The notes beneath the pieces were generated by a model, which was not told where the DNA came from, did not search any database, and saw only the letters and a program-made list of their open reading frames with translations. A stretch of DNA of 38,450 nt from the IMG/VR virus record IMGVR_UViG_3300013119_000454, positions 1-38,450 of that record. One strand, written 5' to 3'. Of this stretch, positions 1 through 38,450 are shown piece after piece. A program made the translations under genes and the position numbers. Source of the stretch: a virus. Within the stretch, counting starts at the first letter, position 1. Each line of letters opens with the position of its first letter.

Positions 1-119
1 TCGGCATATGAAATCCTTTATTTTTGTCCATAAGGACGGTTTAAGAACTAAAGGCTCCGGCCGTATACGAAACTTGCAGGCCGCCAATGGAAATTGAGCT
101 ATATGTGCATTGAAATTAA
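1..119. repeat. Terminal direct repeat, left copy (circular joint)
   Basis: These 119 bases are identical to the last 119 bases of the window. The repeat ends cut through two genes: the portal start codon is at 8-6 here (38339-38337 in the right copy), and a 74-codon gene starting at 201 runs across the joint. Natural linear ends would not usually interrupt genes like this, so I read the repeat as assembler overlap from a circular or circularly permuted genome of 38,331 bp. Confidence 0.93.
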
Positions 120-201
120 GTCCATGCGCCGCACAGTATTCCCTTATCATGCGGCTTGAACGATAAGGCCTGAACTTCTTTACCTTGCTTCGTGATCCCA
201 T
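1..201 (-). CDS. Small basic protein, 74 aa, running across the circular joint (5' part)
   Basis: I do not recognise this gene. The ATG is at 201-199 and its A is shared with the last base of the upstream acetyltransferase stop (TAATG). A strong AAGGAG site lies nine bases before the start. The frame stays open to base 1, resumes at 38331 and ends in TAA at 38308, giving 74 codons. The protein begins MGSRSKVKKFRPYRSS and is rich in Arg and Lys, with no membrane segment. Its last codons overlap the portal start (38339), so the two are probably translationally coupled. Its place between terminase and portal suggests a packaging or head-assembly accessory role, which is inference only. Confidence 0.75.
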   Translation of the reverse strand, partial: MGSRSKVKKFRPYRSSRMIREYCAAHGLNFNAHIAQFPLAACKFRIRPEPLVLKPSLWTKIKDFICR

Positions 202-680
202 TATTTTAAGCTCCTTATGTATTGACTCTCGAATAACTTGAAACCCATGCGCTCATAGAACCTCTTGAGCTTATCAGGCTTAGAGGCCTCAAGCACGCCC
301 ATTATCATTGCATCGAAGCCGTCCGCTTTTAACATAGCTTCGGCCTTCCGCATAAGGGCCACACCATAGAAGCGATGGGGCTGATTAATATACCAGATTA
401 TCTCCTGAAAAGTGCGCTTCTTATTCAACATGGAGATAGCCTCAATCCCGGCCAGGATGCCCTCGCACTTGTTGTTTATGATGAGAAGAAAGGCATTGCC
501 GGCATTTGTGGCCTTAAGCTTGGTGATCGTCTTTGTCAGCACATCCTTATCGAAACCTATATCATAGCACTTGACAGCTTCATTATAGAAGTTGCCTACG
601 AGGGCCAATATATCATTGAAGAACTCATCTGAGTAGGTTTCTACGCATACTGTGGTCAGATATTCCCCAGCCTTTTGCAT
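201..680 (-). CDS. GNAT-family N-acetyltransferase-like protein
   Basis: A 159-residue protein resembling GCN5-related acetyltransferases, which move an acetyl group from acetyl-CoA to an amine. The clearest sign is the C-terminal block ending in FYERMGFKLFES (about residues 140-151), the usual last strand-helix-strand of the fold. An IIMGVLE-like strand precedes it. The acetyl-CoA loop (Q/RxxGxG/A) is not obvious, so substrate binding may be altered. Similar proteins often sit between terminase and portal in podovirus genomes, where their target is unknown. The start follows the upstream stop by one base. Fold assignment is fairly firm; function is not known. Confidence 0.72.
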   Translation of the reverse strand: MQKAGEYLTTVCVETYSDEFFNDILALVGNFYNEAVKCYDIGFDKDVLTKTITKLKATNAGNAFLLIINNKCEGILAGIEAISMLNKKRTFQEIIWYINQPHRFYGVALMRKAEAMLKADGFDAMIMGVLEASKPDKLKRFYERMGFKLFESQYIRSLK

Positions 681-681
681 A

Positions 682-963
682 TTATTGCCCTAGTAAAAAC
701 TTCTTTGCTATCTGTGCCTCTCCGCCTATTCCAAGAGGCGAAGTATAGATTGATCTTGAGCGCTGAATGGCACGCTTCTTAGACCGAGCTGCGGCGGCTG
801 CCTGTGTTGCTGCTGCCTCCGGTTTAGGAGCTTCAGGCATAGGCGCTGCTGCCCTTGCCGCAGGTGCAGTCGTTCTCTTGGCCTGTTTGGTTGCCTGTGA
901 TATGCCCCATATACCGGCCCCGATGGCCGTTGCTCCTAGAATTAAAGATGTTATCGCTCCCAC
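682..963 (-). CDS. Small Ala-rich phage protein with N-terminal hydrophobic segment
   Basis: A protein of 93 residues. Residues 1-25 are Gly/Ala-rich and hydrophobic (starts MGAITSLILGATAIGAG). Residues 35-60 are a low-complexity Ala/Pro/Glu linker. The basic C-terminal part carries SIYTSPLGIGGEAQIAKKFL and ends in LLGQ. Small proteins ending in this TSPLG...KK-LLG pattern are common next to terminase and portal genes of short-tailed phages and are probably minor virion or assembly factors. The ATG at 963 shares bases with the terminase stop. The N-terminus resembles that of the gp14-like ejection protein at 29879-30367 (MGAVTSAILGLG), so a membrane or ejection role is possible. Confidence 0.7.
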   Translation of the reverse strand: MGAITSLILGATAIGAGIWGISQATKQAKRTTAPAARAAAPMPEAPKPEAAATQAAAAARSKKRAIQRSRSIYTSPLGIGGEAQIAKKFLLGQ

Positions 964-2312
964 TATCTCACCCCCGCAATGTTAAATAAGTTTTCATCTC
1001 TTGAGTATTGAGGCCGATTAGGCGCATATTGTCTTTGCTGCTCCTTCGATACCTCTCCCATCTGGCTTACAGCCATGATGAGCGCGTCAAATAGATTAGG
1101 TGATTTTACACCGAGCTTGCGCATTTTCTCCTTCGATACTAGCACTCTGCGTTGATTATGGTCGAAGGTATATTGCACAGTCAGGGCTTCCTCTCGTATC
1201 TTATCATCCGGGATACAGATATGCCCTTTAAGAAGTAAGTCCTTGAGCTTATAGGCATTGATTGTTCTGGGATTGCCAAAGGATTTATTCCTGTCATAGC
1301 CTATATTGGGATTGCGAAACCCCACAAACTTCGAAAGCCCCCGGCCCTTATTCAGGGTATCGAGAGGGCCAGCCCCCAGGCCATCTTCATCAATGATGTC
1401 CTTATCGGTCTTGTATTCATTTGAGATCATCAAGATGCGCCCGGTTGTATAGTTCAAATCTTTATGCTCCCATTCATCCGCATATATGACTTCCCAATGG
1501 AGCGCGCCCATCTGCTGTAGGATAACGGCCGCGCACTTGTCATCGCCATAGCGCGCTATGTCATATCCGGCCACGCGTAACCCATAGCCATTCCGAAGTG
1601 GGTACTTATTTGTCTTGCTATGATTGAGCTCAGATAAAGTATAGAGAATGTCCTCAGTTCTGTCTATCGGGTTGCCGAGCCATATATGGTTATAGTCGTT
1701 CTCGCTTATCTTCTTGCATTCCTCTGCTTCCTTCTTGAGGGCTAGAGTGCAGAAGGGGTTTTCATCATAGTTGATATTGATATGTAGGCAGTCCTCGCGG
1801 TTAATGAACATCTTGTAAACCGGGTCATTGTGCAAGTATCTATTCATGGTGAAGAAGATTTTGGCATTGTCTTTCCTGATAGTGGGGATAAGGACATCCA
1901 GGGTTTGCTTTGTGAGGGCCTGGGCTTCATCTATCCATACTATATCAATACCCTCCATTCCCTGAATGTTAAAGGCTCCCTGTTCTCGGAAGCCTCTGAA
2001 ATTGATAGGTGAGCCTGTTTTCCTATGGGTTATCTTGGTGGATAGGACTTCATAGTTAAGCTGGTTCGCTTGGATAAGATCAGACAGTAGAGAATAGACA
2101 GATTCGGTTATGCTTTTTTGTATCTCACGGCCGCAGGCTACTCGCACCTTATATTTCTCGGCTAGGTACAGAATGAAGCGGCCTACTGCCTGGGATTTCC
2201 CTCCGCCTCTGCCGCCCTCGATAAGGAAATAACGGTATTTATCGAGATCAGTTATTATGGGGAGGAGCTTATCTGGCATATCTAGGATCTTGGGAAGGGT
2301 TAGAGTAGTCAT
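963..2312 (-). CDS. terL: Terminase large subunit (packaging ATPase/nuclease)
   Basis: A 449-residue packaging motor that pumps DNA into the prohead and cuts it. Walker A is GGRGGGKS (residues 33-40). Walker B is IDIVWIDEA (122-130), with the catalytic Glu at 129. The nuclease half shows acidic residues in VAGYDIARYGDD (Asp251), IIDEDGLGAG (about 307-310) and NLFDALIMA (Asp409), as in the RNase H-like nuclease of Terminase_3/PBSX-type proteins. Length is normal. The start overlaps the upstream stop (ATGA). A headful mechanism would fit a circularly permuted genome, but the family assignment from sequence alone does not prove it. Confidence 0.95.
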   Translation of the reverse strand: MTTLTLPKILDMPDKLLPIITDLDKYRYFLIEGGRGGGKSQAVGRFILYLAEKYKVRVACGREIQKSITESVYSLLSDLIQANQLNYEVLSTKITHRKTGSPINFRGFREQGAFNIQGMEGIDIVWIDEAQALTKQTLDVLIPTIRKDNAKIFFTMNRYLHNDPVYKMFINREDCLHININYDENPFCTLALKKEAEECKKISENDYNHIWLGNPIDRTEDILYTLSELNHSKTNKYPLRNGYGLRVAGYDIARYGDDKCAAVILQQMGALHWEVIYADEWEHKDLNYTTGRILMISNEYKTDKDIIDEDGLGAGPLDTLNKGRGLSKFVGFRNPNIGYDRNKSFGNPRTINAYKLKDLLLKGHICIPDDKIREEALTVQYTFDHNQRRVLVSKEKMRKLGVKSPNLFDALIMAVSQMGEVSKEQQRQYAPNRPQYSRDENLFNIAGVR

Positions 2313-2572
2313 CCTAAATTGTACTCCAATAGGCGATTGCCCGGCGTGTCTACTCCTGGAATACCTTTCTGAATGTTTGACATTTCAATTACTCTTACGT
2401 CAGCTTGAAGATTGGTTTGGGAAGGAATAGTCTTTTTAGATAATTCAAGCGCTACCTTTAACTTATTGGTATCGCTGAACTTATCAAAATTGACTAACAG
2501 AAATTGCCAACACTTATCGAGGACTTTCTCTCTTGTGGCTTTACTATGTCCGCTTTTATCTGCATTGTACAT
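2309..2572 (-). CDS. Probable terminase small subunit
   Basis: An 87-residue protein ending in a four-base overlap (ATGA) with the large terminase gene, the usual place of the DNA-recognising small subunit. The N-terminal half is basic and helical (SGHSKATREKVLDKCWQF), followed by a second helix (TNKLKVALELSKKT), and the tail is extended. It is shorter than most small terminases and I see no clear helix-turn-helix, so the call rests mostly on position. No Shine-Dalgarno site precedes the ATG. A promoter places the predicted transcript start on or within a base or two of that ATG, suggesting leaderless translation. Confidence 0.6.
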   Translation of the reverse strand: MYNADKSGHSKATREKVLDKCWQFLLVNFDKFSDTNKLKVALELSKKTIPSQTNLQADVRVIEMSNIQKGIPGVDTPGNRLLEYNLG

Positions 2573-2578
2573 ACAATA

Positions 2579-2607
2579 AGTATATATGTTATATACTATA
2601 TTGGCAA
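2579..2607 (-). promoter_or_regulatory. Sigma70-type promoter before the terminase genes
   Basis: On the minus strand the -35 is TTGCCA (2607-2602), the spacer is exactly 17 bases and the -10 is TATACT (2584-2579). Transcription would start about seven bases on, at 2572, which is the A of the terminase ATG. The -35 begins just after the stop of the preceding small gene. The spacer is AT-rich, so some chance resemblance is possible. Confidence 0.65.
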
Positions 2608-2610
2608 GTT

Positions 2611-2796
2611 TTAGGGTTTGACGTGGCCTTTGGTCGGATTATAGCATTCGAGTTTTATGACGATGCGGCTTTGGTAATGGCTGATGAGGGTTTTTTGTTT
2701 TTCGAGATGATGATACTCTCTTTTTAATGCCTTGAACTCGGCAGAGGTGTATTTTCGTTTCCGGAGATATATCTTAAGATCGATCCTTTTCGGCAC
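2611..2796 (-). CDS. Small basic hypothetical protein (GTG start)
   Basis: I do not recognise this 61-residue gene. It starts with GTG at 2796, with GGAG seven bases upstream. The product is strongly basic (PKRIDLKIYLRKRKY) with a helical middle (SAEFKALKREYHHLEKQK). It has no Cys pair and no membrane segment. It ends immediately before the terminase promoter, so it is the last gene of the long operon that starts near 16.3 kb. A small nucleic-acid-binding role would suit the charge but is a guess. Confidence 0.6.
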   Translation of the reverse strand: MPKRIDLKIYLRKRKYTSAEFKALKREYHHLEKQKTLISHYQSRIVIKLECYNPTKGHVKP

Positions 2797-2814
2797 CTAC
2801 TTTCTCCGTTCTAG

Positions 2815-2997
2815 TTAGATAAGGCTTAATCCTACATGGACTTCGCTAAAAAATCTCCAGCAAATCCATATCCAAGATAAAAGGTGCGCAATTACGCAAA
2901 TAATCTTTGTAGATGCGCTATCGTTTTCCTCTATCAGATGTTTGGCCCAAAAAACCATCCACATATACCCACCGAAAATGTAAATTAACCAATTCAT
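2815..2997 (-). CDS. Small membrane protein, 60 aa
   Basis: A hydrophobic protein with two likely membrane segments: residues 2-18 (WLIYIFGGYMWMVFW) and about 31-49 (KIICVIAHLLSWIWICWRF), joined by a short polar stretch. It is very rich in Trp. An AGGAGG site lies five bases before the ATG, and the upstream small ORF stops directly before it (TAGATG). The role is unknown. Its size and topology could suit a holin-like protein or a partner of the membrane glycosyltransferase encoded upstream in the same operon. Confidence 0.65.
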   Translation of the reverse strand: MNWLIYIFGGYMWMVFWAKHLIEENDSASTKIICVIAHLLSWIWICWRFFSEVHVGLSLI

Positions 2998-3141
2998 CTA
3001 TTCCTCCTTTTTAACCCAAAGCCGCGAGCAATGAAACAAGCAAACAAATCTCGCAGGCGTATTGTATGTCTCCGAAGGAGGAGAGTAGGTAACAGGGATG
3101 GTACCTAGCTTGTTTCCGCCTGTTGACTTTGGGTTTTTCAT
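2998..3141 (-). CDS. Small ORF, 47 aa, overlapping a structured region
   Basis: The ATG at 3141 overlaps the methyltransferase stop, and its TAG directly precedes the next ATG, so it fills the gap exactly as a real operon gene would. The product starts MKNPKSTGGNKLGTIPVTY. This start reminds me of a phage protein family with an N-x-KxG-x-IPVT block followed by Cys-Pro repeats, but the Cys-Pro part is not kept: after SPPSETY the sequence is unlike that family. It may be a decayed or very short member. The same bases form an extensive set of complementary stems (see 3013-3135), so the region may instead act as RNA. Confidence 0.45.
   Translation of the reverse strand: MKNPKSTGGNKLGTIPVTYSPPSETYNTPARFVCLFHCSRLWVKKEE
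3013..3135 (-). other. Candidate structured RNA with pseudoknot (strand uncertain)
   Basis: Nearly the whole stretch can pair with itself. P1 is 3013-3021 with 3127-3135 (9 bp). Another 9-bp stem joins 3033-3041 with 3108-3116. A 6-bp stem joins 3054-3059 with 3117-3122 and crosses it, making a pseudoknot. Local hairpins are 3024-3028/3050-3054 (5 bp), 3069-3073/3080-3084 (5 bp) and 3086-3091/3102-3107 (6 bp). The arms at 3102-3107, 3108-3116 and 3117-3122 are directly adjacent and could stack. All neighbouring genes are minus-strand, so I list that strand, but the pairing works on both. I cannot match it to a known RNA family by eye. Confidence 0.4.
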
Positions 3142-3632
3142 CATAAAAAAATCATTCCTTTACCAATATTAAAACCATTAGTAAACCATGCGGTCGCAAA
3201 CCAACTCCCCGAACCTTTCCCACTTGGGGTTTCAAAATTAACTCTATGAGGCAAAAATATTACCTCAAGACCATGTTTTTTGAATAATTGTTGTCGCTTT
3301 TTTGTTTCAAAAGTAGTAAGTGGCAAAAGGAAAGCAAAAGGCTTATTAAGAAGGTAGGCTCTTTCTAAAAAATCTTGTTTATATTTATAGGGAGGATTTG
3401 TTATTATACAATCGTATCGCGTCGGTTCATACATCATAAAATCATGTCCAGTTAACAAATCGGTACCTACTGTTAAAAACCCTTTAGAATTAAGATAATT
3501 AACTATATTCCCTTTTCCACAAGCACATTCCCAAATTACCCAACCCCTCTTAAGAAAAGGTAATAATGGTTCTATAGCTTCGATAGGTGTTTGGAAATCA
3601 TTAGAGCTCCCTTGTCGTAATGGAGGTTTCAT
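3141..3632 (-). CDS. DNA N6-adenine/N4-cytosine-type methyltransferase-like protein
   Basis: A 163-residue protein. The SAM-binding loop looks like WECACGKGN (residues 34-42) and the catalytic motif is NPPY (79-82), the motif IV of amino-methyltransferases acting on DNA bases or protein Gln. The early NDFQTP block (11-16) is frequent in small phage DNA methyltransferases. It is short and lacks an evident target-recognition domain, so it may be a compact phage form that modifies phage DNA against host restriction. It overlaps the start of the GT-C gene's neighbour by four bases (ATGA). Fold is likely; target unknown. Confidence 0.75.
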   Translation of the reverse strand: MKPPLRQGSSNDFQTPIEAIEPLLPFLKRGWVIWECACGKGNIVNYLNSKGFLTVGTDLLTGHDFMMYEPTRYDCIITNPPYKYKQDFLERAYLLNKPFAFLLPLTTFETKKRQQLFKKHGLEVIFLPHRVNFETPSGKGSGSWFATAWFTNGFNIGKGMIFL

Positions 3633-5002
3633 AATAGTATTGGTAACTTCCCACTTTTATGTTCTTTGATAAATCTCCAGGATTCCTGCTCCTGACCTTC
3701 CACTATGTTTTCTGCGGCCTTTTGTAGATATTGGTCTGCCTCTTTATCATTCTTTAAAAGTCGCAGGACTGTTGCTATGTTCATAAGCACTTTGAACTCT
3801 TTTGGAGATATAAGATTTGCCATTACCCAAAGAATAAGGGCCTCTTTATAACTTTTGGTATCCCATCGCTTCATGCCTCGGCAATGCCAGGCCCACCATG
3901 CGTGCGGGTCTTCTATGACTGCGCATTCGGTGATGTAATATTCATCCTTGTATAGCATAAGAGTATAGAATGTACGCGTGGCATAGAATACCAAGAAGAC
4001 TGTTATGGCTATAGGTGATCTGATAAGGATTTGAGCGAGGAAATACATTAGGAAGATATTAGGGAGTGCTGCAAAGCGTTCGGCGATCTCCTGATTGGCT
4101 CTTTTTAGGTTGCAGAAAGGCGCTATCGTTATCATAAAGGCAAACAAGGCCCAAGACATACTATTCCAATTATGCCAGGAGTAGACTACCCATGCTATGC
4201 CGACAGTAAGCCCTATCCAAAAGAACTTGCACAATGAGTAGGCGCGCTTTCGCATTACTATGTTCCCGGCGCAGGACTGAAGGAAGGCATGATAAAAGGT
4301 TATCCTGAATGGAACAAGGCAAAGGGTTAAATAGAATCCGAAGGTCTTTATGGCCAAGATTAGCTTCCGGGCATGGAATCGGTTGTCCTCTGTAAAGGAC
4401 TCAGCCCCATGTTTTGTTTTGACTGCGGTTACAAACTTCCTTGAGTGAAGAAACCATATTATAGGCATCAGGGCTAGGAGATACCATTTAGCTGATCCAA
4501 TTAAGGCAAGCGGGGCCAGGAAACCTATCGTGAATGATGAGCAGAAAAATAGCATGAGAGGAGAAATATATGGTAAGGCCATAGCACTCAGAAGCCCTAC
4601 CATCGGCAAAGCATATCCCCGGCCACCGGGCCATATGGTACCCTGGTTATTGGCAGGATTGACAGAGTAGAGAAGCGCGGCTAGGAAGGCTATGTTAGTT
4701 CTTCCAAAAGCGAAGTATATCAGAATACAGATAAGAATATGTATGAGAAGGGTGAAGAAATGTTCCTGTTGCTCATTCTTGAACTTAACAAGCTTGAGTC
4801 TTTTTTTCTCCCATTTGAAAGCCGCAGTGGTAGAGTATATTTTTGCCTGGCCTAGAACCTGGAGCCAGCGCCGGTGCCAGTTATTCTTAAACTTTGGAGG
4901 GTTTTTCCATACAGAGAAATCATCTGAGACGAACTTATATCGTAGGGTTTTGAAATAAAGTAATAGATTTACTACTATTATGATACCGAGTTTTTCAAAC
5001 AT
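3629..5002 (-). CDS. GT-C membrane glycosyltransferase with C-terminal TPR (TMTC-like)
   Basis: A 457-residue polytopic membrane protein resembling TMTC/DUF1736-type O-mannosyltransferases, which use a lipid-phosphate sugar on the outer face of the membrane. Family signs are an acidic pair in the first loop (FVSDD, 24-28), a helix like HFFTLLIHILICILIYF (81-97), VNPANNQGTIWPGGR (114-128; the family has HP...E...W.sGR), FGFYLTLCLVPFRITF (221-236) and ERFAALPN (308-315). About residues 365-430 form TPR-like helices. The consensus His of the HP motif is Asn here. It is in one operon with a DPM1-like synthase, a plausible donor maker. Acceptor unknown. Such a protein is unusual in a 38-kb phage. 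Confidence 0.75.
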   Translation of the reverse strand: MFEKLGIIIVVNLLLYFKTLRYKFVSDDFSVWKNPPKFKNNWHRRWLQVLGQAKIYSTTAAFKWEKKRLKLVKFKNEQQEHFFTLLIHILICILIYFAFGRTNIAFLAALLYSVNPANNQGTIWPGGRGYALPMVGLLSAMALPYISPLMLFFCSSFTIGFLAPLALIGSAKWYLLALMPIIWFLHSRKFVTAVKTKHGAESFTEDNRFHARKLILAIKTFGFYLTLCLVPFRITFYHAFLQSCAGNIVMRKRAYSLCKFFWIGLTVGIAWVVYSWHNWNSMSWALFAFMITIAPFCNLKRANQEIAERFAALPNIFLMYFLAQILIRSPIAITVFLVFYATRTFYTLMLYKDEYYITECAVIEDPHAWWAWHCRGMKRWDTKSYKEALILWVMANLISPKEFKVLMNIATVLRLLKNDKEADQYLQKAAENIVEGQEQESWRFIKEHKSGKLPILL

Positions 5003-5999
5003 TCTTCATCCCTTCTTTTATCTGCCTCCATAAGTATTTCAAATCATCCATGTCGTGAATGTCCCGGAGCTTATTCAACCAGAACTCCGGGGATCGGGCC
5101 ACTCTATAGATGTGTTTAATATATCTATTGTGCGATGGAATATTTTTTGAATCCGGCGGAATATAAAAAGATGCTTGTGCAGTTTTGGCGTAGCCTTTCT
5201 TAAGAAGCCAATGGACAAGTCTAAGGGTTTCAAGTGCATCACAATCTCGCTCCCACGGATAGCCAAACATGACCGCCACGTGAGGTTCAAGGCCCGCTTT
5301 TGCCGCTTTGATAATGTATTTGTAGTCATCGACTCGCACCCCCTTATTTATTTTGTCAAGAGTCGCTTGATTAGCCGACTCAAGGCCGAATAGCACCATT
5401 CGAAAACCTGCTTGGGCCATTCGAAAATAGTCCACGTCAACCATACGCATATTACAACCCAAGCGTAAATCCCATAGACGTTTATTCCGTTCCTTAAAGA
5501 ACTCTGAAAGGAAGTCATCCAACCATTTGCCAACTGGGAAAGTTCCGCTATCATCGAACACCTCCTTAAAGCCTAAATACTCGCACCTTGCTAATTCCTC
5601 TATTATGTCAGCGACTGGCCTTACTTCCCATTCGTTTTTCTGTTCTACACAAAAAGTACATTGTCCATGCCAGCAACCATTTGCGACTTGCATATAAGTA
5701 CCAGGATGATATTTAAAATTGCCATTTTGCTGGTATCGTTTATCAAAAGCGTCAGTAAATATTCTATCGGGGGCAGGCAATCGAAGAAAAGATATACTTC
5801 CGGGTTTTCTTATAATTTTGTCGTAGCAAACTCCATCATAAAAATGCCCAACTGGCATATCTGTTGTAGCCCAAGTTACATCATGACCTACTTGTCTATA
5901 GTGCTCTGCCTCCATAGCCAAATGAACCGGATATATCCAACGCTTCTTTTCTCGCTGGCGTTGCTGAGAGTATTGATTAGGAAGAAATAAGATTTTCAA
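4995..5999 (-). CDS. Radical SAM enzyme (B12-binding-type family)
   Basis: A 334-residue radical SAM protein. The iron-sulphur cluster motif is ANGCWHGQCTFC, with Cys109, Cys114 and Cys117: spacing CX4CX2C rather than the classic CX3CX2C, a variant also seen in GCWWGQCTFC-type enzymes with B12-binding N-termini. A short N-terminal segment (MKILFLPNQY... to about 60) could be a reduced B12-like domain. The SAM-fold core continues with LFGLESANQATLDKINKG (about 213-230), a clear family block. The product is unknown. Operon context suggests chemistry on a sugar or lipid. It overlaps both neighbours (23 bases upstream, 8 downstream). Confidence 0.85.
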   Translation of the reverse strand: MKILFLPNQYSQQRQREKKRWIYPVHLAMEAEHYRQVGHDVTWATTDMPVGHFYDGVCYDKIIRKPGSISFLRLPAPDRIFTDAFDKRYQQNGNFKYHPGTYMQVANGCWHGQCTFCVEQKNEWEVRPVADIIEELARCEYLGFKEVFDDSGTFPVGKWLDDFLSEFFKERNKRLWDLRLGCNMRMVDVDYFRMAQAGFRMVLFGLESANQATLDKINKGVRVDDYKYIIKAAKAGLEPHVAVMFGYPWERDCDALETLRLVHWLLKKGYAKTAQASFYIPPDSKNIPSHNRYIKHIYRVARSPEFWLNKLRDIHDMDDLKYLWRQIKEGMKNV

Positions 6000-6957
6000 T
6001 TATAGACTCCATATTATATTTATATTCCCAGTTCGGATAATCCCGTCGGAACTTTGAGACATTGCTGATATACCATTGATGATCGCCTTTACGAGGTTTA
6101 TCAATATATTCATGTTTTACTTTCATAACACGTAGGGCTTCTAAAACAGAAATGTTTGCGTGTCGACCACCACCCATATTATAAACTTCTCCAGGCCGAG
6201 GATTAAGAATGAACTCATAAAAAGCGCTTGCTAAATCATGTGCATGAATATTATCTCTGACTTGTTTTCCCTTGTAACCATAAACCTTATAGATTTTATT
6301 TTCTTTTTTACATTTCGCCATATAGGATAAGAAACCATGAAGCTCTACTCCGGCATGAGCCGATCCGGTGATACAGCCACATCTGAATGTGCCTGTTTTT
6401 AAACCGAAATATCTCGCATACTCTTGAGCTAATAAATCTCCCGCAAGCTTTGATACTCCAAAAAGAGAGTGCATACAATAATCAATAGGCATACTTTCAT
6501 CTATTCCCAAAGCCAAGCCCTCATACCTTTCTTCTTTTTCAATTAAAGGTATCCTATTCGGTCTATCTCCATAAACCTTATTTGTAGACACATAAACAAA
6601 AACTGCATCGGGGCAATGATGTCGGACGGCCTCTAGTAATATAAGCGTACCTGTGGCATTAATTTTGAAGTCAGTAAATGGGTCTTTAGCAGCCCAATCG
6701 TGGGAAGGCTGAGCGGCCGCATGAATAATGACGTGAGGCCTTATTACGTTGATAAACTCTGTGGAGCTTCTAATGTCAAGATGACAGTGTCTATAGCGGG
6801 GATGCTTTACTACGTTTTTGGCGACAGAGCCTTCCGGCCCGAAGAACTCAGCGCGCATATTGTTATCCATGCCTACGACATCATGGCCTTTTTCTAGGAA
6901 GAACTTTACGCATTCTGAGCCTACTAGACCGGCGGAGCCTGTAATAAGAACTTTCAT
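5977..6957 (-). CDS. NAD-dependent sugar epimerase, CDP-paratose 2-epimerase-like
   Basis: An extended short-chain dehydrogenase of 326 residues. The NAD loop is GSAGLVG (7-13). Blocks STNKVYGDRPNR (124-135), MHSLFGVSK (162-170) and GVELHGFLSYM (203-213) closely match CDP-paratose (tyvelose) 2-epimerases, which invert C2 of a CDP-3,6-dideoxyhexose. Phe replaces the usual Tyr of YxxxK (FGVSK), as I recall for this subfamily. No CDP-sugar synthase or dehydratase is encoded here, so any donor must come from the host, or the true substrate differs. It overlaps the radical SAM gene by 23 bases and has an AGGA site upstream. Confidence 0.82.
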   Translation of the reverse strand: MKVLITGSAGLVGSECVKFFLEKGHDVVGMDNNMRAEFFGPEGSVAKNVVKHPRYRHCHLDIRSSTEFINVIRPHVIIHAAAQPSHDWAAKDPFTDFKINATGTLILLEAVRHHCPDAVFVYVSTNKVYGDRPNRIPLIEKEERYEGLALGIDESMPIDYCMHSLFGVSKLAGDLLAQEYARYFGLKTGTFRCGCITGSAHAGVELHGFLSYMAKCKKENKIYKVYGYKGKQVRDNIHAHDLASAFYEFILNPRPGEVYNMGGGRHANISVLEALRVMKVKHEYIDKPRKGDHQWYISNVSKFRRDYPNWEYKYNMESIIENLISS

Positions 6958-7079
6958 GACTTTTTTCCTTTTTCTTTTTCGTCAAGATAATACAATAGAG
7001 GTTTCAATAAAATTTCCAGAGCAAGCGGTACTATTATTACCAAGATAAATATTACTATTACCCATTCTGCTATACCCAT
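6954..7079 (-). CDS. Tiny single-pass membrane protein, 41 aa
   Basis: The ATG at 7079 is preceded by AAGGAG (7091-7086), and the stop overlaps the epimerase start (ATGA). Residues 5-25 form one hydrophobic helix (EWVIVIFILVIIVPLALEIL) followed by a charged tail (DEKEKGKKS). No family is recognised. The strong ribosome site and exact stop-start overlap argue that it is translated. It may anchor a glycosyltransferase or epimerase at the membrane. Confidence 0.72.
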   Translation of the reverse strand: MGIAEWVIVIFILVIIVPLALEILLKPLLYYLDEKEKGKKS

Positions 7080-7093
7080 AATTTCTCTCCTTG

Positions 7094-7219
7094 TTATCCC
7101 TTGTTTTTTCTGTGTTTCCGTACCATATCATTAATACAAATATCAATAATGGGGAATACAAAGCCAACGATCAATACTATGACCGCTATGATCGCAAAGA
7201 ATATGATAAACAATTTCAT
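7094..7219 (-). CDS. Tiny single-pass membrane protein, 41 aa
   Basis: The ATG at 7219 follows AGGAGG by five bases and overlaps the stop of the glycosyltransferase upstream (ATGA). Residues 3-25 are a hydrophobic helix (LFIIFFAIIAVIVLIVGFVF) with a basic tail (VRKHRKNKG). A longer open frame to 7345 exists, but only this internal start has a ribosome site. It has the same length and topology as the next gene (6954-7079), yet the sequences are not clearly alike. Role unknown. Confidence 0.72.
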   Translation of the reverse strand: MKLFIIFFAIIAVIVLIVGFVFPIIDICINDMVRKHRKNKG

Positions 7220-7914
7220 ATCTTCCTCCTGAAAAATCCTCTTACAAAATTGAACCCATACACTATTATACCAGAAATCCAACCAAGAAGCGCCAGCCTT
7301 ATCAAATGCCCCCTGTGTTTCCCATAAGTAGCTACTTGTTTCCAAAAAGGTTTGAACAGGGGCCGGCGCTGATGATACACGATAATGTCAGGACTATAAA
7401 ATATGCTTCCATTTATCTCCCGGCAGAATAAACTATCCTCACCTGTAAGATAGGGCTTGAACTTGGGGGCCTTATCTTTCCATACAATCAAATTGAAAGA
7501 AGGGAACTCCGCAACCACCCTGGGGCTCTTGGGAGCTACGCGATACGAATAAGGCAACCATCTATAAACCAAATCGGCAGCCTTCTCCCATAAAGATGAA
7601 TCTGGGGGAAGTATGCCAGGGCCACAGACCGCCGCATGATACTGCAAATGAATTAATGCCTTGTCTAGCCAATCCTCCTGTGGGTAAGCATCTGAATCTA
7701 TAAAGGCAAGAATATTTCCTGTAGCTCTTTCCATAGCCCAGTTTCTTTTTGTGGCAGGGAAGCCAGGGCAGGCTTTATCGTCAACAACAATTATTTCTTT
7801 ATTGTTAGGTAAATACTCACAATTTTTTATACAATACCATGATTGGCCATCTATTTCTTTGCAAGGTATAATTATAGAAACTTTATTTTTAAGCTCTCTA
7901 GGAATGTTCGCCAT
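7216..7914 (-). CDS. Family 2 glycosyltransferase
   Basis: A GT-A fold transferase of 232 residues that adds a sugar from a nucleotide donor at the cytosolic membrane face. It opens with the strand VSIIIPCKE (12-20), has VDDKACPGFPATKRN (44-58) for nucleotide binding, the metal-binding FIDSDAYP (71-78, DxD) and an acidic GEDSLFC block near residue 155. The tail (LIRLALLGWISGIIVYGF) is a likely membrane-associating helix. AAGGAG precedes the ATG. Donor and acceptor cannot be inferred. Confidence 0.88.
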   Translation of the reverse strand: MANIPRELKNKVSIIIPCKEIDGQSWYCIKNCEYLPNNKEIIVVDDKACPGFPATKRNWAMERATGNILAFIDSDAYPQEDWLDKALIHLQYHAAVCGPGILPPDSSLWEKAADLVYRWLPYSYRVAPKSPRVVAEFPSFNLIVWKDKAPKFKPYLTGEDSLFCREINGSIFYSPDIIVYHQRRPLFKPFWKQVATYGKHRGHLIRLALLGWISGIIVYGFNFVRGFFRRKI

Positions 7915-8432
7915 ATAGCTCTCCTTGACATTGATTTTGTTATCTCTGCTTCAACAGGAACTTCTACAATTTTAAGTTCTCTCCTGTGAGCGGCTGCAAG
8001 TATTTCCACATCAAATAAAAATCCATCAGTTTCCCATGTTCTTAAAGCTGAACTTCTAAAAAGTTTAATGCCTGTTTGAGTATCACATGGAAGGCCGAAC
8101 ATAAGTCGAATATATATGCGCGATAGATAGGTAAGGATTTTTCTTTGCAAGGGCGCATATGTCATTCTTTTTGAGCCTACCACCACATCAAAGTCCTCTA
8201 AAAATGGGAGCAATCTTTTTAGCATACGAGGCTCTATGTCTCCATCTCCGTCAAGAAATGCAATATATTTGCCTCTAGCATAATGTAGGGCTTCTCTCAT
8301 AGCCCAGCCCTTGCCTTTGCCATCCCGATCGACTGCAATAATAATCTGATTGGCAGGCAGAACTCGCTCTATTTCAGCTATCAACTCTTGAATATTATCC
8401 TCATTATGGTTTGGTATTAGGATAGACAGCAT
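7872..8432 (-). CDS. Polyprenyl-phosphate sugar synthase-like glycosyltransferase (DPM1-like, GT2)
   Basis: A soluble GT2 of 186 residues resembling dolichol-phosphate mannose synthase, which loads a sugar onto a polyprenyl phosphate. Key blocks are the initial LSILIPNHNE, the metal site LDGDGDIEP (about 60-68 from the chosen start), VGSKR, CDTQTGIKLFR (about 116-126) and GFLFDVEILAAA. It lacks the C-terminal membrane domain of some homologues. The ATG at 8432 has AAAGGAG seven bases upstream. A TTG two codons earlier sits too close to that site. It pairs logically with the GT-C protein at 3629-5002, which would use such a lipid donor. Confidence 0.85.
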   Translation of the reverse strand: MLSILIPNHNEDNIQELIAEIERVLPANQIIIAVDRDGKGKGWAMREALHYARGKYIAFLDGDGDIEPRMLKRLLPFLEDFDVVVGSKRMTYAPLQRKILTYLSRIYIRLMFGLPCDTQTGIKLFRSSALRTWETDGFLFDVEILAAAHRRELKIVEVPVEAEITKSMSRRAIWRTFLESLKIKFL

Positions 8433-9207
8433 TGACAAACTCCTTTATAAGTTTTCTTTGACGCGCTTGTATTGCTATTAAATCGAGCCCTGCTATGAGA
8501 GCATATGCCTCAAGGAAGGCCTCTCCCATATAAGGGAATTCGTTTTCAGTAAGAATGATTAATTGCTTGTAGTTTTTTACTTCTATCCCTGTTGAGCCAT
8601 ACACTATTTTTTTGATTTCGGTGCTTTTGTAGCTTGCTGGCATCTCTTTCCAAATAACGGCTTCAAACATAAAAGGCATAAGCATTGCCCTCATGGTTCG
8701 CAATCCCAATGCTATTTTTTCCTGAAAGGTAAGCTTGATATTACAATCCCGAATTGTTTTTGCAGATAAGCAACTTCGGTCTATGCTTCTATAAGCACGA
8801 GCCATCTTGTTTTCAACAACAGTATATTCTTCACAAAATAATTTATGGCCTTGCGATACCATTTTATAGGTTTGATAAGTCTTCCCGGAATTAGGAAGCC
8901 CTACTATCAGAGTATTGCCTACACATGAGGCATGAAGCAATAGTTTATCTTGCAACGCTAGTTTTAGGAGAGTAATTTCCCGTAGTAATATATCCAGATT
9001 AATCCATCCTCTTAATATAAATGGAAGCTTTAAGAACATGGGCGTAACTTCAACCTTGCTTAGGCCCTGGCTTATCAATAACTGGACAGGGAAAAGATAT
9101 TTGCCCTCAAAGTATAGACCGTCTATTTCAGGGTCATACAGAAATTCGCCTATCTTCTTACATTTATCTTTATTGATACGTATTTTCGAGACGACCTTGT
9201 AATCCAT
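8404..9207 (-). CDS. HPr-kinase/PEPCK-like P-loop protein
   Basis: A 267-residue protein whose centre resembles the HprK-type kinases found in polysaccharide loci: LLHASCVGNTLIVGLPNSGKT (from about residue 90, P-loop GLPNSGKT at 103-110), then a helix and FCEEYTVV, where most homologues have an Asp pair. The N-terminal 85 residues form a separate domain, as in those proteins. True HprK phosphorylates a Ser on HPr. No HPr is encoded here, so the substrate may be a sugar or a host protein. An AAGGAG site precedes the ATG. It overlaps genes on both sides. Confidence 0.7.
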   Translation of the reverse strand: MDYKVVSKIRINKDKCKKIGEFLYDPEIDGLYFEGKYLFPVQLLISQGLSKVEVTPMFLKLPFILRGWINLDILLREITLLKLALQDKLLLHASCVGNTLIVGLPNSGKTYQTYKMVSQGHKLFCEEYTVVENKMARAYRSIDRSCLSAKTIRDCNIKLTFQEKIALGLRTMRAMLMPFMFEAVIWKEMPASYKSTEIKKIVYGSTGIEVKNYKQLIILTENEFPYMGEAFLEAYALIAGLDLIAIQARQRKLIKEFVNAVYPNTKP

Positions 9208-10006
9208 CGTATGCTCCTTTCAAAAAGTGATAAATCATTATAGGTTTTCTACGATATAAAAGGGATAAGCAATAAGATATAACAAAAATTGGCAGGAACG
9301 CAATCACATATATGGAGAACCTGATGGGCGACAGGTGTTTCCTTTGAAACAATACGCGATTGCGTCCCATCATATACGCATTTAAAGGCCTGCGAAAATC
9401 TGGTATTCTTGAATAGGTAATTGAATCATGTATAACTTGTGCAAAAGGTGTATAAGCAATTTGGTAGCCCTTTCGCTTTACTCGCAAGCACAAATCAGCT
9501 TCATCTAAGTCTATTGGAAAATGTGTTTCATCGAAGCCTCCGACATCTAAGAACAAATCTCTGCGTATCATAAAAGCGTTTGCAGCTTCATCAACTACAT
9601 AACATTGTGGGGAAAGCAAGTATTTATTCTGTATATCTATAATATTCCAATTAGTATAGCTACCAATAGTAAATCCTGATAGTAAATGTCTTACCGATCC
9701 ACCATCGGCTATTTTTAAAATATCCTTTGCATAACACGCAACCATTCCTACTATCCCAATATTGTAGTTATTTAGAATAAGCATCATGCCGAAAAAAGAA
9801 TGACCTATAAGGTAATTGTCATCATCAATAAACAAAAGATATTCGCCACTTGCTTGGGCTGCTCCTTTATTCCTTTTTGATGCTAATGGCAGATGTTCAT
9901 CGGCAACAACAATAATTTCACAATCCGACGGAAGTGAACGTATTAATCTATCAAGTAAATGCTCTCGGCCTTTTATTGTAGGTATGATAACACTTACCTT
10001 TTCCAT
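9170..10006 (-). CDS. Family 2 glycosyltransferase with C-terminal membrane helix
   Basis: A rhamnosyltransferase-type GT2 of 278 residues. The first strand is VSVIIPTIKGRE, the metal site is FIDDDNY (DDD at 61-63), and the acceptor-side acidic block is IDLDEADLCLRVKRKGY. A hydrophobic stretch near residues 225-250 (FSIYVIAFLPIFVISYCLSLLY) should hold it to the membrane. I chose the ATG at 10006. A frame-extending TTG at 10036 has no ribosome site, whereas AGGA lies eight bases before this ATG. Sugar specificity unknown. Confidence 0.87.
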   Translation of the reverse strand: MEKVSVIIPTIKGREHLLDRLIRSLPSDCEIIVVADEHLPLASKRNKGAAQASGEYLLFIDDDNYLIGHSFFGMMLILNNYNIGIVGMVACYAKDILKIADGGSVRHLLSGFTIGSYTNWNIIDIQNKYLLSPQCYVVDEAANAFMIRRDLFLDVGGFDETHFPIDLDEADLCLRVKRKGYQIAYTPFAQVIHDSITYSRIPDFRRPLNAYMMGRNRVLFQRKHLSPIRFSIYVIAFLPIFVISYCLSLLYRRKPIMIYHFLKGAYDGLQGRLENTYQ

Positions 10007-10761
10007 ATCACATATCCTAGCATTAAGAAGAACCAAATTATCATCTTTGGATGAAACCTACTATGCCGCTTATGAAAACGTAACCAGTTTTTAATACGGC
10101 CAAAATCCTTGACTCTTTCAGAATAATGCGAACCCCTCTGTGGCATATGATAGAGAAAGGCGTGAGGATTATATTCAAGTTTATAGCCGAGTTTCTTGAC
10201 CTTAAAAACTACATCATCATCATACCATTCTGCCACTCCATCGAAGGCCAGGTCGAAGCCGCCCACCTGTTTTATTAAATCCGTTCGCATGGCCCAGTTT
10301 GTGCCTTCCAAATGGTCTATTTGATACTCCTTATTTCGATCGATGTGTTCGCTAAAATTAGAGCCATAAGACACAGAACCACATTTATATATTTTTGCCG
10401 GGGCAAAGGGGTTATTATCGAAAAGCCATCTTAAAAGCCAATTAGGATTTTCTGCTATTCGAATGCTATCTCTGTTTGCCCTATGAATAAAAGAAATAAA
10501 TGTCGGGCCCGTAGAACCAGCAACCTTTGGGTCTCCAAACGGGATAATCAATTCTTGTAACCAATCGGGGGGAAGCTTTACATCATCATCAATACGCACA
10601 AATATATTACCTCTAGCTCTTTTAAGAGCATTATTCATAGCATTAACGATACCTTTTTCTGTGGCTAGTATAATCTCAAAGTCCCGAAAGGTTTGTTTTC
10701 TCAAATCATATTCCAGCTTTTTGGATAATGGCTTAGATGTTAAGACGACAATAGATACCAT
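9994..10761 (-). CDS. Family 2 glycosyltransferase
   Basis: A GT-A transferase of 255 residues. It starts directly with the nucleotide-binding strand (MVSIVVLTSKPL), has a metal site VRIDDDVKLP (DDD at 58-60) and the late block EWYDDDVVFKVKKLGY (about 183-198), typical of rhamnosyl- and related transferases. The C-terminal 20 residues are hydrophobic (MIIWFFLMLGYVIW). GGAG lies five bases before the ATG. It overlaps the GT4 gene upstream by 22 bases and the next GT2 by 13. Donor and acceptor unknown. Confidence 0.87.
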   Translation of the reverse strand: MVSIVVLTSKPLSKKLEYDLRKQTFRDFEIILATEKGIVNAMNNALKRARGNIFVRIDDDVKLPPDWLQELIIPFGDPKVAGSTGPTFISFIHRANRDSIRIAENPNWLLRWLFDNNPFAPAKIYKCGSVSYGSNFSEHIDRNKEYQIDHLEGTNWAMRTDLIKQVGGFDLAFDGVAEWYDDDVVFKVKKLGYKLEYNPHAFLYHMPQRGSHYSERVKDFGRIKNWLRFHKRHSRFHPKMIIWFFLMLGYVIWKR

Positions 10762-11747
10762 ATTTGCTCCGCAATCTTTTCTGCGTCGTGATGTTCTAAA
10801 ACATATTTTCTCATTATTTCGCCTTCTTCTAGCATATCTAATAATTCATATATATATTCTATTAAATCATCCGCATCAATAATTTGCCACGGATAATCTC
10901 CATATACTTTGCGTCTCGTAACAATACAAGGTTTGCCCATTATGCTATATTGAAGAAATGGAGAAGTTACCACGTATTCGTTGCCTGGATTATTGCTCCG
11001 GAGGGCTACTCCTATATCGCAATCATTTATATAACTATACATATAGGAGTAAGGTTTCCAGCCAAAAAACTTTACATTAAGACGATTTGCCTTTTTCATA
11101 AGTCGTTTTTTATCGGGGCCATCTCCTATAATACGAAACTCTATTTCTGGTAAATGATTTGCCGCATCTAAAAGCATATCTACATTTTTATTTCGAGTAA
11201 GCAATCCATGAAACATGACTATTTTTTTGCTTTTATCTTTCAACATATTTGCTGGAAGGAAATCTACAGGATCAATAGGGTCTAATGCCACAAATGTTTT
11301 AGGGATTTTTGTTTTAAACTTTATTTCATCGCACATGACTTCTGATATGGCTATGATACGATCAATAATATTCCATTCTTTTATCTCAAGCCAATGCAAT
11401 ACCTTATATAGCCATCCGCTTGTATAATACATAAGATGAAAATCTCCCATGCGCTTGACGACTTTAGAATTGGGTGATACCATCTTTACGAGACCTGAAT
11501 AAAAAGGAAATGAATCATCACAATATATAACATCATAACCTCGACCTATCACAAGTAAGGGGGCATAGATTATCCAGGCTAGGCTCTTTACGAACTTGAG
11601 CCAATCATTGAGCCTGTTAAACTTGCGATAGGTCAAGAGTTTTACACCGGGCCGCATGAGATACTTGATAGCGGCGTTTGTAGTTCTTATTTGTTCGTAT
11701 GGGTATCTATGAAGGATTGCTATTTTTTTATTTTTATTTTTTTCCAT
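10740..11747 (-). CDS. Family 4-type (GT-B) glycosyltransferase
   Basis: A 335-residue GT-B transferase. The N-terminal Rossmann domain starts KIAILHRYPYEQ. The C-terminal donor domain carries IVMFHGLLTRNKNVDMLLDA (about 182-201), FRIIGDGPDKKRL and an EYVVTSPFLQYSIMGKPCI block, where the usual E-x7-E pair that grips the sugar is only partly kept. This is the only GT-B enzyme in the operon; the others are GT2 or GT-C. It probably adds one sugar to a growing lipid-linked glycan. The ribosome site is weak, but the gene overlaps the preceding 63-codon gene by 28 bases. Confidence 0.85.
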   Translation of the reverse strand: MEKNKNKKIAILHRYPYEQIRTTNAAIKYLMRPGVKLLTYRKFNRLNDWLKFVKSLAWIIYAPLLVIGRGYDVIYCDDSFPFYSGLVKMVSPNSKVVKRMGDFHLMYYTSGWLYKVLHWLEIKEWNIIDRIIAISEVMCDEIKFKTKIPKTFVALDPIDPVDFLPANMLKDKSKKIVMFHGLLTRNKNVDMLLDAANHLPEIEFRIIGDGPDKKRLMKKANRLNVKFFGWKPYSYMYSYINDCDIGVALRSNNPGNEYVVTSPFLQYSIMGKPCIVTRRKVYGDYPWQIIDADDLIEYIYELLDMLEEGEIMRKYVLEHHDAEKIAEQIWYLLSS

Positions 11748-11911
11748 CTGCGATCATATCCTTTATAAACCATTGGTGCATATTTTGGATTTGCTATAAA
11801 TATTTTTCCTTCTTCATAATTATCACCCATTGTAATCCAATCTGTCTCAGCATCAATAAATCTGGTGGGTATTTTACTAAATGCTTCTAACAACAACTTT
11901 CTAATTGCCAT
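11720..11911 (-). CDS. Hypothetical protein, 63 aa
   Basis: I do not recognise this gene. The ATG at 11911 follows the methyltransferase stop by one base and has an AAAGG site seven bases upstream. Longer in-frame starts lack one. The product begins MAIRKLLLEAFSKIPTRF, has a middle rich in acidic and aromatic residues (DAETDWITMGDNYEEG) and a very basic end (RRWKKIKIKK). It has no membrane segment. It lies between a methyltransferase and a glycosyltransferase and overlaps the latter, so it is part of the glycan operon. Confidence 0.6.
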   Translation of the reverse strand: MAIRKLLLEAFSKIPTRFIDAETDWITMGDNYEEGKIFIANPKYAPMVYKGYDRRWKKIKIKK

Positions 11912-11912
11912 A

Positions 11913-12587
11913 TTATAACCTTTCCAGTTTATAAAACACTTGCCATGTCTTTGTTTCCCTTTTATCGACGATTTTAAATTGCTTGCCACAAAATCTCTTT
12001 ATGTCAGCTTCGGAATAGACGTACATAACGTGTTGCTCTACTACCTCATAATATTTATCTGAAATATATATAAGAAGTTGGATTTTATTATCCCTGTGTA
12101 AATCAGGCGTTATTACTCTAGTAACGCCACCTTTACGCTTCACAGTTACTTTAAATCCATCCCGATCGGCTTTCTTTTTATCCCAGACATCAAATATAAA
12201 ATGGCCACCCTTTTTTAATGGTATGCGTTTCCACCAATTATGTTGAGGAATATAATTAATGACATCAAAGAGGGCTGTTGCACAATCAAAGCGAGGGTGT
12301 AGTGGGTATTTGTCTCTATAGAGTTCGGGTGAAAATAAATCCATAATATCGGTACATATAATCCTATCTTTATATTTTTTCGAATTATCTATCATGTCTT
12401 TTGATTCTTCCATTCCTATAATTAAAGTATGGCTTGGAAAATATTTCCAATAGTTAGCAGTCCCACATCCAATGTCTAGTATAGACTTAGGTTTCTCCGC
12501 CCATTTACAAACAAAGTTTATTTCTTTTTTATAGGGCTTGTCAGAATTAAGAAGATTATAGTATTTCGCGTAAGTTTCTGCAAACAT
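11913..12587 (-). CDS. Class I SAM-dependent methyltransferase
   Basis: A 224-residue methyltransferase with SAM motif I at ILDIGCGTANYW (about 36-47), an acidic strand end IIGMEES and motif-like DCATALFDVINYIPQ (about 102-116). The fold resembles small-molecule methyltransferases (Methyltransf_25 type) rather than DNA enzymes; there is no NPPY or DPPY. Its position just downstream of the aminotransferase suggests N- or O-methylation of an amino sugar. This gene and its neighbours appear more AT-rich than the structural genes. An AGGGA site precedes the ATG, and it overlaps the aminotransferase by 32 bases. Confidence 0.82.
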   Translation of the reverse strand: MFAETYAKYYNLLNSDKPYKKEINFVCKWAEKPKSILDIGCGTANYWKYFPSHTLIIGMEESKDMIDNSKKYKDRIICTDIMDLFSPELYRDKYPLHPRFDCATALFDVINYIPQHNWWKRIPLKKGGHFIFDVWDKKKADRDGFKVTVKRKGGVTRVITPDLHRDNKIQLLIYISDKYYEVVEQHVMYVYSEADIKRFCGKQFKIVDKRETKTWQVFYKLERL

Positions 12588-13569
12588 AGATTATATCCCT
12601 TTCTGTTAATGTTAATCCTGATGGTAAATAAAAAGCGTGATCCCACATTTCATTTGAATATGGAAATAAATTATGTGGATAGGGCTTATCCATAATAATC
12701 CTATTTGATGTCAAAAGAAATGGTTGCCTATGATAAGGGAAAAAATATCGTCTACATTCTATATCACGATTATATAATTTTGATACCATCATTCCTGCAT
12801 CTTTCGGGGTCTTAATAAGATACATCCAAGGAACATCCATACCAAACATAGGGATTGCATTATCGGGCAAATTATTAACATACCAACTAGCCATAAGCCT
12901 TTTCTTTTCGACAAATTTATCTATCTGTTCAAGTTGTGCGAGTGCAACTGCAGCTTGTAAATTTGACATACGAAAATTGTATCCATAATCATCATGTATA
13001 AATCTTTGACCTGCATGACAAAGATTTCTATATTTTTTACATCTTTCATATATCTCTTTTTTGTTGGTTGTAATAATGCCACCCTCTCCAGATGTAATAA
13101 TTTTGTTTGCATATAAGGAGTAACAAGCCACTTCTTGAGGTTGAAAAGGTTTCCAATATTGGGAACAATCATCAATGGCTCTAAAAGCTATGGCTTCTGT
13201 AAAAGTACCGAATAAATGACATCGCATTACATTTTCTTCTGTTATTTCCATAAAAGGATCGGTAGTTTCGTAGGGCGATGGTCGCAAACCTGCTCGCATT
13301 GCAGCAAAAAAACAACTTATAATCGTATTATTTGGTACAGCAATTATGCTTTTGAGTTTTAAATCCATGCCATATAGACCAGTTTCAAGAGCTGCCGTAC
13401 CATTGCAGACCGCTATTGCATATTTCGTGCCGGCCCACTTGGCAAAAGCCTCCTCAAAGAGCCGAACAAAGCGACCCTGACTGGAAACCTCACCTTCGTC
13501 TATTGCTTGACATAGATATGCCTTCTCATTGCCCCGCAATAGGGGCTCTGATACTTTTAAAAGGCCCAT
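12556..13569 (-). CDS. DegT/DnrJ/EryC1-family sugar aminotransferase
   Basis: A PLP enzyme of 337 residues that converts a keto-sugar nucleotide to an amino sugar, as perosamine and related synthases do. The PLP lysine is Lys156 in CYSLYANKIITSGEGG. The cofactor-binding Asp is in AIDDCSQY (133-138). CNGTAALE (55-62) binds phosphate. YGYNFRMSNLQAAVALAQL (about 195-213) is a strong family block. Its keto substrate would need a 4,6-dehydratase, which is not evident here unless the upstream GalE-like enzyme supplies it. GGAGG precedes the ATG. It overlaps both neighbours. Confidence 0.92.
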   Translation of the reverse strand: MGLLKVSEPLLRGNEKAYLCQAIDEGEVSSQGRFVRLFEEAFAKWAGTKYAIAVCNGTAALETGLYGMDLKLKSIIAVPNNTIISCFFAAMRAGLRPSPYETTDPFMEITEENVMRCHLFGTFTEAIAFRAIDDCSQYWKPFQPQEVACYSLYANKIITSGEGGIITTNKKEIYERCKKYRNLCHAGQRFIHDDYGYNFRMSNLQAAVALAQLEQIDKFVEKKRLMASWYVNNLPDNAIPMFGMDVPWMYLIKTPKDAGMMVSKLYNRDIECRRYFFPYHRQPFLLTSNRIIMDKPYPHNLFPYSNEMWDHAFYLPSGLTLTERDIIYVCRNLREIL

Positions 13570-14498
13570 GTGGTCTCCTCCCTATCATAATACGCAATCG
13601 TGCGTCTCAGGGCATCCTCAAGTGAAATCTGGGGTCTAGCCTCTATGGTTGAGTAGATTTTGGTGTTGTCAGACTGTAAATGCCATACTTCCCACCTGCG
13701 CTTACGGGTATCATCTTCCTCAACAAAAATCTCTTTTCGCATAAGTATGCCCATCAAGCGGGCCAAATCATATATCTTAATCCCTTCCTCTGAGCCGAGA
13801 TTATAGACTTCGCCATACTTACCTTTTTCAAGCAATTCAACGGCCATTCTCACGGCATCCCTAGCATACATAAAATCTCGGAAGGAGTTATTACCAAGCC
13901 ATACTAGGTCATCTTTGCAAAGTTGTTTATAGATTTCCGGGATAACATAGGGGTGTAGAACATCGCGCTCGCCTACACAGTTGAATTGCCTAAGAGCTAT
14001 GGCCGGGCAACACGACTCTTTAAAACGTGTCTGCACCATTGTATCAATGGCAAGTTTTGAAGCTCCATATGTGGAATGAGGATGGGCCGGCCATTGTTCA
14101 TCAATTCTACCACTAGCATCTCCATAAATCTCAGCAGAGGATACCTGCAATATGCCTTTAACTCCACACTCCTGGGCCGCGTTCATTACCATTAAGGCCC
14201 CGCGCGCATTTATGTCAAAGGTATGGAGAGGCCGCTCATAGGATACCGGCACATAGGGGATCGCTGCATAATTAAAGACATAGTCTATATCATACTGAGT
14301 AAATATTTTCCTCAATTCCGCTTCCGAGTGAGTAATGTCGCACCAAAGAAACCTAGCCTCTGGGTTTATGAACTCCTTGCGACCGGCAATAAGATTATCC
14401 AATACTAGGACATTGTTTTTGCACTCTATAAGATAGTCCACTAAATGCGACCCCAAAAATCCTGCACCGCCCACGACTGCTACATTTTGCTTTTTCAT
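13557..14498 (-). CDS. GalE-like NAD-dependent sugar epimerase/dehydratase
   Basis: An extended short-chain dehydrogenase of 313 residues acting on a nucleotide sugar. It has the NAD loop GGAGFLG (10-16), the catalytic pair Y144xxxK148 (HSTYGASKLA), VSSAEIYGD (119-127) and YARDAVRMA (about 210-218). Because it lies before an aminotransferase it may make a 4-keto sugar, but 4-epimerase activity is equally possible; sequence alone does not decide. AGGAGG lies close to the ATG. It is the first gene of the continuous overlapping glycan operon. Confidence 0.9.
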   Translation of the reverse strand: MKKQNVAVVGGAGFLGSHLVDYLIECKNNVLVLDNLIAGRKEFINPEARFLWCDITHSEAELRKIFTQYDIDYVFNYAAIPYVPVSYERPLHTFDINARGALMVMNAAQECGVKGILQVSSAEIYGDASGRIDEQWPAHPHSTYGASKLAIDTMVQTRFKESCCPAIALRQFNCVGERDVLHPYVIPEIYKQLCKDDLVWLGNNSFRDFMYARDAVRMAVELLEKGKYGEVYNLGSEEGIKIYDLARLMGILMRKEIFVEEDDTRKRRWEVWHLQSDNTKIYSTIEARPQISLEDALRRTIAYYDREETTWAF

Positions 14499-14571
14499 GT
14501 TTCCTCCTGAATAGCCGCTCTCGGATCATTCCGATATGGAGTTTGCCTTATTTCCAGCTTGTATACTCCTC

Positions 14572-14634
14572 TTAGCGTTTGTGTCTAATGAGCGATTGGT
14601 AAGCTACAAGCCCACCAATACAAGCGGCTATCAT
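14572..14634 (-). CDS. Possible 20-codon hydrophobic peptide
   Basis: The ATG at 14634 overlaps the zinc-finger gene stop (ATGA). The frame encodes MIAACIGGLVAYQSLIRHKR and ends at 14572, leaving about 70 bases before the GalE-like gene. There is no good ribosome site, so translation would depend on coupling. The gap downstream holds a small hairpin (TCGGA-ATGA-TCCGA) but no gene I can support. Confidence 0.3.
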   Translation of the reverse strand: MIAACIGGLVAYQSLIRHKR

Positions 14635-14864
14635 GGTAATTTATATCCTCTGTAACCACACAGGTTACATTTTGTCCAGTTATTGCGTATTTTATAATGC
14701 CAGCCCTGTTTACAACTCTTGCAGGGCGATTTTGTAACACTTTTCTTGTGATCCTTTGAGTGCTTGAGAAGGCCCTCAAGCTGTGCTCTAGAATTAATGC
14801 TATATTTCGCGGCCCCTTGTTGCTTATGGAAGCCTTCGTTCAATAACCTATCTTTTTCTTCCAC
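14631..14864 (-). CDS. Small zinc-finger protein
   Basis: A 77-residue protein starting with GTG (AGGA site seven bases upstream). The C-terminal half carries two CxxC pairs, CKSCKQGW (48-55) and CNLCGYRG, an arrangement expected to bind one zinc ion as a zinc ribbon. The N-terminal half is helical and charged. Such proteins bind nucleic acid or act as adaptors. It overlaps the preceding membrane-protein gene by 17 bases. Family not identified. Confidence 0.65.
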   Translation of the reverse strand: MEEKDRLLNEGFHKQQGAAKYSINSRAQLEGLLKHSKDHKKSVTKSPCKSCKQGWHYKIRNNWTKCNLCGYRGYKLP

Positions 14865-15051
14865 TTTTCTTTCCTTTTATTTCTTCCGCTTTCATCTTAT
14901 CCCAAATCATTTGTACAGCTTGTGCGTGCTGAGTAAATATCTTATCGTGTTCTCTGACTTTCTTCAAAACATAAAACATACTCCCAGCGCTCATACCGAT
15001 AGTCAGCGCAATAACAAAACCTGCCACAATTCCTTTGACTGTGTTATTCAT
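14848..15051 (-). CDS. Small membrane protein with basic tail, 67 aa
   Basis: The N-terminus has one membrane helix (VKGIVAGFVIALTIGMSAGSMFYVL, split here around residues 5-29), followed by a helical, basic cytosolic or periplasmic tail. It follows directly on the 3D-domain cell-wall gene with a four-base overlap, so a lysis role such as holin or pinholin is possible. One-helix topology could equally suit a spanin-like component. No family recognised. Confidence 0.6.
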   Translation of the reverse strand: MNNTVKGIVAGFVIALTIGMSAGSMFYVLKKVREHDKIFTQHAQAVQMIWDKMKAEEIKGKKSGRKR

Positions 15052-15446
15052 TTTCTCCTCACTTTCATTTGTAATTTCCCAAGTCTAAAACATCTTTCGA
15101 CTCCCCCCATCCATTTGGGTATGAAGATGTCAATTTTATTACCTTTGATCGCACTTCCTCGATCCCGGCACACAAAAGTGCCATTTTCAGGCTTAGGTAA
15201 TTGAAGCCCCTCGTAATCAATAATAAACTCTGTGCCAAACGGTATAGCTGGATCGCAAGCAATATCACCATACCTAAGAGTACCACCCATAGCGTTAAGA
15301 TCACCCCATTTACCATTTCCACCCTCCTCTCCAGTTGAGTAAAAGGTTATTGTATAAGTTCCAATTCTTGATTCTGCAGCCACTACATAGCCTAGCATAA
15401 ATATTATAAGCACGATTATCACTTTTTCGGTCAAGGTTATACTCAT
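15048..15446 (-). CDS. Exported 3D-domain cell-wall enzyme (probable endolysin)
   Basis: A 132-residue protein with an N-terminal signal or anchor helix (VIIVLIIFMLGYVVAAES; likely cleavage after VAA, residue 24). It is followed by a 3D domain, the double-psi beta-barrel of lytic transglycosylases that cut peptidoglycan glycan chains. The three diagnostic Asp residues are visible in IACDPAIPFGTEF (Asp65), FVCRDRGSAIKGN (Asp95) and KIDIFIP (Asp106). It is the only clear wall-degrading gene in the genome, so it probably serves lysis. Sec export would remove the need for a classic holin. GGAG lies eight bases before the ATG. Confidence 0.82.
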   Translation of the reverse strand: MSITLTEKVIIVLIIFMLGYVVAAESRIGTYTITFYSTGEEGGNGKWGDLNAMGGTLRYGDIACDPAIPFGTEFIIDYEGLQLPKPENGTFVCRDRGSAIKGNKIDIFIPKWMGGVERCFRLGKLQMKVRRK

Positions 15447-16096
15447 TTCATATTCTCCAGGGTTTTATGTATTAATGTCGGTATTTTCGGATCAGCAAAG
15501 GGTTTCTCGGACTTTCGGGTCTTTGGTGGTATATGGACATTTGACCTTGTATTTACTTTACCAATAGGCCTATCTATCTTGTTAAGCCAGTTCACTACAA
15601 ACCGGCGTGTCTTCTGCCGGCCCTTGTGGGTAGATAGCCAAGCGTCCATCTTGGCTAGCTCAATGTCTATGTTGATGTGCTCGTAAGCGGGATTGGTTTT
15701 TAAGGATTTTACAAAATCTTGATTGGTAACAGAAGTTTTACTCTTACTATCTACTTCTTTCTCTTTATCTTTCTCTTTATCTACGTAGTCGTGTATCTTA
15801 TTTTCTGTACACAACTCTATAAAGTTATGTAACACGTTTAGTGTTGCAGAGATAGGTCGTTTTTTGAGATTAAACCCTTTTTTAACTAGGTATTGTTCAT
15901 TTAACGGTATTGGTCGCTGAGCCTGTAATTCAAGAAGAATGAATTTTATGAGCCTAGCCCAGTCAATTTCATTCTCTATAAGCTCACAATCCGGATCACC
16001 TTGAACCATTTTGAAATGTATTTTGGCCCATTGGAGGGTTCTGTCTTTATATTTTGGGTGGTATTTTTCGAGTTGCTTGATGTGTAGATATTGCAC
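15443..16096 (-). CDS. Probable phage replication initiator/organiser
   Basis: A 217-residue protein. The N-terminal 90 residues look like a winged-helix DNA-binding module. A charged Lys/Glu linker (VDKEKDKEKEVDSKSK) follows. The C-terminal block ends DAWLSTHKGRQKTRRFVVNWLNKIDRP, a pattern common in phage replication organisers that bind the origin and recruit host helicase. The start is GTG at 16096 with AGGGGG five bases upstream. Position next to recombination genes and absence of a phage polymerase support a role in loading host replication proteins. No origin repeats were obvious inside it. Confidence 0.65.
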   Translation of the reverse strand: MQYLHIKQLEKYHPKYKDRTLQWAKIHFKMVQGDPDCELIENEIDWARLIKFILLELQAQRPIPLNEQYLVKKGFNLKKRPISATLNVLHNFIELCTENKIHDYVDKEKDKEKEVDSKSKTSVTNQDFVKSLKTNPAYEHINIDIELAKMDAWLSTHKGRQKTRRFVVNWLNKIDRPIGKVNTRSNVHIPPKTRKSEKPFADPKIPTLIHKTLENMK

Positions 16097-16105
16097 ACTA
16101 GCCCC

Positions 16106-16282
16106 CTATGTAAGTCGAATAGAGCTTTTGGGTAAACGGTTCCCCTTACCCTTTGGTTTAATATTATATTTCTTGAGAAGATTTTTTATGGTTCCTATGC
16201 TCACACCCAATTTATCAGCTAGTTGATAATTGGTCATCGAGTTATACATTTCTTCAAAAACTTTCTTGCTTATTGAGCGCAT
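16106..16282 (-). CDS. Small helix-turn-helix protein, 58 aa
   Basis: The ATG at 16282 follows an AAGGGG site, and the gene is first after the promoter at 16311-16339. Residues 18-41 form a textbook helix-turn-helix (TNYQLADKLGVSIGTIKNLL); the C-terminal 18 residues are basic. It probably binds DNA: either a regulator of its own promoter or a small terminase/excision-like factor. It is far too small for a classic repressor with an oligomerisation domain. Ten bases separate it from the replication gene. Confidence 0.75.
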   Translation of the reverse strand: MRSISKKVFEEMYNSMTNYQLADKLGVSIGTIKNLLKKYNIKPKGKGNRLPKSSIRLT

Positions 16283-16310
16283 TTTTTATCACCCCTTTTT
16301 ATTTTCTTAT

Positions 16311-16339
16311 AGTTTACCATATCTTTTGTGTTTTGTCAA
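16311..16339 (-). promoter_or_regulatory. Sigma70-type promoter before the HTH gene
   Basis: On the minus strand the -35 is TTGACA (16339-16334), the spacer is 17 bases and the -10 is TAAACT (16316-16311). The -35 overlaps the stop of the upstream winged-helix gene. ACTTGACAAAA around the -35 is identical to the promoter at 19271-19299, suggesting joint early use. It should serve replication, lysis and the glycan operon. Confidence 0.8.
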
Positions 16340-16635
16340 GTTCTTAATTCCAGCTCCATCTGTTTTTCTTTGATTTCATCCAGCCTTCTGACACGCCAAG
16401 CAATAGCTCTGCGGCCGGTAACAGTACACTTACGCTTGCAATCTTCTTTCACAAGGCCCATCTTCCGTAGCTCAAAGACGCGTGGGGTTATAGTATTAAT
16501 GGGCCAATCGAGTTGCGTAGCAAGCTCGCTATTAGTTACAGAACCGGCGGTGTCTATACCTATAAATACAAAAGATTGCCTTCTTCCCAAAGTCTTTTTC
16601 ACTTCATCGTAAGCCTGTAAGGATGTAGGCTGCAT
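16336..16635 (-). CDS. Winged-helix DNA-binding protein
   Basis: A 99-residue protein. The middle reads as a winged helix: SVTNSELATQLDWPINTITPRVFELRKMGLV (about 32-62), with the recognition helix NTITPRVFELRKMG and a following basic wing (KRKCTVTGRRAIAWRV). The layout resembles MarR-like or phage recombination-region regulators. It ends the early block that starts at 19.3 kb, so it may switch transcription to the next promoter, whose -35 overlaps its stop. It has no ligand-binding domain. Confidence 0.7.
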   Translation of the reverse strand: MQPTSLQAYDEVKKTLGRRQSFVFIGIDTAGSVTNSELATQLDWPINTITPRVFELRKMGLVKEDCKRKCTVTGRRAIAWRVRRLDEIKEKQMELELRT

Positions 16636-16643
16636 AAGACCTC

Positions 16644-17072
16644 CTATATCTTAAACTCTTTATCATACCTTATCCAAAAAGGGGCCGTATCAATATTAAA
16701 AATATCCTTAATAATATCGTCAACCCTGCCTATGTATTCCGCGAACATTGATTTTGTAAGGTCAGTCGTTGTGGCCTCCTCGATGGCCTTGCATCGTCCC
16801 TTTTCAAATATTTTCTCAGAGAGAATATAAGCCTTCAAATCAAGATGCAAGGCCTCGACGCTGAAATGGCCGTGATCCTTTAAGCCTGCGTCATTGATAA
16901 GCCAGGTTAGAAAAACCCAGTACAAGCTATTCTGAGATAGCGTGCGGATAGAGCCCCACTTGACTGTGCAAGCCTGGCCTTTCTGAGGAAGCTTACCATT
17001 GAATTGCAGAGTAGCAAGCATCTTGTCATTTTCTATTTTTCCACTTATAACTTTCGCGGCTACTTTTGGCAT
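16644..17072 (-). CDS. NinB/Orf-like recombination mediator
   Basis: A 142-residue protein with RTLSQNSLYWVFLTWL (about 43-58), matching the R-S/T-x-x-QN-x-x-x-W signature of the lambda NinB (Orf) group. Those proteins bind single-stranded DNA and help the annealing protein load. It sits in one operon with the ERF annealing protein and exonuclease, which supports that role. The C-terminal half has no obvious motif. It overlaps RNase HI by 13 bases. Confidence 0.6.
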   Translation of the reverse strand: MPKVAAKVISGKIENDKMLATLQFNGKLPQKGQACTVKWGSIRTLSQNSLYWVFLTWLINDAGLKDHGHFSVEALHLDLKAYILSEKIFEKGRCKAIEEATTTDLTKSMFAEYIGRVDDIIKDIFNIDTAPFWIRYDKEFKI

Positions 17073-17515
17073 AGTTTTGGCTCCGGCTGTATTTTAAATA
17101 CTATGCTTCTTTTTCTCAAAACGTCTTTAGCGAGCTTATCGCAAACTTCGTTCTCATCACGAGGTATCCATTCCAAAGTAGTTTTCCTGAATTTCCTAAG
17201 AAGTTTTTGTGCTTCATAAGCCAACGGTACATAGATTCCTTTTTTTATTTTCCAACAACCAGACATTTGTTCTATTACAAGCTTGCTATCACCGCGAATT
17301 ATAATCTTTTCTTTGGTTAAAAAATTATTTTTTAGTCGTCTAAGTATATCAATGAATCCTGAATATTCTGCAACATTGTTACTTATAGTTTCTCCATAAC
17401 CTACATATACGCCTTCCTTCCAGTCTATATGTTTCGATCTTATATATACTCCGTAAGCTCCGTGACCACCAGGATTTTTGGGTTCACAAACTCCGTCAAA
17501 CCAAGCTTCTATCAT
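17060..17515 (-). CDS. Ribonuclease HI
   Basis: A 151-residue enzyme that cuts RNA in RNA-DNA hybrids, useful for primer or R-loop removal. The four catalytic acidic residues are visible: Asp7 (WFDGVC), Glu50 (SNNVAEYSG), Asp76 (IRGDSKLV) and Asp126 (NEVCDKLAK). The basic protrusion of E. coli-type enzymes is absent, as in compact archaeal or Bacillus types. It lies between NinB-like and exonuclease genes with overlaps both sides. Intact and probably active. Confidence 0.93.
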   Translation of the reverse strand: MIEAWFDGVCEPKNPGGHGAYGVYIRSKHIDWKEGVYVGYGETISNNVAEYSGFIDILRRLKNNFLTKEKIIIRGDSKLVIEQMSGCWKIKKGIYVPLAYEAQKLLRKFRKTTLEWIPRDENEVCDKLAKDVLRKRSIVFKIQPEPKLCQK

Positions 17516-18111
17516 TTCAGCCTCTCCGTTACCTCGTCGAGTTCCTTACAGAATATCTCAAGCTCTATTGCTAGTGCCATGATGAAATCTTTGTCTTGTT
17601 CTACCTTGATAAGCAAGGGTTTCAAGCCCGGATAATATGAGAAGAAATGTACATACTTCCGAGCTGTTACAAACATCTGTCCCTGTACCTGTGCAAAATA
17701 AGTAACAGGAAGCTTGCCTTTAAGAAGATACTCTATATGGGTGTGGGCTGAGGGGCATTTGATTTCTATCGCCCCATCCTTACCGATTAACCCATCCGGG
17801 CTACTCGCACATCGTCGCTTTTCATCGGGGAAGCAAGCACCGACTTGTTTTACCTCGTTCCCGGTAATGAACTCGTACATGGAGCGCGCCTCATCCTCTA
17901 AAGCAATACCATTCTGCATAGCCACGCTCTGATAATGCTCTGTCTTTACTCCTGTGATTCTCTCAGCCGCAAGTGTATACAGATACTTCTGCCTTTGCTT
18001 AGAGGGTTTGCCGGCACTCGTTACAATCATGTCGAAACTTGAGCTTGTAGGAATGCCGGCCCTTTCTGTCAACCATTCAGGTGTGCCTTGAGGGGTTTCT
18101 GAGATAATCAT
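17512..18111 (-). CDS. Lambda-type (YqaJ) recombination exonuclease
   Basis: A 199-residue nuclease of the PD-(D/E)XK fold that resects DNA 5'-3' to expose single strands. Family blocks are GTPEWLTERAGIPTSSSF (9-26), NGIALEDEAR (67-76), SSPDGLIG (103-110, Asp106), AIEIKCPS (114-121, the E-x-K pair) and FAQVQGQM (139-146, catalytic Gln). All expected active-site residues are present. It pairs with the ERF annealing protein next to it, as exo-bet does in lambda. The start overlaps the annealing gene stop. Confidence 0.93.
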   Translation of the reverse strand: MIISETPQGTPEWLTERAGIPTSSSFDMIVTSAGKPSKQRQKYLYTLAAERITGVKTEHYQSVAMQNGIALEDEARSMYEFITGNEVKQVGACFPDEKRRCASSPDGLIGKDGAIEIKCPSAHTHIEYLLKGKLPVTYFAQVQGQMFVTARKYVHFFSYYPGLKPLLIKVEQDKDFIMALAIELEIFCKELDEVTERLK

Positions 18112-18839
18112 TTAGGGTTACCCGCAGTTGGGGTTGCTAAAGATTTTTTCTTGGCCTTGAAAACAGCAATGGCCTGATTGAATTTGCTCTTAGGGAGCTT
18201 TTCAACAGACTCTATACCAAAATGCTTGCAGAAATCCTTTGAGTTGGATTTTGTATCAAGCATCCAGTCTGTTATCTCGTTTAGTTGTTTCTCATCTATA
18301 TACTCTGTTGCCGCCGCCTGGCCGTCATCATCTTCATGTGTTGCAAGACCTGTGAGAGCCAACAAAGTATACCTCTGAAGGTATGTTATCGTTGATCCGA
18401 TAGCTTGGATAGAGTTCTTGCTCCCTGAAGTATCGGCCGGAGCCTGTAGAGTAGTCTCCTCGCTATGGCCCTGGACATGGGTTATCTTACAGGTAACACA
18501 AACCGCGCCATTCTGTTTTGTCGCCCAGGAAGCAGAAAGACCATGCTTGCTTAATTCTGCATTGACCTTTTCAGTAATGTTGTATAGAGAAGCATGGTTA
18601 TATTGAGTGTTACCATACTTGACTGTTCTGTCCTTCTCTATCTTCGGCGGATTGGCCTTGAAATCCGCCATAGCCTTATTGTAGGACTTCCTGGCCTGGT
18701 TAGCATCATAGCGCTCCTGTAATGTCAAGAGCTTCTCAAGCTCATCTACAGATGCACCTTTTTTGATTGCGTATTCCACAACTGCCGCAGGGGTGCTACC
18801 CTGGGATATTGCCATTTCTTTCTTTTCTTTCTGTTCCAT
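18108..18839 (-). CDS. ERF-family single-strand annealing protein
   Basis: A 243-residue protein. The ERF core is clear in KYGNTQYNHASLYNITEKVN (from about 76), SASWATKQ, a SGSKNSIQAIGSTITYLQRY block (from about 145) and TGLATHEDDDGQAA (about 167-180). These proteins form rings on single-stranded DNA and anneal complementary strands during phage recombination and genome circularisation. The C-terminal quarter is basic and less conserved. It works with the exonuclease downstream. A ribosome site of the GAGGGG type precedes the ATG. Confident call. Confidence 0.92.
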   Translation of the reverse strand: MEQKEKKEMAISQGSTPAAVVEYAIKKGASVDELEKLLTLQERYDANQARKSYNKAMADFKANPPKIEKDRTVKYGNTQYNHASLYNITEKVNAELSKHGLSASWATKQNGAVCVTCKITHVQGHSEETTLQAPADTSGSKNSIQAIGSTITYLQRYTLLALTGLATHEDDDGQAAATEYIDEKQLNEITDWMLDTKSNSKDFCKHFGIESVEKLPKSKFNQAIAVFKAKKKSLATPTAGNPK

Positions 18840-18852
18840 TTTCCCCTCCTCC

Positions 18853-19098
18853 CTATTCGGGCTTAAGTGCTTCCTCTACATAATCTACAACATCTTTTAC
18901 GTACATCCATGTACCCGCATTGTTGTCGTCGATAATAATATTAAACTCAGTCTCTAGAGCCGTTGTCAATTCAGCAAGATCGAACTTGTCCATGAAGTAA
19001 TCTTTGACTAAATTGCCGTCATCCTTCATCTCGTTGAGAGGGATTGATAATTGGTCTATAAGGATATTGATAACTTGTTCCTTTATATAGCCCCCCAT
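18853..19098 (-). CDS. Acyl-carrier-protein-like protein lacking the carrier Ser
   Basis: An 81-residue protein that aligns without gaps to bacterial ACP from helix I to IV: VKDYFMDKFDLAELTTALE lies exactly on VEDLGADSLDTVELVMALE, followed by EFNIIIDD. The invariant Ser that carries phosphopantetheine is Lys38 (codon AAG) and the next Leu is Phe, so it cannot carry an acyl chain in the usual way. It may act as a decoy, regulator or structural partner of host ACP-binding enzymes. I chose the ATG at 19098 because GGAGG lies eight bases before it. It is the first conserved gene after the early promoter. Confidence 0.75.
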   Translation of the reverse strand: MGGYIKEQVINILIDQLSIPLNEMKDDGNLVKDYFMDKFDLAELTTALETEFNIIIDDNNAGTWMYVKDVVDYVEEALKPE

Positions 19099-19099
19099 T

Positions 19100-19243
19100 T
19101 TAAACGCCTCCTTCAAAAAAAAGCGAGCAAGGCCACCCCTTCTCTGCCCGAAGGCAAAAAGAAAGAGCTCGGTTACCAGCACGAACTGGCAGGCCTTGCT
19201 CTAAATTAAAAAATCGTGATACTATAACCGATTTGTTCTTCAT
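19100..19243 (-). CDS. Leader ORF, 47 aa, spanning a terminator-like hairpin
   Basis: The first ORF after the promoter at 19271-19299. The ATG at 19243 has AAGGAG seven bases before it, and its TAA lies one base before the ACP-like ATG. The peptide begins MKNKSVIVSRFFNLEQG; I recognise no family. Because it reads straight through the hairpin and U-run at 19115-19201, it could be an attenuator leader whose translation controls read-through, or simply a small early gene. Confidence 0.5.
   Translation of the reverse strand: MKNKSVIVSRFFNLEQGLPVRAGNRALSFCLRAEKGWPCSLFFEGGV
19115..19201 (-). terminator. Terminator-like or attenuator hairpin with U8
   Basis: On the minus strand the outer stem of 10 bp, GAGCAAGGCC with GGCCTTGCTC (19201-19192 with 19134-19125), is followed by GC and eight T (19122-19115). 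The 57-base loop holds two further hairpins: CCAG/CTGG (19189-19176) and TGCC-TTCG-GGCA (19156-19145) with a UUCG tetraloop. The shape resembles an intrinsic terminator placed inside the leader of the early operon. The long loop makes it less typical than a simple terminator. Confidence 0.5.
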
Positions 19244-19270
19244 GTTTGTGCTCCTTATTCAACCGAGATA

Positions 19271-19299
19271 AGTATACCTTATGAAATCGATTTTGTCAA
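19271..19299 (-). promoter_or_regulatory. Strong sigma70 promoter of the early operon
   Basis: On the minus strand the -35 is consensus TTGACA (19299-19294), the spacer is 17 bases and the -10 is TATACT (19276-19271), one mismatch from consensus. Start is predicted near 19264, about 20 bases before the leader ATG. The promoter lies just after the stop of the last late gene. It is the best promoter match I found in the window. Confidence 0.88.
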
Positions 19300-19308
19300 G
19301 TCCTATTT

Positions 19309-19827
19309 TCAAATCATGAATAACGGAAACAAAAATATCGAAGTTCCTACCAACGCTTCTTTATAGCTCGCATTAACTTCTGTATCAAAACATCCACCAA
19401 GCATCCCAAGAGTAAGACATGGAGCCAAACAAGACAGAATATAAAGCCCCCAACTTTTCGTATACCACGCGATAAGGACACAGCTACCTCCTTGTAAAAA
19501 TCCGACAATAAACTGCTGCCCTATTCTACCAAACCATTTCCTTAAGAGACTACTCGCCCCATATCCAATAGAGAAAGTTCCAAAGTAAGCGCCCCCGGTC
19601 GCTATAACAATGCCTAGCAATAACCAGGTAAATTGCTTCATAATAAGCATAGAGGCCAACATAGCCAAGCCATAGATAATGGGAAGATATACCCTGCGAC
19701 GTATTTTGTCGTCTATTATCATCCAGGGAATCTTCCACCCTCGGCCAGCTCTGCTATAGACAAAGCCTTCAAAAGCAAGCACCAGCAGCTTACCAAATGC
19801 TATATATACCAATGTTATCTCACTCAT
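19309..19827 (-). CDS. Polytopic membrane protein, last late gene
   Basis: A 172-residue protein with five or six likely membrane helices, for example VYLPIIYGLAMLASMLIM (about 46-63), FTWLLLGIVIATGGAYFG, FIVGFLQGGSCVLIAW and a C-terminal GTSIFLFPLFMI. I recognise no family. It is large for a holin. It closes the late operon downstream of four small membrane or lysis-like genes and upstream of the early promoter. It might alter the host membrane at lysis or act in superinfection exclusion. AGGTGG precedes the ATG. Confidence 0.65.
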   Translation of the reverse strand: MSEITLVYIAFGKLLVLAFEGFVYSRAGRGWKIPWMIIDDKIRRRVYLPIIYGLAMLASMLIMKQFTWLLLGIVIATGGAYFGTFSIGYGASSLLRKWFGRIGQQFIVGFLQGGSCVLIAWYTKSWGLYILSCLAPCLTLGMLGGCFDTEVNASYKEALVGTSIFLFPLFMI

Positions 19828-19828
19828 A

Positions 19829-20029
19829 TCACCACCTAAAGCGAATCCTAAAACCCTTTACTTTTGTTTTGGTTATGGGGGTCTCAAACTCCCCTACCTT
19901 AAGGTGCCGTAAGAGCCAACTGGCAAGCCATATCCCTTGCCTGTGTTTCATGGCCCATAAAAAGAGACCGACCTGCCACGGCGGCTTACGGGTTCTTTTT
20001 GGGAAAAAACCTTGTAAGGACGTTAGCAA
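19829..20029 (-). CDS. Small basic, Trp-rich protein; start uncertain
   Basis: The frame reaches to a TTG at 20029 (66 codons) and ends one base before the next ATG. The best ATG is internal (MKHRQGIWLASWLLRHLK, about 40 codons). Neither has a clear ribosome site, so translation may be coupled to the preceding gene, which it overlaps by up to 44 bases. The product is basic with an amphipathic Trp-rich helix. No family recognised. Confidence 0.42.
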   Translation of the reverse strand: MLTSLQGFFPKRTRKPPWQVGLFLWAMKHRQGIWLASWLLRHLKVGEFETPITKTKVKGFRIRFRW

Positions 20030-20171
20030 GCACCTTTACTAGGTTATCGTCCCATTTCCAGGGTGTGAGAATTGAGATTGCTCTCATGGCTTGTTCGATC
20101 AACCACAGAGTTGCTACTATTGATACCCAGTTACCTTGAACATATGCTATGATTTGTTTTATGAAATCCAT
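19986..20171 (-). CDS. Small holin-like membrane protein, 61 aa
   Basis: The N-terminal two-thirds is hydrophobic or amphipathic (FIKQIIAYVQGNWVSIVA..LWLIEQAMRAI); then comes TPWKWDDNLV and a basic end RFFPKKNP. One membrane helix plus a short basic tail is the look of small phage holins, and the place after the fibre genes, among other membrane genes, fits a lysis cassette. The identity is not proven: several late membrane proteins here could fill the role. Confidence 0.5.
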   Translation of the reverse strand: MDFIKQIIAYVQGNWVSIVATLWLIEQAMRAISILTPWKWDDNLVKVLANVLTRFFPKKNP

Positions 20172-20363
20172 TTATTTCACCTCCTCAGATTTATCATTCT
20201 TCCTTCTGGTCTCACTCTGATGTTTAAGTATCTTAATTAATATATTGGCACATTGCGCCAAATGAACAAAGGCACTATCTAGATGTTCTGCGGCGTGCTT
20301 AAGTTGTTTATCAGTTAAACGATCACCATTTACTCTTATCTCTTTTAATTCTTTTAACTCCAT
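20172..20363 (-). CDS. Hypothetical helical protein, 63 aa
   Basis: I do not recognise this gene. It is mostly helical and charged (ELKELKEIRVNGDRLTDKQ), with a central amphipathic helix (AFVHLAQCANILIKILK) and a polar end. It has no membrane helix long enough to be certain. It lies directly between two membrane-protein genes with the TAA two bases or fewer from its neighbours, so it belongs to the same late unit and may be a regulator of them. Confidence 0.55.
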   Translation of the reverse strand: MELKELKEIRVNGDRLTDKQLKHAAEHLDSAFVHLAQCANILIKILKHQSETRRKNDKSEEVK

Positions 20364-20365
20364 AA

Positions 20366-20611
20366 TTACCCCTTTCCGGCACCACCATTCTTTTTTATAA
20401 AATCTTTAAGGTCATCAAAACGCTCATCGACGTGTTTCCTTTCTTGCTTGTATATCTCCCGGATTCCATTCATCGCTGTATGGCAATGTTTCGTATTTAC
20501 AAACTTATCATCAAGGCCGTTTATTCTATCATGGAGATGTCTCCGGCCCTTATTGTCTAGGATTTCTTTGACTATCAATCCTATGAACAAAACACTCAAA
20601 CCTGCTATCAT
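20366..20611 (-). CDS. Membrane-anchored coiled-coil protein, 81 aa
   Basis: An N-terminal membrane helix (MIAGLSVLFIGLIVKEIL) is followed by a charged region likely to form a coiled coil (RRHLHDRINGLDDKF, ERKHVDERFDDLKDFI) and a Gly-rich tail. This topology resembles an inner-membrane spanin (Rz-like) or holin-associated protein. The upstream gene encodes a small signal-peptide protein, which could be a partner. The two overlap by four bases. Confidence 0.55.
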   Translation of the reverse strand: MIAGLSVLFIGLIVKEILDNKGRRHLHDRINGLDDKFVNTKHCHTAMNGIREIYKQERKHVDERFDDLKDFIKKNGGAGKG

Positions 20612-20979
20612 TGGCTGACATCCTCATTTGTGGCTTGTAATCTTAAATCTTTAGCGACGGGTTTCAGTACAGCCGGTAATGCCTGATACCATTCTTTTTG
20701 GCCTACTAAAGTTTCTAAATTGAAAGGTGTTGCTTGTGGTGTACCGAGATTTAATACTGACCTTATATACAATTCTCCGCCTTCTGCACTAATAGCCGTA
20801 CCATCAAAGTAAAATTGTATTGGATACCATTCATTGCCTACGCGGGCGTTGATTATATTACCAGAATTAACATCCTTTAACCCCACCCAGCTTGTATTAA
20901 TTTCAGCACAAGCTATGCTTGCAATTAATGCCAATAATACAATAAAAATTACCGAACAAATCAACTGACTTTTTCTCAT
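20608..20979 (-). CDS. Exported protein with Sec signal peptide, 123 aa
   Basis: I chose the ATG at 20979 because AGGAG lies six bases before it. The resulting N-terminus is a textbook signal peptide: MRKSQ, hydrophobic LICSVIFIVLLALIASIA, then an ACA-E cleavage site near residue 25. The mature part (about 98 residues) is beta-rich with several Gly and Asn turns and no recognised domain. The preceding fibre-like gene also begins with a signal peptide, so the two may be exported together. Confidence 0.72.
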   Translation of the reverse strand: MRKSQLICSVIFIVLLALIASIACAEINTSWVGLKDVNSGNIINARVGNEWYPIQFYFDGTAISAEGGELYIRSVLNLGTPQATPFNLETLVGQKEWYQALPAVLKPVAKDLRLQATNEDVSQ

Positions 20980-20992
20980 AATTTTCTCCTTT

Positions 20993-22720
20993 TTAAGGCA
21001 CATCGTCATTATATGTACCATCCGCCGCTATATGCGCTACTTGCGTCCCATCTATCCAAAAAGTGAGATGCGTATTTGCTGCATCAAACTTCATACCACT
21101 AAATCCACCAGCGTCCCCCACATCTATTCCTGTTTCACTTTTAATAGTTCCCGTAGTCGTAAGCGTTCCTGTACTAGTAACATCATTATCGAATGTATAT
21201 TTATCAAAGTTAGTAAAATGTATCTCATCATTAGCCGTTACTTCCTCGGAGTTGATTATCATATCGGCAGTGTCGAAAGAGATAGATACATCTTGACTAG
21301 CACCCCAGAAAAACTTAGCACTATCTATTGCTTGAAGTACATTACCCTCTGCATACATCCGAAAGATAGTTCTGGTAGAACCTGCTCCATCGTTAGCTCC
21401 AAAGATAATATCTCTAGCAAGGTTCCCTCTGGATTGAAAGGCTAGTCCGCCGCTTGACTCTATACCGCCATCGGTGCTAAATAAACCATGTTTGGTAGTT
21501 GTAAACCAAGAAGTTATTTTACCTAAATACATGGGATTTCCTGACGCTTGTCCAAAACCAGCATCACCATAGTAAATTATGTCATCACCTGTATCGTAGA
21601 TTTGATAGATTTTTCCCGCTGGCCCCCAAAACTCTAAATCGTTACCCACACCGTGTTTATCACATCTCCAGTAATATTCTAAATCTGATGGGGATGTAAT
21701 AAACCGAAGGAATTTTTGATAATTTGAAGTTGCTTCTATTCTTACCGCACCTCCATCTCCTATATAGAAATCACCGCCAGGACTACAGTTCAAATCTGTG
21801 CCGTCAAATTCAAAATAGGCATCACTTGAACCACCAAAGTAAAGTTTGGAGCTATTAGCCAATAACTTTAGGTCTGTTCCATCAAAAGTAAACGCAGCAG
21901 AATAATCAAAGTCATCTCCTGCCGCATTAGAATAAGGTATTTGATTATCTGTTCCTACTGTAAGATGCACTATCGCTGGATTAAGGGTTGTATAGTTTAA
22001 AGTGTCGCAGGTTATGGTACCTGTAGTGGTAAGGCTATTATCCACTAAATCTACTGGCATATCTACTTTAAATCCAAGAATATTAGTATTCTCTCTTTCG
22101 AGCCAAAAATAGTCGTCAGTGTCTTTGACTGTCCATTCAATATTTACTTCATTAGCACCGTTTGTGATATAACCAGCTTGTGTTAATGAGGGATTTTCTC
22201 CATCGCTGGCATATTGAAATAGTTTTACATTACCAGCTGCCGGCCCTTGTAATCTTACATCATTTCCTGCAGCGTGTATAGCTATTGCCCCTGTTCCGAA
22301 TGTTTGAATTTCCATATCGCTATTATCTGATGTATGAATATCTGCATGTCCCCATTTATCAATACGAAGCATAAGATAGCGGTCATGTTCTGCTGCTTTT
22401 CTATGAACATAAATAGCTCTCCCGTCAGTATCATTATCTATATCAGTATCCTCAAAAAAGGTAACATCCCCTTGCGCATCGGGCATTATCTTGAGGTCGC
22501 CGAGGGAATTGAATAATCCGGGTAAGTCTAGTTCAGCAGTAAGAGGGTCATTGGAACAGTCGAGCTTGAGATAGCGCGCATCATTCTCAGTAATATCGCT
22601 AGCAGACATACCAATTGTATCGATATTCCCGGTCTCAGGATTTATGACATAATCCTCGGCGGCAAAGATTGAATTTGATAAAAATATAACCAATAATAGG
22701 CTTAAAAGGATTTTTCTCAT
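20993..22720 (-). CDS. Fibre-like protein with Sec signal peptide
   Basis: A 575-residue protein. The first 21 residues are a clear signal peptide (MRKILLSLLLVIFLSNSIFA). The rest resembles phage fibre sequence: a NDARYLKLDCSNDPLTAEL block (about 45-63), then repeated short beta segments such as TGTITCDTLNY, FDGTDLKLL, FDGTDLNCS and STGTLTTTGTIKSETG, ending in a FWIDGTQVAHIAADGTY block typical of fibre or trimerisation ends. Tail fibres are normally cytoplasmic, so export is odd. It may coat the host surface or act as an exported decoy. No peptidase or lyase domain seen. It is Ser/Thr-rich. Confidence 0.7.
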   Translation of the reverse strand: MRKILLSLLLVIFLSNSIFAAEDYVINPETGNIDTIGMSASDITENDARYLKLDCSNDPLTAELDLPGLFNSLGDLKIMPDAQGDVTFFEDTDIDNDTDGRAIYVHRKAAEHDRYLMLRIDKWGHADIHTSDNSDMEIQTFGTGAIAIHAAGNDVRLQGPAAGNVKLFQYASDGENPSLTQAGYITNGANEVNIEWTVKDTDDYFWLERENTNILGFKVDMPVDLVDNSLTTTGTITCDTLNYTTLNPAIVHLTVGTDNQIPYSNAAGDDFDYSAAFTFDGTDLKLLANSSKLYFGGSSDAYFEFDGTDLNCSPGGDFYIGDGGAVRIEATSNYQKFLRFITSPSDLEYYWRCDKHGVGNDLEFWGPAGKIYQIYDTGDDIIYYGDAGFGQASGNPMYLGKITSWFTTTKHGLFSTDGGIESSGGLAFQSRGNLARDIIFGANDGAGSTRTIFRMYAEGNVLQAIDSAKFFWGASQDVSISFDTADMIINSEEVTANDEIHFTNFDKYTFDNDVTSTGTLTTTGTIKSETGIDVGDAGGFSGMKFDAANTHLTFWIDGTQVAHIAADGTYNDDVP

Positions 22721-23025
22721 GTTCCACCTGCAAAAAGTTTATAATAATCCACATAAGTAAGGCCTGTTCTGTTCGACCAATCGGTATTTAATAAAGTAGC
22801 CATATCAGTTCCTTTTCTTCCTTTTTTGGCGTAATATTTATATATATAATGCCTAGCTGTCCCGGACGTAAGGGTCTGCTGTATGATATATGACCCATCC
22901 TCATTCATATAGGCATTATATCGTTCGACAGTGCTATCCATATCAGCTCTGACGACGTTAAATAGGCCTTTTTGATCGCCAGACCTGACATAACTCCTAA
23001 AAAAATCTTTTAGTTCAAATGCCAT
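22717..23025 (-). CDS. Hypothetical protein, 102 aa, fibre region
   Basis: No family recognised. The sequence is soluble and aromatic-rich (FELKDFFRSYVRSGDQKG, a TARHYIYKYYAKKG block, TYVDYYKLFAGGT at the end). It lies between the two fibre genes and overlaps the exported fibre start by four bases. A chaperone or baseplate-fibre adaptor role would be usual for a gene here, but this is inference. Confidence 0.6.
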   Translation of the reverse strand: MAFELKDFFRSYVRSGDQKGLFNVVRADMDSTVERYNAYMNEDGSYIIQQTLTSGTARHYIYKYYAKKGRKGTDMATLLNTDWSNRTGLTYVDYYKLFAGGT

Positions 23026-23032
23026 ATTTCAC

Positions 23033-23308
23033 CTATAGTATTATTCTAGCCTCATCCTCAGTAAGATTTAACTTTGATTTAAGTTTATCTCTAACCTCTT
23101 TCTTTTTTATTCCTGACGGAGAGGATTCGCTATCAGCTATATTCTGAAGCCTGATTGCTTCATTATAATCAACGGCTATCATATCAATAATCTCTATTTC
23201 ATTGTTTTTGAAACCCGCCGCTTTAGCATTAGTAATAAGAATAGCCTCATTATCCCCATATTGAGTCTCCCCTAAACGGCCTGTGATTTTATTTCTAAAT
23301 ACTTTCAT
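23033..23308 (-). CDS. Hypothetical protein, 91 aa, fibre region
   Basis: No family recognised. Starts MKVFRNKITGRLGETQYG; the middle forms mixed beta and helix (DYNEAIRLQNIADSE), and the C-terminus is a helical, charged segment (KLKSKLNLTEDEARIIL). It is directly downstream of the tail-fibre gene, as fibre-assembly proteins often are. GAGG-type ribosome site present. Confidence 0.6.
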   Translation of the reverse strand: MKVFRNKITGRLGETQYGDNEAILITNAKAAGFKNNEIEIIDMIAVDYNEAIRLQNIADSESSPSGIKKKEVRDKLKSKLNLTEDEARIIL

Positions 23309-23318
23309 AATTTCCTCC

Positions 23319-24509
23319 TTATTTAAATGCTAGATAATTGATAGAAAGTGTACCCGTGGGAGAAGCCGTTTTGACCCAGGAGATTGTAAATCCATCAGCA
23401 TCCCAAGAGCTTACACTTCCGGCATATATGTTAGCGCCGTCTTCGTCATAAACAATTCCACCATTAGTAAGGTCTATATTGTAGACCGTAGTTGAATTGC
23501 CTCTTTTAGCAATAGCAGATTGTCTGTTCCCATGAGTGCTATCGCTTGACATTCCCCAAGATAATTCAGCAGAACCTTGTTTGACCCCTTGGAAGATTAT
23601 TACTGTCGGTGTAAAACCCAATCCTGTTATAGCTTGGGTACTAGAAGTCAAAGATACATCTCTTGTAAATAGACCTACATACATATCGGTTGAGAGTGCT
23701 TTTACAAGATTGGTAATCGTGGTCTTTGATATTGTGTTGCTATTCTCGCTGTCCGATAGCAATAACTCGTCTGCAGCAACAGGGGTCGTTTTGCTACCTA
23801 ATCCATTTATGTCAAGGGCTGCCGTTAATTGTGCTATTGTTGATTTTTTCTGTTTATTACTATCTGCTGAATCATTTATGGCTACAGAATCGGCAGATAC
23901 GGGCGCGGTTTTTGCCGTCAAGATATTTATAGATGATGTAGACGGGGTTACATATTTTACACCGTTAGTTCCGGTTACCATATCCGCTACACTTGCTATC
24001 TCAAGATCAGTTGCCGGTGTAAAGGTTTTATTTTCTAGGGCAGTACCGGCAGAATCCCACCCTAAAACAGTATCAGCTACAGGAACGGGTAATGTAGCAC
24101 TCACACCTGTAACTGAAATAGGAAGTATCAAAGTCCTGTCTGTGTCTTCGGCCTGCTCCTGAGATACGAGAGTACGTATATCAAGATCATTCTCTACTGT
24201 ATCAGCAGGGAACTGATTATAGTCATCATAGTCAGAGGCTTGAGTATTTGTAGTTTCTCGGTAGACTGTAGCTGTCCCAGAACCTGTACCTGCTGGATCA
24301 ACTAGAGTAACCACGCCACCTACACCATCTGAGTTCACCACTACAGTATAATCAGTCGTGTAGGTTAGCTCAGTATCCACGTTGTCGGCTGTAACAGTAA
24401 CCTTTATGTCCGTAGGAGCGCTCACTAGGGCCCGAAAGGTAAAGGTAAGCGTAGATGTTGTGCCATCTAATGTAAATTGCTGTTTTCTTGCGGTAGTTGC
24501 AACTGTCAT
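23319..24509 (-). CDS. Tail fibre protein
   Basis: A 396-residue protein. The N-terminal 130 residues match the particle-attachment domain of podovirus fibres: FTLDGTTSTLTFTF, DYTVVVNSDGVGG, an ATVYRETTNTQASDYDDYNQ region, and a helix FPADTVENDLDIRTLV ending in DRTLILP. The middle has repeated TAPVSADSVAINDS/TTPVAADELLLSDS units (about 195-255). The C-terminal 110 residues (TGLGFTPTVIIFQGVKQG onward, rich in G/S/N) form the probable receptor-binding part. It lies after the ejection protein genes as in T7-like phages. Confidence 0.85.
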   Translation of the reverse strand: MTVATTARKQQFTLDGTTSTLTFTFRALVSAPTDIKVTVTADNVDTELTYTTDYTVVVNSDGVGGVVTLVDPAGTGSGTATVYRETTNTQASDYDDYNQFPADTVENDLDIRTLVSQEQAEDTDRTLILPISVTGVSATLPVPVADTVLGWDSAGTALENKTFTPATDLEIASVADMVTGTNGVKYVTPSTSSINILTAKTAPVSADSVAINDSADSNKQKKSTIAQLTAALDINGLGSKTTPVAADELLLSDSENSNTISKTTITNLVKALSTDMYVGLFTRDVSLTSSTQAITGLGFTPTVIIFQGVKQGSAELSWGMSSDSTHGNRQSAIAKRGNSTTVYNIDLTNGGIVYDEDGANIYAGSVSSWDADGFTISWVKTASPTGTLSINYLAFK

Positions 24510-24522
24510 AATAACCCCCTTG

Positions 24523-27500
24523 TTAAATAGGTGATAATCCTTTTTTCTTTCCTTCTTTCCCTGCTATGTATTCATAAAATCTGATGAATGTATTTATGGG
24601 CGCGGCCGTTATCGGTTCTAAGACTGATGCCGAAGCTTTTAAATAATCTCCTGCGGTAACATCTTTCTTTGTAAGTTTACTTAATCCTGTTTCTAGATCA
24701 TCTAAGAATGGTGTGCTAAAAATCTTCCAGGCCTGTTGACCGCTTATTTTTCTCATAGTAAATCTTACTATATCACTTATCACCGGAATGGCATTGACAG
24801 GATTAACTACTAGCTGGATCATGATTTCATCGAGTATCTTTTCAACAAGCTCATCTTCGCCACGTCCACCTATTTTCTTGACAGCCTCCTTAACCAAGAG
24901 ACCTGACATTGAATAAAGTATTGGCTGTATAACGGCATATATAGCCATCACTTTTGAAAATTGACCTAAGGATATATCTCCATTATGATAACTCATTATG
25001 GCATCGCCCATCTTTCTGAAATACTGATTGGCTGTATTCTTAAATGCTAAAAATAGCCGCGCAAAAGGATTTCTGCTATTTTGGAATTGAGATAAGCTTG
25101 AAGAAAGCCCGGATTGCTGGGCCTTAATAGTTGCTTTCTCAAATGTTACCATAGCCTCTTTTATACTTTTGCCTTTTTTCAATTCAGATTGGACTAAGGG
25201 ATACCCTCCATAGATAATAGCTGTTATATCCCCGGCTCTCGCAAATGTACTTAAAAACTTATGCCAGCTACCCCAATGGGCGCTTATTTTTTCGGCCCCG
25301 CTAATAGCATCTTTTATGGCTTCTGTATATCCTCTGTTAAATCTTGCTTCTAAGAATGGAGCATTATTCCACATAAAATTGAATGTCTCTTTAGGGCTTG
25401 TAATGCCTTTAAGGAAATCTCCAGTCCATTCGGCAGCGCTCATATCTTCTATATAGTTGCCGGTAGACATCAACTGTCTAACAAGTGTACTTGGATTCAA
25501 AGCAATCTTAGCTGTTACCCAATTATTTATAGCTGTTCTGAACCATCCGCTAACAGCGTCAATCTTTGTTATATGAGCATTGAGAGACAAATTATCAATC
25601 TGATTTCTCAATACCTTATAGACATCTTCTCCGAACTTATCCTCAATAGAATGCTTGACTTTTCTATCAGTAAATAATCTCTTGAGTGTTTCATGGGGTC
25701 TACTTAAATTGCTAACGTGTTCTGCCTGAGCTATATGCCTTTGCGTTTTATACCAAGCATCACTTGGCTTAGGTATCACTTTACCCTTAGCTCTTTCTTT
25801 CATGGCCGAAGGGGTCTCTCCTTGTATTCTTATATCATCAAACACATTCTCTTTATATTCTGAGGTAGCAGGCCAATAATTTTCTACAAAACCTAAATCT
25901 CGGCCAGTAATCTCAATACTTCTCTGATTAAGGATTGATCTATATTCCTGGACAGTTTCTTGCAAGTAATCAGCAAGCGCAATATCATTTCCGTTAAGTT
26001 CTCCCATGAGATTTTGGACTTGGGCTTCCCCGAAGGTATCATAGTATCTTTGCTTGACATTATCATTCTTAAGAGAATTATATATATCTATGAGTTCAAG
26101 CTTACTGACTTCTGTAACTAAGCCATCAAAATCTACAAGCTTATATTTAGCTTTTGCCATAGTCTCAAAAATTGACATCACATTCTTTTCAACATATATC
26201 CTAGAGGCCTCATTAGCAATTTGCTTTGTCTTAAAATATATGGCCGTATCTCTGTTGTTTTCAGCTATTTCAGGATCGTACTTCTCAGCCATAGTCTTTC
26301 CAAAGGTAGAATTGAGCATGGAGTATATATTGGAGAAACCTTTACGATACACATTGCCGATCTTTGTTTTTATAGTCTTCTTATTACCCTTAATCCTACC
26401 TATTGCTTGCAAAGCTTCATTGGCTCTTTCTTGGCGTTCAAGGCCTTTGATAAAATCTTCCTCGGTCTTAGCCTGTTCGCCTATTTTTTTCATAGTCTGT
26501 ATATCTTTAAAGACTTGTCTAAATAACTCAGATGAGGCGGCTTTTCCATTAGCCTTTAAAGATAAAAATCTTTTTCTAATAAGCTCTATCTCTGTTCCAG
26601 TTTCAGGATAAGTGTCTAGTTCAGCCTGTGCCTTAGCTTTATTAAATCTCGAAAACTCTCTCAAATCCTCAAATAACTTATTTGTTTCATAATCATATTT
26701 GCCTATACGCTTCTGACCCACTTTTCTAGGTTTGGCAGCTTTGAGTTCTTTTTTTATCTTGGCTCCGAGCTTGGTCTTTTCAGCAGCAACTTCAAGTCTA
26801 GCCATGCGAGTTACTATATCAGGCATAGCTTTTTGTAATTGCTCCTGGGTTTGAATATTTTTGATAGTCTTGATAAACTTAGCCTTGTCTGCAGGGGCTA
26901 ATTCGGATGAATCAATAAGTCTTACAATATCTCCCTGTAAATCCTTTATTTCTTCTTTGGCAATCCTGCGACCTTCTCGTATTCCGCGCCTTATATGCTG
27001 TATCTTCTCTTTCAGGATGGTAGTTTCTTTTTTGGATATGATTTTAGGCTTACCTGTTTTTATTATATCTTTTAAAGATTTCTCTTGCGCTTCCCAATCT
27101 CTGAGATAATCAGATAGTTCTCTAAGATTTTTAAAAGTAATACCCAATCCGGCTTGATTAACTTCTTCTAAGGCCTCATCGGGGAATATTGCACCTTTTT
27201 TGGTAACATATCCTTTAGGGAAGTTTTTAAGTTCTTCAGCAAGAAAGCCTTTTTCATGCGGTTTAATGCGGCCTTTTAATAAATCCTTGATTTTGCGGCC
27301 TTCCTGTAAGGCCTCCGATGCTCTTTCGACCTTTTCAAGGCGAGTTTCCATCGCTTCTATCTCTTTATCAAGAGCAGTCCTACCTATAGTATCTGGCTCA
27401 ATAACTTCGGGTTTTATGGCTTCTTTTGCCACCTCAGGGGCTATTATAGGAGCTTTTTCGGCTTCAGGTATACCTTCCTCTACCTCTGGGGCTATTGCCT

Positions 27501-28551
27501 CCACAGCAGGCTCTGTAGGGGCTTCTCGGACTGCTTCTACGATTTCGTTGATTAAATCTACATCTTCTTGCGTTTTAACCAGTTTTTTGGCCCTTGCAGT
27601 AGCTGCTACGTCCACAACGCCTCCTGGGCCAGCAATAACGGATAAACCGGCCGCAGATCGCGCGGCAGTTTCAATTAAACGGGTTCGCCATTCCTCAGGC
27701 GTAGGAGTTGCATCAGGTTTTTCATCTATCATGCCACCTATAGTTTCAGCAACAAGGCTTGTAACTTCCTGCAATTCTTCTTCTGCGACTTCTCCGCCTA
27801 CCGTCCTAAGGTATCTACCTAAGGCTAGGGATATAGCCTTTTTGCCTGTATCTGTCCTTATAACCTTAGAAAAGGCCTGTTTAAAAGGCTTGGAGAGGAG
27901 CTTAAACTGTGCAAGTTCAATTACACCTATAAGCGTACCGCTTGCCAAAGATAAAGGCCTGGCAGTATCCTCACTTACACCTTTTTCAACCATGTCAAGG
28001 TATAAGTCTCCGCCTTCTCTGTCTAGAATATTATTTATGACTCCGTAAGAATATCCTGTCTTCATCCCGATCCCAAAAGCGGCAGGCACAGTAATAAACT
28101 CCTCCGGGACTAGGGCTTGGGGCCCAGCTTGGCCTGCTGCCGCCGTGATTGCCGCGAATCCACCACCTATTGTAAGAGCATATTTCAGACCCTCTTTTTG
28201 AGAACTGAGCATATAAGGTAATAGTTGCGCCGCCTCTCCTACTACATATTTAAACGGAGCTTCTCTAAAGGCTAAATCTTCATATGGCCCAGCTTTTTTT
28301 AACCAATAGTCTCTTTCCTTATTTCCTTTACTAAGGGCCTCGGTAGTATCCATCCTGCCCCACATAGCCTCTCGACCATAAGTTGAGCGCACAGCATTAG
28401 CTTTATCTATGGTGAGTTTATATTTTATATATTGAGGTAAAGTAGGATCGTTATTGGCAGGCAGGCTTCTCCCAAACAACTCCTCAGTAGAGAAAGACTT
28501 TTGTTTAGATTGTCCTAGTAGTTCTTCTGTAGTGATTATTTTTTCCGCCAT
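24523..28551 (-). CDS. Giant internal (ejection) protein, gp16-like
   Basis: A 1,342-residue protein: the largest gene, in the place of T7 gp16, third of the ejection proteins that form a channel across the host envelope. The N-terminus has two copies of a short motif (TTEELLGQS, STEELFGRS). About 115-170 is Gly/Ala-rich and hydrophobic, 335-390 is Pro/Glu/Ala-rich, about 390-760 is long charged coiled coil, and about 1,215-1,240 is hydrophobic (IYAVIQPILYSMSGLLV). I see no lysozyme or transglycosylase domain, which T7 gp16 has at its start. Starts 16 bases inside the preceding gene. Confidence 0.8.
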   Translation of the reverse strand: MAEKIITTEELLGQSKQKSFSTEELFGRSLPANNDPTLPQYIKYKLTIDKANAVRSTYGREAMWGRMDTTEALSKGNKERDYWLKKAGPYEDLAFREAPFKYVVGEAAQLLPYMLSSQKEGLKYALTIGGGFAAITAAAGQAGPQALVPEEFITVPAAFGIGMKTGYSYGVINNILDREGGDLYLDMVEKGVSEDTARPLSLASGTLIGVIELAQFKLLSKPFKQAFSKVIRTDTGKKAISLALGRYLRTVGGEVAEEELQEVTSLVAETIGGMIDEKPDATPTPEEWRTRLIETAARSAAGLSVIAGPGGVVDVAATARAKKLVKTQEDVDLINEIVEAVREAPTEPAVEAIAPEVEEGIPEAEKAPIIAPEVAKEAIKPEVIEPDTIGRTALDKEIEAMETRLEKVERASEALQEGRKIKDLLKGRIKPHEKGFLAEELKNFPKGYVTKKGAIFPDEALEEVNQAGLGITFKNLRELSDYLRDWEAQEKSLKDIIKTGKPKIISKKETTILKEKIQHIRRGIREGRRIAKEEIKDLQGDIVRLIDSSELAPADKAKFIKTIKNIQTQEQLQKAMPDIVTRMARLEVAAEKTKLGAKIKKELKAAKPRKVGQKRIGKYDYETNKLFEDLREFSRFNKAKAQAELDTYPETGTEIELIRKRFLSLKANGKAASSELFRQVFKDIQTMKKIGEQAKTEEDFIKGLERQERANEALQAIGRIKGNKKTIKTKIGNVYRKGFSNIYSMLNSTFGKTMAEKYDPEIAENNRDTAIYFKTKQIANEASRIYVEKNVMSIFETMAKAKYKLVDFDGLVTEVSKLELIDIYNSLKNDNVKQRYYDTFGEAQVQNLMGELNGNDIALADYLQETVQEYRSILNQRSIEITGRDLGFVENYWPATSEYKENVFDDIRIQGETPSAMKERAKGKVIPKPSDAWYKTQRHIAQAEHVSNLSRPHETLKRLFTDRKVKHSIEDKFGEDVYKVLRNQIDNLSLNAHITKIDAVSGWFRTAINNWVTAKIALNPSTLVRQLMSTGNYIEDMSAAEWTGDFLKGITSPKETFNFMWNNAPFLEARFNRGYTEAIKDAISGAEKISAHWGSWHKFLSTFARAGDITAIIYGGYPLVQSELKKGKSIKEAMVTFEKATIKAQQSGLSSSLSQFQNSRNPFARLFLAFKNTANQYFRKMGDAIMSYHNGDISLGQFSKVMAIYAVIQPILYSMSGLLVKEAVKKIGGRGEDELVEKILDEIMIQLVVNPVNAIPVISDIVRFTMRKISGQQAWKIFSTPFLDDLETGLSKLTKKDVTAGDYLKASASVLEPITAAPINTFIRFYEYIAGKEGKKKGLSPI

Positions 28552-29879
28552 TGGTTATTTCCTATATATGTATAACCGTCCCGGATTTCTCCTATTTCAA
28601 ATCCGTATTCGTCTTTTTCTGATATTCGCCCTAGCTCAGAGGTAAGCTTCTCAGTTATTACTTCCTGCACGGCATCCTGGGGATTTTTACCGGCAATAAC
28701 TTTCTCCATTAAACTACCGTACATCTCTGCTTTTGCCCTGGCCTGTTCAGGCTTAGAAGCATATAAACTAGATTGTGCAGCAAGCTGTTCTAAAGCATCC
28801 TGGAATACGGCATCTCTATAAAAGGTTTTGGAAGTTTCACTAAGCAAATCTGTCATTTGTTTATTGGTTATAAATCCTTCAGCATTTGCATTTATTACAT
28901 CTGCCCTGAACTTGGCAATATCTTCAAATGGGACTTTACCCATTCCAAACCAAGCTTTTTCCTGTTTGGATAACGCAACATTTCTTTCGACAAGCTCATT
29001 ATATTTTGTTATGCTATCAAGCTGAGTAGGATCGGCGAGCTTAACTGATTTAAGGCTATTTATATAAGCCTGGCCGAACTCAGCGCTTACCAGGCCATCA
29101 TTCATATCGGCCCGCACCTTCTCTATTAACTCAATACCAGTAACAGGATTGCCTTGTGGATCAGCCATATTGACTCTTAACTGTACAAGTTCATCTTCCC
29201 TTTCATTTATAGCAAAATCCTGAGCAAGCATTACTTCCTTCTCTTGCTTCTTCTGTAAATCCTTTTCATCCTTTATAACCTGCTGGGCTTCCTTAATATA
29301 GTCCGAGTAAATCTCTTCTCCTTCTTTCTTTCCGAATATCCCGGCATTGACTTGAGCATCTACAATATTTCTCATTTTGGTAGAACTCACCAATCTGCCT
29401 TTCTCGTCGAGAGAATTGATATAATTACTTTTTTCAAGGTCTAGAAGGCGGAAAGTATTTACCTGTCCGACTTCGACGGCTTTCTTTTTATAAATATTGT
29501 CTATTTTTATCCTGGCAGCCTGATTTCCGAATTCAAAATCAATAGAGGCTCTGCCTTCGACGGCTTTATTTGCAAAGCCCTTAAGATTGGATTTTTTAAG
29601 ATTGTCTAGTTCTTTATAATATTGTTCGGAATTATTGTAGCTAATATCATTTTCTGCCCTATTGATTATATCTGCGACTCCGGATTCATAGTTTGCCTTA
29701 GCGCTAGTATATTGTATTGTATCTAAGGCATTGCTCCACTTAATACCAATATCTTGAATCTCTCCGGCGGTCTTTCCTACAATGTCATAGATATTTCTTT
29801 CTCCTGCACCAGTTCTAAGGAATCGAGGTTGCTGTGTAGTTAATTGACGCTGTGAATCAAATCCTGGTAATTTTGGCAT
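28536..29879 (-). CDS. Internal virion (ejection) protein, gp15-like
   Basis: A 447-residue protein, mainly helical and charged, with a short extended N-terminus (MPKLPGFDSQRQLTTQQ) as in gp15-type proteins. Long amphipathic helices (for example residues 55-130 and 170-240) suit packing in the internal core and forming a tunnel on ejection. Its place between gp14-like and gp16-like genes fixes the assignment better than the sequence does. It overlaps the upstream gene by one base and the downstream gene by 16. Confidence 0.75.
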   Translation of the reverse strand: MPKLPGFDSQRQLTTQQPRFLRTGAGERNIYDIVGKTAGEIQDIGIKWSNALDTIQYTSAKANYESGVADIINRAENDISYNNSEQYYKELDNLKKSNLKGFANKAVEGRASIDFEFGNQAARIKIDNIYKKKAVEVGQVNTFRLLDLEKSNYINSLDEKGRLVSSTKMRNIVDAQVNAGIFGKKEGEEIYSDYIKEAQQVIKDEKDLQKKQEKEVMLAQDFAINEREDELVQLRVNMADPQGNPVTGIELIEKVRADMNDGLVSAEFGQAYINSLKSVKLADPTQLDSITKYNELVERNVALSKQEKAWFGMGKVPFEDIAKFRADVINANAEGFITNKQMTDLLSETSKTFYRDAVFQDALEQLAAQSSLYASKPEQARAKAEMYGSLMEKVIAGKNPQDAVQEVITEKLTSELGRISEKDEYGFEIGEIRDGYTYIGNNQWRKK

Positions 29880-30367
29880 TATGGTTTCCTCGCTCTTTGT
29901 GGAAAGCGTGTGCTTGCAAAAGCTGCTGTTTGCAAAAGACTTGTAAAGGCATTCGTATACCCTGCTGTCAAAGCTACTTTAGACTCTACTTCGCCCCGTC
30001 TCCTATATTCCGCCGCTCCTGATACAGCATATCGCTTTTGTATATCAAGATTGTATTGACCTATGGCCTTGTCAAGCAACATCTGAGTTTCAGTATCAAT
30101 CATAACGGCAAGGGGTGATCCCGATAATAAAAGACCTGCTTTTGCTGTTCTTGCAACTCCTACACCTCGCGCGCGTCTTATGGCCCTATCATACTGATAG
30201 GCTTCAAGGCCTTTTTGTGCCTCTACCATCTCAGCCTGTTCTTCATAAACAGTCGCATTGTATTCAGCTTGAGATTTTATTTCCGCGCTTCTAGTGATAC
30301 CAGACGCTATCTGTGCGCTGGCTTGTAATACTCCTAATCCTAGTATCGCGCTTGTTACTGCTCCCAT
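29879..30367 (-). CDS. Internal virion (ejection) protein, gp14-like
   Basis: A 162-residue protein with a hydrophobic N-terminal segment (MGAVTSAILGLGVLQASAQIA), a long helix (EYNATVYEEQAEMVEAQ) and the block RRARGVGVARTAKAGLLLSG (about 64-83), followed by SPLAVMIDTETQMLLD. This is the pattern of the smallest ejection protein of T7-like particles, which forms the outer-membrane part of the channel. The place directly after the nozzle gene supports it. Confidence 0.82.
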   Translation of the reverse strand: MGAVTSAILGLGVLQASAQIASGITRSAEIKSQAEYNATVYEEQAEMVEAQKGLEAYQYDRAIRRARGVGVARTAKAGLLLSGSPLAVMIDTETQMLLDKAIGQYNLDIQKRYAVSGAAEYRRRGEVESKVALTAGYTNAFTSLLQTAAFASTRFPQRARKP

Positions 30368-30374
30368 TTTAACC

Positions 30375-32669
30375 TCACTTATCGTAAGTTGTTAATACTG
30401 ACATTATACTTAACATTTCAATCGGCAATGGGTCTTCGTTTTTGATATATATTTGTGCACCATATTCGTAATCAGATTGAAGGGTAATATTTGGAGCAAT
30501 ACCTGTAAATAAAAGTTCGGGTGTGCCTAATTCTGTGTTAGGGTCTCTAGTACCTGCCCTATCAAGAGTCGTAGAACTACCGCCTACCTGAAAACCTTTA
30601 TGAGACCTATTGAGTTTAAATGCTACCTCATTTATCTTTTGCACCCGGCCCTGGGACGTGCCTCTAGCTGAGCCAGCCTCTCTAGGCAATACATATAGAA
30701 TCTGATCATAGGGTAAGCCGACATTTACCACAAAATAATCATATGCAAGTTGTATTACACCTGAGGCTACAGTCTTGCTTGGCTTATCTGTTCCGCCATC
30801 ACCCAACACGCTTACAGTCATAGCTTCTAAATGGCTCAATCCTGAGATAGTCTGGACAGAAAGACCCCATTTCCCGGCAGCATAACTTGAGGCATCAAAT
30901 ACGAATTTTACTGTCGCCACAATAACAGTCCCTGAAGTAAAAGCTGTTATCTTGGCTTCTCCTACTGTTGAGCCGTCGTCTGTGTCTATCGCACGTATTC
31001 TTTGTCCCACATCTCCGGATACAAAGTAATTGGTATTCGCCGTTATGGTTATAGTCGATCCCGTACCGCCTGTGGCCGATAGAGATATGGTCGCTGATGA
31101 AGATGTAGTTGAGTCATAAGCATTATAGGTAAGGGCCGAATGTAGGTATAGGCACAAATCCTGCCTATCCGGGACTTCTATATTCTCAAAAACCTCCACA
31201 TATCGTTTCTGAACGCTGTTTATCCATCGCTCGACTATTACCCAGACCTCATCATAAGACTTGGTCTGCGATGGAATAACGGCTACTGAGCTATAGGTAC
31301 CAGTAGTTGTTTGCTTAGCCCAGGCCTGAACCTCTTGGTCTACTTCGCGTGTAAGAGTGGCAAGCGTTCCGTTTGTCAATACACAATAAAGTACGGTATC
31401 TGGATTTTGCTGATAATCCATATCTATTATTCCCTCACCTAAAATATGAGGAGAGAATATGGTCTTATCAACTGCCTTATAGGTATCCAAATCCCAGAAG
31501 TAAAATAATTCCCTGAGTTTTCTTCCAAAGCGCTGGACATAGTATATAAAATTGCCTATTCCTACAGGCACTATATCTTCGGCACCAAAGCTTACCTGTT
31601 GAGAGGCATTGGCATTGGATGGGGTTATTGGCTCACTTGAACCGCTATTGACAATGAAAGGCCCTCCATAAGTACCGGCTATTAAGGATTTGGCCGAAGC
31701 CAGCCATTGTATCTCATTCGATTCATTTGAAGCAAGTGCAAGATTTAGCCCATCATCATCAGCCGCGCCATCGAGGGCGAAGTTATCGTATACGAATACC
31801 TTTGATCCCCATAACTTTTGAGGTTCAGTCGCAGTTCGGGCCATAAATAATCTTCGTTCATGGAAAACAATCCTAGCCGGATAACCTCGTACAGCACTCC
31901 AGGCTCCCTCAGCCCAATCAGTTGTAGCTGTGGCCGCCGCTATGGTTAAGTTTTTAATAACGGTTGCGGTAGCAGTAAAAGTATCAACGACATCAGTTAT
32001 CTGTACATATCCTTGCTCCTCAAGGCCTGTAGTAGAATTGGTTAGAGTTTGACCTAGTTTCCAGTAGCTATCTACGTGTCCTTTTGTAGAGCCGCTTGAT
32101 ACTGTAAAGACCGCCGTACTTGCCGTTAAGTTTATCGTGCCGGACGATGCAGACGGAGTTATAGTGGTTGCGCTTACATTATCATCTAAGAAAGGCCCGC
32201 CCAAGAAAGCAAAATCAGCTATAGACCAGCTTGCGGCCGCGCTCCTGACAAGTCTCTGCGGGGGGTGATCCGGATGGGTAAGCCATATAACATCATTAAG
32301 CTGAGTAAACTGCACATCAAATAATTCATCTTCAGTAAATACATGAGCAAGCGTAAATGGAGTTGTGCCTGTAGTTATTACTATTCCGCCATTGGTGTAG
32401 AACCTAAAATAAAGCGGCCCCATTTCAAGTACATAGGCATCTGATCTATTGAATATGAACTTAATAAGACGGGTCTTTAAGGTAGATACGCTTACTTCAC
32501 GGACAAATCGTGTGCCTGGCGTAGAGATAGCAGGGCCATAGGGGCGGATGAGGAAGTTTTCGACTGTCTGGCAGGCATTAGCATATTGGGCTATATCCGT
32601 TCTGCCAAATAAGGATGGGCCGAACTCTCCGCCAGCGAATGAAGTTTGTATATGGTTGACTTTTGCCAT
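30375..32669 (-). CDS. Tail nozzle protein (tail tubular protein B-like)
   Basis: A 764-residue protein with the characteristic start of the gp12 family: FAGGEFGPSLFGRTDIAQYA (about 11-30), VENFLIRPYGPAISTPGTRFV and RLIKFIFNRSDAYVLEMG. A beta-rich middle and insert (about 510-620, many T/S/G) follow, then ARGTSQGRVQKINEVAFKLN (about 690-709). It forms the hexameric end of the short tail. Full length and intact. One-base overlap with the adaptor gene upstream. Confidence 0.93.
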   Translation of the reverse strand: MAKVNHIQTSFAGGEFGPSLFGRTDIAQYANACQTVENFLIRPYGPAISTPGTRFVREVSVSTLKTRLIKFIFNRSDAYVLEMGPLYFRFYTNGGIVITTGTTPFTLAHVFTEDELFDVQFTQLNDVIWLTHPDHPPQRLVRSAAASWSIADFAFLGGPFLDDNVSATTITPSASSGTINLTASTAVFTVSSGSTKGHVDSYWKLGQTLTNSTTGLEEQGYVQITDVVDTFTATATVIKNLTIAAATATTDWAEGAWSAVRGYPARIVFHERRLFMARTATEPQKLWGSKVFVYDNFALDGAADDDGLNLALASNESNEIQWLASAKSLIAGTYGGPFIVNSGSSEPITPSNANASQQVSFGAEDIVPVGIGNFIYYVQRFGRKLRELFYFWDLDTYKAVDKTIFSPHILGEGIIDMDYQQNPDTVLYCVLTNGTLATLTREVDQEVQAWAKQTTTGTYSSVAVIPSQTKSYDEVWVIVERWINSVQKRYVEVFENIEVPDRQDLCLYLHSALTYNAYDSTTSSSATISLSATGGTGSTITITANTNYFVSGDVGQRIRAIDTDDGSTVGEAKITAFTSGTVIVATVKFVFDASSYAAGKWGLSVQTISGLSHLEAMTVSVLGDGGTDKPSKTVASGVIQLAYDYFVVNVGLPYDQILYVLPREAGSARGTSQGRVQKINEVAFKLNRSHKGFQVGGSSTTLDRAGTRDPNTELGTPELLFTGIAPNITLQSDYEYGAQIYIKNEDPLPIEMLSIMSVLTTYDK

Positions 32670-33262
32670 TACGCCTCTGGGGTAAGATTCTGATATTTAG
32701 AGTTCTCCCAGGCATCATCCTTTACTTTTTGATGTGTGCCTACCTGGCTATTTTCAGCCTTTGCCTTAATGAGCGATACCTTATTGTATTTCTCAAGAAA
32801 TGCCTCAGCCTTAGGAGCAGAGTTTGTTATCATGAAGCATATATCAGAGCAAAGTAAGTCTATAAACGCATCCAAGAACTTCGGGGGATATATCGCCGGA
32901 TTATCAATGAAGTAAACATATTTAATCCCCAGGCTAGCAGTATCCGATATAATCAAATCCCCTTCTACTCTCCACTCTGCTTGAGTATCGCTTACATCAT
33001 AAATCCTTATAGCATCGGCAGGCTTAACATATACATAGGCTTCGTTTACATATTCCCAAGCCATCGATTCGGCTGATAAGGATAGATTTGTCCTAGTCGT
33101 GGCAAAACTCCATTGGCACTCACTCAATATACTTCTGAGGGCAATTTCATAAACACGATTGGCTATACGGGCATTGTTTGTATCGTCGGTGATATTGGTA
33201 ATAGGTGCCGCGCCACATAAGGTAAGGGCTTTATTTATAGTAGAAGTTTTGCTTATAGCCAT
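32669..33262 (-). CDS. Head-tail adaptor (tail tubular protein A-like)
   Basis: A 197-residue protein of the gp11 (tail tube A) type that joins portal and nozzle as a dodecamer. Clear marks are INKALTLCGAAPITNITDD, NRVYEIALRSILSECQWSFA (about 36-55), KPADAIRIYDVSD and DAFIDLLCSDICFMI. Normal length. A GGAGG site lies seven bases before the ATG. A GC-rich hairpin (33280-33308) directly precedes the gene. Confidence 0.92.
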   Translation of the reverse strand: MAISKTSTINKALTLCGAAPITNITDDTNNARIANRVYEIALRSILSECQWSFATTRTNLSLSAESMAWEYVNEAYVYVKPADAIRIYDVSDTQAEWRVEGDLIISDTASLGIKYVYFIDNPAIYPPKFLDAFIDLLCSDICFMITNSAPKAEAFLEKYNKVSLIKAKAENSQVGTHQKVKDDAWENSKYQNLTPEA

Positions 33263-33279
33263 AAATTACCTCCATTTAA

Positions 33280-33308
33280 GGGGGACGAGGTTGTCTGCCC
33301 CGCCCCCC
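33280..33308 (-). terminator. GC-rich hairpin between coat block and adaptor
   Basis: In RNA of the minus strand, an 11-bp stem (33308-33298 with 33290-33280), with two G-U pairs, closes a seven-base loop CAGACAA. UUAAAU follows, so it lacks a full U-run. The two A-C mismatches that the plus strand would have show it is tuned to the minus strand. It probably causes partial termination or marks an RNA processing site, giving more coat than tail mRNA, like T-phi after T7 gene 10. Confidence 0.6.
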
Positions 33309-33316
33309 TCTTACGC

Positions 33317-33814
33317 TTAGGTGTATCGAACGATTGACTTGATGGTGCCGGTAGACATTGTCCAGTTGTTCAACTTCAGGGCAATGGTTACCCGTGTGCC
33401 GGTAGTTACAAATTGGAATCCGGCCTGTTTCGCATGAGTAGGCGTTGTCGCGGCCGCGAGCAATCCTGTCATATAACCAGGGAGCCGAAGCGTTGTCATC
33501 GTCTCATTATGCGATACAGTATGGATACCGATTAAGGTATCTATCGCACTATCAGTTGTAAAGCCCACCGATAGCGTGCCACTCGTCTGGGATGCAGACG
33601 TTTGGATTTGAATATCCACCGATGTGATCTTTTTGTTCACTGGCAAAGTAGCCAGGGCGATCGAAGTATTTGTCAAGGTGATATTACTCGTGAGAGTATA
33701 ATCATCCAGCCAAACCTTCTCGACAGCCTTTACATAGCCGTCAGGGATAATATTGTCCCCGCCCGGACTATCGAACTTTGTTACATTTGTACCTTTTACA
33801 GCGTTTACAGCCAT
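33317..33814 (-). CDS. Probable head decoration or head-fibre protein
   Basis: A 165-residue, beta-rich, Thr-rich protein directly downstream of the coat gene and between two hairpins. The sequence TVSHNETMTTLRLPGYMTG and SIALATLPVNKKITSVDIQI suggest a beta-sandwich. No recognised family. Its place and Ser/Thr content suit a capsid decoration protein made in large amount. AGGAG precedes the ATG. Confidence 0.6.
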   Translation of the reverse strand: MAVNAVKGTNVTKFDSPGGDNIIPDGYVKAVEKVWLDDYTLTSNITLTNTSIALATLPVNKKITSVDIQIQTSASQTSGTLSVGFTTDSAIDTLIGIHTVSHNETMTTLRLPGYMTGLLAAATTPTHAKQAGFQFVTTGTRVTIALKLNNWTMSTGTIKSIVRYT

Positions 33815-33854
33815 GTTATCTTCTCCTTCTTGACACCGTTATCTACGGCGAAGT

Positions 33855-33897
33855 TATTATCATTTATCGCCCAACATGAGCGATGAAGATGATAATA
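33855..33897 (-). other. Stem-loop immediately after the coat gene
   Basis: The outer stem of 9 bp (33897-33889 with 33863-33855) starts on the base after the coat stop codon (33898). Inside it is a second 5-bp stem (33884-33880 with 33870-33866) with a nine-base loop. There is no U-run, so it is more likely an mRNA 3'-end stabiliser or processing signal than a terminator. Confidence 0.55.
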
Positions 33898-34770
33898 CTA
33901 TTCTATTACATCTACTTTTACAACGCGTGCTTCCTCAAGCCGAACTGTACCGATGTTCAGCTCATAGTAGACCTGCCATGAATACGACAAGTCTCTCCTT
34001 TCATCTGTACGAACAATAGGCTGTGCGCCTAAAGCTGCACAAATGCCGTATCTTTGGAAGGCCAGACAAGTTGTTTGGGTGCCTGATGCGGTAAGGAGTG
34101 TGGAGGTAATCCATTTGAAGCCCATCCAGGTGTCTATTTCACCTCTGACAAGCGCTTTGACAGCCGCATAATCAGATGATGTTGCCTCACTGACCGCGAG
34201 CATCTGTTCAAGAGCTATGGGATTGACGACTAAGAATCTGTCTTCCATCTCCACATCTTCTTGATCCAAAATCCTCTTGGCTTCTCTTACCCTGGCAAAG
34301 GTAAGATTGGATGGTGTTCCTGCTATGTGGCTGATGCCAGAGATGGCATCTGTACCGAGAGTGATACTTCCACTTCCGGTCTCACCAGTATTAGCAGTTC
34401 CTTCTAGACCGGCAATGATCCGAAGATCGATTTGTCGGCCCAGCGACCTTGCAGCCGCGATGGTGTAGGCACTTCTTGGATCGGACAATGTCCTGAGCTC
34501 ATCGCCCCTATCTAGCATACGGTTATCATGATAATCAATCATGGTACCCATTCTGCGGTATAGGTTAGGATCATTGTTAGGGGTCTGTACGTTACGGCCC
34601 GCTTTCGCAGACATAGCCCATTCCCCTATTTGGTCTTGGAAAAAGACCTTACCCTTTACGTTCGGTTTGAGATAAACCGTGGCGTAAAGTTTGGAATACT
34701 TCTGCTGGGCTAACTGCAGAATATTCCGCGAGTACGCTTGTGCAAATATCGTATTTTGTGTGTCAGCCAT
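33898..34770 (-). CDS. Major capsid protein
   Basis: A 290-residue coat protein from the ATG at 34770, which has GAGG five bases upstream. A longer frame adds 27 basic codons but has no ribosome site. Recognisable stretches are KVFFQDQIGEWAMSAKAGRN, NNDPNLYRRMGTMIDYHDN and ARSLGRQIDLRIIAGLEG, seen in HK97-fold coats of podoviruses. The 140 bases before it (34771-34910) contain a short CCTC/GAGG hairpin and no promoter that I can support. It follows the scaffold gene, as expected. Confidence 0.88.
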   Translation of the reverse strand: MADTQNTIFAQAYSRNILQLAQQKYSKLYATVYLKPNVKGKVFFQDQIGEWAMSAKAGRNVQTPNNDPNLYRRMGTMIDYHDNRMLDRGDELRTLSDPRSAYTIAAARSLGRQIDLRIIAGLEGTANTGETGSGSITLGTDAISGISHIAGTPSNLTFARVREAKRILDQEDVEMEDRFLVVNPIALEQMLAVSEATSSDYAAVKALVRGEIDTWMGFKWITSTLLTASGTQTTCLAFQRYGICAALGAQPIVRTDERRDLSYSWQVYYELNIGTVRLEEARVVKVDVIE

Positions 34771-34910
34771 TGTATCCTCTCTTTCGGTTGTGTTTGTCTT
34801 TTTTGCTTTAGACTTGACTGCCCTCAAAAGAGAGGATCGCGTCTTTCGCAAATCCTTTGCCGGAGCATTTCAGCCTACCCGACCAATCTACAAAGCTAAG
34901 GGGCTTATGC

Positions 34911-35861
34911 TTATCCTTTGGCTTTGTTTACTACTGCTTCGAGCGAATTGACATAGTCAACTGCTCGCTGGTGCTCTGCATCTGTTGCATTAGGATTCAG
35001 ATATGGATGATTCGGGTCTCTCCGTATTTTGTCTAGCTCCTCCTGAGCCTGATCCGCGGAGAGCGAGAATCTCTGGTGCTTGAAATCACCTATCTTGTTC
35101 TCAGCAAATTGTGCTCCGACCTTTGCTAAGAATCGTACGCCTCTAGGGTCTTTGGCTAGAGTAGCTGTAAGGAACTCCTCTGTCTCCTTATCAGCCGAAA
35201 ACTTATTTATAACAAGCTGGCCGAGCTGCACATTGGAGTCATATGTATCGCCCCATTCACCTCTCATAGCATTAACAACCTCTGTCATCTTAGCCTCATG
35301 GGCCTTGACAGCATTGCTATAAGCCTCTTTTGTCATATTCGTATAGGCTTCCCATAATCCTTTGGCCTGATTTGGGGTAAGTTTAAACGCATGAATAGTC
35401 TCGGCAAACTTGGCCTTATCGAATGTCATGCCTTTCATGCTATCAGGGACTTCCGCGTCTGCCAGGCCATAGCCTTCTGCCGCGTCAGGTACTCCCATAG
35501 CCTTTGAAAACCTTGCCCATCCCTCAGTGTCTTCTGCGTTCTTGGGTATGGGTACTTTCTCATGGCCCAAGAGTTTCTCTAGGGACGCATAACCTACTGC
35601 AGCCTTGTTCAATCCTTCAACTGAATTGTCATATCCTTGAAAGAGTGGACTATTTGCTACATCAGAACTTAATTTATCTTTCCAGGCAAATGGTTCTGGT
35701 GCACCTGCACCCCCGGCACCGCCTTGCCCTCCGGCTCCTTCACTGCCAGTGCCAGTAGCTCCTGCACCTGCGCCGCCAGCGCCTGCATCACCTTCAGCAA
35801 AACACATTCCGAATGGATTTGACTGCCCGAACAATCGGATCAAACTACCCATTAAAAACAT
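34911..35861 (-). CDS. Capsid scaffold protein
   Basis: A 316-residue protein with the usual features of an assembly scaffold: a Gly/Ala linker (about 25-55), acidic N-terminal half, and a helical, charged C-terminal region (DQAQEELDKIRRDPNHPYLN, about 280-299, then EHQRAVDYVNSLE). The tail would bind the coat. It is not packaged in mature heads of related phages. AAGGAG five bases before the ATG. It is between portal-side genes and coat as in T7-like phages. Confidence 0.85.
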   Translation of the reverse strand: MFLMGSLIRLFGQSNPFGMCFAEGDAGAGGAGAGATGTGSEGAGGQGGAGGAGAPEPFAWKDKLSSDVANSPLFQGYDNSVEGLNKAAVGYASLEKLLGHEKVPIPKNAEDTEGWARFSKAMGVPDAAEGYGLADAEVPDSMKGMTFDKAKFAETIHAFKLTPNQAKGLWEAYTNMTKEAYSNAVKAHEAKMTEVVNAMRGEWGDTYDSNVQLGQLVINKFSADKETEEFLTATLAKDPRGVRFLAKVGAQFAENKIGDFKHQRFSLSADQAQEELDKIRRDPNHPYLNPNATDAEHQRAVDYVNSLEAVVNKAKG

Positions 35862-35876
35862 AACTGCTCCTTTCCT

Positions 35877-35915
35877 TTAGTACCTCGGTTTCCTTTTCTT
35901 CTTTTTACACGGCAT
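35877..35915 (-). CDS. Very short basic peptide, 12 aa
   Basis: The ATG at 35915 follows AGGAGG by six bases and one base after the stop of the previous gene. It encodes MPCKKKKRKPRY, then TAA. The site is as good as those of real genes here, and the gap is otherwise empty. It may be a DNA-binding or capsid-interior peptide, or serve only to couple translation to the scaffold. Confidence 0.5.
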   Translation of the reverse strand: MPCKKKKRKPRY

Positions 35916-35916
35916 A

Positions 35917-36174
35917 CTATGCCTCCTTTTCTTTTGCCAGAGCGACAACTTGATCTGGCGTAAGCTTAAGTAAGGTTTTTATGGTAGCGAGCACTTGCCG
36001 CTTACCGTCATTGATAAGGCATAAATCCCTATCCTTCGGGTCGAATATCGAGTCATACCATCCACAGGACTGCTCTAGGAATGCTATTACTTCCCGGCCC
36101 TGTGCAGAGTCGAAGGTAGCACGGAGATTTGATTGTAGTGCCTTTACATCGTCAACATTGGTTAAGTTTATCAT
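35917..36174 (-). CDS. Bbp19-like phage protein
   Basis: An 85-residue protein. Blocks AQGREVIAFLEQSC (about 24-37), FDPKDRDLCLINDGKRQVLATI (about 44-65, too long to be chance) match the small Bbp19-type phage proteins found by portal and scaffold genes; function unknown, presumably head assembly. Its start overlaps the methyltransferase gene stop. Confidence 0.65.
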   Translation of the reverse strand: MINLTNVDDVKALQSNLRATFDSAQGREVIAFLEQSCGWYDSIFDPKDRDLCLINDGKRQVLATIKTLLKLTPDQVVALAKEKEA

Positions 36175-36665
36175 TTTTTCACCGTATACCAGTCCTCTTT
36201 TTCAGAGATCCAATCGTTTCCAAAAAACTCAGTAATAGCGTGCCTTACGCCACCTACCCCCACATCATGGCCTCCAATCAGGCCTCCGACTTTTAATTTG
36301 GGATACCATGAGCGTATATCTCGCCTGACTGAGTCGTAATCATGCTCAGCATCAATGTAAATGTAATCAAAATATTTATCTGGAAATCTCAAAGATGCAA
36401 TCGCTGAGTCCTCTATAATTAACGTCGCCCGGCCATCATTGAGTTTTTCCTTTATGTTAGCAATAAAGCCTTCTCGTTCTTCCTCGCTATACTTGCGCCC
36501 ATTCTCTTGAAAAGTCGGGTTTTCAATATTATATGAATCGACGAACCAAAACAATGCACGTGGCATCGCCTGGAGCATCTCCATTGCATTGCTACCTGAG
36601 CCCACACCTATCTCTATACAGCGAATGTTTCTCAGGAATCTATCACAGCTTGGCCTTATGCTCAT
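36171..36665 (-). CDS. Class I methyltransferase in the head module
   Basis: A 164-residue SAM enzyme of the Methyltransf_24 type. SAM motif I is CIEIGVGSGSNA (16-27). The later block DKYFDYIYIDAEHDYDSV (about 96-113), then a LKVGGLIGGHD loop, is diagnostic of methyltransferases that act on sugars and small molecules. Its place between portal and scaffold genes is unusual: it may modify a virion protein or glycan. It overlaps both neighbours (ATGA type). Confidence 0.82.
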   Translation of the reverse strand: MSIRPSCDRFLRNIRCIEIGVGSGSNAMEMLQAMPRALFWFVDSYNIENPTFQENGRKYSEEEREGFIANIKEKLNDGRATLIIEDSAIASLRFPDKYFDYIYIDAEHDYDSVRRDIRSWYPKLKVGGLIGGHDVGVGGVRHAITEFFGNDWISEKEDWYTVKK

Positions 36666-38339
36666 TGCGGTTCCTTTGATTTGGCATGGTCTGCTTCAGC
36701 CTTAACCACTTTACCGGCAACCTCGGCCCCTGCGTTTGCCATAGCCAGTTCCTGCTCTCTAGCTGCTTTTTCGGCGCGAGCAGTCCTTATCCTGCGTATC
36801 TCCTCATCATCCCTCAGTACCTGAACGGGTGCGCCAGTAATGTTCCATACCTCATCTGTTACTCTATCCGGATTAACCTTATCCAGGACTTCAGGAGCGT
36901 GTTGAGACATACTACCTACCATCTCAAGGCCAGTAATAAGCTGATTCAGCTCAGATCGTCTTTGAGCCATAGCGAGCTGGCCCACGAAGTCAATCTCATA
37001 ATTCGGGTCATCTATCATCTCAGTCGGGGGTATCGGTAACCTGCCCCTACGCCATAGAATACCTATTGTTCGAATGATGATAGGATTTAATACCTCGGCA
37101 AGATACCTACCTACTGCCGGGCCTAAGAGCGTCATCTTCTCATTTATGCGCTCCATAATCTCAGGGTTGTTCATCTGCTTAGTTATCCCCTCAAAGGCCA
37201 GGAATACATCATTGTACATAATACTCTTGACCTTGTGAGAATAATATTCAATAGCATTCATGCCTACCTGGGGATTGCCGAAGTTACTGAAAGCGAATAT
37301 ATCCTTTGCACCTCCGCTCATCACATCCCGGTTATAGTAATTGATGGCCCTGGGGTTTGAGTTAAATGGCATTAAAAAGGCATTGTCCGGGACTGCCATA
37401 GGGGGATCGGTATGCTTCATCATCACGCGTAGGTTTGTCTTGGCCGCCGCATTCAGTATGCGCGCAAAGGGCAGCGCCTTCATGGCCGGAGAGAAGCCCC
37501 AGGCCATTTGTGGTCGCTTATCAAACCTATGCGCCATTGTCGGGAACTCATTATACCCACCTTCTTCGACTATCTTTAAGGCATCTCTTTCTATCCAGAC
37601 GGCCTCAATCGGCATATTCTCTTTATCTGACTTTTGTATTTCTCTAACATGGCGCTTGCCTATGTACAGTAAAAACGTATGCTTGCCCGATCTTTCCCCG
37701 GCTGCAAGCTTCCTCTGTAGGTCTCCTGATAGCTTCTCACGGCCCCAGCGACTCTCGGCCTGTAAAGCGGTATATTCAAACTCTATATAATATTCTACTA
37801 TACGTCCCCGGGCGTCCTCGATTATCAAAACTTGCTTCAGGGGCATATTATAGAAGCGTACATCATCCGTTAAGTCCTCCTCCTCCATAAGCAAGGATGT
37901 GCCATATACTCCACTCGACTTATAGCTGGGGAATATCTGACCGTAGAAGTTCGAGTGATTGAGTGCATGGTTGACCTCATCCGCGACTTCCTCAAGGAAA
38001 TTAGCCACTGCCTTATTCTCTGAGAGCCTGGGATTCTTTGTCTTGAGCCTGAACCATTTGGATGTGGGCGGCGTGAGGTAATTCATGAAGCCGGAGGCAA
38101 ACACATCCGCCGCTTCCAGGGTGGTAGCATCCCACAAGAACGAGGCATCCAGCTCTGTCCCGGGATAGTATGTCCGGTTGATGTTCTGGGATTCGATATA
38201 GAAATAGTCATGGAGGCTCTGCCAGTAGCTCTCCCAGTTCCGGCGTGCTCCGATAAGCTCATTAAACTTGTCTATGTACATCTGGGCCCGCGACTTTGTG
38301 GCAGGCTTTACTTGGGTGTCTTTTGTACCAATCGGCATA
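36662..38339 (-). CDS. Portal protein (head-tail connector)
   Basis: A 558-residue podovirus-type portal that forms the DNA entry ring. Typical blocks are FNELIGARRNWESYWQSLHD near the N-terminus, ATTLEAADVFASGFMNYLTPPTSKWF (split here around residues 70-95), SSGVYGTSLLMEEED and MNNPEIMERINEKM. I chose the ATG at 38339: AAAGGA is six bases before it, whereas the frame-extending ATG at 38362 has no site. The C-terminal 60 residues are a charged helix. Its first bases also appear at window positions 8-1. Confidence 0.92.
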
Positions 38340-38450
38340 TGAAATCCTTTATTTTTGTCCATAAGGACGGTTTAAGAACTAAAGGCTCCGGCCGTATACG
38401 AAACTTGCAGGCCGCCAATGGAAATTGAGCTATATGTGCATTGAAATTAA
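38308..38450 (-). CDS. Joint-spanning 74-codon gene (3' part)
   Basis: Second copy of the small basic gene described at 1-201. In this copy the 5' end is cut by the window end; the stop TAA is at 38308-38310. It overlaps the portal start (38339) in another frame by about 31 bases. Confidence 0.7.
   Translation of the reverse strand, partial: NFNAHIAQFPLAACKFRIRPEPLVLKPSLWTKIKDFICRLVQKTPK
38332..38450. repeat. Terminal direct repeat, right copy (circular joint)
   Basis: Identical to bases 1-119. Removing one copy gives a 38,331-bp circle. See the left copy for why this looks like assembly overlap rather than a true terminal repeat. Confidence 0.93.

Follow-up and report, generated by a model that had tools for sequence, protein, structure and literature searches.

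An operon of about 11 kb given over to sugar chemistry is, judged by its gene content and order across relatives, a core and long-kept part of one clade of short-tailed phages, uncultured and ~40 kb in size, within which its front half can be swapped. The reading we favour, with moderate confidence, is that the operon is a glycan-tailoring component of the core of this uncultured podovirus clade, with the host envelope as its target. A narrower version is offered tentatively: a dedicated protein O-glycosylation system, likewise core and vertically inherited, in which a TMTC/Pmt-like GT-C transferase with a TPR acceptor-binding domain, the phage's own polyprenyl-sugar synthase and a swappable sugar cassette would re-coat host surface proteins during infection. 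No paper describing an operon of this kind turned up in a search of the open-access literature.

Genome context and operon layout

The window analysed here, the whole 38,450 b of IMG/VR record IMGVR_UViG_3300013119_000454, is a complete podovirus genome of 38.45 kb. Annotated phage genes include those for the portal, MCP, tail tubes A and B, an internal virion protein, TerL, Erf and an exonuclease. Features of podoviruses with a T7-type tail are present, namely the head-tail connector, tail tubes A and B and internal virion proteins, with matches for this set to phrog_332 (5e-121), phrog_376 (1e-176), phrog_394 (4e-34) and phrog_418 (5e-11). The window ends in a 119-bp exact terminal repeat, and the record is thus closed; since a related phage has a repeat of exactly 127 bp, the 119-bp repeat may be an assembler k-mer overlap.

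The operon adjoins the DNA-packaging genes, the large terminase TerL (963–2312, minus strand; Pfam Terminase_3, 5.5e-23) and a protein that is small terminase-like by position (2309–2572, minus strand), the latter being the next conserved gene past the operon in relatives. All ORFs between 3141 and 14498 lie on the minus strand, nearly all overlapping by a few bases. An earlier note, made from the sequence alone, had taken 2815–14498 as a sugar operon. The chained genes and the 30% share hold (11,684 b is 30.4% of 38,450, and the genes at 3141–14498 take 28–30%), but two ORFs at the terminase end have to be removed from it: a 60-aa membrane ORF (2815–2997) and a DNA methyltransferase-like protein with an NPPY motif (3141–3632; phrog_799, 1.5e-40), which lies outside the conserved operon and is common only to a near-identical contig, being absent from the other relatives compared. 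What remains encodes a pair of SDR nucleotide-sugar enzymes, one DegT aminotransferase and one class I methyltransferase, five glycosyltransferases (four GT2, one GT4), a protein of PEPCK/HprK fold, a radical SAM enzyme and a GT-C membrane transferase with TPRs at its end. These are in the main the identities that the earlier note had given, and Pfam searches and AlphaFold models compared with VIA back them.

Two sigma70-like promoter-like sites lie upstream on the minus strand, one at the head of the early region (19271–19299; TTGACA-17-TATACT, 11/12 matches) and an extended -10 site ahead of the run that leads into the operon (16311–16339; TTGACA-17-TAAACT with TG); both are consensus matches only, and promoter and terminator counts are near the shuffled expectation, so that single sites are weak evidence. 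A 172-aa four-helix ORF outside the operon (19309–19827) matched no family.

Sugar-making genes and the HprK-like protein

Going by the enzymes recognised, epi1, DegT, epi2, the methyltransferase and the radical SAM protein make a modified nucleotide sugar. The first, epi1 (13557–14498), is an SDR epimerase/dehydratase of LegB/RmlB/GalE-like type (Pfam Epimerase, 8.5e-49) with intact YGASK and GGAGFLG motifs; its best NCBIfam match is LegB (8.9e-39, below the cut-off) and its best PDB match 3icp (9e-32). It is followed by a DegT/DnrJ/EryC1 sugar aminotransferase (12556–13569; Pfam, 2.7e-47), shortened to 337 aa, whose best PDB match is perosamine synthetase (8e-33) and whose PLP lysine motif is present in the alignment. 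MT224 (11913–12587) is a class I SAM-dependent methyltransferase (Pfam Methyltransf_23, 9.9e-6) with a conserved DIGCGTA motif, and its substrate is assumed to be a sugar. The second SDR enzyme, epi2 (5977–6957), also matches Pfam Epimerase (3e-36). The epimerase label of the earlier note is to be qualified here, as the catalytic Tyr of the SDR motif YxxxK is replaced by Phe (FGVSK), a replacement kept in 11/11 sequences compared.

The radical SAM enzyme (4995–5999; Pfam Radical_SAM, 2e-14) has a CX4CX2C cluster motif conserved in the alignment and belongs to the cobalamin-type branch, with profile matches to 9ccb (6.5e-10) and OxsB (1e-4). The window protein has no N-terminal B12-binding domain, Radical_SAM being its only Pfam match; relative G005 encodes a full B12+rSAM protein. 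A plasmid search with the window protein returned only distant radical SAM proteins. The PEPCK/HprK-fold protein, g267 (8404–9207), has no Pfam domain, and its AlphaFold model (pLDDT 87.3) resembles PEPCK (VIA Z 10.8, rmsd 4.8, 203 aligned) and HprK (Z 6.4, rmsd 3.7, 103 aligned); apart from one chain of a large respiratory complex (Z 6.3), all of its VIA matches at Z of at least 5.7 are PEPCK/HprK. The P-loop (GLPNSGKT) of this kinase-like protein is conserved in the alignment as GxxNSGKT.

Glycosyltransferases and the GT-C membrane enzyme

Five glycosyltransferases of the GT2 and GT4 families are encoded. The GT4 enzyme (10740–11747; Pfam Glycos_transf_1, 5.6e-12) is followed by GT2d (9994–10761; Pfam GT2, 2.3e-10), with a conserved acidic D-x-D motif, and GT2c (9170–10036; Pfam Glyco_tranf_2_2, 1.1e-9), with one C-terminal membrane segment by hydropathy. 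GT2a (7216–7914; Pfam GT2, 2.8e-8) likewise has a C-terminal membrane segment, and matches the mycofactocin glycosyltransferase MftF of NCBIfam at 2.3e-16, below the cut-off. GT2b (7872–8438), which has no membrane anchor of its own, carries a DGDGD motif and resembles polyprenyl-phosphate-sugar synthases, with profile matches to DPM synthase 5mlz (1.7e-8), ArnC (2e-5) and GtrB sll0501 (2.1e-5). DPMS, ArnC and GtrB are known donor-makers for GT-C enzymes.

GTC457 (3629–5002) has no Pfam domain, and its assignment, like that of g267, comes from VIA structural comparison of AlphaFold models, Foldseek alone placing neither firmly. Its model (pLDDT 87.6, pTM 0.86) is best matched by Pmt4 (Z 15.1, 294 aligned, rmsd 4.6), with ALG12 (Z 14.8), ArnT (14.0) and PglB (13.8) among the other matches, and every one of the first 22 VIA matches is a GT-C enzyme with a polyprenyl donor (Z 12.4–15.1, rmsd 4.5–6.6, 257–300 aligned). 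In an alignment of 21 GT-C sequences, D27-D28 in the first external loop is invariant, and an ER motif in a late external loop is retained in nearly all; the window protein (ERFAA) lacks the Tyr of ERxxY, which many divergent members have. Past the membrane part, TPR_2 is matched in 11/21 members (best TPR match 5.9e-6), the profile matches TPR structures at 2.7e-13, and a PDB sequence search with the GT-C returns TPRs only. By analogy with the topology of Pmt, the TPR part would lie outside the membrane.

Conservation in related phages

The search of related phage contigs for the same gene order, which the earlier note had proposed, bears out its view that the operon belongs to the phage: related IMG/VR phages have the same operon genes in the same order and in a phage context. 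The GT-C gene is found in 10/10 near-complete genomes, those for the radical SAM enzyme and GT2b each in 9/10, and that for GT4 in 8/10. In 60/68 contigs the GT-C gene lies just 5' of TerL (median gap 1.07 kb), and GT-C distances co-vary with those of the portal protein (r=0.80, 0/2000 permutations). All operon genes are intact, with motifs conserved across diverged relatives. In relatives G005, G008 and G012 the front half of the operon is exchanged for other sugar genes. This ~40-kb phage clade spends more than a quarter of its genome on the chemistry of glycans, and the enzyme that would attach them is kept no less faithfully than the portal.

The same comparisons refute the notion that bacterial DNA has been joined to the phage by mis-assembly or one-off transduction. 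GC is lowered across 9–13 kb (0.34–0.38), as such a join might leave it, but the same operon with its junctions recurs in a GTDB contig and across many metagenomes that are independent of one another, which leaves this explanation practically no probability. The two outcomes that the earlier note had named as refuting its view, a join with bacterial DNA and related phages that lack the operon with breakpoints at its ends, were both sought and not found.

By portal and tail tube B, the nearest cultured relatives are Pelagibacter podoviruses (HTVC010P, Skadi, Greip; 31–37% identity). They differ in having no relative of the GT-C or the HprK-like protein, as do all 50,697 deposited phage records searched. 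In GTDB the sole match is to a phage contig of 40,847 bp within a Methanoperedens MAG. This contig is probably misbinned and was rejected as a pointer to the host, since 578 CRISPR spacers taken from Methanoperedens genomes matched no better than reversed spacers used as control, and a close GT-C relative occurs in only 1/393 genomes of the MAG's phylum, that MAG itself. Tetranucleotide comparison was uninformative as to the host.

Proposed role and alternatives

The operon would be read together with the early genes from the sigma70-like promoters. In the cytoplasm GT2b would load polyprenyl phosphate with the sugar, which the other glycosyltransferases may extend or branch, and a host flippase would carry the polyprenyl-linked sugar across the membrane. 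On the outer side the GT-C enzyme could hand it over, probably to a protein such as a pilin or another surface protein, which the TPR domain would hold; lipid A or an O-antigen sugar appears less likely as acceptor. Swappable front genes would alter the sugar, and the kept core (radical SAM, GT2b and GT-C) would attach it. The altered surface may block adsorption of competing phages, or spare progeny from loss on the debris of lysed kin. The phage would in that case be a testable example of one bringing its own pathway from sugar-lipid to surface.

The earlier note had left the choice between rebuilding the host surface glycan and glycosylating the phage's own protein. Gene anatomy tends to favour the host surface, since the only transferase kept everywhere is the GT-C; this class acts on the non-cytoplasmic side with polyprenyl-linked donors. 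'Rebuilds' is too strong, and addition to an existing acceptor is more likely, because the searches turned up neither an initiating phosphoglycosyltransferase nor a flippase or polymerase. Glycosylation of the virion itself (capsid or tail fibre), which might stabilise it, camouflage it or help it adhere, an idea put forward for some actinobacteriophages, is in our view unlikely: the GT-C class, to which the most conserved transferase belongs, is active outside the cytoplasm, where no virions assemble, and such a role has no need of a whole lipid-linked route. In its favour, the operon adjoins packaging and structural genes, the GT-C co-diverges with the portal, and soluble GT2/GT4 enzymes could work in the cytoplasm, so that some operon glycosyltransferases could act on virion proteins instead. 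For mycobacteriophage Maravista, two phage-encoded glycosyltransferases are suggested to glycosylate the capsid (PMC11256854).

Other readings are less probable still. The SDRs, DegT, methyltransferase and several glycosyltransferases are gene kinds found in complete O-antigen, capsule or exopolysaccharide loci that would give the host a new polymer, but among the operon proteins there are no domains of an initiating phosphoglycosyltransferase, Wzx, Wzy or an ABC exporter, and the GT-C is Pmt/ArnT-like rather than Wzy-like, making this decidedly improbable. A RiPP-like or secondary-metabolite pathway, in which a small peptide or lipid directed at host or rivals is modified by the radical SAM enzyme, the HprK-like kinase and the glycosyltransferases, would fit a radical SAM enzyme nearest to cobalamin/RiPP-type C-methyltransferases, the resemblance of GT2a to MftF, the SPASM radical SAM proteins present in relatives, and two 41-aa single-TM ORFs within the operon. 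It is highly improbable: no precursor-peptide or RRE domain was recognised, DegT, SDRs and GT-C are typical glycan genes, and the 41-aa ORFs are not conserved, as GT2a directly abuts epi2 at their position in relative G001. Glycosylation of DNA does occur in phages, and the DNA methyltransferase-like gene adjoins the operon; a restriction shield of sugars on phage DNA bases was nevertheless rejected as barely credible, since that gene is not found in the other phages, the window has no recognisable hydroxymethyl- or deoxypyrimidine route, and a GT-C with a polyprenyl donor has no place there.

Comparison with known systems

TMTC O-mannosyltransferases carry motif M1 (DD), motif M7 (ERxxY) and C-terminal TPRs (PMC7801869). 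GTC457 shares with TMTC1-4/Pmt (GT105, GT39) and with ArnT the GT-C fold and a DD in external loop 1, and with TMTC a C-terminal TPR domain past the membrane part; the ER motif in its late external loop resembles M7 in part, the Tyr being absent. The phage protein differs in being viral, ~450 aa long and short in its TPR part; motifs M2 (SHKSYRP), M3 (RxD) and M4 (KE(T/Q)xxT) are not evident in the 21-sequence alignment, and none of these 21 members matches DUF1736. The cassette of SDR, DegT, methyltransferase and GT2/GT4 genes swapping between strains recalls bacterial O-antigen, capsule and glycoprotein loci, but the phage operon sits beside the terminase, and genes for initiation, flipping, polymerisation or export were not recognised in it.

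Most of what is known about surface conversion by phages comes from small cassettes, of one gene or three, carried by temperate phages that infect enterobacteria or Pseudomonas. Like the gtrA-gtrB-gtrC seroconversion operons of P22, SfV and epsilon34, the present operon is phage-borne, pairs a GtrB-like polyprenyl-phosphate GT2 with a membrane transferase of GT-C fold that may be the acceptor-specific partner, and has one conserved and one variable part. Here, however, it is the membrane transferase that is conserved and the sugar genes that change, whereas in Gtr these roles are the other way round; GT2b is without GtrB's membrane anchors, the transferase bears TPRs, and ten further genes make or branch the sugar. 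GtrA is missing too, as neither a GtrA domain nor a four-helix ORF by hydropathy occurs among the operon proteins. No integrase was recognised in the window; tyrosine recombinases occur in relatives G002 and G003, and as a recombinase is present in only 2/8 relatives, any lysogeny that would make seroconversion worthwhile is conjectural. The clade is a new source of GT-C enzymes, with GT-C beside TerL as a marker for the virus group. Some larger phages carry the GT-C without the rest of the operon, as expected if it is an effector able to use a host donor.

Operon content and conservation

The operon is a series of overlapping genes running on the minus strand from 14498 to 3141, between the recombination module (an Erf/exonuclease pair, 17512–18839) and the large terminase gene, TerL (963–2312). 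The domains claimed in the earlier note were recovered in domain searches: two SDR sugar enzymes (epi1, 13557–14498; epi2, 5977–6957), DegT (12556–13569), a methyltransferase (11913–12587), four GT2 (GT2a–d; 7216–7914, 7872–8438, 9170–10036 and 9994–10761), one GT4 (10740–11747) and a radical SAM (rSAM, 4995–5999). In epi2, FGVSK replaces the SDR catalytic YxxxK, with the Phe unchanged across all 11 compared sequences; the enzyme's chemistry may therefore be unusual, or its role non-redox. Two tandem 41-residue single-TM ORFs with good ribosome sites (7094–7219 and 6954–7079) separate GT2a from epi2; the two genes abut directly in the related phage genome G001.

Ten relatives were retrieved and mapped. 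That the operon belongs to the phage is borne out, as TerL relatives have the same genes in the same place, and the proposed search for a shared gene order recovered methyltransferase–GT4–GT2d–GT2c–HprK–GT2b–GT2a–epi2–rSAM–GT-C–TerL in G001–G004 and the GTDB contig C119. G007 has the complete complement, epi1 and DegT among it, with the Erf-to-GT-C block inverted relative to the structural genes, and G006 has a similar inverted block. G005, G008 and G009 keep rSAM, GT-C and GT2b, all directly beside TerL in the latter two; the other operon genes are replaced or lie beyond the contig. Among the replacements found in G005 and G008 are SPASM and B12 radical SAMs, a protein resembling sugar C-methyltransferases, an amine oxidase and further GT2s. 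Several relatives (G001–G004 and G006) have DegT swapped for a ~195–235 residue miniature, a naturally shortened aminotransferase that keeps the PLP-lysine region and lacks much of the fold.

GT-C is present in all ten near-complete genomes, rSAM and GT2b in nine each, and the methyltransferase, GT4, GT2c, GT2d and HprK in eight each. A wider scan found GT-C in 68 contigs, with TerL next on the same strand in 60 (median gap 1.07 kb). GT-C distances track portal distances (r=0.80) no less closely than TerL distances do (r=0.57), and rSAM does not track TerL (r=0.09); these values are descriptive and not a formal test, because the permutations take no account of phylogenetic non-independence. 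A search of 50,697 deposited phage records gave no relative of GT-C or of the HprK-like protein and a single partial match to rSAM. Distant phage relatives of the epimerase are numerous (~27–29% identical in the best matches). More distant solitary GT-Cs (25–31%) occur in a few larger phages (47–48 kb) of other kinds.

Predicted structures and proposed mechanism

Structures were predicted for the two operon proteins that lack a Pfam domain, and structure matches uphold their earlier naming as GT-C and HprK-like. For the 457 residue membrane protein (3629–5002; pLDDT 87.6) the top structural match is Pmt4 (Z 15.1, rmsd 4.6, 294 residues aligned), followed by ALG12 (Z 14.8), ArnT (14.0) and PglB (13.8); GT-C enzymes fill all 22 top rows. 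The 267 residue protein (8404–9207; pLDDT 87.3) adopts a predicted PEPCK/HprK fold. TMTC O-mannosyltransferases combine a DD in the first luminal loop and an ERxxY towards the end of the membrane part with TPRs (PMC7801869). The phage GT-C has an invariant DD (D27–D28), an ER motif and TPRs (its last ~100 residues); however, because the remaining TMTC motifs are missing and DUF1736 is unmatched, its sequence is best described as TMTC-like, not a TMTC. At L111:5336–7224, ~500 b interrupt the GT-C gene, possibly an intron or insertion.

By sequence profile, GT2b is closest to enzymes that supply GT-C enzymes with the polyprenyl-phosphate sugars they consume: dolichol-phosphate-mannose synthase, ArnC and GtrB. 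GT2b would thus be the donor-maker and GT-C the transferase; they are two of the three proteins retained where other operon genes are exchanged. GT-C enzymes act on the non-cytoplasmic side of the membrane, which places the likely acceptor in the host envelope, and the TPRs hint at a protein. No initiator, Wzx or Wzy was recognised in the operon, which argues against a new polymer. Modifying phage receptors by glycosylation is an established means of exclusion (PMC11436027, PMC3688519). Beyond the presence of a GT-C and a polyprenyl-sugar synthase, this scheme is inference.

Genome context, lifestyle and host

At 38,450 b, the window represents a complete virus record. The exact 119 bp direct repeat at its ends may reflect overlap introduced by the assembler (compare the repeat of exactly 127 bp in G007). 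The virion genes, comprising portal (36662–38362), capsid (33898–34851), tail tubes A (32669–33262) and B (30375–32669), an internal virion protein and a fibre, indicate a podovirus with a T7-type tail. Pelagibacter podoviruses are the nearest cultured relatives of the portal and tail tube B (31–37%), and the annotation of the metagenomic podovirus MW202898 (31–33%) has no such operon. Tail tube B of G001–G003 carries a long insertion ~100 residues in, forming a single ~1,200 residue ORF in G001 and G002. A Methyltransf_24 protein (36171–36665; two copies in G006) sits between portal and scaffold within the structural module. Directly upstream of the operon, a protein that has a 3D domain and a hydrophobic segment at its N terminus (15048–15446) is possibly a wall-active enzyme; a 172 residue protein of no known family with four predicted membrane helices (19309–19827) is a candidate holin or flippase.

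Tyrosine recombinases, picked by motif, are encoded in G002 and G003, so at least some relatives may be temperate. Sigma70-like sites at 19299–19271 and 16339–16311, from a scan with a total near expectation, would be compatible with early transcription and with a bacterial host. C119 (L139), a full phage of the clade, was assigned to a Candidatus Methanoperedens MAG (G016), probably through misbinning.

Follow-up and report, generated by a model that had tools for sequence, protein, structure and literature searches.

The virus record analysed here over its full 38,450 bases (the window), which has a T7-like gene order on the minus strand, encodes a 575-aa fibre-like protein that begins with a Sec signal peptide (SP). 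Fibre-like phage proteins with an SP are a real and recurrent type that has apparently not been described before; the open-access literature searched yielded no account of them, the one related report found there dealing with rumen Bacteroides phages whose SP proteins are left unspecified (PMC5723332). Export of the 575-aa protein appears well supported by its sequence, and its function we infer to be receptor masking. Tentatively, at somewhat less than even confidence, we read it as a late, Sec-exported fibre body that would act in the host envelope and mask receptors against re-adsorption.

Two adjacent genes and their signal peptides

The minus-strand gene order runs from portal, capsid, nozzle and internal proteins through the gp16-like protein, the gp17-type fibre and two small genes to the 575-aa and 123-aa genes. 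Except for the fibre matched to phrog_1640, these names come from gene order and relatives and not from family matches. The features of this region are as follows.

20366–20611, minus strand: 81-aa coiled-coil protein with one transmembrane segment; L005 has a 77-aa lookalike downstream of its SP-less fibre
20608–20979, minus strand: 123-aa protein with a Sec SP (cut between ACA and EIN), supported by a Shine-Dalgarno sequence at 20979 and the SP call; no relative found
20993–22720, minus strand: 575-aa fibre-like protein with an N-terminal Sec SP, supported by its open reading frame, the SP call with shuffle control, and module homology
22661–22720, minus strand: SP of the 575-aa protein, aa 1–20, MRKILLSLLLVIFLSNSIFA, predicted cut before AEDYV; heuristic call, with a diverged SP and conserved mature start in L008/L010
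22717–23025, minus strand: 102-aa protein directly upstream of the 575-aa gene; a 96-aa lookalike occupies the equivalent place in L008/L010
23319–24509, minus strand: separate T7 gp17-type fibre without SP, N-domain matching the phrog_1640 tail protein (E 1.8e-14)
24523–28551, minus strand: gp16-like internal virion protein, 1342 aa, the query for syntenic relatives

The two adjacent reading frames reported at 20608–22720 in a preliminary description are both present on the minus strand, and their label as late genes agrees with the gene order, in which both come after the gp16-like and gp17-N-like genes. The start given for the second gene (21021) lies too far upstream; the string aaaaaggagaaaattATG supports a Shine-Dalgarno-backed start 42 nt inside that frame, at 20979, which is probably the true one. 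The 575-aa gene starts in an ATGA overlap with the stop of the upstream gene, preceded by caggtggaac. The gp17-type fibre at 23319–24509 is presumed to be the virion fibre of this phage. A 9.5-kb contig, L006 (IMGVR_UViG_3300009314_000430), encodes a gp16-like protein 100% identical to that of the window, and the N-terminus of its SP-bearing fibre is identical too.

The 575-aa protein opens with MRKILLSLLLVIFLSNSIFA followed by AEDYV (predicted cut between IFA and AED), so that the peptide start expected after cleavage is AEDYVINPETGN, and the 123-aa protein opens with MRKSQLICSVIFIVLLALIASIACA followed by EINTS. According to a home-made heuristic (not SignalP), both N-termini have the n-h-c anatomy of Sec signals, in that they start basic, continue into a hydrophobic core and end in a cut site of A-X-A type, and the mature part of neither protein was called as containing a transmembrane segment. 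Whole-protein shuffles passed this heuristic in 17 of 5000 cases (0.3%) for the 575-aa protein and in 121 of 5000 (2.4%) for the 123-aa protein; the SP of the former is beyond chance.

Comparative evidence for the SP is better than the shuffle-based heuristic. In L008/L010, an ortholog in the equivalent position has an SP, MKKILINVLLILMAATAFA, that is identical to that of the window at only 8 of 19 aligned residues with n-h-c order kept, while the mature start is identical at 29 of 37 positions, with DxVINPETGNxDTIG...DITENDARYLK conserved. A second ortholog pair, L028 and L060, likewise keeps the n-h-c order (SP 10/21 identical, mature start 73/89), and for both pairs pN lies clearly below pS, in the SP as well as in the mature start. 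Such a diverging SP before a conserved mature start reads as the way in which real signal peptides evolve. For the 123-aa protein it is anatomy that supports the SP, since no relative exists for comparison (none in IMG/VR, and no homolog in family searches). It lacks the lipobox [LVI][ASTVI][GAS]C, its SIAC having Ser at -3; lipobox-like starts are present in proteins adjoining the SP-bearing genes of L068 and L062. The clear n-h-c signal peptides of the preliminary description are thus confirmed by heuristic prediction and shuffles and, for the larger gene, by conservation of the SP in orthologs, and its cleavage sites near IFA-AED and ACA-EIN agree with ours to within one residue.

Fibre modules with and without a signal peptide

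Module homology shows the mature 575-aa protein to be pieced together from phage-fibre modules, a mosaic with the following parts.

22550–22720, minus strand: SP and N-terminal module, aa 1–57, common only to SP-bearing L008/L010 and L006 (the last being the same phage)
22007–22510, minus strand: module of aa 71–238, over the matched part 50% identical to the SP-bearing protein of L002 and 51% to the SP-less one of L003
21152–21400, minus strand: module of about aa 441–523, with 48–58% identity to the SP-less fibres of L004 and L005; contains the second copy of a DAYFEFDGTD-type repeat

The repeat motif (GGSSDAYFEFDGTD / GASQDVSISFDTAD) also occurs in L003, L004 and L005. A fibre with beta repeats had been proposed for this protein; its fibre-like nature is upheld by module homology and a beta-rich composition, and the repeats are modest, amounting to one motif in two copies. 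AlphaFold models of both proteins have a mean pLDDT of 45, a low confidence too weak for fold assignment. Searches of Pfam, PHROGs (including phrog_1640, the family of the nearby gp17-type fibre) and the PDB with the 575-aa protein gave zero matches, as did comparison with annotated phage records, and a scan of the genome collection with the middle module yielded no relative. No known virion-docking N-terminal domain was found in Pfam or PHROGs, the N-terminus being filled by the SP and the module of aa 21–57. A match of the N-terminal module to L021 was rejected, since the protein hit there is nuclease-like, unrelated, and has an SP of its own.

Modules of the relatives lead to annotated phage proteins. 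For SP-bearing L002 these are the tail fibres of cyanophages (Synechococcus phage ACG-2014f), the 573-aa protein of L013 matches the Pelagibacter phage Kolga tail fiber, and the C-terminus of L008 matches EBPR siphovirus 2 gp74 (annotated as hypothetical) at 43% identity; gp74, the one of these three matched proteins whose N-terminus was inspected, has no SP. Assembly of tail fibres is assumed to be cytoplasmic, and the expectation that ordinary fibres lack signal peptides was borne out. The SP is absent from the module-sharing fibres of L003, L004, L005 and L085–L090 and from those of the annotated records ESV2, ctQRb9, PfAn1, ctNMl277, ctOsX528, ppBjS10J-1 and ct76p945; the exception is L002, from a different type of phage, whose module-sharing fibre does have an SP. 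In L028/L060 one module comes directly after the SP, at about aa 29; its counterparts in L085–L090 start at aa 62, 71, 174, 217 and 411, where they are preceded by other N-terminal regions, suggesting that the SP occupies the place of a different, possibly docking, sequence.

Relatives were collected through the gp16-like protein, and SP-bearing fibre-like genes are found in most of the related podovirus contigs. SP-bearing, mostly fibre-like genes follow the gp16-like gene in L008/L010, L007, L013, L026, L028, L060 and L068, and none follow it in L009, L011, L012 and L030; they also occur in L061, L013 and L073, there behind the capsid gene region. Within the first 12 contigs, SPs were called in 10 of 51 ORFs up to 6 kb downstream of gp16 versus 2 of 59 upstream (p = 0.011). 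In a wider contig set, 21 of 327 ORFs of at least 140 aa were SP-like, mostly in the post-gp16 and post-capsid slots, a tally in which one ORF is counted twice, one is a nozzle and one is apparently a false call. The predicted exported protein of L068 has a Laminin_G_3 lectin-type domain (E 3.6e-12), which agrees with glycan binding.

Several other genes of the relatives deserve mention in their own right. L060:7268–9340 encodes three more predicted exported proteins in tandem, one with TPR repeats. L007:2319–5492 encodes a homolog of the tail nozzle that contains a Laminin_G_3 insert and is extended at the N-terminus by 25 SP-like residues with SD support; as an SP on a core virion protein the extension was set aside and kept out of the evidence, because this start is missing from 13 relatives with identities of up to 85%. 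In L009 the fibre gene is followed by an ORF resembling a reverse transcriptase (7507–8532), which suggests, as a sequence impression, a diversity-generating retroelement.

Phage contigs with fibre-like SP genes belong to two MAGs of one small bacterial phylum. L028 lies in one of these, the 1.7-Mb G009, together with further such contigs (L060, L061 and L062), and the gp16-like protein occurs in 2 of the 5 genomes searched from that phylum versus 0 of the 380 other genomes searched around it. Since binning of phage contigs can err, the phylum is a lead to the host of the window phage rather than an assignment.

Proposed destination and role of the predicted exported protein

The signal peptides are real, the mature part is fibre-like, and ordinary phages differ in lacking an SP on such fibres; together these points make export a better reading than cytoplasmic virion assembly, and in this the preliminary interpretation stands. 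Because an SP takes the place of the part that would fix a fibre to the virion, the destination is probably the host envelope and not virion assembly in the cytoplasm, and the protein is probably non-virion. In the mechanism that we propose, ordinary phage-fibre modules fused to a Sec SP in place of a virion-docking N-terminus would be made together with the late genes, exported through SecYEG and cut by signal peptidase. The fibre body would then act in the envelope of a putatively double-membraned host, that is, in the periplasm and in lysis debris, where its most likely role would be to occupy the receptor glycans or proteins targeted by the phage's own gp17-type fibre, reducing re-adsorption to the infected cell and debris. 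The 123-aa protein may be an envelope protein exported alongside. In a double-membraned host a Sec signal alone delivers only to the periplasm, so surface receptors of the infected cell would be reachable only with an extra export step or lysis; no outer-membrane export signal was seen. This limit also applies to the preliminary suggestion that the protein may coat the infected cell or block further phages.

A precedent for an exported phage protein that blocks a receptor is T5 Llp, a periplasmic superinfection-exclusion lipoprotein that stops re-adsorption to infected cells and debris (PMC9586334). Llp is likewise phage-encoded, exported and periplasmic, with the purpose proposed here for the 575-aa protein, and no sequence relation is expected. 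However, it is a small lipoprotein that jams FhuA and is without fibre modules, and superinfection-exclusion proteins of its kind are made early. Secreted endolysins and T4 RI, which has a cleavable signal peptide (PMC8385771), also use the host Sec system, but they are lysis enzymes or regulators and not fibres. The window itself encodes a candidate exported lysis enzyme at 15048–15446 (minus strand), a 3D-domain protein (PF06725, E 4e-10) with an SP-like N-terminus.

Against the proposed mechanism stand the SP-bearing genes that sit within the virion gene cluster (L061, L013, L073) and the SP-like N-terminus of the L007 nozzle gene, even though its 13 relatives are without it. The position of SP-bearing genes in virion gene slots, some of them shortly after the capsid gene, keeps alive the main rival, in which the protein would be secreted, fold in the periplasm and, at lysis or later, be added to virions as a decoration or an additional fibre. 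The mature modules are those of virion fibres, and L013 and L007 have short ORFs with hardly anything besides an SP and a brief fibre-like motif; yet no docking domain was recognised, a gp17-type fibre is already present in the phage, and the open-access literature searched offered no precedent, and we consider this rival unlikely. A further rival takes the N-terminus for a membrane anchor that is not cleaved, or for a hydrophobic start arisen by accident, on an ordinary, cytoplasmically assembled fibre; this would be quite improbable, given the good cleavage motifs, the n-h-c order and the recurrence across many unrelated N-termini. Hydrophobic N-termini do occur on other morphogenesis proteins, namely the L007 nozzle and the scaffold-type protein at 34911–35861 with its equivalents, and the window protein has an internal Met38, but this start is not conserved, since L008 has Gln in its place. 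The scaffold-type protein (minus strand) has an SD-backed N-terminus, MFLMGSLIRLFGQSNPFGMCFAEG, that is not an SP by the heuristic, and the scaffold-position ORFs of L042 (the contig of L013) and L043 (that of L011) have comparable hydrophobic starts before Gly/Ala/Pro/Glu-rich stretches.

A secreted adhesin or envelope protein of a lysogen or infected host, with a role in surface conversion, biofilms or nutrition instead of superinfection, would fit phage contigs that encode diverse predicted exported proteins in arrays, among them one with TPR repeats and one with a lectin domain, and a contig that connects an array of this kind with a chromosome-like gene, NnrD, so named from its sequence. 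The genes are placed among late structural genes, however, and ORF inspection of the window revealed no recognised integrase, which makes this reading rather unlikely. That the protein is an acceptor of the phage's own glycosylation, the part of the preliminary interpretation that finds no support, is extremely improbable. Glycosyltransferase-like genes can be read at about 7216–11747, but Ser and Thr are unenriched, making up 15.9% of the mature 575-aa protein versus 19.2% of the nozzle and 26.3% of the gp17-type fibre of the same phage, and N-X-S/T sequons are at chance level (4 observed versus 5.3 expected by shuffling). The gene block at 3629–14498 (minus strand), read by sequence impression as glycosyltransferases, nucleotide-sugar epimerases, an aminotransferase and a radical-SAM protein, probably serves surface-glycan modification.

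For the uncultured podovirus group as a whole, we propose with similar reserve that fibre-like sets may be systematically exported via Sec, with the SP replacing the virion anchor, for receptor masking or for extracytoplasmic decoration of virions. A recurrent SP version of fibre bodies would, if true, imply that phages put receptor-binding modules to a second use away from the virion, which would be relevant to superinfection exclusion, decoys and late virion decoration and would bear on the prediction of host range from tail fibre annotations.
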